Shown: positions 1 to 64,000 of the stretch, piece after piece
Position numbering within the stretch: the first letter of the stretch is position 1
Layout of the letters: every line of letters starts with the position of its first letter
Assembly (NCBI RefSeq): GCF_964340395.1
Contig: NC_135553.1
Span: forward strand, 24,400,449 to 24,464,448
DNA length: 64,000 bases
From: Glandiceps talaboti
Taxonomy: Eukaryota; Hemichordata; Enteropneusta; Spengelidae
Direction of reading: 5' to 3'
Notes under the pieces: generated by a model
The model's database searches: none
Seen by the model: only the letters and a program-made list of their open reading frames with translations
Told to the model about the DNA's origin: nothing
Made by a program: the position numbers and the translations under genes

Positions 1-340
1 AATAACACATTTTGTTTTCAACTCTAAAAGATATACTCCAGTGGTTCTGTCCCTAGTCTATATGCAATCATTTCTCTGATATGCAATAGTGAATTTCAAT
101 CAAACCTTGCACAAAGATGACATTTTATGTGGTATACATGCCACTTTGTTTTGTAACATACCAAATTCCAAAGTAGTAACTGGCTTCATTTTTTTCTTGA
201 ATTTTGCTTCCTTGCAACTGGATATACATGTACCTGAATATGTGCTCAACTCAAGTATACACACCCATGTCTACACACTCAAAAACAAAACTGAAGAATA
301 ACTCCAGTTTCCATTTATTTCTTTTTTCTTTCATTTTCAG

Positions 341-379
341 CCTGACAACAGGAGAGTGATTGAAAACAAGAAGAAGTAG
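341..379 (+). CDS. Terminal coding exon of an unrecognised gene (5' part outside window)
   Basis: A pyrimidine-rich acceptor (ttttcattttcag) ends at 340. It is followed by an open frame reading PDNRRVIENKKK and then TAG at 377-379. The frame is chosen because it gives a basic, hydrophilic tail; a second frame, LTTGE-stop, is possible. A long AT-rich 3' UTR with a poly(A) signal follows, which supports a real last exon. The KKK ending resembles ER-retrieval tails, but the lysines are not in the exact KKxx positions. The protein cannot be identified from 12 residues. The upstream exons lie beyond the left edge. Confidence 0.5.
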   Translation, partial: PDNRRVIENKKK

Positions 380-1015
380 AAGAAAATCTACTTACCAGAG
401 TTGCCTCATTTGTTATTTTGCCTTGTTAAATTGTTACTACTTAAAAAAGTTGTTATTGTACTTGTCTCCATGGTAACAGTACAGTGTTGTAATGAGCTGA
501 GCTGCTGTATGTATGACAATCCATGTGCAGTCATATCAATCCATGTCCGGACAAACTTTTTTTAGGGACAAAAAGAGTCACATTTGAAAATGCTCATATT
601 CTGGAAGTTAATTTTAGTGCAGTTTTGTTTTAAAAGTTGTTCATAACAACCAGCTATAAACAGGGTGTTTTCATTTGAACTTTGTTGTTGAGAATTGTAT
701 TGGAAGATTTTTGACTAACCCCTGTCCGTGGATATGTATAACCATTGATATTTGTGTTGTCTGTAGAATTTAAACAGAATTAATTTTTTCACTGTACATA
801 GATATTTAGTGTGCATAAATGTTTATGCAGTTAACTGGAAGACTACATCGATTCTGTAAATCTGTGTAACTGAGCATTTTTTGGTGCTGTTATGTACATA
901 TAATAACCAACTTTTGCTGTTGCACAACTTGGAGTATACAAATTGCCTATGAGTAAATTTGTATGTCAAAGCTGTGCACATCATTCGATGCAATAAACAT
1001 GATGAAAATAATTGT
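380..1015 (+). other. 3' UTR with poly(A) signal
   Basis: AT-rich non-coding sequence follows the stop codon of the preceding exon. A canonical AATAAA lies at 992-997 (gcaataaacatg), so cleavage is expected about 15-25 bases later. No open frame of note is present. Confidence 0.5.
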
Positions 1016-1089
1016 CATTATGTTTATACCATTGTATAATGTGTACTGTGTGTTACATACATATCAGTGAGCATTCACATCGGTACAAG

Positions 1090-1275
1090 GTACATTCTAT
1101 TGGTATTTGTACTATGGTGAAATACTAAAAACATTATTGCATACCTGTATGCAAATGGATATATGATTGTTCCTTGTACACGAAATCATGTAAACACACA
1201 GTATCGTTTTTTATAGATTATCATAATAGTATGTAATAATAACAGAACCCCGTGAGTGCCAGAGTTGCTACTCAG
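1090..1275. repeat. Dispersed repeat family E, copy 1
   Basis: Blocks such as gcatacctgtatgcaaatg, ttgttccttg.acacgaaatcat and aatagtat...cagaacccc recur in the same order at 38720-38960. This is an old, diverged interspersed repeat. No terminal structure or coding capacity is visible. Confidence 0.45.
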
Positions 1276-1410
1276 GGTATTTGCATTTGTGTTGTTGATC
1301 TCACTCATGAGTACACCCACACAGAACTCTGCAAACGCTCATGCATACAAATACTCTATAAGTATGCTATATTATCACATAGTGTCATTGGGTTCTTGTG
1401 TCATACAGCT

Positions 1411-1542
1411 ACATACACACACATACATACATACATACATACATACATACACACATTCACACATACACACTCATGTGCACACACATACTCACACACACAC
1501 ACACACACATACACATACATACACACACACATTTACATTCTG
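1411..1542. repeat. Compound (CATA)n/(CA)n microsatellite
   Basis: Tandem tacatacatac changes into cacacac runs. Three apparent open frames of His/Thr/Tyr-rich sequence over this stretch are simple-repeat artefacts. Confidence 0.9.
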
Positions 1543-2021
1543 TAATATACTCTGTCAGGATGTACACCATTAACAGTAAGTCATAATCTATGTTAATAAA
1601 CTGCACCAAAAGTTGCTCTACTGTACAGCTATGTCATCTTTACAACATAAGTGTATGCCATCCAAATTGACAATCTGATCAATCTGAGTCTACAAAAAAA
1701 ATTAATCTAATATTTTTAACTTAAATGTACTTAACAAAATATTTTAGTTGCCATAGTTCCCATTATGTGCTTCAGTACTTCAATATACTTATTTAGATTT
1801 GTGTTGCCGTGGTTTTTTGTAACCATACCGTCCTATCCCATTTCCTTATTTACATTTTTCCATATTTTGCACAAGGGAATATTTCTAGTCCGATGTTTAG
1901 AATAGGTGCTATGAATTGACTTACATCGACATTTACAGTGAGTAGATGTGGAGGGGGAGGGGGGGGGGTATTGAATCAGTTTGTATCAATTATTTTATAT
2001 CTACATGTAGTGTTTATCATT

Positions 2022-2447
2022 ACAGCCAGTGACAGGCAAGCATTTACAAGTTGAACTTGTTACAAATGGGGAAAGTACTCAGATGAATTGAGATTAGTAA
2101 CACTTGGCAGACCATGTTGAAAGAACAGAGACAGTGTACAGTATAACATTTCATCATTTTTATCAGAAAAGTTTTATGGCGTCTCTACAAAATAGCATGC
2201 CTGGTATTTTGAATGTGCAGTCTTTGTTCCTTGGAATAGCTCACATTGACAAACAATTTCAAACTCCCCTGGCATTTCACATCCACATATAGGGGCCATA
2301 AAACTGTTCATATCAAAGAATGAAATGTAGTGAATGTCTCTGTACTTCCAACATACTCATGCCAAGTGTTATTAATCCAATTCAGTTGTTTACTTTCCCC
2401 TGTTTGTAATGAGTTTTGCTTGTTAATGCATACCTGTCACTGGTTGT
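2022..2447. mobile_element. Fold-back (long hairpin) element, about 425 bp
   Basis: The left end (cagccagtgacaggcaagca) is complementary to the right end (cctgtcactggttgt near 2433-2447). Pairing continues inward through the blocks ggggaaagta, aacacttggca, acatttcat, gttttatgg and atgcc.gg almost to a centre near 2235. The whole unit is therefore one imperfect palindrome. This is typical of a MITE or fold-back element. No clear target duplication was identified. Confidence 0.7.
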
Positions 2448-2976
2448 ACTATTTTTAATAAATACTGAGTATTTTGTTCTGCACCAAATTGTTCAATATT
2501 ACCAGTTTGTTCAATAGTAGAGAAATAAATTGGACTATTCAAATCATATATTCTTATTTTGTTTCTAACAGTCCTGTTGGACATTTTACTGTAGACAATT
2601 CTGTTAAGTTCAAACTTTTTATCAGATAAAGTGTATAGATGCTTGAATATTCATGTTTCAACAATTGCATCAGTATAATATATGTAACTATACATCGAGG
2701 ACAAAAATTGCATATCACATTTGCATAGTTAGGTCAAAGGTCACTTTCAATCAAGGCCTCAGCTGTTTCCATATTTCTTGTCACAGTTACATCATGTATG
2801 TGTGCATACTTAGTGTTTTTATCTGAAAATACAGTCAATATAAGATGCTATCCTTGGACAGACATATACATATATGTATCAGTGTTATCTTGTGATAAAT
2901 CCCCCCCCCCCCCATAAATCCTGTCTATATTAAAGGAATCACTGATTAGCACACAAATGGGTACTAACCATCTCCT

Positions 2977-2992
2977 ACCACTAGGGGGCAGG
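2977..2992 (+). promoter_or_regulatory. CTCF-like motif
   Basis: ACCACTAGGGGGCAGG closely matches the bilaterian CTCF core (CCASYAGRKGGCRS). Similar matches lie nearby at 4378-4394 (minus strand, ACTGGAGGGCGCTA) and 4784-4799 (GGCACTAGAGGGCGA). It is a motif match only; occupancy is unknown. Confidence 0.4.
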
Positions 2993-3780
2993 CTTCAATA
3001 TATATATCTCTCTTATCCATGCAGTCAGCCTACCAGTTGCAGTCGTGTTTGCTTTTATACACAGCTTTACAAATATTGTGAACAACAGGGGATATGTGGT
3101 TCCCAAGTCCATGATGTCATAATTTTCCCATGCTAATATGTTTTACTTGGTGACGATATGGCGATATTCTTGCTAAATCCCTAATGCAATCATTGAATGA
3201 GATGATTGATTTTTTACCTTTTTTCAAGGATTTACTTCAGTATTTCTGAATAAAAGTAATGATTTGATGTGTACATTCAACCAACAAAGCTGTAGTGTTT
3301 TCAGTTTGAATTCTTGGGTCATTTAACTTGTACAACTTGGCTGAGTACAATACCCAGGTACACCAAATGTTTTTTTGTTTTGTTTTGGGTTTTTTTGTTG
3401 AGAAAGTCAGATAAATTGAAAATGTGAATTTTAAACTGTTGTGCCATTTTGTGGTTTACATGCCTTGTCATACAAGGATCTCGTGTCGGAGGATATTGAG
3501 AGGGGACAATTTGTTCTGATATTCCATTACCTTGAAAAAATTTCCACAGCTACAACAGTTCCCTCACATGGCAAAATGTCAACACAAGATGGCGCTGTAG
3601 CTAGAAATTCTCATGTTTCTTGCTATTGTGACAATGTTGTCCAGAGTGATGTACAGTGAAACAGATGACAGATTTCTAAGAGGCTGCATTGAGCTTTAAA
3701 TGATCTTTCCTAACAAACAAAGAAATCGACATGCTTCATTACATCATGATTTAGATAAATAGATTTATCTTGGTTTATGT

Positions 3781-4120
3781 AAAGGTAGAATGCGCCTCGG
3801 GGACAAATTTCCCAGAAAATCAAAATTCATCAATTCTCCAAACTTTGCTGTATGAAAGCTTGTTCCTTGAAATAATAAAAGAGAGTTGGGTTTCATTGTC
3901 TTGTTGTCAAGGAAATCATCAATCTTTTATTTGACCCATAGTTAATTGGTGGTAGCCATATTGGATTCTAAAATGACTAAAGTTTGACATCATTTTGACC
4001 TGTTATGATGACCCCAGATTAGTTTTGTTGTTTTTAGCATCGAATAGGTTGGAGTTAACATGAACAAAAGTAACAGCAAAAGTTTACAGGGTTGTTTCCG
4101 AGACGCATTTTTTCACAAAA
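3781..4120. repeat. Dispersed repeat family C, copy 1
   Basis: The stretch from gcgcctcggggacaaattt through ctccaaactttgc, gtcaaggaaat, gccatattggat and tttccgagacgca recurs in order at 36060-36440 inside a CHTF18 intron. The copies are strongly diverged and non-coding. Confidence 0.5.
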
Positions 4121-6113
4121 GAATTATGTATGGATTTGGAAGAAAGTAGATAACCATGACATTTGTGTTAAACTTCAATTTTGTTTGAAATTGAGTTATT
4201 TTAAATTATATTTGTGGGTTTTTTTTTACTGAGATGTGCTCATTTATATAGTGACATAGATTTAAGAATTTGATATTGTCCTCAATGACCAAGTCCAGTG
4301 CAATTAAATTTTCTGTTAGCAGTGTATCTTGCCCAATGTTTGAACATGAACATTCCAATTTTTACCTTTCCAGTGAATAGCGCCCTCCAGTGTTTACTAT
4401 GTTTTGCCGTTTGTTTTGACGAGTTTCTCAAAGTGTAGGAAGTGGCAAATGATTTGTGTGTATTGGTATGAACTCTTAACATTTTCCCATAGTTTAACTG
4501 GAAAATCACTTAGTCAATCTGAAACCGAAGGATTACATGGTACGAAGTTGGCATAACTATTGCAAGCCAAGTCTCTGAGTTTTGGAAAAAATGAATTATG
4601 ATTTTCATAACGTAGCCTATTTATAGTGATAACAACTTACACATGTATGCATGTGGTAACACTGTAAAAGCTGTGTCTGATTTTTTTTTCATTTTCAAAT
4701 GCTACAACAAAACTCATTCATTGTAATTTGAACCAAATATAATTTGTCATGCCAAGGTATTGATATACTCGTCTGTAACCCATACTGGCACTAGAGGGCG
4801 ATATTTAATCGAACAAAATAGTTGACTGAAATTTCAAAAAATTTGTATTCATCTAGTATTTGTAGTGTTTAAGCTCTGACACATCTGTTAATCAAGAAAT
4901 CGTGTATAAATACTGATTTTTTTTAATGGATTAGTGTGAACCTTTCCTATTTGAATGACTGGTGTTAGTCTGATAAACTCAAAGCACACAACTCTTGGCT
5001 TTGTTTTAAAATTATAACCCTTTTTGTGTGTTTTCTCATCAAATCGGTTATGTGAGAGGACAAATTTTATTGTTCATAAATGTGTAAAAAAAAAATGAGT
5101 TAAAATGAAGCCAAAAACTGCATGTAGTTACCTCGTACTAATGTTTTAGGGTTTCATTTTGTTTAATGCTGGAAAAATTTTACAAATAGTATTGTTGATA
5201 TGTAATTTTTGTAGATGTTCTTTTGAAATTCCTGTTGGTATATAAAGTCTCAAAGCAATCTGAGTTAGCAATAAAATATTTAGAAAAGATACGGGTCATT
5301 TGTCTTCATTTCTATCTAATCAACTATCAAAAGGACAGAAAACCCGCCATCATCATCACCCCCACCCCCACCCCCATATTATAGTGTAAACCTGGAAATT
5401 TCGCTTATTTTACTGGAAGACAAAAATGCAAAAATAAATAGTAACTAGAATGTCTTGTTGTACATGAACACAATATACCAGTCTGGTAATTAGTAAAAAT
5501 TAGTCTTTCAGAACCAGCTGAAGACTGTAAAATTTAAAATAGCTAAATTTTCTGGTGATGAAAATATCTAGGTTTACAGTATCTGATCAATCTTGCCGTT
5601 TGTTTTGTTTGATGGTTCTTGTAGTTATTTTTTATAACTTGCTAAGGAAAGGACCATCATAGTATAAACCACTTTTTGCTTCAAACTTGAACTTGAAATA
5701 CGATAATGTATATTGCTAGAATGTGCTACTCCAGGGCTCTAAAATTATCTGACATACATAATTAACATATTTGATGAACAACAAAGATTCACACAAACGT
5801 TAAAGAGTAGAACTCATGAATCAAAGTATCAGTCATTTTGTGCATTTTTAATTTACGAATAAAGTTTGTTCACCTTAAACTAACAAAACACAAATTTGTG
5901 TGTGATTTTCTACGTGGAAGAGTTCGCGAATGTGATGTTTGTCAGTTTGCTTCTAAAGTTCTATGTTCAACTTGTTCTTTTTTTTACCCTTTACATGTAA
6001 TACTTGTCTATTTTTCTAAACGTATGTGTGAGAACCGAACATTGTATCCTTTCGTTACAGTGGAATGGCCCATTGTACTTCCGGTCTATGAAACGTTGTG
6101 TATGCATGAAATG
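4121..6113. other. Intergenic sequence upstream of the DHRS3-like gene
   Basis: AT-rich sequence with no supportable exon. It holds two of the three CTCF-like cores (about 4380 and 4790) and a (CACCCC)-like tract near 5355-5375. An open frame runs from 5838 into exon 1 of the downstream gene, but its upstream part has no counterpart in the family and is read as 5' UTR. Confidence 0.4.
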
Positions 6114-9100
6114 ATGGAGTCGCGTCTTGGTCTTATACCCGAAGGAATTCTCGTGTTCATCCAAGTCGTTTATTACGTCATAAAGTCAGTAATATTATGG
6201 ATTATTCCAACCAGACTCAAGAGCTTGAGAGATGAAATAGTACTTATTACTGGTGGAGGGAGGGGCATTGGTCGCTCACTTGCTATTGAATTTGCTAAAC
6301 AAGGATGTAAAAAGGTAAACATGTCGTAATATTACGTTAGAAAAGTACAGGTATACGGTCCTATTAATTTATGCCCGGGACTGCCCGGACGCAGGAATAT
6401 CATAATTGTCATGAACCGGTAATACGTTGTGATTCGAAATGGCCTTGTTTAATTTGTTATGCGAAACTCTTCCCGGCCGTGATGTCAACTCTACACGTAC
6501 GCACGTATACTATACACGTTCGAAAACCCGACCTGAGACATTGACCCTAGATTGACCTTCGGGATTGACCTTTGCTTAGTTCTAAAAGTTGATAGCATCA
6601 ACCTGACGTCATTTACTGTGTCATCTCAAATGAATATCTTGACACCAATTTGGCAATATATTGTCTTTATGGTCCATGTTTTAACGTTCAATACATTGCT
6701 GATATTGTAAGGGATGACTGTGAGACCATATCTTAGCCTCGGACCCTAGGGCCTACCTTATGACCAAAACAAAACTTCCATTTGTTGAAGTTTCAATATT
6801 TTGCTCTGTACCTATACCTTGCACTGGGAAACATATACTAAAAGTGTCCTGACTTGAGTTCGAATCAAATACAAGGACAAGTCCACAAGTCTGGTTAAAC
6901 ATCTGTTTTATTTTAATCCCGATGTTTCGACTGTGCACAATCTTTTTCAAGGGCCAAGAAAAACAGGAGAGCAGGTAAAAGTATCATTCACCAAAACATG
7001 TCATGTACACATTGTCAGACTCATAACACACTTCCTTATCTGTGGTCATACAGATGTACTTCCAATACTGTACTGGGAAATATTTTTTAAATAATATAAC
7101 AAATTTGTTGATTTTTTTTTTCACCACTGTATCTCTTTATGCTATGTTTTGTGTATAGATTGTTCTGTGGGGTAGAACAGCTGAGTCACTGCTAGCCGTA
7201 TCCAATGAAGTTTCCCCATACGGAACAAACTGTGTTCTGTATATTTGTGATGTCAGTAAGCAAGATGAGGTGTATGAACAAGCCAGGAAAGTACAAAAAG
7301 AAGTGGGAGATGTTACAATTTTAGGTAAACATTCAAAATTCCAGATATTTGATATATCTAGTTATTTCTTAGAATAATGGTACCAGCCTGTTTGCAGGGC
7401 TTACAGTATATATCTTTGAGAGATTAAACAGAATGTATACTTTAAATCTCAGACCACTAAAAATAGAGTTTAAATGCACCATAAACAGGCTATTACCATA
7501 AAGAGATCACTTACATCTCAGACCTCTAATGACTACTAACGAATAGTGGTCTGAGTTTAAATGCACCATAAACAGGATATAAAGAGATAAAGAGATCACT
7601 TACATTGACAGTTTGCTTGATCTCTTATCTTCTGGGAGATTATCACACTCATTTATGCATTAAATTGGTATATATCCTACTAGTGTGTGCATGATTGACT
7701 GTTTGTCCAGTGTGATAATCTCCCACAAGATAAGACATAAAGCAAATTTTCACAGTAACTGATCCATACTAATTATGAGATTAGGGGTGTTTTAATTTAG
7801 ATAAGAGGAGAAGAATGAACAAGATGTCTTTAGTCAATACAGAGGGAATTATATACAACCACAGACAAGTAAGAAATGATATAACTAAAAGAGAGAAAAG
7901 TAGCCAGGGATAGAAGAAAAGAGTTTTATATCACCAAAACAAAAGTCAATTTATCAATATTACATAAGTTATATTGCACCACAAAAATTGATCATTCAAT
8001 TGGTCAATCATTCAACTAAATCAATCAATCAATAAATTGATTGATTGATCAAGCAATCAATTACATGCTCGCTGGCCCCTGTAGTTTATGTTTGTTTTTG
8101 ACTAGATGGCTATACAGGTGTTACCTAGGTAACATGTTATTGTACCAGTATCACCACTTTCATTTACTGGCAATGGCCACTTTTTGCTCATGGTTATTCT
8201 TACTTACAACTTGTGACGTTCTCAAAATATTCACACTGCAGTCAGCTTGCAATGACATCATGCAGTGCATTTGTATAGTAACTTTGTTGTGAAAATATAA
8301 AACCCTACTGTGTAGCTATTTTTTGTGTGTTTCACTTCAACAGTGGTAACACTCTGTGGTATATCTGTAAGTTACTAAGACATAGATGCTTAATGACAAA
8401 CAATGCAACATTTAGAAAGTAACCAAGTACTCAGTTTTACTGTATGAATAGTTAATATTTAGTAATAGAGACCTGAAGTTGTGTTCAATAACAGAACCTT
8501 GTCTGTGGTTTACTCTCAAAATGTCAGACTGGGTGTTTCATGTGAAACCTGCACTAGCTGGGACAATTTTTTTATCATCAAGTAACCAAAGACGTAGTCA
8601 CTAAAAATGTGTTGATTATTTATAAAAAGACATTATATCTGTTAATCAGTGGTCAGTGTGTTATCCATAGTGGATAGTGGTAGTGTAGTGGTAAGTTTAA
8701 ACTTTGAGGGAAAGCTTGGTTTTGAATTCTGTCACCATGTTAAAATTGTACTAGTTGTACCAGGAGTATCATTTTTCAATCAGGCACAACACCCACAATG
8801 ATTTGATATATTGCACCATATCATGTATACAGTTGGAAAAGATGTGTTCACCCTTGGGTGATTCAATACTATTCAGGGTATGATCTGTATTATATGATAT
8901 TATGATCAAGTTACGAGATCAAACAAAATAATGTTCAAAAAAATATTTCAGTTGCAGCTAATGCACAGATTTAAGGTTTTGGCAGACCATACCGTGCTAA
9001 CCGAGTTCGGAAATCTGATATATATCCATACCTAATATTTGTCTTCTGACTAAAATAAACATTGGATATTTCCACATACAGAGATGGTACGGTAAAACAG

Positions 9101-12100
9101 TACGTCTGATATTTTTGTAAGGTCAAAGGGTAAAAGAGTAATGTGTTTGTTTATACTTTCTTTCCTAGTAAACAATGCAGGTGTTGTACTTGGTAATGCA
9201 ACATTGCTAGAAAGCAAAGATGAAGATGTTATTAAAACTATTCAAACTAACGTCTTTGGTTATATTTGGGTAAGCTTTATTCTTCTCAATTTATCCCAGA
9301 TTTACATTTAAATATATGCAAACTAGCAAAATGGGATTATTTTCAAGTCATATTGAAATTTTACTGTCAAACATTGATTTTGACTAGCAGCCTAATGTAT
9401 AGACTGTCGACAGTCGTTCATGCCTTTTTTGCTACATTTTATCTAAAAGTAAAGTTGTCGCCTCACTCCGATCCGGAGCAATACTATAACCACGTACTGA
9501 TTGAACATTTAAACATGAAAATCATGAAATGGATCTCCAGAACCCATAGTTTATGAAAAATAATGCTTTTATTTCCAGGAGTGGTGTTCACCTTCATTTG
9601 TTTTCACATGTCATACCCAAATTTCTATGATAGTATATGATCATATCATTTTATAAAGTTAAAAAGTGTTAAAACTATTCAATCATCATTAAAAGCATAT
9701 AAAATATAACTAAAACCATACAGTTTTGTTTTTAACTATATAATCCTTCATTTGAAGACCTAATATTCACACAATTTTGATGATACAGTTTGTTTACTCA
9801 TCTCTTTAGACTACAAAAGCATTTTTGGCAGCCATGATGGACCGTAACCATGGACACATAGTAACCATCAGTTCACTACTAGCCATCCAATCTATTCCAG
9901 GTGCTGGTATCTACTCAGCTTCTAAGGTGAGATTTCACAACCATCCAGGAAATATATACAAATTGTCTGTACCATCCGTAAAAGATTTGTTGAAAACAAT
10001 ATTTTTATGAAATTTTCTATAGGGCAGTTGAAAATTTGTGGCAGCAAACATAATACAGTAATCTATGCTATATTTATTTGTGTTATCATAGCTTAACACC
10101 ATATTTGTTCATTCTAACATGTCACTCTCTAGTCTGAAAGATCCAGTTGTTGGTCTGCTTATAGGTAACCACTCACAGGTTGAGCCTTTTACAATGAAAT
10201 TCACATAACCAGCATGAAAGGAATAGACACAACTGTGATTTTCAAGATAAACTCAATTGATAAGACCCCTGTATATAAACAGTTACACTCTTTGGAAAGT
10301 TCAATTCAGACAATGCCAAGTGTGGTATCTGATAACAGGAGGTCATAAAATACCAGACGGCCAATATCTAGACTGACTGTTACTAAGCACACTATTTTTA
10401 TAGACAATGTTGCAATACAATGGATTGAACCTTAGACTGAGATTAAACACATCAATACATCTATTTTACAACCTCCCGTGTTTTTGTGTTAAGTGTATTG
10501 TTTAAGAACCATCATTATCATTATTATTGTTTATATACATAGGAGTCTTATCAATTTAGTTTATCTTGAAAATCATAGTTGTGTCTATTCCTTTCACACT
10601 GGTCATTTGAATTTATACTGTGTGCTATAACCTTTCAGTACTATACTGAACAGAACATTGCTTAGGAGATTGGCACTATCAAAATCTGATTAATGTTCAA
10701 AGTTATGACAACTATATACACCATGACAATTGTATTACATGATGTAATATCAAAATAGTACATTCTTACTTCATTTACAATCTGATGTTCCAATAGTCAT
10801 TCACTGATGTATGTAGTATTTGGAGAGAATTAATTCTGATATAAAGTTTGTTTTAGCGCCACCATCACATGTTATCATTTATGATCTATGTTGTTTTTTT
10901 TCAAGGCTGCCAATGTTGGCTTTGTAGAGTCTTTGATACAGGAGATACATGACAAAAATAGACATGGAGTTCATAGTACGGTAGTCTTACCCTACATTGT
11001 ACAAACTGGTATGTTTAAAGGTATCCAAACAAGGTAAGTTTACTATGTTTTTGAATTCTAGACTTTAAGGTTAAGTATTCTGTGTTAAATTTGAAATTAT
11101 GATACATTTAATAACACTATATAGACTTGCTCAAGTCTACAGGCTATTTTCAATCTTTATGTAAATAAATATTTTGAAATACAGATGTGTTTTTTAACCT
11201 TTGCGGGAAATAGTCACATGAGTGAGTGATTGCAAAACAGTGATGACAGCGTGTACACATCCCTTCATGGGCGACTACTAGTAATTGAGAATTTTTAGAA
11301 ATAAAGTTTACCATACCACATTTTCCTTCGCAAAATTCAAAATGAATAACAAATTCAAAAACATTTGAAGATTATGAAACAAAAAAATCTCCCAAGGGAG
11401 TGGTGCCAGTCTACATTTAAAGAAAAAGAACATTTCTATATAAAGTGTTACAAATCATTTACAACTATTACCCATGACATGGACCTGTAATAGCATACAA
11501 CAGATTCATACTTCATCTCCCTGGGGAGCATACAATAAACTGCAGTTTCTGTCAGTGCATAGGATGAAACCCTTCACATTGTACTTCTGTCTGTCTTAGG
11601 TCCCCACTATACAGCTGAGTTGACTTGAAAATAATCATCTGCAAGGGTCTAATCATGTACAGCAACATACAGATTCATAGCCAGTAACTCTACCCTTTTT
11701 GACCCTCATGACTTTGATGACGTTTATTTGTTTTTTTAAAAATGAAACCCAAAGTATGTCTTTGAATCAAAGTCAGTGTCACCATTAGTGAATAACAATG
11801 TATGTATGTATATCCATCTTGGATAACTATGGGTTGAGAAACTGATAAAGAACCAGAGCCCAGAAGGGCACTATGTACCTGCAAGGATCCAGAGAGGGTG
11901 CTATGTACCTGCAAAGATCCAGAGAGGGCGCTATGTACCTGCAAGGATCCAGAGAGGGCGCTATGTACCTGCAAAGATCCAGAGAGGGTGCTATGTACCT
12001 GCAAGGATCCAGAGAGGGTGCTATGTACCTGCAAAGATCCAGAGAGGGCACTATGTACCTGCAAAGATCCAGAGAGGGCGCTATGTACCTGCAAAGATCC

Positions 12101-13076
12101 AGAGAGGGCGCTATGTACCTGCAAAGATCCAGAGAGGGCGCTATGTACCTGCAAGGATCCAGAGAGGGTGCTATGTACCTGCAAAGATCCAGAGAGGGCA
12201 CTATGTACCTGCAAAGATCCAGAGAAGGCGCTATGTACCTGCAAGGATCCAGAGAGGGCGCTATGTACCTGCAAAGATCCAGAGAGGGCGCTATGTACCT
12301 GCAAGACATCACTCTTATTCTAATATTTATCAGTATATCTCATTTCAAACTAAATTCCTTGTGTTTTTTATATTTATGAAATTCTGTAGGTTCCAGTGGT
12401 TGTTTCCAAGTATGACACCAGAATATGTAGCACAGAAGATAGTCAGTGCTGTAAGGAAAAACCAACAGTTTTTAATGATACCACGTATCATGTATATAAC
12501 AAGTATTTTGAAAAGGTAAAATGAAAAAAAATATTACAACGTATATGAACTTTTGTTCCTGTAGTTGGTTGATCTCGACATCCATGGGAGGTGATTAAAA
12601 TATCAAGTTAATGCTAGAGATAACATCCCAGGTCAGAGATGAGTAGTTTCAAAACTATCATATCTGGCTGAATGTAGAAAAATATTGAAGAATATACTTG
12701 CCCAAATTAAGAAAAATAATCTGTAAAATGATGATTTTGAAAAATTTTGATTCATAGTTTTATATTTTTCACACACCGCAGAACCAATGTCATGGATGTG
12801 CTAAGTCATGACGTAGAACAACCTGGGTACAAATTCCATATTTTCTCTTTGAACATGTACATCTTTGCTTGCACACAGTGTAATAATACAAAGGGTTCAG
12901 TAAGTGGACATTAATGTTTATTGGACCTACGATAGATAGATATCTACTAAAATATCAATGTCTGGTTCATTCACAGTCTGTTACCAACAGGTGCCTGGAA
13001 AGAAATTATGAAGATGACGGGTTCAATAGAGGCTATGCAGACATTTGTAGGCCATGAAGACAAGAAGATCAATTAA
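6114..13076 (+). CDS. DHRS3: DHRS3-type short-chain dehydrogenase (all-trans-retinal reductase), 7 exons
   Basis: Exons: 6114-6314, 7159-7324, 9169-9269, 9810-9926, 10906-11033, 12390-12515, 12977-13076. All are GT-AG with consistent phases and give 312 aa, close to the roughly 302 aa of vertebrate DHRS3. Order: N-terminal hydrophobic anchor (residues about 8-32), NADP-binding TGGGRGIG (46-53), LWGRT, NNAG (124-127), catalytic Ser about 177, Tyr191 and Lys195 in YSASK, then a C-terminal membrane-associated segment. The ITGGGRGIG start, the LWGRT element (basic residue favouring NADPH), FWTTKAFL-like and TTVLP-like blocks point to DHRS3 within the SDR16C group. That enzyme reduces retinal to retinol at ER or lipid-droplet membranes. 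Start 6114 has a good Kozak context (A at -3, G at +4); in-frame ATGs at 6102 and 6111 are alternatives. The introns carry hairpins and a minisatellite. Function is inferred from family. Confidence 0.88.
7611..7746. mobile_element. Small MITE-like inverted repeat in DHRS3 intron 2
   Basis: The left arm tttgcttgatctcttatctt...gggagattatcacact pairs with the right arm agtgtgataatctccc.caagataagacataaagcaaa. The arms are about 38-40 bp and the loop about 60 bp. Just upstream (about 7435-7605) a segment with tctcagacc, gtttaaatgcaccataaacagg and agagatcacttaca is tandemly duplicated. Confidence 0.65.
10197..10614. mobile_element. Fold-back element in DHRS3 intron 4, about 418 bp
   Basis: The left arm contains gaaaggaatagacacaact, gattttcaagataaact and attgataagac. 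The right arm has the reverse complements in order (gtcttatcaat, agtttatcttgaaaatc, agttgtgtctattcctttc). Homology continues inward (acaggaggtcataaaata against acgggaggttgtaaaata), so each arm exceeds 150 bp. No coding capacity. Confidence 0.7.
11861..12305. repeat. 30-bp minisatellite, 14 full units, in DHRS3 intron 5
   Basis: The unit ctatgtacctgcaaRgatcc + agagagggYR starts at 11871 and repeats every 30 bp up to 12290, with a partial unit at each end. Variation is limited to three sites: G/A at position 15 (creating or destroying GGATCC) and the final dinucleotide CG, TG or CA. Because 30 is a multiple of 3, several frames stay open on both strands and mimic repeat proteins. The array ends 85 bp before the exon 6 acceptor. 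Confidence 0.95.
12655..12895. repeat. Dispersed repeat family A, partial copy in DHRS3 intron 6
   Basis: It shares the ordered blocks gaatgtagaaaaatattg, cagaaccaatg, gtcatgacgtagaacaacc, tgggtacaaattccatatttt and a cttgcacacagtgtaata-like tail with copies at 35278-35590, 46620-46990 and 49470-49830. Old interspersed repeat. Confidence 0.5.
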
Positions 13077-15654
13077 TGGGATTCTTCTTTTGGTAGTAAA
13101 CCTGTACTAGCTGTAACTGGGATATTATTTTTAAATCAGACAACCAACAATATTTTCACTGAAAATTGTTGAAATACCAATTATTAGACATTGTACATGT
13201 GAATTGGATGTTTGTTTTATCTATAGGCTGTATAGTGATAACTTAAAATCACGATTCATTGGGGTGCTGATTTTTGGGTGCGGACATAAAAATCCCTGAG
13301 TTTGATTGGATTTATTGCACCATACTAATACAGTGACACAAATACTTTTACCCACAGGTGATTCAGTACTCTTCAAGGTGCATGATGTCACATGTATATC
13401 ATTTTATTTACCTTTTAAGTAAGTCAACACACGTTTCAAAGAGCTTTCCAGTTACAGCTAAGTTTTGAATACATTATCCACTGATACAACAGTACTAAAA
13501 TGTACAAACATTAGGATATGGGTATAGGATTATCTGGGACAATTTTTGTAATTTTCAATTTTTGTATTTGAAACATTTTCAATGTTTTAATAAGTTTTGG
13601 AAAATCGATAACAGAAAGAGGGAAACCATGTGAAGCTGGCACACTTTCTCACACATTATATATCATAGTTTCTACTCCATACAAGTGAATTTTGTGGAAT
13701 ATTGATTACTGTGCAATTGTATAAAAGGTTTGCAGTTCATTTTGTCTGTTTATAGACATGGCAGAAATGGTAAAGTATTTTATTAAGGGAGGGTGGGTGG
13801 TATTTTTTATCAGTGATTGAATTGTTATCCAGGGATTTATCTGTCAATTGACAGAGTACCGATATGTCTACTTTAAATCTGACCCACTGAAACTAAAAAT
13901 CATATTCTGCTCCATTAACAAGTCTTCCTAAGAGCAGTGGTATGTGCTTCACTAGTCCCTGTGTTCATTGCATACGTACACAGGTAACTCACATCTGGTG
14001 CTCATTGCTGAGACGAAAAATACCGTAAAGGCTTGTGGTGACAAACACATTTCCATGGTAATTCAATATGGTGGATCAAAGATGGTGATTACTAGTTACC
14101 CGCGGTCTCGCACTAACTGATAGGTCACATGTTAATGCAGGGACCTGTGAGTGGTATGTGATTATCATCTGATCTTACTGAGTCTGATTTTCACACAAAA
14201 GAGAAATAAAAAAAGTGTAGTGGTGGAATAAATATTGATATTAGACTCCATTAGCTATAGATAAAAGTTAAAAGATAAAAGTTACCTTTTTGGAATCTAC
14301 GGTAACCACAGTTTGATAGCAACTATATGTATGTATCCTTATAAATACATTCATTAGATCAGTAAAACATTGTAATAATTAGTTCTTGTAACATGACCAA
14401 GGGTTTTAACTACTTTTAATTAGTTACAGTTCTCCTGTTCAGTTTGACAGGCTTTGTCAAACTATCCGTTTGCTGGCTTTACTGCTAGACATATATGTAG
14501 TTTTTGTCTGAATCACTTGGACATCATCAGAGTAACAATGTCTAATTCATTGAGACAGAAGTTACATGTAAGTAGTAGCCTTGAACTAAATTCCAAAAAG
14601 GTAACTTTATTGTTTACTATGTTTTGCACAAAAAAAGCTGTTTCCAAGATACAACACTTGGTTTGTTAATCGTAACTTTAACATATCTAGTGATTTTGAG
14701 TTGAAAAAGATGAATCACAGGTTATTCTAAACATTTAGCTCTTTTTAGAAGTTTGAATATAATGATATCACACATGTATTATTTTGTGTTATGTAAGGCT
14801 CCATCAGTTCAATACTTAGTTTGCTATCCTTGAATATTCTAAAACCTACCAGGCAGACAGGGGAATAAACAAACACAATAGAAAAAAAAATCATAAATGC
14901 TAGCATGTCATGTGAAATTCACTTTTCTGTTGATTGATTGTTTCTACTACACTGGTGAAATGTAAATGTCAAAGTTCAAAATTTGATATTTTTAGCAACT
15001 ACATGTATTTGATTTATGTGTAGTTATTCTAGAGATATTTGAATGATCTTTTATACAATAGTATAAAATACGGTCTTTCGCAGAAATTTTGAGCAAAATG
15101 AAATTTTTTTTCTTCTAAATCTACCGTCAAACCTACCCACATGTGGACAGCAAACAAAGAATTTAGTTGATGGCAGCTATTAAAGTGTTATTTCTTCTAT
15201 CTCTGACAATAATATAGTCTTGCTGCTAGACCCCTTGGGCTTTTCTGCTCACAGAGTGTTGAGAAGAAAGCCTGAGGTCTAGCAGCTAGACAAGACTAAC
15301 AATAATAGTGTTACTTGTATGGAATACTTCGGAAGAAAGAAAATGTCTAAATACTGTTCATCTTGTCAAGATGCCCGAAATTTAGTTTATTAGTGGTGTC
15401 AAATACAGACAAATGGTTTTTTTGTCACTTTTTAAGCAAATGATTTTATCATGTAGTTGCAATAGAAAACATATGATTTATTTACATTGAAATGATCTAC
15501 TATTTGATGGTAGAATTATTCTCTTTTATCTGTACTTATTGTGTACATCTTAGTAGTGGCATATCTTGCAGACTCTTAAAACAGTTATTACTGTCTTAGC
15601 AACAAACAATGCAAACAGCAACATTACCAATTGACATCTGAACTCTATACTGGA
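13077..15654. other. Non-coding sequence downstream of DHRS3
   Basis: This contains the DHRS3 3' UTR of undetermined length. It also has blocks repeated from 8660-8960 (attgcaccatac, gtgattcagtactcttcaaggt, cagttacagcta), suggesting another diverged dispersed repeat. A short open frame at 14454-14669 has no recognisable domain. The stretch 15215-15295 contains an imperfect hairpin (gctgctagacccc...ggtctagcagctag). Confidence 0.35.
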
Positions 15655-17010
15655 TTTATATCATGACCTAAATCATTTAATGACCTGAAGGCATGGCATG
15701 CATGTAATGACCAGGAGACGAGTGTGAAGCTACCATCATATTCATATTCATATTCACTTTCAAAAGTTGACCTCTAGCTCAATGTGAATATGATGATAGC
15801 TTCACACGTTCATTATCAGATTCGAAGTCTTCCGAATAGGTACGAACAAGCGTTCGGGCCGCGGCAAATCACATAAATCCTTCATTGGCAGGTTGAAATC
15901 ATGTGATTGTAGTTACTTTTCACTTGATTTACGTGGATTTGCCAGAGTATCCAATTTGCACCATGGATTATTGTTGTCATATAAAAAACTAATTTGGATG
16001 TTTAGTATGCCTTTCCCATATCTTTGAAAATGAAATATCAATATTTGGGTGTACAAAATACCTGTATGAGTAATGTAATAAAATACGGCTTGGCTGGGTG
16101 TGTTTTGATTTCCCGCAGTGTCGCTATCTTTGAAACCCTACTTAACACTTACACTGGTGAAATTTACACAAAATAGTGTTGTCAAGACCACAATTATCAC
16201 AATGTATGTAGCTCCCTTGATCGGGGAGGGTCAACGCAATCGATTGTAAAAATTATGGTCCATGACAACAATAATTCATGGTGCAAATTGGATACTCTGG
16301 CAAAAATAAGAAGAAAGCATGCAAATCCACGCAAATCAAGTGAAAAGTAATTACAGTCACATGATTTCAACCTGCCAATGAAGGATATGTGATTTACCGA
16401 ACGCGTGTTCGTACCCATTCGGAAGACTTCGAATCTGATGATGAACGTGTGAAGCTATCATCATATTCACATTGAGCTAGAGGTCAACTTTTGAAAGTGA
16501 AGATGAATATGAATATGATGGTAGCTTCACACTCGTGACCAGGAGAGGAGTTATCTGAATCATTTAATGACCTTTAAAGAGGTCTTTAGAACATGGAATA
16601 GCCTTTGAAGGAGTCTTTAAAATGATATAATAACCTGTAGTGTAAAGAAAGTAATTGAGATAAAACTCAGACCACTATTTAGTGGTCTGAAGATAAAACA
16701 ATGACCTGTAAAGGGGGGAGGGGAGTCATTAACATGGTATAATGACCTGTGAAAGGAGTATTATAATGACCTGAAATATTATGTAATAGGCATCCTATGA
16801 AGGGTCATCATAAATTATTAGAAACCTGGTAAATAGTCATTAAAATCATTATGACCTGTAAAGAGTTAGTGGATCAATATAATAACATGTGAAGTGACTC
16901 CTTCACAACATGTAGTGAGCTGTAAAAGAATCACTGAATAAATGTTATAATGACCTCCAGTAAAGTGGTCATTAAGATTTATTAAAGACCTTTCAAGGAG
17001 TGTTTACTAC
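15655..17010. repeat. Degenerate satellite built on ATAATGACCTGTAAAG-like units, split by an insertion
   Basis: Loose repeats of taatgacct.t.aagga..tcatta-like sequence occupy 15655-15718 and resume at 16536-17010. The central 817 bp is a separate fold-back element. Units are poorly conserved and vary in spacing, so the array is old. Confidence 0.55.
15719..16535. mobile_element. 817-bp fold-back element with 11-bp target site duplication
   Basis: Termini are CGAGTGTGAAGCTACC and GGTAGCTTCACACTCG. Arms of roughly 270-300 bp pair through gacctctagctcaatgtgaa, gacttcgaa, aaatca.at..cttcattgg, aatccacg.aaatcaagtg and tgaattattgttgt-like blocks. The element is flanked on both sides by TGACCAGGAGA (15708-15718 and 16536-16546). 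Each arm's outer 90 bp is itself palindromic. No transposase is encoded, so it is a non-autonomous element; a 9-11 bp duplication would suit a MULE- or fold-back-type mechanism. Confidence 0.85.
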
Positions 17011-17709
17011 ACTTAATTGTACTTGTATACGATGTGTGGGAGAATGACACTGATGTGATCATGTGCATTATGAAGATTGTTGGTACAACTTTTACCTTTA
17101 ATGAGTATTTTGAATAATGAACGATATTCAGTATAGTTAAACAGTATCATGCACTCTTATAATTTGGCACATACATTAACCTAAGAAAGCACACTTGTCC
17201 AAAAAAAGCCTGTTACCGTACTTTTTAAAGTTTAATTTGCATAATTAGTGATTCCCTTACGGGAGGAATTCAGTTTAAATCTGGTTGATTGTATCAAATA
17301 CCATGAGTGAACAGTAACCTTCATCGTGCTGTAACTGCATGTAATGTGTGTCCCATGTTGTGTACTGAAATGCTCTGAAGAATGATGTACATGTTTCCAA
17401 TGATGTACATGTTTCCAATTCAAAATAAACATGTACAAAGAAAACAAAAATAGCGCCAAAAGTAATCTATGCCCTTAAATAACAATATTTCAAAACATTC
17501 AATGGGTGTAGAGTATTCTAGTAAGACCATGTATACTTTACATATTCTTGGTAATATGTCAAAAATATTCATGTGTGTGGGGGTCATTTTGGAAAACTTG
17601 GTAAGTAATACTTTGCAAGTATTGCCCCTCAATGGTTGAAGATGAATATCATTTTATTATTCACTGCCCACAACACAAAAATGAGAGAGAGGTTTTATTT
17701 TCTTTGATA

Positions 17710-17983
17710 TAATAATAATCTTTATTTATACTGGATAGTTCTTTAAGCATTTAAACACTTGTCTCCCAAGAAGTCCAGTGAGGGCCATCCCTCATGGGTT
17801 CAGTGTTAATGCAGGAGGAAACCGGAGTACCCGGGGAAAACCTGCGTTGTTCGGTAGAGTCAAACTGAACGACACTCTTCGTACTTACAGCGTGGTAAAT
17901 TTAATCGAACCCTGAATGGGGTTCGAACCCCGACCGCAGTGGTAAGAGGCAAGTGGTTTAACCACTTGGCCACCGACAACCCT
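17710..17983 (-). mobile_element. tRNA-derived SINE, near full length
   Basis: On the minus strand the 5' head has an A box (TGGCCAAGTGG, plus positions 17962-17972) and a B box (GGTTCGAACCC, 17918-17928) at tRNA-like spacing. A body with ggttttccccgggtactccg and tttcctcctgcattaacac follows, then a tail of ataaagattattattat at 17710. A second, 5'-truncated copy lies at 32840-33085. The head resembles a tRNA-Leu/Ser-type gene. The body recalls the conserved central domains of animal SINEs, but I cannot assign the family. Confidence 0.85.
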
Positions 17984-19204
17984 ATCTTTGAAATGTGCTT
18001 ATTTTAATACTTTAAACAGTCAAGAGAAATTTTTGTATATTCTAAGTTCAGATGATAAACTTCCTTTTGCCAAATTCCTTTTAGATACATCTTGAAAGAT
18101 ATCCTCAGCAGACAATTAATGTGTATTGTATTTTTGTCTTGTATTGTATTGTGTTGTGTTTACTATACCATGCTTTCCACAGCATGTTGTTAAGTAATAA
18201 AGAATTGGTTAATTGGTCTTCTTGGGGGGGGGTCACTCTGGTTTTGTTCATCGGAGCTGGGGGGGGGGGGGTTAGTTTGTTGTTTGAACCCATCCTGTGC
18301 TAGTTAGGGATACATTATTTGATATCTGGGAGGGGGCTTTTCGAGAAAAATATTGTAATGGGCCAAAAGTGAAAAAAATTGCTAACAAACTATAGACAGA
18401 GAAAAAATATGCTTCCAGGGTATGAACTAACAAAAATTGTTACGATGCAAGACTGGAAACAAGGTGAAAATGTCAGGTGCATGTGTCTCCATAGGTGACT
18501 ACACCACCTAAACTTTTCATGATTGTTGTCAAAGGTTTAGACCAACTGTTGCCATGACAAATGCAGAAAATCAACAAAACAGTTGTATACCATCAAATCA
18601 AATTACTGACCAGACCTTGAATCCTGTAATTTTCCATAATGATGAAATATTTTTGGGAATAAAAAATTGCTTATTATTTGCTCTTGGGGAAAAAAGTTGA
18701 TGTCAGGGGTGGCCACAAAAATTGTTGTTGAGTCCTCCAGCCCCTCACCCCAGATATGTATAAAATAGTTTACCCCTTCATGTAGACCAGATGTAAGAGT
18801 GCCTCTCATAAGTGACAGTTTAGCAAATGAAGATTGCTTGATTTGACTCAGAGATATGGAGGACTGGTATTAAAAAGGTGAATCATCCAGAGGGAATAAA
18901 ATAGAGTGATAATGCAAAGAATATTTATAAATATTTGACATGTGTCAAATACAGAAATATAAAATGTTCTATGGTTTTAAATAATTAATGATAGTGTGCA
19001 GTTGTGTAATTACCTAAGTCTAGTAAATTCATATTTTTGCAGTTACTATTACAAAAAACAAACAAACATGCAAGCAAACAAACAAACAAACAAACAAAAA
19101 CAAGTCAACAAAAATCAGTTCTTGTACTTACCATAACATTATTATATGTGGCAATTTTCATAAGAATTGGAGCAGTAGTTTTTTAGATGTTGTGTTCACC
19201 AACA

Positions 19205-19207
19205 CAT

Positions 19208-19246
<39 letters not shown>
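19205..19246. repeat. (CA)n microsatellite
   Basis: About 20 CA units run up to 19245, followed by a short ggacggacgtacggacgt stretch. Confidence 0.9.
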
Positions 19247-19248
<2 letters not shown>

Positions 19249-19772
19249 CTGACGGACGTACGGACGTACTACGGACAGACAAAAGCATTACATGTACACC
19301 ACTTCGGAAGGTAAACACTAATACAATGAACTTTGCATGACCTTGCCTTATGTAAGGCGTACTGAGGGCCCGTCCATTTAGTATGAGTCTGGGCCATGGG
19401 TATAGTGTAAACATTTTCTAAAGCGCCATCCTCGAGAGTTAATCGAATGATTCTGAATCAAAAATACAGTGCACTCCAGTAGTATGGTAACTTTTGCCAA
19501 AATAGATTAAACGTGATAATTTCATACTGGTGCTTAGATATGCTGACGAACGCAGAGTTGCCAATTATGTGATGGACCCACCCTTTTTATAATGGACGTA
19601 CCCTTACAGCACACGGTACACGCTGTTGTTGCTGATAAGAAGCACTCTCACTTCGTTGTCTGTGACCAAAGTTTAAACTCTCGAGACATAGAAACACGAA
19701 AGTGCTTGAACTTTTACATCGTGCAAACCATTCCCCGATAATTTGGTGAGTATAAGAAACATCACTTTTCGT

Positions 19773-19857
19773 AGCTCTGGAAAGATGCGCCCGAGAACTC
19801 CAACAGCTCTCCGTCCGTCCCTTTCCGTGTTGGAGTTGAGCGCATATTTCCAGAGCT
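19773..19857. repeat. GC-richer inverted repeat (hairpin)
   Basis: Left arm agctctggaaagatgcgc..gagaactccaac pairs with right arm gttggagttgagcgcatatttccagagct around a loop rich in ccgtccgtccc. The sequence is more GC- and CpG-rich than its surroundings. Function unknown. Confidence 0.55.
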
Positions 19858-20674
19858 GAACTTGTCGCAGCAAGGAGTACTTTTATATTGCAGTGACTGA
19901 AATGGAGGTAGGAAGGACCTACCTCCATGATAATATAGAAGATTTGTCGTGGCGTTGTAGTGTGCTTTGGACTATTTTTGTCCAAAAGTAATGAAAACTT
20001 TTAACACACACACTGTCACTTTACAAATTCAGTTTTATGAATGTTACAACCATTTCTTGTATATTTTCAGTGTTTGTGACGCTGTGAATTGATGGTTACC
20101 TATCCACCTAACAAGTAACATCCATGTTTTTCCCCTAGTGTTACTAATTCTAACTGTAGTGTTCCATCTTGACTATATAACCATGGTATTTAACAATAAA
20201 TTGCAAAAGACTGATAAATGTGTAAAAATGTTTGTTATTATACGTACAGTAACAAATTTTTTACACATTTTTTTAGCCATTTTGCAATATATTGAGTTAC
20301 AAACACAGACTTGGTCAATTTTGATTCCCATTGATTGGTCAAGAAGGAAGCCATGATAAAATTGTTTTATAAATTAAAAATCCAAAATAAATACCCAATC
20401 CTCATCCATATGACCACTTTAAGTGAAGGATGTATTAAAAGAACCTTACTAAATTTGAACAAGTGTTGATCACATCACAATCCGTCTATATGATTGTGTT
20501 GATGCTAAACTTATGAATAAAGCATGTACTTCTGAGCAGGTAAAAGAGGTATGTCAAAGACCCCATATCCAGAATAGAAGCCAACCAATCATGCCATTAT
20601 CATGGAATGAGAGCCTAGATCACAAATTACATTCTATCATCTAGTAGTATTATGGAAAATATGCTATCTGCAAA

Positions 20675-20954
20675 CTTAGATAGACAGAAACTAATGTGGT
20701 AGATTCCATAAGTGGGTGATAGTATAGTGCCTTGGCTTGCATGGTCATGATGTGGATATAATCACATCTAATCAAGATAGATATACTGAATAAGGTTAAA
20801 TGTGTGTTCCCTTGAGAAAAACTTGCAATCAGAAATACCACCCTACTGTGAGTGCATGTAATTACATCAATGTCCATGGATAGCTGAATTTATGTATATA
20901 ATTTATCATCATGTAGCAATAATGTATCATTTGTATAGTTTGTGTCTATGGTAG
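20675..20954. mobile_element. MITE family D, copy 1 (280 bp)
   Basis: Terminal inverted repeats: cttagatagacagaaacta on the left and tagtttgtgtctatggtag on the right. Internal blocks (gtggtagatt, aagtggg.gat.gtatagtgcc, aataccaccctac, caatgtccat) are shared with copies at 40076-40335 and 47320-47566. Confidence 0.65.
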
Positions 20955-20958
20955 CTTT

Positions 20959-21050
20959 TAGCCTGGAATCCATGCAGATGGAGATTTTAAATTTTAGCTT
21001 GAGGGAGAAAACTAAAATTTATAATTCCCATCCACATGGATTCCAGGCTA
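20959..21050. repeat. Near-perfect 92-bp hairpin just upstream of the HEBP-like start
   Basis: Two 39-base arms (tagcctggaatccatg + agatgg.attttaaattttag and its complement) surround a 14-base loop. The outer 16 bases pair perfectly. It ends 77 bp before the ATG at 21128 and could lie in the promoter or 5' UTR. Confidence 0.75.
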
Positions 21051-21127
21051 CAGCTTCCCTATACAATGTAGTTGATCTGCAATTGTTGTATTTCTGTTCT
21101 GCATTTCAGATTGTACAGTACACAACA

Positions 21128-23681
21128 ATGTTGACATTTTACGTACCGGTACTATTATTACTGACGATATCAGTAAGTGCAGCTGACTTACAACTATTGT
21201 TCAGCAAATACAGTAAACCAGACTTCTGTCGTGACTTAGATTGTCCAAAATATAAAGTGCTTTCTTCTGGAAAGGTAAGATGTACGTCATACGTCAAACA
21301 ACAACTTGGATAATTTAGATTACAACATGCACAAACCAAGCTGTTACTCCTGAATAGAAAATATGGATTTATATCCTGGACGGTACATCACAGCAACCTG
21401 TCACTGCTGGTTCTATGGTACTTGAACTATGGGTCAAATCACCATTATATTTCCTGATTTTTCATAATTATGGTAGAGGGGCAAACAACTAGCTCTACTA
21501 GGGTTAATTTATCTGGTCAAAAATATATGTCTATTTACTGTATGGTCTTGAACTACAAAAGATTTCAAACTTTTGTCAAACAGATTTCAATCAGAGGTTG
21601 AAAATTTTCTGGCACTTAATTGTCAGATCCTTCCAAAAGTCACATGATTGTACCGTTTAGTGAGTAACTACACTATACATTTCAGTATCAGTCACTTCTC
21701 AGAATACCTGGTTAACAAAATGTTCCAATAATAATTCCTAGCTTGATCTTGACAGGTTTACTCATGAAGATAATGAAATTGATTGGTATGTGAATGATAT
21801 GGAAAAAAAGCCCAATGGATCTGAACAACAGTTCTAAGTTAGATAGGAAATGTTCCACAAAGCACAACACACTTTATGCAAGTTACAATTATAATCCAAT
21901 TTTGATCTTTATATAGGGCTTTGAAGAAAGAGAATATGAAGCTGCTAAGTATACAAGTACATTGGTGTCAAGCATGGACTACAGGGATGCTACATACAAG
22001 GGGTTCATGAAACTGTTTGATTACATCAGTGGTAACAATAAACAAGGTAGGTAGGATGCAAGGGGTTCATGAAACTGTCCATTACAGTGGTAACAATAAA
22101 CAAGGTAGGTAGTATGCAAGGGGTTCATGAAACTGATTACACTTAGATTCAGTGGCAACAGTGAACATTGGTAGGTAGGAGGCATGGGGTTCATGAAACT
22201 GTTCGATTACATCAGTGGTAACAATAAACAGAGTATGTGGGATGCAAGGGGTTCATGAAACCGTTTGATTACACTTGGATTCGGTGGCAACAGTGAACAT
22301 TTTGATGATATCAGTTAGCAAAGGTAGTGGTACTGTATAATCTCACTTCCAGACTAATGACTATATGTAATTTAAAGCAGTGCATCAAAATATGGATTTT
22401 CATGTATGAAGTGAAACGAAATACATGTAGGTAAAGAATACATTGGTATACAGCAAAGAGATAAAAACTACATTGGTATACAGCAAAGAGATAAATGAGA
22501 GTTGTAGAAATAAAACAGAAAACACAGCCTGTAAAAACAAAAAGTTGTAACATGGGCAGTAATTAATGCTGTAAGTCTGAAGGATTGACTGTGCTATTAG
22601 TATAGTATTTGACGCTTACATTTTATTTGAGAGAACAATTGTTTTTTACAGAAGTGCAAAGTTTTGAGAATTCTATACAGATTTCTAATCCTGGATGTAT
22701 ATATATATATATTTTCATCACTTAGGTGTAAAAGTTGAAATGGCTGCACCAGTAGCTGTCCAGGTACAACCAGGAGAAGGGCCAGCCTGTGAAAGTAACT
22801 ATACTGTGAATTTCTTTGTACCATTTGCTGATCAAGACTCTCCACCAGAACCAAGTGATCCTACTGTGTTCATTACACAGATGGCGACATTCAAAGCATA
22901 CGTTAGGTATGTGTCATATACCTTGTGAATGGCTCTAGTTATGATGACTGCATGGAGGGTGGGGGTGGTGGTAGTGGTGGTAATTATAAAGGCATGTACC
23001 TCTTGAGGTGGAGGGGGGAGGGGGTCACTTTAGCTTTGGACATCAGAGCTGGTGGGGGCAGACATGTTCAACTCCAAAACACCAAATGTGATCACATAGT
23101 ATTCAAATTGTGGCTGCCACATCAGATGCTTCAGACAAACTTTTTAATGATATTCAAAACTGTGTGGCTTTATCAGATTGATGAAGGTATTTTCAATCAG
23201 AAGCTGTTAGGAACTGACTGCATACACTAAATTTGTCCAAGTATATTACATATTATATTTCATATACCAAGCCAATGCTTTACACTGAGATTCAAGATCT
23301 GTCTACAAAGCCATTGATTTATACATGGCCCACTCTGCAATGGGTTTATCTTGATATTTTCAATGGAAAAAAATATTTGTCATTGTGTACACCGTAATCT
23401 CTCAGAGTTTATCTTATGGTTACAAGATCACAGTGTACAACAACGAATCTGTCAATCTAATAAAACTACTGATCAAATACGTTTTGATCTTTCTCCGTAG
23501 TTCTTTTCCTGGCTATATCTTCTCAGGAGATGGATGGGCCAAACATGCACTAGAATTGGTGGATGCTCTGAACAACAGCTCTATCACCAACTATGAGAAG
23601 TCTTACTACTACACTGCAGGATATGACAGTCCTGCTAGAATCATTGGTAGACACAATGAAATCTGGATGATAGAAATATGA
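21128..23681 (+). CDS. Secreted SOUL/HEBP-family heme-binding protein, 4 exons
   Basis: Exons: 21128-21274, 21917-22046, 22726-22906, 23501-23681. All are GT-AG and in phase, giving 212 aa ending IGRHNEIWMIEI. Residues 1 to about 19 form a signal peptide (hydrophobic VPVLLLLTISVSA), so the product is probably secreted or lumenal. The rest is one SOUL domain: CPKYKVL, FEEREYEAAKYTST, GFMKLFDYISGNNK, VEMAAPV, the PFADQDSPPEPSDP region, and YYTAGYDSPARIIGRHNEIW, matching HEBP1/HEBP2-type proteins that bind heme or porphyrin. Start 21128 is chosen because it begins the signal peptide; the frame is open upstream to 20942, but that part covers the hairpin. Exon 2's 3' edge has been tandemly copied into the intron. 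HEBP1 or HEBP2 orthology is not assigned. Confidence 0.85.
21988..22310 (+). repeat. Tandem copies of the HEBP-like exon 2 3' edge and its donor
   Basis: About five copies of a roughly 60-bp unit: gatgcaaggggttcatgaaac, tgtttgattacatcagtgg, taacaataaacaag and gtaggtag. The first is the exon end with the used donor (GT at 22047); the others lie in intron 2. Several later copies keep a GT at the donor position (gtaggtag; agtatg). Confidence 0.85.
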
Positions 23682-26149
23682 AGTAGTCTGTAAGGTATGC
23701 TGTGTCAGAGTGCCCTCATGCATCGACCAACACCTTTGAAGACCGTTGAGGGCAGACTTTACAGTCTACCACAAGAAATGATGGGTTGGACTGTTAGCTC
23801 AGATTTTCCATCCAACATACGCGTCTATGAAAATACTTAGTAATAATATTATGGAAGGAACTCGGGAGAAAGTCTCAGGGTTGTGGGGGTATTTTGCATT
23901 ACAATTTCTTAAATCAACAAAGTCTGTGTTTGACAAAGGTCATATGCAAATTAAGTCAGTTCGACAATAACAATAATTCTGTAAATGAAGTTCAAATGCA
24001 AGTGAGGTGTTAAATTGTAATCAAACATTTTGTGCATTTTTTCTTACAGGGTGAATTTCAAAGAGTAATTTTGTTTTAGGTTGTGCTTGAGGGGTAAAGT
24101 TCAATGTCATTTTCATTTGAAGTTATCAGTCAAGGTCACATATATAAGCTGTGTTGTTTTCTTATTTTCTAGTTGATGAGTCAAGTTCTAACAGAGATTA
24201 TTATTTACCCCTCAAACATTCAACACCCTAATGGGGACAACAGGAGTGACCCCTGTCTGTCCCATCCATCCATCCATCTGTATATATCTCAGACATGATC
24301 CCATGACTCAATTTCAACCAAACCCAAACCTGGCACACCTGTCAAACACTATATGGAACATATACACACTTAAAGGGGAATGCCACCTCAGAAAAGAGAC
24401 ATTTTCACAAATTATGGTTTCTGGAGAGTTGTTTCATGATTTTCATGATCTTTGCTGTGGGCCATGGCAGCTTGGGAGTCAGCAGCAATAATGTATTCAT
24501 GGTTACACTGAATAGCATGAGAGATGTGTACACTGAAGGGAATTATCAGGCACTTTGAAGTCGTGAATATTCAAGCAAGAACTCAAGTACACAGAGAATC
24601 TATTTAAGTTCAGAATTCTAAGCTGTGCTCGATTTATGTTCCAAATATGCCCATTAATGTAGAACTATTTTGCTTGGTAGAAACATATTGATTATTTATC
24701 TTGAGGACGTGTGAATTTTTTATCCCTTCAGGAAACCTACGAGTAGTGAATAGCTAGTGGTGTCGTTTTCCCCCTAAACTTTTTGATGTACAATAAACTC
24801 ACTGGTAATATCATACACTATGAACAGTATTGCATCATCTGTGGTTAAACATATTTTTTTGTTGCTGAAAACAATAAATCTGTGTAATGAAATAAATTTT
24901 TTGGACCAGCGCCCTCAATGGTGAACATGATTTTAACCTGTTTCTGTACTACGTACTTATACCATGTACAATGTCTAATTTTTGGCATTTAACAGTTTTC
25001 AGTGAATATATTGTGGTTGTCTGATCAAAAAATGATCTCCACATGTTACAACTAGTACAGTTTTAACATTGTGACACACTCACTTACACACTTCTCTCTA
25101 CATCCTTCCATCTTTTCAAATTATTTCTCTGTATCCATTCATTCTGTTAGTAGTTCTGTGTCTGCGCCTGGAGCTCTTTGGAGAACGGGTGCATTATAAA
25201 TTCGCTTTATTTTTGTTATTATTTAAAACCAAGCTTTTGCTCAAGATTTGAACGTGTCAATACACTATCTACAGATTACTAATCAACAGATACGATATCT
25301 TTTGAATTAAAGAAATTGCCAAGTTAGTGAATATATCTTCTGGTTAATTGATGAAAATAAGCCAGTGCACGTTTAAGAATAGAAGACAATACAAAAACTG
25401 TGGAGTTATGGTATTTGACAATATTTTATTTATGGGTAGGTAAAAGTTCACATTTACATGACAAACAATGGATTTGCATACTTTTTTCTACAGATTACAA
25501 AAAAAAATGTGCAGATAATATTTTTATTTTTGGGACAGATATAGTTAGAGTACATCTACAAACAATAAATTTTGTTTTTTTCCGAGATTTTTCTCTAGCA
25601 AAATCATTGTGTATGACCGTAAAAGTATATGTGTGTGTGTGTGTGTGTTGACTGTGTGTACTGTAAGAAAAGTATTACATTAAATCACTGTATACACTTC
25701 TCTTTATGTGACAGGTCATAGGAGAATGTTGATACTACCAAACCAGAGTCACTATAGAGTTTCAATTGGACAGCACAATATTCGTTTATGTCTCGCACAA
25801 GATTTGTTGTTACAAATGATATAAAACAAAAAAATACAGACTGATAGTGCATAAGTATATAAAATGATACATTTTATCTCAATGTGAACACAAATCAACA
25901 TCACTGTCTGATGAAACAAGGAAGATTTAAATACAAAATGTTAGATAATTTAATAATTTATACCTAACTTTAATTCTCAAGTTATGAATTTGTTCTTGTT
26001 TATGATTTGCTTTTACTAGTCCAAGGAATGACAATGACGTGTACTGAATACCCTCTGTTCCATGCAGAGGGTGCATGGTATCACAGGAGGTTGCATAATT
26101 AAGCACAGGAAACACTATTTATTGGTAAACAAGCCATTGAGAATGACAT
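23682..26149. other. 3' UTR of the HEBP-like gene and intergenic DNA
   Basis: Poly(A) signal candidates lie near 24790 (gtacaataaac) and 24873-24895 (aacaataaatc, gaaataaat). A further GAGGGCGC-type core occurs on the minus strand near 24907. A (gt)n tract is at 25627-25650. No exon could be supported. Confidence 0.35.
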
Positions 26150-26920
26150 AGTCCCCGCTATGATTGGGTTTTAAGGAATTAGCACTACTCTGATCACGCA
26201 ACAGCACTTGTGAACCTAAATCAAACAGACTTAGATATGTTGTGTCTGCTTGTCGGACATTGAACATGCCTACAACAATAAAGGATTGGTCGGGTATGGG
26301 GGATCATATCAATATGAAAATGGATATGCAAATGTATGTCATAGAACACTGTCCTAATACCAACTCTGAATGAGATCTGTTCAAGCATGTCTGAGTTATG
26401 GCTTTGGACATGGAAAATTCACAAACAAAATGGCTGCCAGGCAGCCATATTGGATCGTATCACAACAACAATCAATATGCTCATGTATGTCATAGAACAC
26501 TGTCCTAATACCAACTTTGAATGAGATCTGTTCAAGCATGTCTAAGTTATGGCTTTGGATATGAAAATTCACAAACAAAATGGCTGCCAGGCGGCCATAT
26601 TGGATCGTATAATGACAACAATGAATATGCACATATATGCCATAGAACACTGTCCTAATGCCAACTTTGAATGAGATCTGTTTGAGCATGTCTGAGTTAT
26701 GGCTTTAGACAGGGAAAATTCGCAAACAAAATGGCTGCTAGGCGGCCATATTGGATCGTATCATAAAACAAATTGACGTGCATATGTATGCCATAGCATG
26801 TTGCCCCTGTACCAAGTTTGAAAAAAATCTGTACAGGCATCTCCAAGAAACGGCTGCGGACGGACAGACAGACGGAACCCAATCCATAAGTCCCCGTTCC
26901 GGACTTCGTCTGCGGGGACT
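26150..26920. mobile_element. Non-autonomous element with internal 150-bp tandem repeats
   Basis: Termini TAGTCCCCGC (26149-26158) and GCGGGGACTA (26912-26921) are inverted repeats, consistent with GTCCCCGC ends flanked by TA. From 26341 a 150-bp unit (atagaacactgtcctaat, gaatgagatctgtt, agttatggcttt, aaaatggctgccaggc, atattggatcgtat) repeats at 26491, 26641 and partly 26791. The right end also folds into a hairpin (agtccccg...cggggact). No transposase. Confidence 0.65.
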
Positions 26921-27179
26921 AACTATTCAAATACCACAGAACTTTGTTTACCTCTGTCCACAACCAAAATGGTCTTTATAGTTTCAGTACCATTTAATAT
27001 GCATAACATTCTCATTTTAGGCACTTATACATGACATTAGTCAGCACATGACCAAGCTGTGATGTAGCGTATCTTCCAAATGATGCTGAATCAAAACCAC
27101 CCAGCATCTCCATCACCACATTGTCATATACCAGGCAGAATACCAGGTACGGTTTATGACAGCATCACTCGTGTGAATG

Positions 27180-27665
27180 TGCGCAGTTGATTGCAGTTCT
27201 TGTGGTGCTTCATTGACAAGAAGATGCATAAATCAGTCATCAGGAAACCAAGTGATTTGGACAAATATTTAGCCTGCAATGATGAAAATTTGGCTTGCTT
27301 GCCATTTTGTCCACAGAATGTATTTAAAGTTAGCAATGACTTACAATATCGATGAAGACAACAGTATGGATGTAAAGAAGCTGAAGTACTCGCCAAGAGT
27401 TGAATTAAAAATGTCAAGAAGGCTCCATCAAAACCAATGTCCACAAATCCAGCAAGAAAAGTTAAGTATCAGAAAATTCTTGCAAATACAAAGTTTGTCT
27501 AAAGACATGTTGGAGAGGAATCTCAAAAAGGCATCACAGAGAGAATCATAGTCGTTATTCTTCAGCTATTACTGAATATACTTACCATAATGGAATACTT
27601 ATTGATGGATTAAAACGGTATATACCTAGTTGAAAATGCAAAGAAAGGACATGGTTTCCCATTAC
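27180..27665 (+). pseudogene. Decayed coding sequence of unknown family
   Basis: Plus-strand translations in shifting frames read coding-like stretches, for example KPSDLDKYLACNDENLAC then LPFCPQNVFKVSND, later ITEYTYHNGILIDGLKRYIP and LVENAKKGHGFPLH. These are broken by stops and frame changes. The last piece continues in frame across the fold-back insertion at 27677-28455 (…VQC|KVGSREQVIKCEHKAW…). This suggests a dead mobile-element gene, but I do not recognise the protein. Confidence 0.35.
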
Positions 27666-27676
27666 ATGTGCAGTGT

Positions 27677-28455
27677 GATTCTAGGACAACTGCCCCCCGG
27701 ACAATTGCCCCCGAAGGACAACTGCCCCCCGGACAATTGCCCCCGAAGGACAACTGCCCCCCGGACAATTGCCCCCCCTGGACAACTGCCCCCGAAGGAC
27801 AACTGCCCCCCGGGACAATTGCCCCCGAAGGACGACTGCCCCCCGGACAACTGCCCCCTAACGAAAAAAAAAACTAGTATTACAGATGTACGGGTTTGTC
27901 ATTCATTAAAAAGTCACCGTCGGCAACTTACTGCCGCAATTTGCATACATTAAACTCACTACATTCACATGTTTTACTCTATTGTTATATGTGATTATTG
28001 TTATAAAAGTCGGCATGATGCTTTAACTTACCGCTGTAATTCACATAATTTATATGCACATTCTACTCTATTGTCATCTGTGATAATTGTTACGACAATT
28101 ATATTATTTTTTCTACTTTTGACTCGTTTTCTATCTTGTAACCTGTATATTTTGTATTGAACTGATAATAAATAAATCTTTTCCAGTAAAAAAATGACTT
28201 CGTGTTTGTGTTTAGTGAGTAAGTAAGTTGCCGACGGTGACTTTTTAATGAATGACAAACCCGTACATCTGTAATACTAGATTTTTTTTCGTTCGGGGGC
28301 AGTAGTCCGGGGGGCAATTGTCCTTCGGGGGCAGTTGTCCGGGGGGCAATTGTCCGGGGGGCAGTTGTCCTTCGGGGGCAATTGTCCGGGGGGCAGTTGT
28401 CCTTTGGGGGCAATTGTCCGGGGGCAATTGTCCGGGGGGCAGTTGTCCTGTTACC
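27677..28455. mobile_element. GC-rich fold-back element with 9-bp target duplication
   Basis: The outer arms (27684-27859 and 28285-28448) are arrays of about ten 17-bp units of the form ggacaaYtgccccc(cc/gaa), in inverted orientation. The inner arms continue complementary for about 100 bp (cgttagtaatacag-like, acgggtttgtcattcatt, aaaagtcaccgtcggcaact). The AT-rich core is about 28000-28190. Flanks carry GTGCAGTGT at 27668-27676 and 28456-28464. Terminal tandem arrays and a 9-bp duplication are the hallmarks of fold-back/MULE-related elements. Open frames rich in Pro/Thr/Ala here are repeat artefacts. Confidence 0.85.
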
Positions 28456-28619
28456 GTGCAGTGTAAAGTAGGAAGCAGAGAACAAGTCATTAAGTGTGAA
28501 CACAAAGCATGGCATTTCCTCACAGCAGCAGCAGCTAGAGGAGACGATGATGCTACATTTCTATATCCATCTGCAGAGTACTCGATTTCTGCAAGCTGCT
28601 GAAGAAACCCATCTCAAGG

Positions 28620-30610
28620 ATGAAGGTCTTCATAGTATGGCATCCAAAGAAGAACAAAATGTCTACGAGCAAAGTCCATGGCGACCACCTACATCAAAAT
28701 ACATCTTTCTTTCATAGTCACTTTTTCTGTTCAGTGAAATTTCTATTAATGAGCCTTATTGGCGTACCAGTAACACCAGCATCACAAATCGCACATCAAG
28801 CTGATGAAGTAACACAACTTGATGTTGTAGGGGAAGTCCACTGCCAATTGTCAAGGGGACCCCACTCATTTCAACTAGATGCACTCATTGTCAATCAGCT
28901 GGATGTAGACATACTTGCTGGTAATCCCTTCTTAGTTGCAAATGACATCGCCACTCGCCCAGCAAAACGACAAATCGTCATCAACGGCTCGGAGGTCATC
29001 CACTATGGCCCTCAACCTAACCGCACAGCCGCAGTGAGACGAACGCAAGCCAACCTCATCAGGTGTCCAGAACACTTACGCTACTACCAGGTGACTTCAT
29101 TCAACTCACAACACCTGATACATGTGAACCAGACTCAATTCTAGCACTGGAGCCAAGATATGACAGTAAGATCAACATGGACACCAAGCTAGAAAAAGCA
29201 TGGCCTCAACCTCAAGAAATACAGTCCATCGGCCACACTCTCAGAGTTATGAACACCACAAACGAGCCAATGGTACTAAAACGTCATGACCACCTGTATC
29301 AGGTAAGACAAATTTTACTGGTCAGTAAGGATCCTGTCAAACAGACACCAGACATCACCCATACACCCACTCCATGCAAACCATACTCATCAGACATATC
29401 ATTAGACCCAGACAACCAACTCCCTGGGGACATACTGAACGCCTTCAAATCACTACACAGCCAATTTGATGATGTCTTCAACCCTGTTGTATCCAAGTAT
29501 AATGGCCCCAGTGGCAATGTAGAAGCAGTAGTCAACATGGGCCCTGTTCTACCACCTCAACAAAAAGGTAGACTACCTTACTATAACCGTGATACCCTTA
29601 TTGACCTGCAAGCAAAATTTGACCAACTCGAAAACTCTGGTGTGTTTGCTAAACAGGAAGAGGTCAACACAGTAGTGGAATATCTTAACCTTTCCTTCCT
29701 CGTCAAAAAACCCAGTGGGAGTAGCCGGTTAGTAACCTCATTCGGAGAGGTAGCCCAATACAGCAAACCCCAACCTTCCCTGATGCCAAACGTCGACAAC
29801 ATCCTACGTGACATTGCAAGATGGAAGTTTGTTATAACTACATACCTCAATCAAGCCTACTACCAAATCCCTTTATCAACCAAATCAATGAAATACTGTG
29901 GTGTAGTCACACCATTCAAGGGTATACGTGTATACACACGCTCAGCAATGGGGATGCCAGGCTCCGAAACGTGTCTTGAAGAGCTCATGTGCAGAGAACT
30001 TGGTGATCTCATTCAAGAAGGATGTGCGACAAAGATAGCTGATGACCTGTACGTTGGTGGCAACACTCCTGAGGAAGTACTCCACAATTGGCAGCGCACA
30101 CTCACCACACTGACCAACAACAACCTCTGTCTCTCAGCAAGGAAGACAAAAATATGTCATAAGTCAGCAACAATCTTGGGATGGACATGGTCAAATGGTA
30201 CACTCACAGCAAGCTCACACAGAATAACTGCGCTTTCAAGTTTCATCAATCCCTCCCCCCCCCACTACGGTCAAAGCATTGCGGTCATACATAGGGGCCT
30301 ACAAAGTTCTCAGCAGAGTTTTAAGGGGTTATGCAGACTTCATGGACCCACTAGACCAGGCCGTCGCTCGCAGACAGTCTCGTGAGAATATAAATTGGAC
30401 TGGAGACCTAGCACAAGCATTTAAACGTGCCCAGTGTGCTCTCAAAGACAACAAATCTATTACCATCCCATGCCCAGCAGACCAACTATGGACAGTCACA
30501 GATGGCAGTGTGAAGAAGAGTGGTATAGCTGCTACATTATACTGTCGCAGAGGTGAAAATATCCTGCTGTCTGGTTTCTTCAATGCCAAACTAAAAAAAT
30601 ATCAAGTCAC
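28620..30610 (+). pseudogene. Relic of a Ty3/gypsy-like pol (protease, reverse transcriptase, part of RNase H)
   Basis: A retropepsin-like segment (28760-29060; LDVDILAGNPFLVANDIA) is followed, after a frame change near 29090, by a reverse-transcriptase region (29560-30240). This has FLVKKPSGSSRLVTSFG, WKFVITTYLNQAYYQIPL, GVVTPFKGIRVYTRSAMGMP and ADDLYVGGNTPEE. A second frame break falls at the C9 run near 30251-30260. It then continues into an RNase H start (LWTVTDGSVKKSGIAATLY) that stops near 30610. Order and motifs fit a Ty3/gypsy-type element. The usual YxDD appears as IADD (30035-30046), and the first catalytic Asp position reads TYLNQAYY rather than a D-containing motif. No gag, integrase or LTR is seen, so the copy is inactive. 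Confidence 0.75.
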
Positions 30611-30765
30611 TTGGCTTTGGTTGACATGCAACACTTACTACAAACATTGTATATATATGTTGCACTTGCTTTTGGTGGAATTGTATAGAATCATAATTTT
30701 ATTAAATTTATTCAGATTTGAGTCAGTGTATTTTATTAATAACATAATTAATATTAACACCATGA

Positions 30766-31034
30766 GAACTCTTTTGCCAACTCAAAGTATTATTTTAATT
30801 AGAAATTTAGCAAAATATATTTTTTCTGCAAAAAAAGAAGAGAGACCAGCAAGTCAATCCATAATCCAACAAAAAACAAGACAAAAATGACATACAACAA
30901 GTATGTTCTCTGTGATCTATTTATTTTATTTTTAATTTAAGCCCATAAATTGTAAACTATTTTTTTCTCAGTTATGAAATACTTTAAGGCCAATGGCCTA
31001 ATGTACTGTAATAAAGATTATTGTTAAAATTATT
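30766..31034 (+). mobile_element. 5'-truncated LINE-type insertion with 13-bp target duplication
   Basis: The direct repeat ATTAACACCATGA occurs at 30753-30765 and 31035-31047 and brackets 269 bp. The insert ends with a LINE-like 3' end: a small hairpin (aaggccaatggcct), tactgtaataaag and a (ATT)n-rich tail. This is the classic footprint of target-primed reverse transcription. Confidence 0.8.
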
Positions 31035-31159
31035 ATTAACACCATGAATATTTCATGTTAACTATGCATCTCCAAAAAGTAGTGAATGAGTGATGTCAAC
31101 TCTGTGATAGGGCAAAATGACCACCATTGAAGGCAGCTGTGTGTATATCACCGATGTGT

Positions 31160-31700
31160 AGGAGCTTGTGAGTGTTGTGTCACCATGAAGGGATGCATAC
31201 ACAAAGGTCTTGCACGCTGGTACTGCAAACAAACTGGAAAAGACAAATAAAATCTGTCATCTACAGACATTACAGCTACAGTGAGTGAGACAGCTATACC
31301 AGAAAATGATGAATATATAGCAAAGATGATAGAGTATTTGATGAATACAAAAAAGGTTGACACTGAAGAAAATATACCTTGTAGGCTGCCAGAGGTCATC
31401 ATACCAGCAGAGGAGATATGTCAACTTTGTGACCGCAAGTCCAATCTTAAGACAGCATTGGTGTCCAAGAGTGGTATCATAATTGCCCAGGATATATGTC
31501 TTAAAGATATTTGGGTCTTTGTCAAGACTTGTCCTACTTACAACATGATATGCAGATATCAAGGATACAAAGATGGTGTGCAGAATTATAACAACAAAAT
31601 CTTCTTGACATTTACATTTTGTTTATGGTTAAAGGCAAATCTTAAGGTATCAGGGACAGCTTATGACTGGTCATTGCCAGAAATAAGGCAACAAGAGTAA
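31160..31700 (+). pseudogene. Relic of a Cys-rich transposon-associated protein
   Basis: Reading MKGCIHKGLARWYCKQTG near 31183 and, from 31281, EEICQLCDRKSNLKTALVS, GIIIAQDICLKDIWVFVKTC and YNMICRYQGYKDGVQNYN. The spaced Cys pairs and the VFVKxCP…RYQ…G(I/V)xN(F/Y)N pattern recall a cysteine-rich region seen in HMGXB3-like and KDZ-element-associated proteins. That is recollection only. Stops separate the pieces, no splice sites join them, and the frame ends at 31700. Confidence 0.4.
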
Positions 31701-31941
31701 CTTATAGTTTTGAAGAGTTGGCCTGTCACCAGAGGCAGATAATGACCAAGAGGTATCCTTCACAAGTCATGACACTTCAGGTTGGGACAAGAGTTGTTGG
31801 GGAGGCATTCCATCACAGAAAAGAACACATGGCAGAAAAAAAAACAAGAATGGAACCAGTTGCAGAAGTTTCGCAGATTGGTCCCTACTGCAGACACACA
31901 ACCCCATCCAACCCTGCCACCAGAGGACTTATGATATAGAT

Positions 31942-32385
31942 ATGCAGATAAATGATTTATGGAATAATGCAGTTAGTAGCCAGCCAACAAACACATACCA
32001 GGCAGCATTAAAATGGCTACTTCATTTCATCATCAATGTCCATGTGTGGTGTCATCGCTCCAACTGGCAGACTTACTTCCCTTTCAGAGAACATCCTTAT
32101 GTGTTTTTCGTAACTTTTTACCATAAAAGTGTGGGCCTGAAGTATAATACTATTCAATTAAACTTGGCTGGGATATGCTTTCATTATTTAAGAGAAGATA
32201 ATATGAACATCTTCACAAATTCCGATAAATTGGAATATATCATGAAAGAGGAATCAAATGCAGCCAAGCAATCTTCGGAGGATATATGTAGAAATGTTTT
32301 CCAATCATCTATTCTATCCTATACAAGATTACAACTCTCGGTTGTGATTGGTCGACACGACATCACATGTTGTGGACCATTCTAA
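31942..32385 (+). pseudogene. Tyrosine-recombinase core-binding (SAM-like) domain relic
   Basis: Within the open frame, FVTFYHKSVGLKYNTIQLN and LAGICFHYLREDNMNIF (about 32108-32215) match the N-terminal helical domain of phage-integrase-like recombinases used by DIRS, Ngaro and Crypton elements (typical pattern YSTIxxYLAGIRH). The catalytic domain with the R-H-R-Y residues is absent. An unrelated preceding frame (31718-31939) has no clear domain. Confidence 0.45.
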
Positions 32386-32514
32386 CGCTGTTCCACGATA
32401 AATGACGTAGCCACCACTAATTAATGGAACTAGTCCCGAAGGACCAGTTCCATCATAAGTGCCTCATGATGACGTCATCTATGCACGAATACAGAACTAC
32501 GACCGCACGCAGCA

Positions 32515-32628
32515 ACCAAAGCAGTGAATTTTTTGCTCGATTCGTCGAAATTTCTGAAGAAGAGCTGGCCAACATCATCTCTGAGAAAGACTCTAGAAAA
32601 ACAAAGGCAGCAATCAAGGAATGCCCTG
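32515..32628 (+). pseudogene. N-terminal fragment of a Crypton/KIAA1958-type gene
   Basis: The frame reads EFFARFVEISEEELANIISE and KDSRKTKAAIKE. This resembles the acidic start of Crypton-derived proteins (pattern RF..VSEEEL..L...KDS..TKK). It breaks off after about 40 residues; a spliced continuation was not found. Confidence 0.35.
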
Positions 32629-32629
32629 C

Positions 32630-32725
32630 CATCATGTCTTTGTTCTTCTCATACTTTGAACAGTTTTAAATCTGCCTTGAAATGTCATCTTTTTAGATCC
32701 TATTATTATTATTAACTTTTAACTT
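32630..32725 (+). mobile_element. 3' end fragment of an L2/CR1-like LINE
   Basis: The reading LNSFKSALKCHLFRSYYYY matches the common LINE ORF2 C-terminal pattern SFKxxLKTHLF, followed by a (TTA)n tract (32700-32715). Only about 95 bp remains. Confidence 0.4.
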
Positions 32726-32839
32726 TTTTACATTTCAGTCTTTTAATTGTCATTCCATGTCTTTGTATTTTTATCCTGTTCTGGCACTCCTAAGAAGATT
32801 AACAACTCAAGAAAATGAAGTGCTTTCCATCAAGCATTG

Positions 32840-33085
32840 AACACTTGCCTCTTACCACTGCGGTCGGGGTTTGAACCCCATTCAGAGTTTGATTAAATTT
32901 ACCACACTGTAAGTAAGAAGTGTGTCGTTCAGTTTGACTCTACTGAACAACGCAGGTTTTCCCCGGGTACTCCGGTTTCCTCCTGCATTAACACTGAACC
33001 CATGCGGAATGGCAATCACTGGACTTCTTGGGAGACAAGTGTTTATATGCCTAAAGAACTATCCACTATAAATAAAGATTATTAT
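32840..33085 (+). mobile_element. tRNA-derived SINE, 5'-truncated copy
   Basis: It is collinear with the reverse complement of 17710-17960: ttgcctcttaccactgcggt, a B-box region ggggtttgaacccc, caacgcaggttttccccggg, tactccggtttcctcctg, and a tail of ataaagattattattat. The A-box head is missing. Confidence 0.85.
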
Positions 33086-33680
33086 TATATTATCATATGG
33101 TGATAATGTTGTTTGTGATGATACTGATAAGACTTAAAAACTTGTGTTTCCTGTATCATGCCCTCCTTTTATGTTGTGCAATACAATAAAAGTTTTATTG
33201 AAAACTGAACGGCCCCTTATACTTTGTCTAGATCTGAATCCTTTCAATTTTTAGACTATGTTACATGTCATTGCATGTGTTTAGTATAAAATGTAACATT
33301 TCATGTGTATGTGCATTATCAGTGCCTGTATTTTGTTTGTGTAATTCATAACAAAAAAACACTGTGTGAGACGTAAAAATCATTGTTGCCTATTTGAAAC
33401 GCTCTCTGGTTTGGTAGTATGTGTAATGTGTCAAAACACGTTAGATCTGACAAAATATACATTATACAAAATGTATTTGAATGTAAGATGTGGTCACTTT
33501 CTATCCCATACTTCACTTCACAGGGTTATAATGGTACTTCTTTCAGCCATTATCAAAGATAAGTATGGATTTTAATCTCAGACTGTAAATATCTGTAGAA
33601 GTGTAATGGACAGTGTGACTCAGTTCCAACTTAGACTGGCCAAGTCACAGGAGACAAGTATTAATAATGCGTGGCTTCTC

Positions 33681-33838
33681 TCACAGTAAATCTTGGATGT
33701 GTACTTGTCGCCTGATAGCATTGGTAAAACCTTCACAGTAAATCTTGGATGTGCACTTGTCATCTGATAGCATTGGTAAAACCTTCATAGTAAATCTTGG
33801 ATGTGCACTTGTCGTCTGATAGCATTGGTAAAACCTTC
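33681..33838 (-). repeat. 52-bp triplication of the CHTF18 terminal coding segment
   Basis: On the minus strand, the unit from ggttttaccaatgctatcag through gacaagtgcacatccaagat to ttactRtgaa occurs three times. The first copy is the end of the open frame ([15 protein letters not shown], stop at 33785-33787). The other two follow in the 3' UTR with few differences. Since 52 is not a multiple of 3, they are out of frame. Confidence 0.9.
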
Positions 33839-36800
33839 ATTGAACTTGTACCATAATCCATTGTTACCCAAATCTGATATGGCTTGCTGAGAGTCTCCTT
33901 CTGTTTGCTGTGAATCTAATTGAAAAGACAGAATAAAGAGTCAAGCTATGTTTTAAATATACTTGCTTCAGCGGGTGTAAATGCAGATAACAACTAGTTT
34001 ACAAGACACAGTTGCCAGGGTGACAGATTTGACATAGCCAATAGTCACAACTAGTTTGCATAACAGTGCCAAGGTGACAGATTTGACATGGCCGATAGTG
34101 ACTAGTTTGCAAGACACATAGTTGCCATGGTGACAGATTTGACATGGCCAATGGCAACTGGTTTGCATGACACATATAGTTGCCAAGGTGACAGATTTGA
34201 CATAGCCGATAGCAACAGCTAGTTTGCGTGACACACATATAGTTGCCATGGTGACAGATTTGACATGGCCAATGGCAACTGGTTTGCATGACATATATAG
34301 TTGCCAAGGTGACAGATTTGACATAGTCGATAGTCACAACTAGCTTGCATGACATAGTTGCCATGGTGACAGATTTGACATGGCCAATAGTAACAGCTAG
34401 TTTGCATGACACACATATAGTTGCCATGGTAAGCAATAATGGCTGTAATGGACTGTGTGCTCCCAAGAGAGTTAAGGAAGTATAAAAGGCTGTTGTGTCA
34501 CTGTAGAGCTGAAATTGTGAAGAGCTTTGAACATAGTCTGGGGAAGCACGATATAAAAACTAACATTAGTATATTTATTATTAGTATTAATATTACTTTC
34601 CTGATTTTGGTAATGTACATCTATCCTTAGTGAAGTTGTTTTTGTATTGCAAGGTGGGCATATATTCTTTGGTTTAGAAAAAAACACAGTGATTACCCTG
34701 CCTAGCTTAGGTCCTAGGTATTTTTTTGACAGAATGTGTATGACTGTTATGATAACATGTTTATACTACACAAAATAGGACAATGTTTAACTTACCATTC
34801 TGTTTACTTGGTGGAGTTCTTTTGATGATTCTTCCAAAGAAGTCACGACTTGGCTGCAATCAAATAAACGTTTGTGGATATCATTGACAAATATAAAGCA
34901 ATGAAAATATAATTGCACTCCATCCCTTACAAATAAAGATGCCACTTAATCAAATCCTATGCTACAAAAAAATGTTCTTACCTTAATCTCCTCAACTTGT
35001 TGAATCTTTTTAGCCTCAAGTTGTTGTTTGTGGCGTGGAACTGCAGGCGTAGGTTTGGATTTGCCATCATTGTGAGGTGGAACAGCAGGCGTAGGTTTGG
35101 ATTTGCCATCATTGTGAGGTGGAACTGCAGGCGTAGGTTTGGATTTACCATCATTGTGAGGTGGAACAGAAGGGGTAGGTTTGGATTTACCACCATCTTG
35201 CACTTTTTTAGTAGGTTCTACCTTTCCATTTGACCTTTGATGAACAAAAATAGCAAATTTCAACACTTATGTCTAGACAGGATAATTGGATAATATTCCC
35301 CAACATTTTTCTTCGTTCAACCAAGGAAAATGCAAGTGACCTAAGGGGCCTTGTCACTATGAGTCACACAACTTATAGTGGCAAACCCCTCAAGCATAAT
35401 TTATGAAAAAGTGGGAAATTAATGGCAATTTGGAACATTTTGACACATATTTTGACAACCACAGAACCAGTGACTTACACATGGGTGCGCTGTCATGATC
35501 TAGAACACCAGGGTATATAATCCATATTTTCTGTTCAAGGACAATAGCTTGGCTTGTGCATGGTATAAAAAGTTGGTAATTACACTTCTACACTTGTATC
35601 TTTCAGAACAAAAAGACCAAAGTATATACCAAAGTTAGAAGTACCATGCATAATGTGTATTAAAATGTGACAAGTCAGTTTTTTTCACATATTTTGACAT
35701 TTCGTTTATACTCTAATCAAAAAATGTTAACATCAAGTCAATATGCCAATATGTGGTGGGTCAAAAAAAAAATTAATTTGGAATTTGTGTTCTTGTGATT
35801 TGGTGCTGTGAAAGATGAAAGGCTAGCTGGCTAAATTTTCAGTCAATTTTACCATTTGCGAACACAAATCCTGTTGATAAATAATTTGGTGTTCAAAGAG
35901 ACCAGCTTGGTGATATATGGGTGGATATGTATCTTTTAAAGTGAACTTTGTACATAGTATGCTGAAATGTCACCTCAAGCATATTATGTTGGAAACTTAG
36001 CAATTTGATGGGGAGTGAAGTTTGATAATACAAGTCTTTGTTCCATAAAATGTACAGTGCTCCCCATCAAGGTAGACCCCGCCTCGGGGCCAATTTCCAA
36101 GAAAAATCATTTCAATTCTTAAATTCTCTCCAAACTTTGCCAAATAAAAGTTTGTTCCTGGTCCTTTATGGGGTTCACAGTGAGTGTTGTCTTCAAGGAA
36201 ATAGACACTTTTCTAGTTTACTACAGATTTAACACAGTAATCGGCAGCCATGTTGGATAACAAAATGGCCTAATTTTGATATCACTGTGATCTCTATTTT
36301 AAACATTTGTACGGTGACTGCTAATTATTCAAACTCCTAACTGAGAATGGGTTTGAATTTCCTGATAACAGTGAAGTTTAAAATCGTTATTTCTGAGGCA
36401 CTTAGTATGTTAACAAACAAGAAAATCAACAGATGTGAAGACTGTCACTTCAATTCTTTATGATACATACTTCTTTTCATTCTTCTCAGCAAAAGTAGCT
36501 TCACTTCGTCTCAACTTCTCCAATTCAATCTGTTATAAGTAACACAAGTTATTTGCATCAATATAATATAATTATGGTGAGAGATTATGATTTACTAAAA
36601 GTGTGTAAAGACATCAGATTTTGCATTACTTCAAACTAAAATACAACCTGTTTACTGTGCTGTTGTGTTACATCGATAGCTGTCATCGTAACTCCTAGCT
36701 CTTGAAGCTAATGCTTGTTTTCAGAACTGTGAACAAGTTGGTATTAACAATTTTAAAATGTACACCCAATAACCTGATTACAACCATGTTATTCAAATGA

Positions 36801-38011
36801 AGTCATTGTGTAAATGTACACCCAATACCCTGATTACAACTATGACATTATTCAAATGAAGTCATTATGTAAATGTACACCCATTATAAACCTGATTACA
36901 ACCATGACGTTATTCAAATGAAGTCATTATGTAAATGTACACCCAATAACCTGATTACAACCATGACGTTATTCAAATGAAGTCATTATGTAAATGTACA
37001 CCCAATAACATGATTTATATATAATAAAACATAACATTATTCAAATGAAGTCATTATGTAAATGAACATGCCCAGCAGAGATGAACACAGGAGTTAACAC
37101 ATTAAGCATCGTCATTCTGCATGTCAAGTGTACACATGATAATTTACATGTAATTATGCATACATCCAAAGAGATTCATCAGCTTGGTTTCATGATATAT
37201 ATATATAAAGGTTATTTTTACCACAAGCAGGAAATGTTACCTTGTCCAAATAATTTGTCTAGACTTGATTGACTTCAGTGGACTGAATATCTTCAATTCC
37301 AAAGCATTGGTCAATAATCATGCCATGCCATTAACACCTGGCAAAAATATCCAGTCCACTGAAGAGGTAAATCGAGTCTAGACGAAATATTTGGGCACGG
37401 TAACATTTCCTGCTTGTGGTAAACATAACCTTTATATATGTAATTATGTTACAGTTAATTTAACATACAAGGGTTTGATAATGACTTTAGGGATGTGGCT
37501 TTCTGAATCAGTTCAAATGGTTCTAAACACAAGCTAGTTGGTTTTCCAGGGCTATGAGGTAGGGCAACAGCTAACAGTATGACACGGCAACACAGCTGGT
37601 AATGATATTATTGGATTTTGCAATATGTACATTTTAAAGTACAAGTCTTACCTCCCTTGCTACCAACTGTTTTGTAGCATATGTCATTTGTTTCTTTGTA
37701 GCTGTTCCACTGAATTTGATGACTTCTTCTACGTTTCTGAAAAAGACAACCAACATATTGCAAAACTATTCAATCAGGAAAGAACGAACTAGTAATATAC
37801 AAAAACTAAATGTTGCAATACTTTATCATTGACAAACACATATAAACACTCACCACACACATATAAACACACACCACACACACACACACATATATAAACT
37901 CTCCACACACACACATGTAAACACTCACCACACACACATATAAACACTCACAATTTTCACACACACACACACACACTCACCACACACATATAAACACTCA
38001 CACAAGTTACA

Positions 38012-38071
<60 letters not shown>

Positions 38072-41000
38072 ACACATACAAACACTCACATAAGTTACAC
38101 ACGTTACACATTAACCGACATGGGAACACACATACATATGTGCAACAGACACACACACCAACTCATGCAACAGATATGCATATGCGCATACACACACTAA
38201 CACATGCATGCACGCACGCATGCATGCACGCACACACACACACACACACAGCCATAGCCATAAGTTGCGAATCTCCGAGCCTAAATTAGAGACTATAATG
38301 ATTTTCCTTCTCATATAATCTAAAACTGATGTTCCCACGTAGTAAAAGGGCACAAATACTAGTTTATAATAACACTTACGGTTCAAGAATATAATTATAT
38401 TGTCCTTCTGGGCTTCTTTCTTGACGATAAGTTAAATTATATGCTATCATGGTTTGAATCAAATTACAAAGCTGATCTTTCTCTTTACCACTGAACAACT
38501 GAGTGTTAACCTGATTGAGGAAAGAAATAATATAAGGTGAGTCAAATCAAAGCATATCATGGCCCAGAGAACCAGGAAAGATTGAGACAAACAGACACAG
38601 TAACCATAACGATCAGTATGAATGGCAAGTTGACTTATTTTGGGCCAGATTCTATGATGACATACTACTACTATTAGATTGTGATTATGTACAAGTCATT
38701 ACTTGTATCACTGCACACAAACATACTACTGGTATTTACACTGCAGTGTAATGCTGAAGACATCATTTCATACCTGTATGCAAATGATATGCAAATGTGG
38801 GCATACTTGTTCCTTGAACATGAAATCATATGATAGTACAGTACAATTTTTATGAAATTTGCTGCTTAGGATTAACAATCGTAATAGTATCAGAACCCCA
38901 TGCTGCATGAGTACCAGTGTGGATACGCCAGGGTGCATGAGGGCTTTGGTGTTGTCGAATACATAGTTCGGCTAACCAGAACACCACCAGCAATCATTAA
39001 ATACCCCAAAGTATGCCACCCTTGGACTCACACATCATGGAGTTCTGCCATACCAGTCAAGAATTTAACCCAAGATTATTTTATTTTTATGCTAGTACCA
39101 GATCATAAAAACTCTAACCGAATCTCGATTAAAATCAAGAAATAAAAACAACGGGTGACCATTCTTGAAAGCACAATGATAAATAACCTGATGTCTTTGA
39201 TTATTTCAAAAGGACTTGGTACAAGTTTTCACATGGCAAAGTTTTGGGTGTTTTGAGCTACACTGATTTTCAAACAAGAATCAGATTCTTCTTGAAATAT
39301 TACAATTCAGATTCCTTATTATTTGTGCAACTCAGAGAATTAAGTAATATTATTGGTGATTTTTCAACAATCTATGGACAAGAGTTGTTTGATTGCTGCT
39401 CCACAGCTGGTTAACACCCTACTCTAAAACTTAATGAAAATCCTGGACATAAAAACCTAGGACATCTACAATATAACATGCCACATGTCTGTATGACTTA
39501 CCGGTCTCAGGTTTGGCTGTACAATTTCCACCAGGAATGGCAATAGTTCTTGTACTGCTGTTTGTATGTTCACATTTCTCTTTGTCTTAGCTGACACGCC
39601 ACTTAGCAGTGATGTCAACAGATTTGTTGTCTTGTTCATTTTCAATGTGTTCTGAAACAAATGAAAGAAATCTCACAGGTTACATAGAAAACCAGCATAC
39701 TTTCACTGCAGTATACCCTGGCAAATAGATCTTATCTGATAACATGGGGGTAGACACTTGAACTGAGTCACTTGAACAGTTCCAAAACTATAGTACAAAA
39801 TAGTGGATTTTTATGACAAATATGGCAACTATTCATTCAAATTTGAAGAGGTCACGAAACAAAAATACAACCATTTGCCCAGTATGGTATGTCACTGTAA
39901 ATTGGCCTGTACATGTCACAGATACAGGTGCCAATGGACAGACGCACAGACAGACAGAACCCATTGTAGTATCGCATCATTTGGGGCTAAAAATAGTGAA
40001 TGTTATAATGTATTACATAAACACATTTCTTGAAAGGTGATTGGATTGACAGTAACTTGACTTAGCGGTCATCAGCTACGATACACACAAATCTGAACTA
40101 TTGTTGTTCAATATGGAGATTATACACAAGTGGGCCATAGCAGTGCCTCCATCTAGTTTGCAAATCTAATCACCCAGTATCAAGATAGCGTAAACAATGG
40201 AAGTCTGAAAAATGAACACTGTAAAGATCATGAATCATCAAAAATACCACCCTACCATGAGTATAATTAGAGTAATGTCCATTATATAGCTTATATCAAC
40301 ATATCACAAATAGTTGTAGTTTGTGTCTATCTTAGATAATGAACCATCGGTTTCCATGGTTATACCAGCCACAGAACAGCCGATTCTGACTGAGATATCC
40401 AAACACTTTCCAACTTACCTCGTACTGTACGTTAGGATACTGAATTTTAGGATAAGATGTAGATGCAAATAACATATGGAAGACTACTGGCATGTAGGGT
40501 ATGTATCGCATCAATATGTAATTTTGTCTGTGTAGAATTTCTTGATTTAAAATATCTGTAAATGCTAACCAGTCATGGGCAAGGACAACCTACAGGATAG
40601 AAATAAGAAATATTGAAAGTATGACTTCTGAGTCAAAATACATAAATCAAACAGTTTGGCATCAATTAGTGGTTATCTCTCGTGATGTAGAATTAATTTG
40701 TTGGTAGCTGTCTCGATAAGAATGTATTCAAGTCCAAAACTATTGACAGCAGGCAAATCCTAGCCGTGCTACAAATTCTGTTGTCCAGCAAAATAAGCCA
40801 ATTTTTTCATTGTTTTTGTCTACAATTGAAATACACTTAATGCATATTTGTGCTCAAAACACTTACAAATCGTAAAAGTTGAAAAATTTAGGTCACATTG
40901 ATACAATTGAATGAATATTATAGACACATTCAATCCGAGTCCTATTCAATTTCAATATCTCACCATTATAGCAACTCTTGCAAGTTTTTGTGTTCATTAA

Positions 41001-41126
41001 ACGAGATTTGCCATTTGAAAAAGCATTAAATATTGATAAAACTTTCACAAGTCACAAAAATACACACATATAAAAAGAACTTACACATATGCTGACACAC
41101 ACACACATACACACACATACATACAT

Positions 41127-41157
<31 letters not shown>

Positions 41158-44100
41158 CATACACATACACACACACAAACACACACACACACACGCACAC
41201 ACACACACACTGACAAGGACTGATCAGCATAACATGATACCTACTGCTTCAAAGTAAGGATCCTTAAACTTGACAGTTAGGAAATTATCAAAGATTCCTA
41301 TAAAAAAGAAAACAGTGATAAGTTATTGACTTGTATGGTACTCCTAAGGTGAGTTGACAAGTTCATGTTCATTATTGCGTTGGTTCGCATTTTGAGAAAC
41401 GATACTATATAAATTACCAATAAATATAATGATGCACGCCATTAAAAAATGGCAGCTGTAGTCTGAAGTAATAAAAGTAGATAAAACCAGGTCTGAAAGG
41501 AAACAGCCGAGTACGAGTTTGACAATATGAAAAGGATGATTCTAAATGCAATGATGAGATGCACTCTAGAAGTTCAATGTTGTGGCAATGAAACATGGAT
41601 CACAGTAGATAATTTTAAAAGTACTAGGTAATATTGGAAATGTAGCTTGTAACACCTACAAGACCGATGAGTCTGCAATGCAATGGATACATTGTACAGA
41701 ATAGCTGAAGCAAAGAATTTTTAAACACAGTAGTCAGCAATAAATTGTGGAGTAGCCAGTTATTTCAGCCCCCTAACACCACCTTTTATCTACATCCCTG
41801 GGTAACCTGCTAAAAGATTTGCAAACTACTGTCTAGTACAGGAAAGTGATAGTATATATGTAAATTCTGTAGACAAAGATTTTACCTTGTGTAAGTTTTC
41901 CATACTCTCCATTTGACGTGACAGACTGGAGTATTTTATTAAACCGAGCTAACAGTGTGTTTTCCCTGGTCTCATCAACTTCTACACCTGGATTGTTCCC
42001 ATTTTCACCTGTTTCATGTGGATTATGGTATCGTTTCCTGAATGAGGAATGTCCAGACAAGACAAGACAAGACAAGACAAGACAAGACAAGACAAGACAA
42101 GACAAGACAAGAAAAGTCAGAAATTAATAAGTCAACTTTATGGAAGTCAACAAATATAAACAAAAAATTCCCTAAAATGAACAAGCCTGCATAGGAACCC
42201 TGCCCCATTGCATTATTTTTGTGTGACTAATGGATGAAATGAAGTTTTGTCCTGCCAATTTTGACCCTAAAGGTCTAAGGTCAAATACCATTATGCTGAC
42301 ATCTGACAATAAAGTATCTACATCATATGATTCCTGAGCTTCAGCACAAATGGTGGATGTATAGTAACTATCATTCATAAATACATGAGTGAGTGAGTGA
42401 GTAGAAAAACAGATGTTCAGACTGGACATATCATAGTGAGTTGAAAAACAGATGTTCAGACTTGACATATCATAGTGATCTGATGATTACTTGATTACTT
42501 GTATTTACCCAGTACATTTACAAAGTGTTTTCTGTACATACAATAGCAAACATTTCACACATCTTTTAATTTTTGCAGTTTAATGATTTGAAAAAAAAAA
42601 CAGACTTAGTTTATGTTGTTTCACATTGTCTTTCATGCAGAAAATATAGGTGACGTTGTTTTATCAATTAAAATCCAACTTCTATTTCGTTTAATACACA
42701 TGAGGGGTAGTTCAGCAGTCAATGCACTCAGTGTCAGGCCTTTCCTCTAATGGCCCTTCTTTCTAGAGTTCTCCAGAAAATTCAGGAAGAAGGACAAGCA
42801 AAATTAATACCCATGTCTCATCTATATGGATACTTGAAATAAAAACATACCTCTTTGGTTTGGGAAGCTGAAACAATTCCTGCCATACTGTAAATAATCC
42901 TTTGTGCTGGTCCTTCTGACCAATACTCAGAGAATGAATTAATTGCAAAGTAAGTTGCTTGTAACGACCACTTACAAACTGTATGAACACAAACACAGAC
43001 ATTTTGTTTACTGTATCTATCTGTAGCGACCACTTACAAAATACTGTACAGACACAAACACAGACATTTTGTTTACTGTAACTATCTATAGCGACCACTT
43101 ACAAACTATACGGACACAACTAGGTATTTTGTTTACTGTATCTGTCTGCAACAACCATTTACACTTTGCAAAATATTAGTTCAATAACTTAACATAATTT
43201 TTATGACAAATATGGCAGCCAACCACTTCATTTGGGACTAAAAAAGATTGACTGTTTGCAGTCAATAGCTCTCAGCTTATCAAATTCTGTTGTGTGGTGG
43301 TTAAAATGTTAGTACTCAATGACAGGATTGTTTAAAACAGCAGTTGATTCATTGATTCATGTACTAGTGAATGGAACAATACCATATTTCCCGCTTCTTT
43401 TGTATGGGGGGAGGGGGGGTGTCTTTTGTTTTGTTTTCTTGGTTTTTTTCTTTTATAGGGAGTGTATATTGGGGGGGGGGGGGGGGGGGGGGGGGCTTCT
43501 GTATGTGATGAACCAAAAGACCTACCTGTAATGTATTTATACATGACCTGATATCATTTTCTGCCTTCTGGCACAGAGCTAACATTGTAGTTTGGTCTGT
43601 CTGCAAACGGTTGTTTCTGGCAATCTGAATTATAAATAAATGTTAATTAGATAAGAATTTTGACACAGTGTTATCATTGGTAGTCGGGTCTGTCTATCAA
43701 CAGTTGTTCCTGGTAATCTGAATTATACATATATGCTAATTAAGTAAGAACACTACTATCATAATCTGAATTATACATATATGCTAATTAAGTAAGAATT
43801 ATATCATTGGTAGTCAAGTCTGTCTATCAACAATTGTTTCTGGTAATCTGAATTATACATATATGCTAATTAAGTAAGAATGTTAACACTACTAGCATAG
43901 GTCGTCGGGTCTGTCTATCAACAGTTGTTCCAGGTAATCTGAATTATAGATATATGCTAATTAAGTAAGAATTATATCATTGGTAGTCAAGTATGTCTAT
44001 CAACAGTTGTTCCAGGTAATCTGAATTATATACCTTTATAAATACTTGTTGATATTATGATTGTGATTATTTAACGTTTCACAGCAAAGTTTGATATCAA

Positions 44101-47100
44101 ATGAAACCTACTTCATATAGTCGGGATGCTAATCTTGTTGACATGGTTGGTGGAAAGTGTAAAACAACCGCTTGCTGTCTAAGTTGACGCAGTGATGGAA
44201 CATATCTACAATGGTAAAAAAGGAAAGGTCACAGTATACGCAAAGATGTACATGTAAATTGAAAATAGATTAAATCAGTAACACCTGAATACTAGTACAA
44301 GTACCAGTGCCACACTCATTTAATACCAAGTATACAATACCATGGTTTCATTTTATTTGGACAGTGTCTTGACATTTCCAAGGTGTATCAAACCAACATT
44401 TTCATGAATACAGTCTCCAAAAGGCAACTAATTTCACAAAAATACAATGATGGACTTCTTTCCTGTAGTTTCATTTACCGTATAGTCCAACATTAGGAGA
44501 TAAAAACTCTGTAATACTCTCTAAAACTGCAGTTTCGTAAGCACTCTCTTTGTGCTCTGTGAGCGTGTTACATGGTTGAAGTCATCTAGCATAATGAGTA
44601 TCATCTGAATCCAACTCCCAATTTATATGCAGAGTAGGTCTTTAATTATTAGTTTAGTTGGAGGCTGAATGCCATCACAACTTTAAATCTATCTCCCAGT
44701 GAGATGTAGACAAAATGCTTATGACATCATCACTTTACACTCTATCTCCCAGTGAGATGTAGACAATGCTTATGACAGTATCCATGGTAACACTTTAGTC
44801 ACCGACTATATACTTGCTTTGCACTGTTACAGATTCGGCCGACAGTTGGGTCAAAGGTTAGATTGCTAGGTCAAAGGTCAAAAGACTTACTGATCATTGC
44901 AAATACAAATGATTGGTCTGAGTAACATGAACTGGTCTTTCTTTTTCTTTTTACTTGGTGCACCAGGTATGGAAGGACGGTCACTGCCAGTGTCTCTCTT
45001 CTTGAGAAGTGACAACAAAACATTGATTGCAGGCTGAAATAGTATCATAGAGTTAATTTATTATCAAAAGTTGTTGATTTATCATTATTACATAATTATC
45101 ATTATGATAAATATGGAGAATGCAGAATCTGTTATTAAACAAACGTCAGAACATACCACAGGATGCACGAGCAGAATGGTAAATTGGAAATAAATGCTAC
45201 ATTTCGATATGTCTACTATGGACCTTGCGTTATCACGATCCGTAGTATAGATGGAAACATCACATTCATTTCCAATTTACAATTCCAAAATAACTATATT
45301 TCACTTGTAACAGCCATTATCTCTTTTACAAGAACTCGCACTGAAAAGGGTTAATCAGTTTACACTTTTATCAGCTGTGTAAATAGCAGACCAATCATGG
45401 GAGTTCTGTCAATTTCATCGATGAGCTAAAAACTGGGAACTTACTGCTGGAGCACCATCTATTTCATCTATAATCAAACAGTTTGGTTTGTGGTCTTCAC
45501 TTAACACCGACTGCATCTGTGTAGCTGCTTCTATCCGTGTACGGAATATATCAGGACTTCTATCATCACTGCAATGACAAAATGTCATCCCATCAAGTCT
45601 TTTAAAGTGACGCAAGCTGAGTTTATAAACATTTTACTCACAAGAAAATACTTACCTCGATTACCGTATAACATTAATGTCAATGCATGCATCCTATGAC
45701 ATCACAATTGTCTTCCAATTTTGTAAGACAGTTGATTGCCCTGTATGGATTCCTCGACATATTTTGGTACGTATCAAAAATTATGTCATCGGATCGTTTA
45801 TTTGTCATATCTTAATACCAGGTCAATGTTGCAGCCAGAGGGGGTTTTTGGGTCATTTGACACACATTTTTTGGACCTGACCCACAATTTTGGAAGTGAC
45901 GGGTCATAGATGACCCAACCCACGCTAAAATTGTATGCAAATATGTTTAGCAACATGACCACACCTATAGCAACAGCCAAATGATCGCATATATTGCATA
46001 GATAACAACAGGAGTAGAGGGGCAACTGCATAATCATTCAGCAAATATCTAGCATAGATCAGAATGTGGGTAAATATTTTTTTTAAACTGTACAGTTGTG
46101 CTACAATGCCAATGATTGGCGCTTTTTTTTATGTCCCTTGAAAATTTATGATGACCCAGAAAAAAAAAGTCTCGAGGCACTATGTCCCACTCTTTCAAAA
46201 GGCTGGCTGCAACACTGCCAGGTTTGAGTTCAGTCAATTACAAGTGATAATTATGTTTGCTTCAGTAAGTAGAATACTACGAGTCACTTTTAAACATGCA
46301 GCATATATCTCACCCAAAAATGTATCAACTCAGCTTTTGCCCCTTTAAGTTGTTTTGAACAAAACAACTGCAAAGTTTAAAGACTTGTTATTTCTGACAA
46401 ATTAAAGACATATACTATGTTTAGTACAAATGAAATCTGTTATACCCTTACCTGGCATTCATTTCAACTACATTGTATCCGGCGTGTTTAGCAATGATGT
46501 GTGCTAGGGTAGTCTTACCAAGACCTGGTGGACCACACAGCAAAGCCACTTTATGGACTGGTCTTTTGTGAATATCTAGATCCTGAAAACAACAAAACAT
46601 ATCACCACATGATAAAATAAATAACTAGATATTATTCCCCAATATTGTTCTTTATTCAACCAAGGAAAATACAAGTGAACATAGGGGTCTATGTCACTAC
46701 AAGTCACTAGATGAATAGTGACAAAACCCTTAGGTCACGAGTATTTTCCGACTGAATGAAGAAATATTGGAGAATAACATAATTATACCAATGCCAATAA
46801 TATCAAAGAAAAATCAGGGAAAGTAATGGTAATTTTGAATGTTTTGACTCATATTTTGAACACAGCAGAACCAGTGATGTAGACATGCATTGTCATGACA
46901 ACAGATGTGCGTTGTCATGACGTAGAATGACCACGTCCACAATACAAATTCCACATTTTTTTGTTCTACTTGACTTGTGTATTATATAGTATAGCAATCA
47001 CTATTATACCAGGTTTTGAATATGATTGTGACTGTATTCTTGAAATGAAGAGATAGAATGCCACAGTATAATGAACATCATCCAGTAATCACCACAAAGG

Positions 47101-50100
47101 TGATATTATAGTAGGAAATACAAATAATACATTAACATGCCTAGTAGTTCTTTACCTATACTGTACCTTGCATTAACAAGTAAAAGGTAATTTTGTCATA
47201 GTGCCATTTGGTCTTAGAAGTTAGATAACAAAAACTTAAAATCACTCTCGTGTTGACATATCTTTACATGATGACAATGAACTTTTAATATATTCTAGCA
47301 ACGGAGGTCTTGGTTTTACTGCAATAGACACAAACTAAAACCATTGTTGTTCAATATGGTAGATTACACAAGTGGATGATAATAGTGCCTCCGTTGTGCA
47401 TATCTGATCACTCTGTCATCAACATAGTGTAAACACTGGAAATTCCAGAAAAATATACTCTACATCGATCATGGAAGTCATAAAAATGTCACACATTAAA
47501 GCAACGTTCATTCAATAGCTTATAGCAACATGTAGTCATGACAGTTTTAGTTTGTTTCTATCTTAGTAAACAGAGAGACATTGACTGCCAGTATAGTAAA
47601 TCAAAGTAAGCCAAAAAGTAACCAACTAAATGACTCTGTCTCATGTCATGCATCTTCAGAAAACCAATTCTTGATGCATTGATTCTCTCTCTCAGCATAA
47701 GCATTGACAATATCATCGCTGATTACACTTACCTCGATCACTTCTTCTTGTTGCTGCCACTTTTTATTAAACTTATTTTGCTTTTTTGGATCTTGTTGGT
47801 TTTTTGTTGTAATTTTTAATTCCTTGCCAAACACCACATAATCCCATAGTTTTAGCCAATGTAGCAGAGTTCTATTAGTTCCATCGTCACTCAACAAGTC
47901 TGTATAATTTCTGGGAGTGTATTTTTCCACCCATAATGAACTCTTTGTTTTCTCACTCTCTTTTTCATTTTTATCATTCTCTTCTGTGTCTTCAAAGACA
48001 GCATCCAGTTGCCTTTATGGAAATAACACAAAGATTAACGTAAATTATACAACCCATAACACCCAAGTCAAGTGTTTCCATGGATTAATGTAAATAATAC
48101 AACCCATAACACCCAAGTCAAGTGTTTCCATGGATTAATGTAAATTATACAACCCATAACACCCAAGTCAAGTGTTTCCATGGATCAATATATTATACAA
48201 CCCATAACACCCAAGTCAAGTGTTTCCATGGATTAATATAAATTATACAACCCATAACACCCAAATAAAGTGTTTCCATGGATTAATGTAAATTATACAA
48301 CCCATAACACCCAAGTCAAGTGTTTCCATGGATCAATATATTATACAACCCATAACACCCAAGTCAAGTGTTTCCATGGATTAATATAATTATACAATCC
48401 ATAACACCCAAATAAAGTGTTTCTATTGTTTACAAAATTATTTATAGAATTCATATCAAATTTAAAAGTATACTCTTTCAATTGCTTTAATTGTGAATCT
48501 AGTATGTAACTTTTTGAACAGACTCTCAAAGTAAAGTAGATAAAATCTAAACAAGTTTCCCCATTTTTTTACCAGGGTTTCCAACCAATATTATGGTATG
48601 GAAATGTGTTCCTGAGTGTTTTATTGGTTCCCGCCAAATCATGGTACGACAAGGTATGGAAATCAGTGTGATTCACCAGATTACATCACATCTATCAGCA
48701 CATCTATGACCTGGGTACAAATACCTACATACATCCTCTTTCTTCTGAGGAGAGTATTTGCTTGTATAAAAAAACTACAAGTTGGGAAAGACAGGATAAG
48801 CAAAGATATTGTATCCACTGTAACTTATCAAGCAAACACAACAAACTAATTACACTGAGTTCTTGCAATGTCCTCAAATTGGGTTTCCCACTATTTCTAA
48901 AGTGTTCTGAACTTTTAGTAATTTTATGTCAAAAAGAAATGCATTGCATGTTTTCTTTCTTACCGTGTTAGTGTTGCACTTATTCTTTCAGATTCAACAA
49001 GAACTTGTTTCCTCCTCTGCCAAGAAATATACATTCAAGATAAATAAAAAATAAATTTTAGAAAAACAAAAACTGATCTTTTTTATGAATATTTTTTCCA
49101 AAAAAAAGAAAAGAATTATTATTCTAACAGATGGATATGAAAGATGTTTTAAAGGAACGCTATACCGTATACATCTCAACTATCACAGATATGTTTCTGA
49201 ACAGCACTCCTAGTGGCCAAACTATACAATCTTTTGTTTTTTTCTGATAACTGGAATATGGCATAGTATAAATCGATTCCTTTAAGTCAAGTTGTACATG
49301 TACTGTACCAGTGATACACTTCAGAGTGAACTACCTAAAACATCTCACACACTACAAATATTGTAAACTGATAGGTCAATGTATATGTTTAAAGGACAAT
49401 GTCGGATTTGACTAAAATTTGGGTATGTCAAACAGTTGTAAATAGTAATCCAAAAATGTAAAATTTGAATATTTAGATATTATTCTCCAATATTTTCTTC
49501 ATTCAGCCAAGGACAATACGAGTGACTTAAGGGGCCTTGTCACTATTCATCTAGCAACTAATACATGTGTAAGTGACAAATTCTTAGGTCACGAGTATTT
49601 TAAAGTTCAATAAAAAAAATATTAGGAAATAATATAATTATACCACCTCAAACATAATTTATAATTTATTAAATATTAGGAAAAATAATGGAGATTTGGA
49701 ACATTTTGACCTATATTTTGAGCACCACAAAACTAGTAACATGTAGACAAGGGTTGTTGTAACATAGAACAACCTGGGTATATAATCCATATTTTCTGTT
49801 CAAAGACAATAACTTGGCTTCTGCATAGAATAATGGTATTTAATCAAGTACCCATGTGGCCAGCATTAGTTCTTTCCCAATTTTTTTACTCCAATTTAAA
49901 ATAAACAATAATTTTTTTCAGTGCAACATGATAAAATTTATAATCTGACCGTACCTCATCTTCTACTTGTTCCTTCAAATCATAGATTGGTGTTGACAAA
50001 AGTTGAAATGAACTTTGACCTCCAAGTACATCCTTGTACTGACACTTCTAAAATTAAAAATTACAAAAAAAAATTGTAGTCAAACATAAAATTGAGATGG

Positions 50101-52993
50101 AATTGATTCTATGATACCTTAAAAATAAGGAAACTTAGAGAATAACATTTGCCACATTTGTACCATGTATTGATTAAATTAGATACAATTGGCAATTTTC
50201 GACATTCAAAATTTCTTTCCCCAGCTTATGAATACCAAAATCTGAATATTATTATCATTTAACTTTCACTTCTAATTAAACTCACTTGTGATATTGTAGT
50301 CTTTGATATTGACAAAAAATTTAATAAAAAATTTCCCTTTTTATCAAATCTCAAAACCACCCAAAACATGAAGAATTTAGTTTTTAACTTGCTTTCATGA
50401 GACTTGAAGCCGTTTCACATTTTACCCAAGAATGAGGAAAGCCATGAACACAACGAGTAACACCTACTTGAGTTTTCCTGTCATTTTACCTGATTTCCCA
50501 ACCAAAATTATATAAATATGTATGCCAGTTTTACTGGATTTCCCCCTCTCTGTTACAGGGGTTGCAAGACCTCAGCAAAACCACTGGAAATAAAATAATA
50601 TCATTATATACTATATAGATGTAATTACATCCAAGCTTGTTACCTTTGTCTTGCGTATTGTGTCAATGTCTTCTTTCATTCTGATGTAGCGTCTCTGTCC
50701 ATCATAGCCAGTCACCGTCATAAACGGACAGTTTGGTTCCCTTGTTAACAGACAACTTTGATGCTTTGACAACTTCTTGTCAACCAAATCAACATTTACA
50801 CTTCCTTGCCCAATGACATTGAACTCGTCAATTTTTGGTGCTCTATAGTGTTGTATTTTTCTCATCAATATCTCATCAGCATCTGGAGAAGGTGGTGGTG
50901 TAATCTCAAAATCATTGTCTTGGGGCTGAGGTTCCGGTGTTCTTTCTCTCTTTTCTCGTATTCTGGGTTTCTTTCTTCTAGGTGCTGTGAAGGACAGAGG
51001 TCAGTTTTAGAACCGTAAAACATCATGGATTATATACTCTGATAAAACCTAAAGGCCAAGTTTGGATATGGATTAATATTTAGTTCTGAAATAAAGTTCA
51101 GATTAGGATTAAAATTTAGGCGTGAGAACAGTTGTCTGGCAGAGCTGTACAGTACTATATATAGACAAACTTGGTTCTGAACAAAAGGATAATCCTATGT
51201 AATCCTGACACTAAATATCCCTAAAGCAAGAACCTGGGATTGAAACCCTGGCCTTTAATGGGGTACAGGCAAGGTTTCTTGCATTAGTGTTATCAGTGGA
51301 TTACATTGATTACACATTATTTTGTACTGTATCAAGATAGTCTATAGCCTGGTCTGCCAGACAACTGTTTCTCACATCTAAAGTTTAATCCAAATTTCAA
51401 CTTTTGACCAGAATAAGGGTCTCGTCATGACGCAACACCATTTTCCCATGTTCCAGCTGGCACCCTCTGATGTCATACGCCAATGTTGGTTTTTCATCCA
51501 ATCTGGCCCTAATTGTATACTTCATAAGACTACAACTGCCCTTATTTTCATATGACAAAATTGGAATACATTAACTTACATGGTAAAGGTGCATCAATGA
51601 CAAGTTCACCATCACTGTCAGATAGTGGATCATAACCTTCATCTTTATCACGTTTCCTAGACTTCCGATCTTCAAAATGTTTTATCCCAGTAGGAGTATC
51701 CCCAAGATTGTTGTGTCTTCTAACATCGTTGGCTTTCAGTGTTGCCGTATCATTTTTGACCTCAGGTGGACTGATGACTCCATTGACCGCTGACCCCAAG
51801 TCAGGTGACTCTAAGCTTGTCATCACCGGCAGTGGTGAATCCTCCATACATGGCTTTGTATTTGTATGTTTTGGGGTTGTGAAATGCAGTGTCTTTTTAG
51901 AAAGAGAAGGAGCACTTGGAGGTGGGATATCAATATCTGCAATGAAAATAATGTATAGAAATGTTAAATATAGCTTTCTGGTGAAATAGAATGATCATTC
52001 TAACATCTTTTCTTTTAGAAAATTATTTTCCGCTAAAAGTAAAAGTCTTTCAATGTACTGCACAGGACACTTTGCTATTAGTAATTGTAGTGTGTGTTGA
52101 GTATAGACTAGTTCCTATACTGTATCATTACGATTTATACCTTCATTCACAGTACAGTCAAAACTGTTGCTCTACATGCTCTAGAAGTCCTGAGATGAAT
52201 GAGATGCAATTTAAAATTCATCCACAGCCATCCACACAGTCATTAACATCATGTCTTTGGTAATCAATCACAAAATTCTAACCAATAACACAGTCCCTCA
52301 TAAAGTAAGTGTTTATTGGGGAACTTATGTAATGTCCAAATATGGTATATTTGTCAGCTCAGGATACTTATACACTGTTACTGTCACTATCACAGCTGGG
52401 GTTCATGGTTACTGATTAGATGAACAACTTTCTGTGTCAATCGAGGAGACTTTGACCAGCCTGTGGTTTAGATCACAGTTGGCAACCAGACTATGAGTAT
52501 AACTATAAAGATATATTAGTATTAGTTACTCTCTGTAACAAAGTTTTATAATCAGTCCAACTATAGTACAACACACCAAAAAATTGGAAACAGTAAATAA
52601 ATTATAAATAAATATTTGAAGTGTGGAGACAAGGAATGTAAACTCAATATACAGTTTGGTAAATGTTTTCATGTCATATTTGTAGACTGTGCTAGTAGTA
52701 GTACTGTGTTGATATATTTCAGTGTCCAGTATTCTAAGTTGAACCATACACACAAAGTTGCCCCCAAAACTACAAGTGGGCTTCTTTGAGTATACAGCTG
52801 CTACGAGTTTACACATTATGTTATTATGACCATCTTATGATTTAATGACAGCAGAATTCAGCTGCTTATAACTTATATAAGTTGTAGAAAAATACCGACC
52901 TTCCTCCATTTCATTCATAAGTTCAAGTTCGTCAGCATACTGCTGTTCAAAGTCATCATATTCGTCCATGAGTCCTGGATCGAAGTTAGCCAT
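33785..52993 (-). CDS. CHTF18: CHTF18, large subunit of the alternative CTF18-RFC clamp loader, 22 exons
   Basis: Exons (minus order, high to low): 52993-52900, 51936-51580, 50984-50644, 50047-49955, 49016-48964, 48012-47733, 46582-46452, 45568-45445, 45033-44891, 44205-44112, 43624-43526, 42978-42851, 42037-41886, 41297-41245, 40589-40419, 39651-39502, 38510-38380, 37736-37652, 36529-36471, 35234-34982, 34853-34796, 33915-33785. Every junction is GT-AG, phases close, and the product is 1059 aa (human about 975). Order: acidic N-terminus, [17 protein letters not shown] (AAA+ entry), Walker A GPPGLGKT (about 423-430), Walker B LIIDEID (Asp484-Glu485), sensor [23 protein letters not shown]-fold helices, then the conserved FFGRII and [11 protein letters not shown] tail that in the family binds DSCC1-CHTF8. 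It acts in the nucleus in PCNA loading and sister-chromatid cohesion. A 42-bp coding repeat lengthens the C-terminal linker. Confidence 0.95.
34006..34440. repeat. Intronic minisatellite, about 60-bp unit, in the last CHTF18 intron
   Basis: Around seven copies of tagttgccaWggtgacagat, ttgacatRgccRatagYaac and taStttgcatgacacatata. Three minus-strand frames are open across it and encode Cys/His-rich pseudo-repeats (CQICHxGNY). The CHTF18 exons flank it at 34796 and 33915, so these are not exons. Confidence 0.9.
35033..35198 (-). repeat. Coding minisatellite (42 bp, about 4 units) inside CHTF18 exon 20
   Basis: The unit encodes [14 protein letters not shown] four times, with variants ([12 protein letters not shown] at one end, AVPRH at the other). 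It preserves frame because 42 is a multiple of 3. It lies in the linker between the RxxE helix ([12 protein letters not shown]) and FFGRII, a region that is variable and disordered in the family. Confidence 0.9.
35278..35590. repeat. Dispersed repeat family A, copy in CHTF18 intron
   Basis: Blocks ttccccaacattttt, ttcaaccaaggaaaatgcaa, gtgacctaaggggcc, cagaaccagtgac and ataatccatattttctgttc match 46620-46990 and 49470-49830. The second hairpin arm present in those copies is missing here. Confidence 0.6.
36060..36440. repeat. Dispersed repeat family C, copy 2
   Basis: Counterpart of 3781-4120: cgcctcggggccaatttcca, tctccaaactttgcc, ttcaaggaaata, gcagccatgttggat and tttctgaggcac in the same order, within a CHTF18 intron. 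Confidence 0.5.
36765..37062. repeat. Intronic minisatellite, about 61-bp unit, 5 copies
   Basis: Units of cacccaataacctgattaca, accatgacgttattcaaatg and aagtcattatgtaaatgta repeat with small differences in a CHTF18 intron. Confidence 0.9.
37200..37440. mobile_element. Hairpin MITE in CHTF18 intron, about 240 bp
   Basis: The left arm (tatataaaggttat, taccacaagcaggaaatgtt, acc..gtccaaata, gtctagact.gat, cttcagtggactg) is complementary to the right arm (cagtccactgaag, gagtctagac, aaatatttggg, gtaacatttcctgcttgtgg, ataacctttatata). The loop is about 70 bp. Confidence 0.8.
37845..38252. repeat. CA-rich compound microsatellite in CHTF18 intron
   Basis: Alternating (CA)n, aaacactcacacaca-type units of about 30 bp, a pure (CA) run near 38010-38070, and (TGCACG)-like repeats near 38205-38230. 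Confidence 0.9.
38720..38960. repeat. Dispersed repeat family E, copy 2
   Basis: Same ordered blocks as 1090-1275 (catacctgtatgcaaatg, ttgttccttgaacatgaaat, aatagtatcagaacccc). Confidence 0.45.
40076..40335. mobile_element. MITE family D, copy 2 (260 bp)
   Basis: Ends ctacgatacacacaaatct and tagtttgtgtctatcttag. Internal blocks (attgttgttcaatatgg, cacaagtggg, gcctcc, aaaataccaccctacc, atgtccatta) match 20675-20954 and 47320-47566. It lies in a CHTF18 intron, ending 84 bp from the exon at 40419. Confidence 0.7.
41090..41212. repeat. CA-rich microsatellite in CHTF18 intron
   Basis: Interrupted (CA)n with taca and aaac variants. It ends 33 bp downstream, in gene order, of the exon ending at 41245. 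Confidence 0.9.
42056..42113 (-). repeat. (CTTGT)n pentanucleotide repeat next to a CHTF18 acceptor
   Basis: About eleven gacaa units on the plus strand read as pyrimidine-rich cttgt on the transcript strand. The array starts 18 bp upstream of the 3' splice site at 42038, so it overlaps the polypyrimidine and branch-point zone. Confidence 0.9.
42957..43145 (-). repeat. Tandem copies of the CHTF18 exon 12 acceptor edge
   Basis: Plus-strand units beginning gYgaccacttacaaa…cacaaacacagacat and then tttgtttactgtatctatct recur about every 60-65 bp (about three copies). The first spans the true acceptor and the first ~20 exon bases (exon starts 42978); the others are intronic and carry altered AG sites. 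Confidence 0.8.
43471..43495 (+). repeat. Uninterrupted G25 homopolymer in CHTF18 intron
   Basis: Twenty-five consecutive G on the plus strand, preceded by further G-rich sequence near 43407-43418. The intron RNA would carry C25 because the gene is on the minus strand. Confidence 0.9.
43590..44035 (-). repeat. Tandem copies of the CHTF18 exon 11 acceptor edge
   Basis: Plus-strand unit ggtctgtctatcaacagttg, ttcctggtaatctgaattat, acatatatgctaattaagt and aagaa occurs about five times. The first copy spans the real acceptor (43625) and about 38 exon bases. The others fill the intron up to 44111 and keep the ttcag|att acceptor sequence. Confidence 0.85.
46620..46990. mobile_element. Dispersed repeat family A, fullest copy, with internal hairpin
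   Basis: The first 150 bp form inverted arms (ttattccccaatattgttct, ttattcaaccaaggaaaata against tattttcc.actgaatgaag and aaatattggagaataa). A 3' portion with cagaaccagtgatgta, gtcatgacgtagaatgacc and attccacatttttttgttc follows. A second hairpin-bearing copy is at 49470-49830. Confidence 0.65.
47320..47566. mobile_element. MITE family D, copy 3
   Basis: Ends caatagacacaaactaaaac and gttttagtttgtttctatct, complementary over about 17 bp. Internal blocks are shared with the other two copies. Confidence 0.7.
48025..48420. repeat. Intronic minisatellite, about 50-bp unit, 8 copies
   Basis: Units tacaacccataacacccaag, tcaagtgtttccatggatta and atgtaaatta repeat directly upstream (in gene order) of the acceptor of CHTF18 exon 6 (exon starts 48012). 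Confidence 0.9.
49470..49830. mobile_element. Dispersed repeat family A, copy with hairpin
   Basis: Blocks tattattctccaatattttc, ttcattcagccaagg, gtgacttaaggggccttgtc, ttaggtcacgagtatttt, gaacaacctgggtatataat and ccatattttctgttc correspond to 46620-46990 and 35278-35590. CHTF18 intron. Confidence 0.6.
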
Positions 52994-53328
52994 TTTTGTG
53001 ATCTTCTCCGTAAATCAAGAAAGCAACTTGCAAAGCTTACACGAAAACACCGACAACAACTTTGAAAATCACTAGAAAATGGCTCTGCGACATCTTTAGA
53101 AATTTCCCGCGAAAGCATTGAGCATGCGTAGAATACTTATACCGGAAGTTGTATTCACCGGAAGTAAATACGGCGTGTTCGGCTGGAAGACTTGCAACTA
53201 TAAACAGAAGCATCTGCTCCTCATGTGAGTTGAGTTAGGAAAGAAGAGGGTTTACTTTTGAACATGCTGGAGTCATTCACAACTGAATTGAAGTCCATAC
53301 TTTGAAAGTTTGACATGATCTGGTAAGC
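52994..53328. promoter_or_regulatory. Bidirectional CHTF18/RPUSD1 promoter with E2F and tandem ETS sites
   Basis: The start codons of two divergent genes are 335 bp apart. The gap holds a perfect palindromic E2F consensus TTTCCCGCGAAA (53103-53114), an NRF1-like GCATGCG (53122-53128), and two ETS/GABP sites CCGGAAGT (53142-53149 and 53158-53165) spaced 16 bp. These site types are typical of TATA-less housekeeping bidirectional promoters, and no TATA box is evident. E2F fits S-phase expression of CHTF18. Both 5' UTRs must lie in this interval unless non-coding exons exist. Confidence 0.75.
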
Positions 53329-56300
53329 ATGGAAACAGAAGCGACCCTGGATGACATTTCAGTTTTATACAAAAGCGAGAATTACGTGATTGTCAACAAA
53401 CATTATGATGTAATGATTAATCACCAAGATCCAAATCATGACGTCACAGTGAGTAACCAGTTAAAAAGATTACATCCTGAACTTGCAGACACCACAGTGG
53501 TACATGATTTCAGGTATGTCAATCCATAGACCCTCCATGCATGAGTCTACTGGTCAATCCACAGGGAGCTCAGGCTCAGTTTTGTTTGCAAATACAAATA
53601 AACAAGTAAACAAACACAAACAAACAAGTAAACCAACAAACAAACATAAACAAATAAACTGATTATTACATGAATAAACAAACAAACACTACCCCCCCAA
53701 AAAAAAAAAAAAAATGGAGACTCCATTGGTGACTGTTTTGGAGGGGTAGTTTGTTTGTTTGTTGTTGTTTATTCATGTAGTAATCAGTTTATTTGTTTAT
53801 GTGTTTGTTTGTTTGTTTGTTTGTTTGTTTGTTTGTTTACTTGTTTATTTGTATTTGTAAACAAAACTGAGCCTGAGATCCATGTGGTCAACCTCATCAT
53901 GGATGTATTAGTGGATGTATTCTCCCCCAATACATCCATGATCTGATTAAAATCTGATATGGTGAAAGCGGCTTTATTTCTTTATTTACCTCTATTTCCA
54001 TCTCTTTTTTGTCAATTTTTTTTCAATTTTTGTTCTGGGTGTGATCACTGAACATAACATCCCACTGCTGCCACCAATGTTAAGAGTTAGAACAAAGCAC
54101 CAGAACTCAAGAGTTGTCAGAAACCTTGATCTACTTGTGTAATCAGTATGATACACTACTTTCACCCCCAGAACAACAAAACAAAAAAGAACAACAAATA
54201 AGTGAACAAATAGGGGTACATAAAAAATCAAGCCGTTTTCACCACATCAGATTTTAATTAGATTAGTAAACTGTTGTCCTGCTTGCAGACGATTCTAACA
54301 GTCCCTTTCATTTAGGGATAATGTCAGTATTGAGTCCTGTACTCTATCTGCTGGCAGGACTATGTAAACTGCTGCATCAGTGCATGTTACTTAAAAAATA
54401 CTGTCTAGCAGAATGCACCTCACTTAAAGTACTGAAAGTTTCCGAATGGCAAAAGTCCTTGGGTAAAATTTGAACCATAATTTTACCCAGTCAACCCAGG
54501 GGACATGGTAGGAAATACATTGCAATGACAAGTCATGAATGTATTTTCATACAGTATTTTTCCACACTGCTCAAAGTGCCCCCAGACCTTTAGTGACACA
54601 GTTGCCCTATATACTTCCTCAACACTCTGGGAATGCATGTAATTGCATAAAAGTAAGATTCATGACAGAAAATGTAATGCACTCCATGCACAGTTGGGGA
54701 AAGCTCCATGTAAAAATACAGCATGCGCATCCAATGACCAAGAGAAAGCAAAGCAAGTTCCCAGTTTGCATTTAATTTATTAGGTATAGATTGCATTATA
54801 CTTTGTGCAGTCTACCAGTGGCTTTTTATCTGGCACATTCTTCATCAGAATATTTTATTCATTTAAATGCCTGCACATATGAGAAAACAGAATTAATAGT
54901 TCCACTTTTTTGTAAACAACTTGCTTAGTCATGTTCTACATGAGATTGAGAGATTGTCTTTAATTTAAAACTCTCAAATGAATGAGTTCATACTTGTGTA
55001 TGAGAAAAAAAAGGGGAGAAAAAGTTATTATGCATTCTTCAAACAAGTTTGGGTCCTTATTCAATTATTTCATAAGGTTAATATACATTTATTTCCAGGC
55101 TATGAGGGCACTAGTAGACATCTATAACCACAAGGGTTGTCAGCAACTATTTCCTGAGGCTACAGTTCCAGAGTTAAAGCTGGCTGCAAGCCGAGGGAAA
55201 GTGTTCCTACATAACAGCACAGGGGAGGGATAATTTAATATGACATCTACTAGTGCCCAAGTAAGTCCAGGCAATATTGTTTTTCACATTCTCAGACAAA
55301 TATCCTTTCCATAGTCAAAGCAAATCATCGGTAGAACAGGCTACATGAATAGTGCCCTATGGAAAATAGAATGTGACTAGTGTCTCACTTTATGTAAATT
55401 GAGGTCACTAATCCATACCATGTGACACGAGCTAAGCCAATCACTGAAGACTATGAAAGTGATGTGTTATAACATCAGTTATTCTATGTCTATTATTTTC
55501 TAAGGTTTGTTCATCAATTGGATTATTCAACCAGTGGTGTACTGTGTCTGGCTTTAAACAAATCAGCCTGTGCTGTAGCTACAAAGTTATTCCAAGAAAG
55601 ACTAGTACACAAGGAGTATGTGGCACTGGTAGGTTCATCACTATTAACGTAGAGTCTATAATGCAGGACAGTACAATATAGTTACTTTGGAATGGTAAAT
55701 TGGAAATGAATGCAACTTTTCAATCCATCTGCTACGGACCTTGATCATGCAATGATTTTAGCCACCAACATCAGACAAAGAAGACTCATCATTAACAGAG
55801 ACCAAGGATACCAACTACCATCAATTTATGGTCATATTATTCCGCCAGTCCAGAGAGAAACATCAATGCTGAATAATTAAATCATTGTGTAATCAAAGTC
55901 TGTAGTAGATAAATAGAAACAACGCATTCGTTTCCAATTTATCATTCCAAAGTAACTATATTGTACTCTCTTATTGATTCTTGGAATCCATGAACAATAT
56001 CCTCTCCACTCTATAATGCACTTTTATTGCTACAGTAAATATATATATTAGTTCTATGAGATACAGTCAATGTATATATTAGTTCTATGAAATCATGTTT
56101 TCATTGTAAATGTCACTGGAGAACTTCTGCATATTGTCATCCAGGTCAGTAAAATACCAAAATATTTTGTAACTTTGGTATCGCATTTTTGTCCAGGTCA
56201 GAGGTCATATTGATAAAGACTTCATAGAAGTAGAAAAAGAAGTTGCTGAGAATCTAGAAGATGGATGCAGTCACATGATGTGTGTACCAAATGAGTCTTC

Positions 56301-57828
56301 CCAACTCTACAGTAACAAGAAATCTGCTTTAACTCACCTCCAGGTCCAACATAGAGGGCGCTATGATGGTAAACCTGCTACCAAAGTCCTATTATTTCCT
56401 AAAACAGGTAATATTCTTCAGTGCAGCACTAGAGTTCTCAGCATGTATTTGGTAATACATCAGTGGTGTATCACTACCTTTGTTATTTGATTGTGTATGT
56501 AGTCTTTTCTGTTCATTCTACTTGGTGTAGTCATAGTTTGTTCAAGTTTTAGGTTGACAAAACAATATTTATGTTAAACAGAATGGAATTAATTTTTCTT
56601 CAACTGTAATAAACGGAAAGTCCAATCAGACATATTTCTGTCTTTAGTACACTTGTATTGATTACTGCTATCAACTTAAAGAAAAAGTCCAGTCAGACTT
56701 ATTTCTGTATTGATTACTGCTATCAACTTAAAGAAAAAGTCCAGTCAGACTTATTTCTATCTTTAGTACACTTGTATTGATTACTGCTATCAGCTTAAAG
56801 AAAAAGTCCAGTCAGACTTATTTCTGCTTTAGTACACTTGTACTGATTACTGCTATCAACTTAACTTACGTATGATTTTGGGTGATAAAATAGTGCCTCG
56901 GTAACTTACTCAACTTTTAAAATCTTGTAATGAAGCCCTCCTGCTCAAGACATGCCTTAGGCTATTTTGGGGATTTTGAAGGATATGTAGGAAAACCTCT
57001 GTTGATCATGTGATGAATACCCACATCTCTATATCTTAATATATACAGTGTAGTAAAGGCACAAATATGCCTGACTTGGGTTTTCCTTTGATTTAAAATA
57101 GTTATGAATGTATTTAGCAAGATCAGAGGTTATTTGATGCATCACAGTAATAATATCACAGTGTAATTTCCTCCCATATGTTATGAATATTTCGAAAAGT
57201 TTTAAGTTGATCTAGAAATTTAAAGACCCCATAATCATAATTTTTGCGTGTTATAAAAATGTAAAGAGAAAGGCCATCTCAGATTAGGATTAAAAGGGTT
57301 TGTGAGAAAATTGGTTGTCTGGGAGAACTATCGAAAAAAATAGTCTTTAAAGGCCAGGGTTTCAATCCCAGGTTCTCACATTAGTGTTATCTTCCATGAG
57401 GATTACATAGGATTATTCTTTTGTTGTGGACCAACAAGCTCTGCCAAACAACTTTCTTTCATAACTAAATTTTAACCCTTTCTCTAAGCGGGCCAACAAA
57501 AACTACATCAATCTAATCATTATGGATTGACATGATCACACAGCATTAATCCAAGAATCCAGGATTGAATTACAAATCTTTCTACTGTGTGTTACTACTT
57601 TGTATTGCAGGTAGAAGACATCAGCTGCGAGTACACTGTAGTTCTATTGGTCACACTATCATAGGAGACTACACATACAGTCTGAGACAAGATACAGAAC
57701 CTTATCGTATGATGTTACATGCACATAGGATTATCATTCCAATACCTAATGAGCATATCGATGTCACAGCACCAGATCCATTCATGCCAGAAATTGACCC
57801 CAAATGGCAGCCGCTTGCAGCAAGTTGA
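53329..57828 (+). CDS. RPUSD1: RPUSD1-type RluA-family pseudouridine synthase, 4 exons
   Basis: Exons 53329-53513, 55505-55628, 56197-56407, 57611-57828, all GT-AG and in phase, give 245 aa. Human RPUSD1 is longer (about 312) through a C-terminal tail missing here. Motifs: VIVNKHYDV (N-terminal RluA motif), catalytic loop HQLDYSTSG with the active-site Asp at 55521-55523, KEYVALVRGHI, then GRRHQLRVHCSSIGHTIIGD and RMMLHAHRI. HQLD instead of HRLD is, as I recall, shared by vertebrate RPUSD1. The family isomerises uridine to pseudouridine in RNA; the targets of this paralogue are uncertain. Start 53329 opens the frame with a purine at -3. Divergent partner: CHTF18. Confidence 0.92.
53569..53877. 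mobile_element. Fold-back element built of (AAAC)n/(GTTT)n in RPUSD1 intron 1
   Basis: The left arm ctcaggctcagttttgttt… with caaacaaacaagtaaac and gattattacatgaataaac is complementary to the right arm gtttattcatgtagtaatc…gtttgtttac…aaaactgagcctgag. The centre is a C7/A-run near 53694-53712. Confidence 0.75.
53946..54258. mobile_element. Second hairpin element in RPUSD1 intron 1
   Basis: Outer arms attaaaatctgatatggtga + aagcggctt pair with aagccgttttcaccacatca + gattttaat. Partial complementarity continues inward (tgttctgggtg with cacccccagaaca). About 313 bp. Confidence 0.75.
55106..55258. repeat. 153-bp unit with 13-bp terminal inverted repeats, containing an open frame
   Basis: GGGCACTAGTAGA (55106-55118) and TCTACTAGTGCCC (55246-55258) are exact complements. 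An acceptor-like ttatttccag precedes at 55090-55099. The frame from there reads AMRALVDIYNHKGCQQLF and VPELKLAASRGKVFLHNST before a stop at 55231-55233. It is not needed to join RPUSD1 exons 1 and 2 and has no family counterpart. It may be a MITE remnant or a poison exon. Confidence 0.5.
56625..56862. repeat. Intronic tandem repeat, about 68-bp unit, in RPUSD1 intron 3
   Basis: Units of cagtcagacttatttctgtc, tttagtacacttgtattgat and tactgctatcaacttaaaga + aaaagtc repeat about four times, one lacking an internal segment. Confidence 0.85.
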
Positions 57829-58873
57829 CACCAAAGATTAGACATTGGTAAAAGCTGACATGGAGTGGTCGATGAAGATGGGAGGGAGGGGGGGGGCTTA
57901 GTATGCAGTACAATTTGTGAAGAAAATAAAGTGTAAATTACAAATTACATAAAAAAGAATCATCTTTATTCTCTTTCTATTTACTTGTAAAGACATTCAA
58001 TGTACGAATAACAGAGGAAATTATATCGTGATTCATGCTAAGTAACTTGGCTTATTGTGTAAATATTTTATAGCACCTTCACCTATCTCATTTAATGTTG
58101 CTAAAATCAGCATGTTGACTTTTGATCCCAGTGTCATCTAAGACTCTTTCAAATTTAATATCATCATCAATGTTCATTATTTAGACATTTATAAGTATAT
58201 TTATACCTCTCAGCAGTGTGTCTTGGACAGTGCTGTAAAAGAGGCTGTGGTTTATGACAATGATACTATGGAATAAAGAACTCATCTTTCCCAATCCTTC
58301 CCTGCCTCATTCTGCCTTTCTCCTTCTTGAAAAGACGCAAACACATATACGGTACTTTTCTCCCATTGAGACATTGGTATCAATTAGTGTAGTTGTTCGA
58401 TATAGGTTTTCAAAATATGAATTCTCCAGTTTATTCTAAAATCTTGTCGGTTTATACCTTCCCATGTATAGCTGTAGGATAATCATATATAGTTGTATCC
58501 ACATTTTGTTTCAAATTATGCCAACATAAACATGATCATAAATTTTGAGACTATTTAAGTTTACAATGTAAGATCGTCTTCATAATAGAAGAAATTAGTG
58601 GGTCTATGTATATAATAAATAAATAATCTCATGGTTCCCCTATGTCTGTATCCCACATCACCTATCGGCGCGGAGGGATACGGCCGATATAAGGGGAATC
58701 AGTTGTCCTCGATGACGTAGCACTCATTCGGATATTATATATAAATATCACGGGTTGACTGGATATTTCATTCATCAAGTTTCTCAATACGATAACTGCA
58801 TTTGACTCTGTATGTACTAGAGACGGAAGGTTCAAGGTTAAAGTATATCAGGCATCACCTAATAACATTTCTG
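57829..58873. other. Convergent 3' UTR region of RPUSD1 and the GalNAc-transferase
   Basis: No coding sequence. A plus-strand AATAAA lies at 57925-57930 and a minus-strand AATAAA (plus TTTATT) at 57965-57970, with a further minus one at 58434-58439. Near 58633-58702 an imperfect hairpin (ggttcccctatgtctgtatc against gatacggccgatataagggg) stands out by its CpG content. Confidence 0.5.
57925..57930 (+). terminator. RPUSD1: RPUSD1 poly(A) signal
   Basis: The canonical AATAAA is 97 bp after the stop codon, in agaaaataaagtgtaaatta. It faces the minus-strand signal 40 bp downstream. Confidence 0.65.
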
Positions 58874-61800
58874 TTATTCCCTTTGTATCATTTTTTGTAA
58901 TTTTAGGTTCCCCGCCCATTTCATCACAAAGTCCCATTTCTGCGTTGGTCTACGTTGGCATGGTTTTAGCATTGCTGTCCGGATTATTGCGTCTTTGTGA
59001 CGTACAGACTTCGGCTCATCAAGACACAACCCAGTTGCTGAGTGTTCCAACATACGAGTCTGATGACAAAATAAAAATGTGGGGGAAATGTCATAGAGAG
59101 AAAAAATATAACGACTTTTTCCTTTGTTTCACAATTTTTTTAAAAAGAAACCCTGAAAGCTCTGCCATACAGCAGGAAGATCAATTTTGGTAGTGCAAAC
59201 TACAGCACAAACTCAAACTAACCAGTACTAATAACCTGTGACTGTGGCAAAATTTAGCATTTTGGTTACAGTATACTCAAGTGGCAATATCACAGGTGAC
59301 AAGAACAGCATCAACTTTAAAGTGATCAATCCAGAAGACAGTTATAACCCAGATATTGTCGAATAGGGCTTAGATTATGGAGGAGAGGCATGTATCTTGT
59401 TTCAAAGCACCTTATATCCGTCATATTTATCTTAAATGTCATGGTATTCTTCTGCACTATTCTCTACGTTAAGAATCAATCTCTCGGCAGTATATAGTCT
59501 GGAAATATGCCGGTGGTGGGCCGATAGGCAGACATGACGTATTTTACAGTCTATTGACTCGGATGACAACATGAACCCAGAATGCCATCCACGAATTTGT
59601 GCTTAAATAATATCGGAAATAGTACAGTGCTCAACTGTTTAGACGAATTCCCAGATAATACATTGGGTGCGAACACCAACATCTTACAAGTGAATGGTCA
59701 TTTATAACCGTCTACCAACCTTTTGGTGATATCTCCATTCCTGTGATCCTCCACGTCGATGGCATTTCGATATACGGACGAGTGTATCCGGTGGTAGGTA
59801 CGACAAACACGTCCCGTCTACCCGAATTTCATTACGTTTTGTGTATATTATTAACTGGTGCTGAACAAAGATAGAAATAAAGAACATCTAATATACCAGA
59901 CATAACTCTACTTTCAAATCCCCATTGGTCAATTTACTTCATTGCTATACAGTCATTGCAGCTCTGGAGAACAGTTAACCTGTGGTGCCGACATCGACAA
60001 TACAAGAGACACTATCAGGGAAATTCTGAACTCTTTTATCAAACGTAAAAGTTATGCTTCAAATGATATAAGCTTATATGAGTGGTACGAGTATTTTTGT
60101 AATCTTTATCAGCAATGTGGGGATTCAGAGCGTGGTGATAAAGATTTTCTACAGTCAGTTGATGATACTTTAAAGAATTTGGATTCGTTATTTACTCCAG
60201 GTGAAGTTGACAATGATCTAAATGCTCCGATCACAGAAAATGAAATATTGGCAAGTTTGAAATCTGGAAAGGCTCCTGGTCTTGATGGACTACCTGGTGA
60301 ATTTTACAAATACTCTGTAGATATTATTATGCCTTTTCTTTCTGTCTTATTCAATTCAATTTTTGAATCGGGAAATTTCCCCGATACATGGTCACGAGGG
60401 GTCATCATTCCATTGTTTAAGAAAGGAGACAAAAATGACGTAAACAACTATAGGGGCATATCACTATTGAATGTTCTTGGGAAGATTTTCACGTCTATCT
60501 TAAACTCTAGGCTATCAAATTGGGCTGAAAGTAACAATATTATTTCCGATTGTCAGGCTGGTTTTCGTAAGAATCATAGCACTGTAGACAACATTTTTGT
60601 TTTGCATGCCGTAATTCAAAAATATTTAAGTGTCAGAAAAGGCAAATTCTATTGTTTATTTGTTGACTTTTCTAAAGCCTTTGATAAGGTAAACCATTCT
60701 TTATTACTGTATAAGCTTTCTGTTCTTGGTATTGATGGCAATATGTTTTCCATTTTACGTTCAATGTACTCAAGCGTAAAGTCTTGTGTTAAGTCAGGTG
60801 AAATTGCGTCGAGATCTTTTGATTGTCCAGTTGGTGTTAGACAGGGCTGTATGCTCAGCCCAATTTTATTTACATTTTTTATAGAGGAACTAAATAATAT
60901 GTTAATTAATTCTGATTCTATTGGCATTCAATTAACACAGGATTTGCATGACCTTTTCTCATTGTTATATGCAGATGATGTTGTTATTTTTGCGGATACA
61001 GTTGTACACTTGCAAAGACTTATCAATATTTTAGGTCAATTTTGTGAAAAATGGAAAATGAAGGTAAATATGGACAAAACGAAAATTATGATTTTCAGAA
61101 AGGGGGGGCATAGAGCCAAATCGGAAAAATGGGTTTTGAATGGGCAAATTATTGATGTTGTAAGCTATTACAAATATTTAGGTCTACTTCTCTCCTCCAG
61201 AAATACTTGGGGCAAGACCGTTGCTACTTTAGCTGAGCAAGCAAACAAAGCTCTGAATATTTTGTTAATTGCAAGTAAAAGAATTGGCGGTTTCCCTTTT
61301 GACATACATTTCATGCTGTTTGATACAATGATCAAACCCATTATCCTGTACGGCTCTGAAATATGGGGCTATCAGTGTTATGATATTATTGAACGTCTTC
61401 AGCGTAGATGGTGTAGGGTCTTTCTGGGCTTACCACCTAGTGCGACTAACGAGGCAGTTGTAGGAGAGTGTGGACGCGTACCAGTTTTCGTATGGTCACT
61501 TAAACGTTGTGTTAATTTTTGGCTTAAATTAATCGAGCTACCTCCCCATCGATTGCCTCGTCAAGCGTATCTTATGTTATATAATTTAGATTTAATGGGT
61601 AGACACAACTGGGTATCCTCTGTTAAAAATATTTTATATTCTTATGGGTTTGGACAAGTATGGCTTTGTCAAGAAGTAGGAAATAAGGATATCTTTATTA
61701 GCGAATTTGTAGCAAGAGCACAAGACATTTCGAAACAATTATGGTGGACTCATATACAGTCTAAACCTAAATTGCGTACATATGTAAATTTTAAGAGTTT

Positions 61801-63381
61801 ACTTGAACCCGAGAAATATTTATTTTTGAACTGTGATTTTAAAGTACGACAGATTATGGCATGTTTTCGGTGTGCATGTTTGCCTTTAGCTATTGAAACA
61901 GGTAGACATGAGGGTATAGAAAGTACGGCTAGATTTTGTCAAATTTGTAAAAGAAATATGATTGAAGACGAGTACCATTTTTTGTTTGAATGCTTCCTTT
62001 ATAATGATTTGAGATTGAAATTTATTCCAGAGAATTTCATACTGTTTCCTAACCTATGTAAATTTAACCGTCTGATGGCCTCAAAAGATGATGCTGTCCT
62101 TAGGAAACTATCAAGTTATATCTATAAGGCTTTTCAGATACGTAAAGAAATTTTGTCTTCAAGTTAAGTGTTGATTCTGATTTTTTATAACTTTATCGTA
62201 CCTCTGTATGTTTGTATGTAACTGTGCTTTCATTTCACTGTAATGTAGATCCCTTGATTTCACGCACTCTGTAACTGAAAGTCATGATCTGACTTTGAAT
62301 TTTTTGTAACCTCCTTGCAAATGGGCCGGAGGCCTGGAAATGCAATAAAACTATCTATCTGACACTATCAGTTCTGATATTCAAATACATTGTATCATAG
62401 TTGGCGAACACTGACAGACATGCAACGTGCAATACAATATTTTATTTATCAGAATTTTTTTTTTCATTTTTTTTCATTCACTGCTAAGTCGCTTCTTGTC
62501 TGCACCATCAACATTATTTCAAATGCCTGCTACTTCTAAACTGTTATCCAGAGAAAAAACGAGGGAATCTGCAAGTATTTTCAGAGTCTTGTATCGTTTA
62601 ATAATGAATGTACGTATTTATCACAATCCAAGAAATACTACGTGTTCCTGTGGAATTTGTTCTATTCTGCAATTATTAGTTGGTGGGTCACGGTTTTTCC
62701 GGGTATAACACTATTTAAAGTGTAGCAGTGTCTTCTTTTTTCAAATTATATTTTGTTTTGTTTGCCTTCAGAAGATGATGCCAAGGTACACTGATATACA
62801 GCACATGATGACGTATAAGGACGTTACTTTACCTCATTTGTATTGTTATCACATTTCTTTACATACATGTATCTAGATTTATCCGAGAAGCCATAACGTT
62901 TAGATTCTATTGATAGTAGCCAAGGTGAAAAGTCAATGCACTCGTTCGTCTTATTATGTCGAACCTGTGGGGGAAAAACAGGTTCATTTTGAGTATAAGT
63001 CCAAACTCGGGCCACTGTGTAGAATTTTCTATAGTGGTCTGAGGTACAACTAAAGCAAGACGTCAATTCAAGAAAGACCGACCAACAATTTCGTATGTGT
63101 CATTGTCGTAAACCACGTCCTCTTTTACGGCACCGTCCTAGACCGTCCGTCCATACATTGTATATAGATAAAATAAATAAAAATAAACATACACAAACAA
63201 GCAAACGAACAAAATAAGTAAATGAGTAAATGAAAATACCTTTTTAAACTCATGGATACTATATACATGTATGTATGTATGTATGTATGTATGTATGTAT
63301 GTATGTATGTATGTATGTATGTATGTATGTATGTATGTATGTATGTATGTATGTATCTTTCTATCTATCTGTCTATCTATC

Positions 63382-63429
<48 letters not shown>

Positions 63430-64000
63430 GGCCTGTTTGCTATTGAAATAATATACTGTGTTTCTATATATTATTAGTTAATCGTGGCTTGGTGAATGTT
63501 TAATACTACCCCTGCCACTGACCATCAACTTTTCTTTCAAAAATTGCAAATCAGACCCCATAACCATAGTCTCGGTCACCCAGACTCCTCTCTGACTTCC
63601 ACTACGACCAGAGAAATAAGACTGTGGTAGAGGCGGCTCCCTCCACGACCAGAGAAATACGACTGTGGCAGAGACGGCTCCCTCCACGACCAGAGAAATA
63701 AGACTGTGGCAGAGGCGGCTGCAACTACGATCAGAGAAATAAGAATGTGGCAGAGAAGGAAGTCAGGGGAGTCTGGGTAACCAAGACTACGGTAACTGGA
63801 AACACAAATTGTTAGCCTTCCGTGTTGATACTAAGAAGGTTATCTTGCTCACTTTTGTATTAAACATACCTGAAACACTCCGTAGAATTCTATTGGGTAA
63901 GGAACCTCTGGATAAATATTTTTCAGATACCAGTGAAAACTGTGACAGTGCAGTGACCTTCTGAGTTGATGTCTGGCTGTCAAATCACCAGGGTCGGTCT
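58874..64000 (-). CDS. Polypeptide GalNAc-transferase (GALNT family), C-terminal part, 4 exons
   Basis: Exons (minus order): 64000-63870 (partial), 62964-62833, 59860-59720, 59059-58874, ending in TAA at 58876-58874. All are GT-AG with phase-0 junctions and give 195 residues. The first exon has TARHQLRRSLHCHSFHWYLK then NIYPEVPYP, the end of the catalytic-domain/linker region in GALNTs (LRxxLxCxxFxWYLxNIYPE). The rest is a ricin-type lectin domain of three repeats: NECIDF…VKKC; NEIRVDGTCLSY…ISKCHRRGGSQEWRY; LEHSATGLCLDE…CQRRPTQKWDF. Such enzymes start mucin-type O-glycosylation in the Golgi, and the lectin domain reads existing GalNAc. The catalytic part lies beyond the right edge, so the subfamily cannot be assigned. 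Exon sizes are small (131-186 nt), so simple frame calling misses the gene. The penultimate intron hosts a LINE in the opposite orientation. Confidence 0.88.
60019..62167 (+). CDS. LINE ORF2 fragment: reverse transcriptase plus C-terminal CCHC
   Basis: The frame is uninterrupted for about 715 codons from the truncation point. It runs open back to an ATG at 59942, but that start belongs to the flanking intron. Motifs: GKAPGLDGLPGEFYKY (fingers), GVIIPLFKKGDKNDVNNYRG, FVDFSKAFDKVNH (motif A Asp), VGVRQGCMLSPILF (motif B), YADD at 60968-60979 (motif C), YKYLGLLLSS (thumb), then the Cys/His knuckle C-x2-C-x9-H-x4-C near 61937-61993. It would copy its own RNA by target-primed reverse transcription. 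Open frame and intact active site point to recent insertion. The clade is not certain. Confidence 0.88.
60019..62360 (+). mobile_element. Young 5'-truncated non-LTR retrotransposon with 11-bp target duplication
   Basis: GACACTATCAG occurs at 60008-60018 and 62361-62371, exactly bracketing the element. The 3' end has gggccggaggcctggaaatg, caataaaa and a ctatctatct tail, as in LINEs ending in short tandem repeats. It sits in a GALNT-type intron (59861-62832), antisense to the host gene. The endonuclease part is absent through 5' truncation. Confidence 0.9.
63266..63430. repeat. (ATGT)n, (ATCT)n, (GT)n compound microsatellite
   Basis: About 22 atgt units, then tctatc/tatc units, then about 15 gt units, within a GALNT-type intron. 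Open frames with Met-Tyr-Val-Cys repeats here are artefacts. Confidence 0.95.
63590..63760. repeat. Intronic minisatellite, about 42-bp unit, 4 copies
   Basis: Units of acgaccagagaaataagact, gtggcagaggcggctccctc and ca are repeated with a few substitutions in the GALNT-type intron between 63870 and 62964. Confidence 0.85.

Follow-up and report, generated by a model that had tools for sequence, protein, structure and literature searches.

Shared promoters between divergent animal genes form the described class that comes closest to the locus presented here, and the work of Irimia in 2012 is said to stand beside a study of chordates as a source on the ancestral members of this class. In that chordate study, 372 putatively ancestral bidirectional promoters were traced, with short divergent intervals, genes of the housekeeping type and raised CpG content, all of which recur at the present locus, although the class is defined by transcription starts within 1 kb of each other and our interval is known from start codons, 335 bp apart (PMC6292497). 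As to human bidirectional promoters, GABPA and E2F1 stand at the top of Table 3 of one report, with enrichments of 7.1-fold and 6.9-fold (PMC3121118), and ETS and E2F motifs occur together in such promoters, as they do here (PMC3121118, PMC3964217). An excess of close divergent pairs has also been described for terrestrial vertebrates and not for fishes or non-vertebrate animals (PMC2871058), and according to a medaka paper vertebrates and invertebrates are not alike in promoters of this sort (PMC11676430); both statements count against the reading of a shared ancestral promoter. In the available portions of the literature naming both CHTF18 and RPUSD1, no treatment of the pair as sharing a promoter was found, a search for CHTF18 together with "bidirectional promoter" returned nothing, and neither gene name appeared in the main texts of the papers on bidirectional or divergent pairs that were searched for each.

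In the present study, we analysed a single stretch of 64 kb (the window), in which CHTF18 (33785-52993, minus strand) and RPUSD1 (53329-57828, plus strand) diverge head to head from ATGs at 52993 and 53329, leaving exactly 335 bp from start codon to start codon (52994-53328, no strand assigned). This is the arrangement and spacing that the first-pass annotation had reported, and the outer limits it gave, 52900 and 53513, turned out to mark where the first coding exon of each gene stops, with a GT donor next to it in both cases. No third gene was recognised in 52994-53328, which is overlapped by stop-to-stop open reading frames of 59-74 aa. The same annotation spoke of two complete genes; this holds for RPUSD1 (four exons, 245 aa), and for CHTF18 it holds for the start and the C-terminal tail and not for the full splicing. 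From the first coding exon of CHTF18 (52900-52993), 11 exons with GT-AG borders could be spliced as far as 43526, giving 603 aa; the exons between 43526 and 33856 are partly delimited and were recognised as separate stretches, and the C-terminal tail lies at 33856-33785, with the stop at 33785. The protein scored 585 bits against human CHTF18 and CHTF18 homolog chains and 171 bits against the Ctf18 chain 8twa_1, and a shorter query scored 65 bits against the Activator 1 95 kDa subunit (RFC1). With an AAA+ clamp-loader core, the C-terminal tail and CHTF18 as its best match, it is an orthologue of CHTF18, a gene of DNA replication and cohesion whose product is the Ctf18 PCNA loader.

The four exons of RPUSD1 lie at 53329-53513, 55505-55628, 56197-56407 and 57611-57828. 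The protein shares 46% identity with human RPUSD1 over 234 aligned residues, and among the 12 chains listed, which do not include RPUSD2, human RPUSD1 (231.8 bits) stands far above the RluA-family enzymes (RluA, 67.1; RluD, 60.5; RPUSD4, 42.5), so that we regard it as an RPUSD1 orthologue on the strength of this wide gap. Its HQLD motif, in which the aligned catalytic Asp is position 68, is also that of the human chain, where the catalytic residue is D67, while RluA and RluD carry HRLD in the alignments listed (5 of 10). Human RPUSD1 is the longer of the two at the C-terminus. None of the NCBIfam models reached its cut-off with this protein, the best being the general RluA subfamily at 122.7 of the 192.7 bits required. 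No relatives were found in viral contigs, and the prokaryote genome contigs yielded one bacterial RluA-type relative, from Neptunicoccus, at 29% identity.

The interval contains an E2F/DP-type site, TTTCCCGCGAAA (53103-53114, plus strand), which the first-pass annotation had described as a perfect palindrome; it is in fact an imperfect dyad, in which 10 of the 12 letters agree with the reverse complement. TTTSSCGC is the consensus of E2F sites, and a core of this type occupies 53103-53110, close to the start, with 110 bp separating it from the ATG of CHTF18. The 12-mer occurs once in the window, where none of 100 shuffles contained any copy, and it was likewise absent from all 2000 shuffles of the 335-bp interval. 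Across 590 Mb of the genome it was counted 61 times, as against 11 for the reversed control (5.5x). One of the other copies (locus L048) precedes, by about 1 kb and on the coding strand, an exon of the ribonucleotide-reductase small subunit (PF00268, 99.6 bits), a textbook E2F target, and another (L046) falls within a divergent interval of about 606 bp that separates an AMP-binding ORF from a kelch ORF. The median CpG o/e around the 61 exact sites was only modestly higher (0.92) than in the far flanks of these same motif-chosen loci (0.78), which served as the control in place of a random sample. The plain 8-bp core is much weaker evidence than the 12-mer, with six copies in the window and an occurrence in 3.1% of the interval shuffles.

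Beside it stand two copies of CCGGAAGT, an ETS/GABP-type site, at 53142-53149 and 53158-53165 on the plus strand, a direct repeat whose spacing of 16 bp, start to start, is just what the first-pass annotation had noted. The window holds three copies where 0.30 are expected, a number that only one of 100 window shuffles reached, and no interval shuffle out of 2000 contained two. Genome-wide (590 Mb), two copies within 30 bp were found 21 times, as against 9 for the control, and the 20 other tandem pairs do not share the 16-bp spacing. In its direct orientation the pair differs from the human promoters, where an inverted ETS arrangement is enriched (PMC3964217). For GABP tetramer sites a periodicity of 10.5 bp has been reported (PMC9481613). 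We considered a tetramer on in-phase sites and rejected it: 16 bp is about 1.5 helical turns, out of phase. The direct orientation and this spacing also count against our reading of the interval.

Could these motifs be functionless products of chance, or of a dispersed repeat? The 11 sites of the reversed control mean that some exact 12-mers arise randomly, and the E2F core alone is frequent enough in shuffles to lend chance some weight; repeats, too, can carry the combination, since a single dispersed repeat with a CCGGAAGT of its own accounts for six of the 61 exact 12-mer rows, spread over five loci. Outside this repeat family, the window alone among the 61 places has CCGGAAGT within 250 bp, a point in favour of the promoter. 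The flanks of the window's site, however, differ from the repeat, for which reason we rejected a derivation of TTTCCCGCGAAA and CCGGAAGT from it, and the paired ETS sites that no interval shuffle reproduced speak against chance. On balance, it is very improbable that the motifs are functionless.

The interval has 12 CpG and a CpG o/e of 0.88, compared with 0.385 for the whole window and 0-0.32 in the flanking 200-bp windows starting at 52501-52701 and 53401-53901. CpG richness by itself is nevertheless weak evidence, because 6.1% of the 335-bp windows in the 64 kb (15 clusters, the interval's own included) equal this value. Weak as well are GCATGCGT (53122-53129, plus strand; 0.85% of shuffles), which we take to be a partial NRF1-like consensus, and AAAATGGC (53076-53083, plus strand; 2.3% of shuffles, 11 in the window), presumably YY1-like. 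The motif names in general were assigned with the sequence already in view. Bidirectional promoters are characteristically CpG-rich and usually TATA-less, yet one TATAAA is present at 53199-53204 on the plus strand, 130 bp upstream of the RPUSD1 ATG. This element could serve as RPUSD1's own core promoter, and it gives some substance to the idea that two independent promoters abut by chance, one for CHTF18 driven by E2F (about 52994-53120) and one for RPUSD1 driven by ETS factors or the TATA element (about 53130-53230). The E2F-type site does lie towards CHTF18, and both ETS sites and TATAAA towards RPUSD1, every one of them on the plus strand. Close divergent packing is also common in animals; in amphioxus it involves 25% of gene neighbours (PMC6292497). 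TATAAA is, however, at chance level (13.8% of shuffles, not significant), and the E2F and ETS sites together span 63 bp (53103-53165), which by our reasoning is probably too near for insulation. We consider two such promoters unlikely, if not negligibly so.

With good confidence, then, we read the interval as a putative short, CpG-rich bidirectional promoter for both genes, presumably driven by E2F and ETS factors, in an order that probably comes from the bilaterian ancestor. The sequence gives good support to the compact E2F/ETS promoter that had been proposed at first pass, flanked by genes orthologous to two human ones, its bidirectionality being probable. We infer that a GABP-like ETS factor on the two CCGGAAGT sites would open the region and allow constitutive initiation in both directions, that E2F/DP on TTTCCCGCGAAA would add S-phase control, mainly to CHTF18, and that RPUSD1 would be carried along as a housekeeping neighbour.

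We take the human CHTF18 and RPUSD1 to be adjacent and divergent at 16p13.3; the same two orthologues thus stand head to head in both cases, a likeness of gene order. That the divergent order was inherited from a bilaterian ancestor is probable on the basis of two lineages, the human order as assumed and the present locus, and it was probably kept because a break between the two would deprive one of them of promoter sequence. An adjacency gained independently here and in vertebrates, with nothing ancient retained, seems to us highly unlikely: the human order argues against it and, by reasoning rather than calculation, two given orthologues out of about 20,000 genes would hardly pair twice within a few hundred bp. 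What favours it is the frequency of divergent pairs in compact regions (PMC6292497), and what further opposes it is the shared human neighbourhood, both genes belonging to one self-interacting domain of chromosome 16, as stated, with no orientation given, in a passage of a paper on ATR-16 (PMC7279195).

The CHTF18/RPUSD1 interval appears to be a further shared promoter of long standing, not a new kind of system, and as such it is a well-delimited and easily tested addition to the known ones. The suggestion at first pass that it links a pseudouridine synthase with a factor of cohesion goes too far; such a functional tie is not supported, divergent housekeeping pairs being as common as the amphioxus figure indicates (PMC6292497). 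It is also improbable, though worth stating, that RPUSD1 has been under S-phase (E2F) control since before the vertebrates through the promoter shared with Ctf18, as an old, cell-cycle-coupled bilaterian enzyme; were this true, the Psi30/Psi72 capacity of cytosolic tRNAs would rise with DNA replication. Human RPUSD1 is the synthase of Psi30/Psi72 in cytosolic tRNA, and the same 2025 paper states that it was the vertebrates that evolved RPUSD1 (PMC12716993). An RPUSD1 orthologue adjoining CHTF18 provides a landmark for the age of the enzyme: if the present genome is that of an invertebrate, to which its mosaic CpG content points without being proof, RPUSD1 predates the vertebrates, the statement in PMC12716993 needs correction, and Psi30/Psi72 would be worth seeking in invertebrate tRNAs.

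The interval separating the start codons of CHTF18 (52993, minus strand) and RPUSD1 (53329, plus strand) spans 52994-53328, and its 335 bp agree exactly with the length given in the first-pass annotation, which had read the pair as sharing an ancient E2F/ETS promoter. Twelve CpG lie in it, with a CpG o/e of 0.88 (whole window, 0.385); since the same value is reached in 6.1% of all windows of 335 bp, which fall into 15 clusters if the interval's own is included, this richness is supportive of a promoter but not distinctive. The interval carries one copy of the E2F/DP-type 12-mer TTTCCCGCGAAA (53103-53114) and two of the ETS/GABP-type site CCGGAAGT (53142-53149 and 53158-53165). Dinucleotide shuffling of the interval, repeated 2000 times, gave neither the 12-mer nor two CCGGAAGT; the bare E2F core arose in 3.1% of the shuffles. 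Also present are NRF1-like GCATGCGT at 53122 (0.85% of shuffles), YY1-like AAAATGGC at 53076 (2.3%) and TATAAA at 53199 (13.8%), all shuffle percentages being uncorrected for the number of motifs tried. The 12-mer, described earlier as a perfect palindrome, is in fact an imperfect dyad with 10 of 12 positions.

Both flanking genes lie within the window (24400449-24464448 of one contig in a 590-Mb eukaryote genome). On the minus strand, 11 CHTF18 exons splice at GT-AG borders without a stop into 603 aa, and further stretches carry the gene on to its C-terminal tail, with the stop codon ending at 33785. Of the candidates for the small fifth exon, only one passed the composition filter, and it aligns with the CHTF18 chain. 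The assembled query scored 585 bits against CHTF18 homolog chains, which we take to be human, and 171 bits against Ctf18 chain 8twa_1, presumably yeast. A second copy of the coding end lies about 100 bp behind the original (33681-33734, minus). On the plus strand, four RPUSD1 exons with matching phases (53329-57828) encode 245 residues, including a PseudoU_synth_2 domain (PF00849, 91.9 bits). This protein scored 231.8 bits against the RPUSD1 chain of PDB 5vbb, presumably human; RluA came next among the enzymes, with 67.1 bits. Of 234 positions aligned with human RPUSD1, 108 (46%) are identical. The Asp at the catalytic position is kept as D68 within HQLD, a motif common to the window protein and the RPUSD1 chain; the corresponding residues of RluA and RluD are HRLD. 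That the protein is RPUSD1 rather than RPUSD2 is probable from its distance in bit score to the other enzymes compared, from HQLD and from the CHTF18 neighbourhood.

Three short upstream ORFs occupy the RPUSD1 leader (53223-53326, plus): counted from the ATG, an M-stop begins at -106, 13 codons at -65 and an MIW-stop at -14. A donor-like CTG/GTAAGC immediately precedes the start codon. Downstream of RPUSD1 there is an open, LINE-like reverse-transcriptase ORF (59906-62167, plus; 753 codons; PF00078, 137.8 bits). Elsewhere in the window, a GC-richer retroelement-like stretch holds another reverse-transcriptase-like ORF (29021-30385, plus; PF00078, 32.4 bits), and a minisatellite array (11827-12339) leaves several frames open on both strands.

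Throughout the 590 Mb, TTTCCCGCGAAA occurs 61 times and its reversed control 11 times; together with the shuffles (0/2000), these counts place the motif above chance. The divergent pair with its promoter-like motifs is real. The other 60 places are held in 57 fetched loci of 4-5 kb, on 23 encountered contigs of 16-36 Mb, and all 61 rows were compared. Median CpG o/e is 0.92 within 200 bp of TTTCCCGCGAAA and 0.78 in the distant flanks, a modest gap. In 7 of the 61 rows CCGGAAGT lies within 250 bp, and six of these rows come from five loci of one dispersed repeat (L011, L017, L034, L042 and L063), in which CCGGAAGT and TTTCCCGCGAAA are offset by 43 bp; one of the loci has a further site at 76 bp. 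E2F/ETS-like site pairs are thus being spread through the genome by the repeat; outside it, only the window combines the two sites among the 61 rows. Two CCGGAAGT within 30 bp of each other were found 21 times genome-wide (17 distinct sequences; control, 9), the 16-bp spacing belonging to the window alone. A third CCGGAAGT of the window (6077-6084) sits within another CpG-rich peak (5820-6329), where the surrounding ORF weakly matches a short-chain dehydrogenase (adh_short, 23.5 bits; cut-off, 26.6).

An ORF survey of 52 of the 57 loci, leaving out the five repeat loci, with a minimum length of 75 aa yielded 285 ORFs; the 70 that reached 110 aa or more were inspected, and seven of nine chosen for Pfam obtained a family. 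In L048, some 1 kb downstream of TTTCCCGCGAAA on the coding strand, lies a stretch that encodes part of the small subunit of ribonucleotide reductase (PF00268, 99.6 bits). In L046, a kelch ORF and an AMP-binding ORF, presumably SLC27-like, stand head to head with TTTCCCGCGAAA between ATGs about 606 bp apart (about 1505-2111; CpG o/e 1.01). An intermediate-filament gene that we take to be lamin-like (L045), an MSL2-like gene (L040) and two forkhead genes (L021 and L057) were also near sites. Enrichment of cell-cycle genes is not claimed, because the ORFs were picked by eye.

A short, CpG-rich divergent interval with putative ETS and E2F sites would have a usual make-up of a housekeeping or cell-cycle bidirectional promoter. 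A study of such promoters in human gives the enrichment as 7.1-fold for GABPA and 6.9-fold for E2F1 (PMC3121118, Table 3). We infer a mechanism in which ETS factors would open the interval constitutively for both genes, with E2F adding S-phase modulation; this would be expected to fall mostly on CHTF18, since the E2F-type site is placed towards CHTF18 and the ETS-type sites towards RPUSD1. A GABP tetramer seated on both CCGGAAGT was considered and rejected: tetramer sites are reported to follow a 10.5-bp periodicity (PMC9481613), and the direct repeat, spaced at 16 bp, does not fall in phase with it. The two putative ETS sites would for that reason probably act as independent contacts.

The human CHTF18 and RPUSD1 genes are, we assume, likewise adjacent and divergent. 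The ATR-16 paper assigns CHTF18, RPUSD1, GNG13 and LOC388199 to a single self-interacting domain on chromosome 16 (PMC7279195). That such pairs can be retained has precedent: for amphioxus, another study puts 25% of neighbouring genes in bidirectional promoters and traces 372 putatively ancestral ones, the majority lost in vertebrates (PMC6292497). Against retention of divergent pairs as a general rule weighs one gene-order study, which saw close divergent pairs in excess among terrestrial vertebrates and no such excess among fishes or non-vertebrate animals (PMC2871058). With this genome as the sole animal genome searched, an ancient origin of this particular pair is likely. Taken together, the best explanation, and to our judgement a rather probable one, is that the interval serves as a bidirectional promoter and that the pair was inherited. 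The functional tie between cohesion and pseudouridylation proposed earlier has a low probability.

CpG o/e in this genome is a mosaic: among the 114 tiles of 1 kb taken at the ends of the 57 loci, 22 fall below 0.4 and 56 reach at least 0.8, values biased upward by the choice of loci through a CpG-containing motif. Vertebrate genomes are globally depleted in CpG, so that the mosaic, being unlike them, points indirectly to an invertebrate. A 2025 study shows that Psi30 and Psi72 of cytosolic tRNAs are the work of human RPUSD1 and that its D67A form is inactive, and it attributes the evolution of RPUSD1 to vertebrates (PMC12716993). Human D67 corresponds to D68 of the window protein, and if the genome is that of an invertebrate, the window RPUSD1 would contradict the vertebrate origin as dated there. 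The pair itself is best filed as a further case of the already known shared-promoter class, and the dating of RPUSD1 adds a little to its otherwise modest significance.
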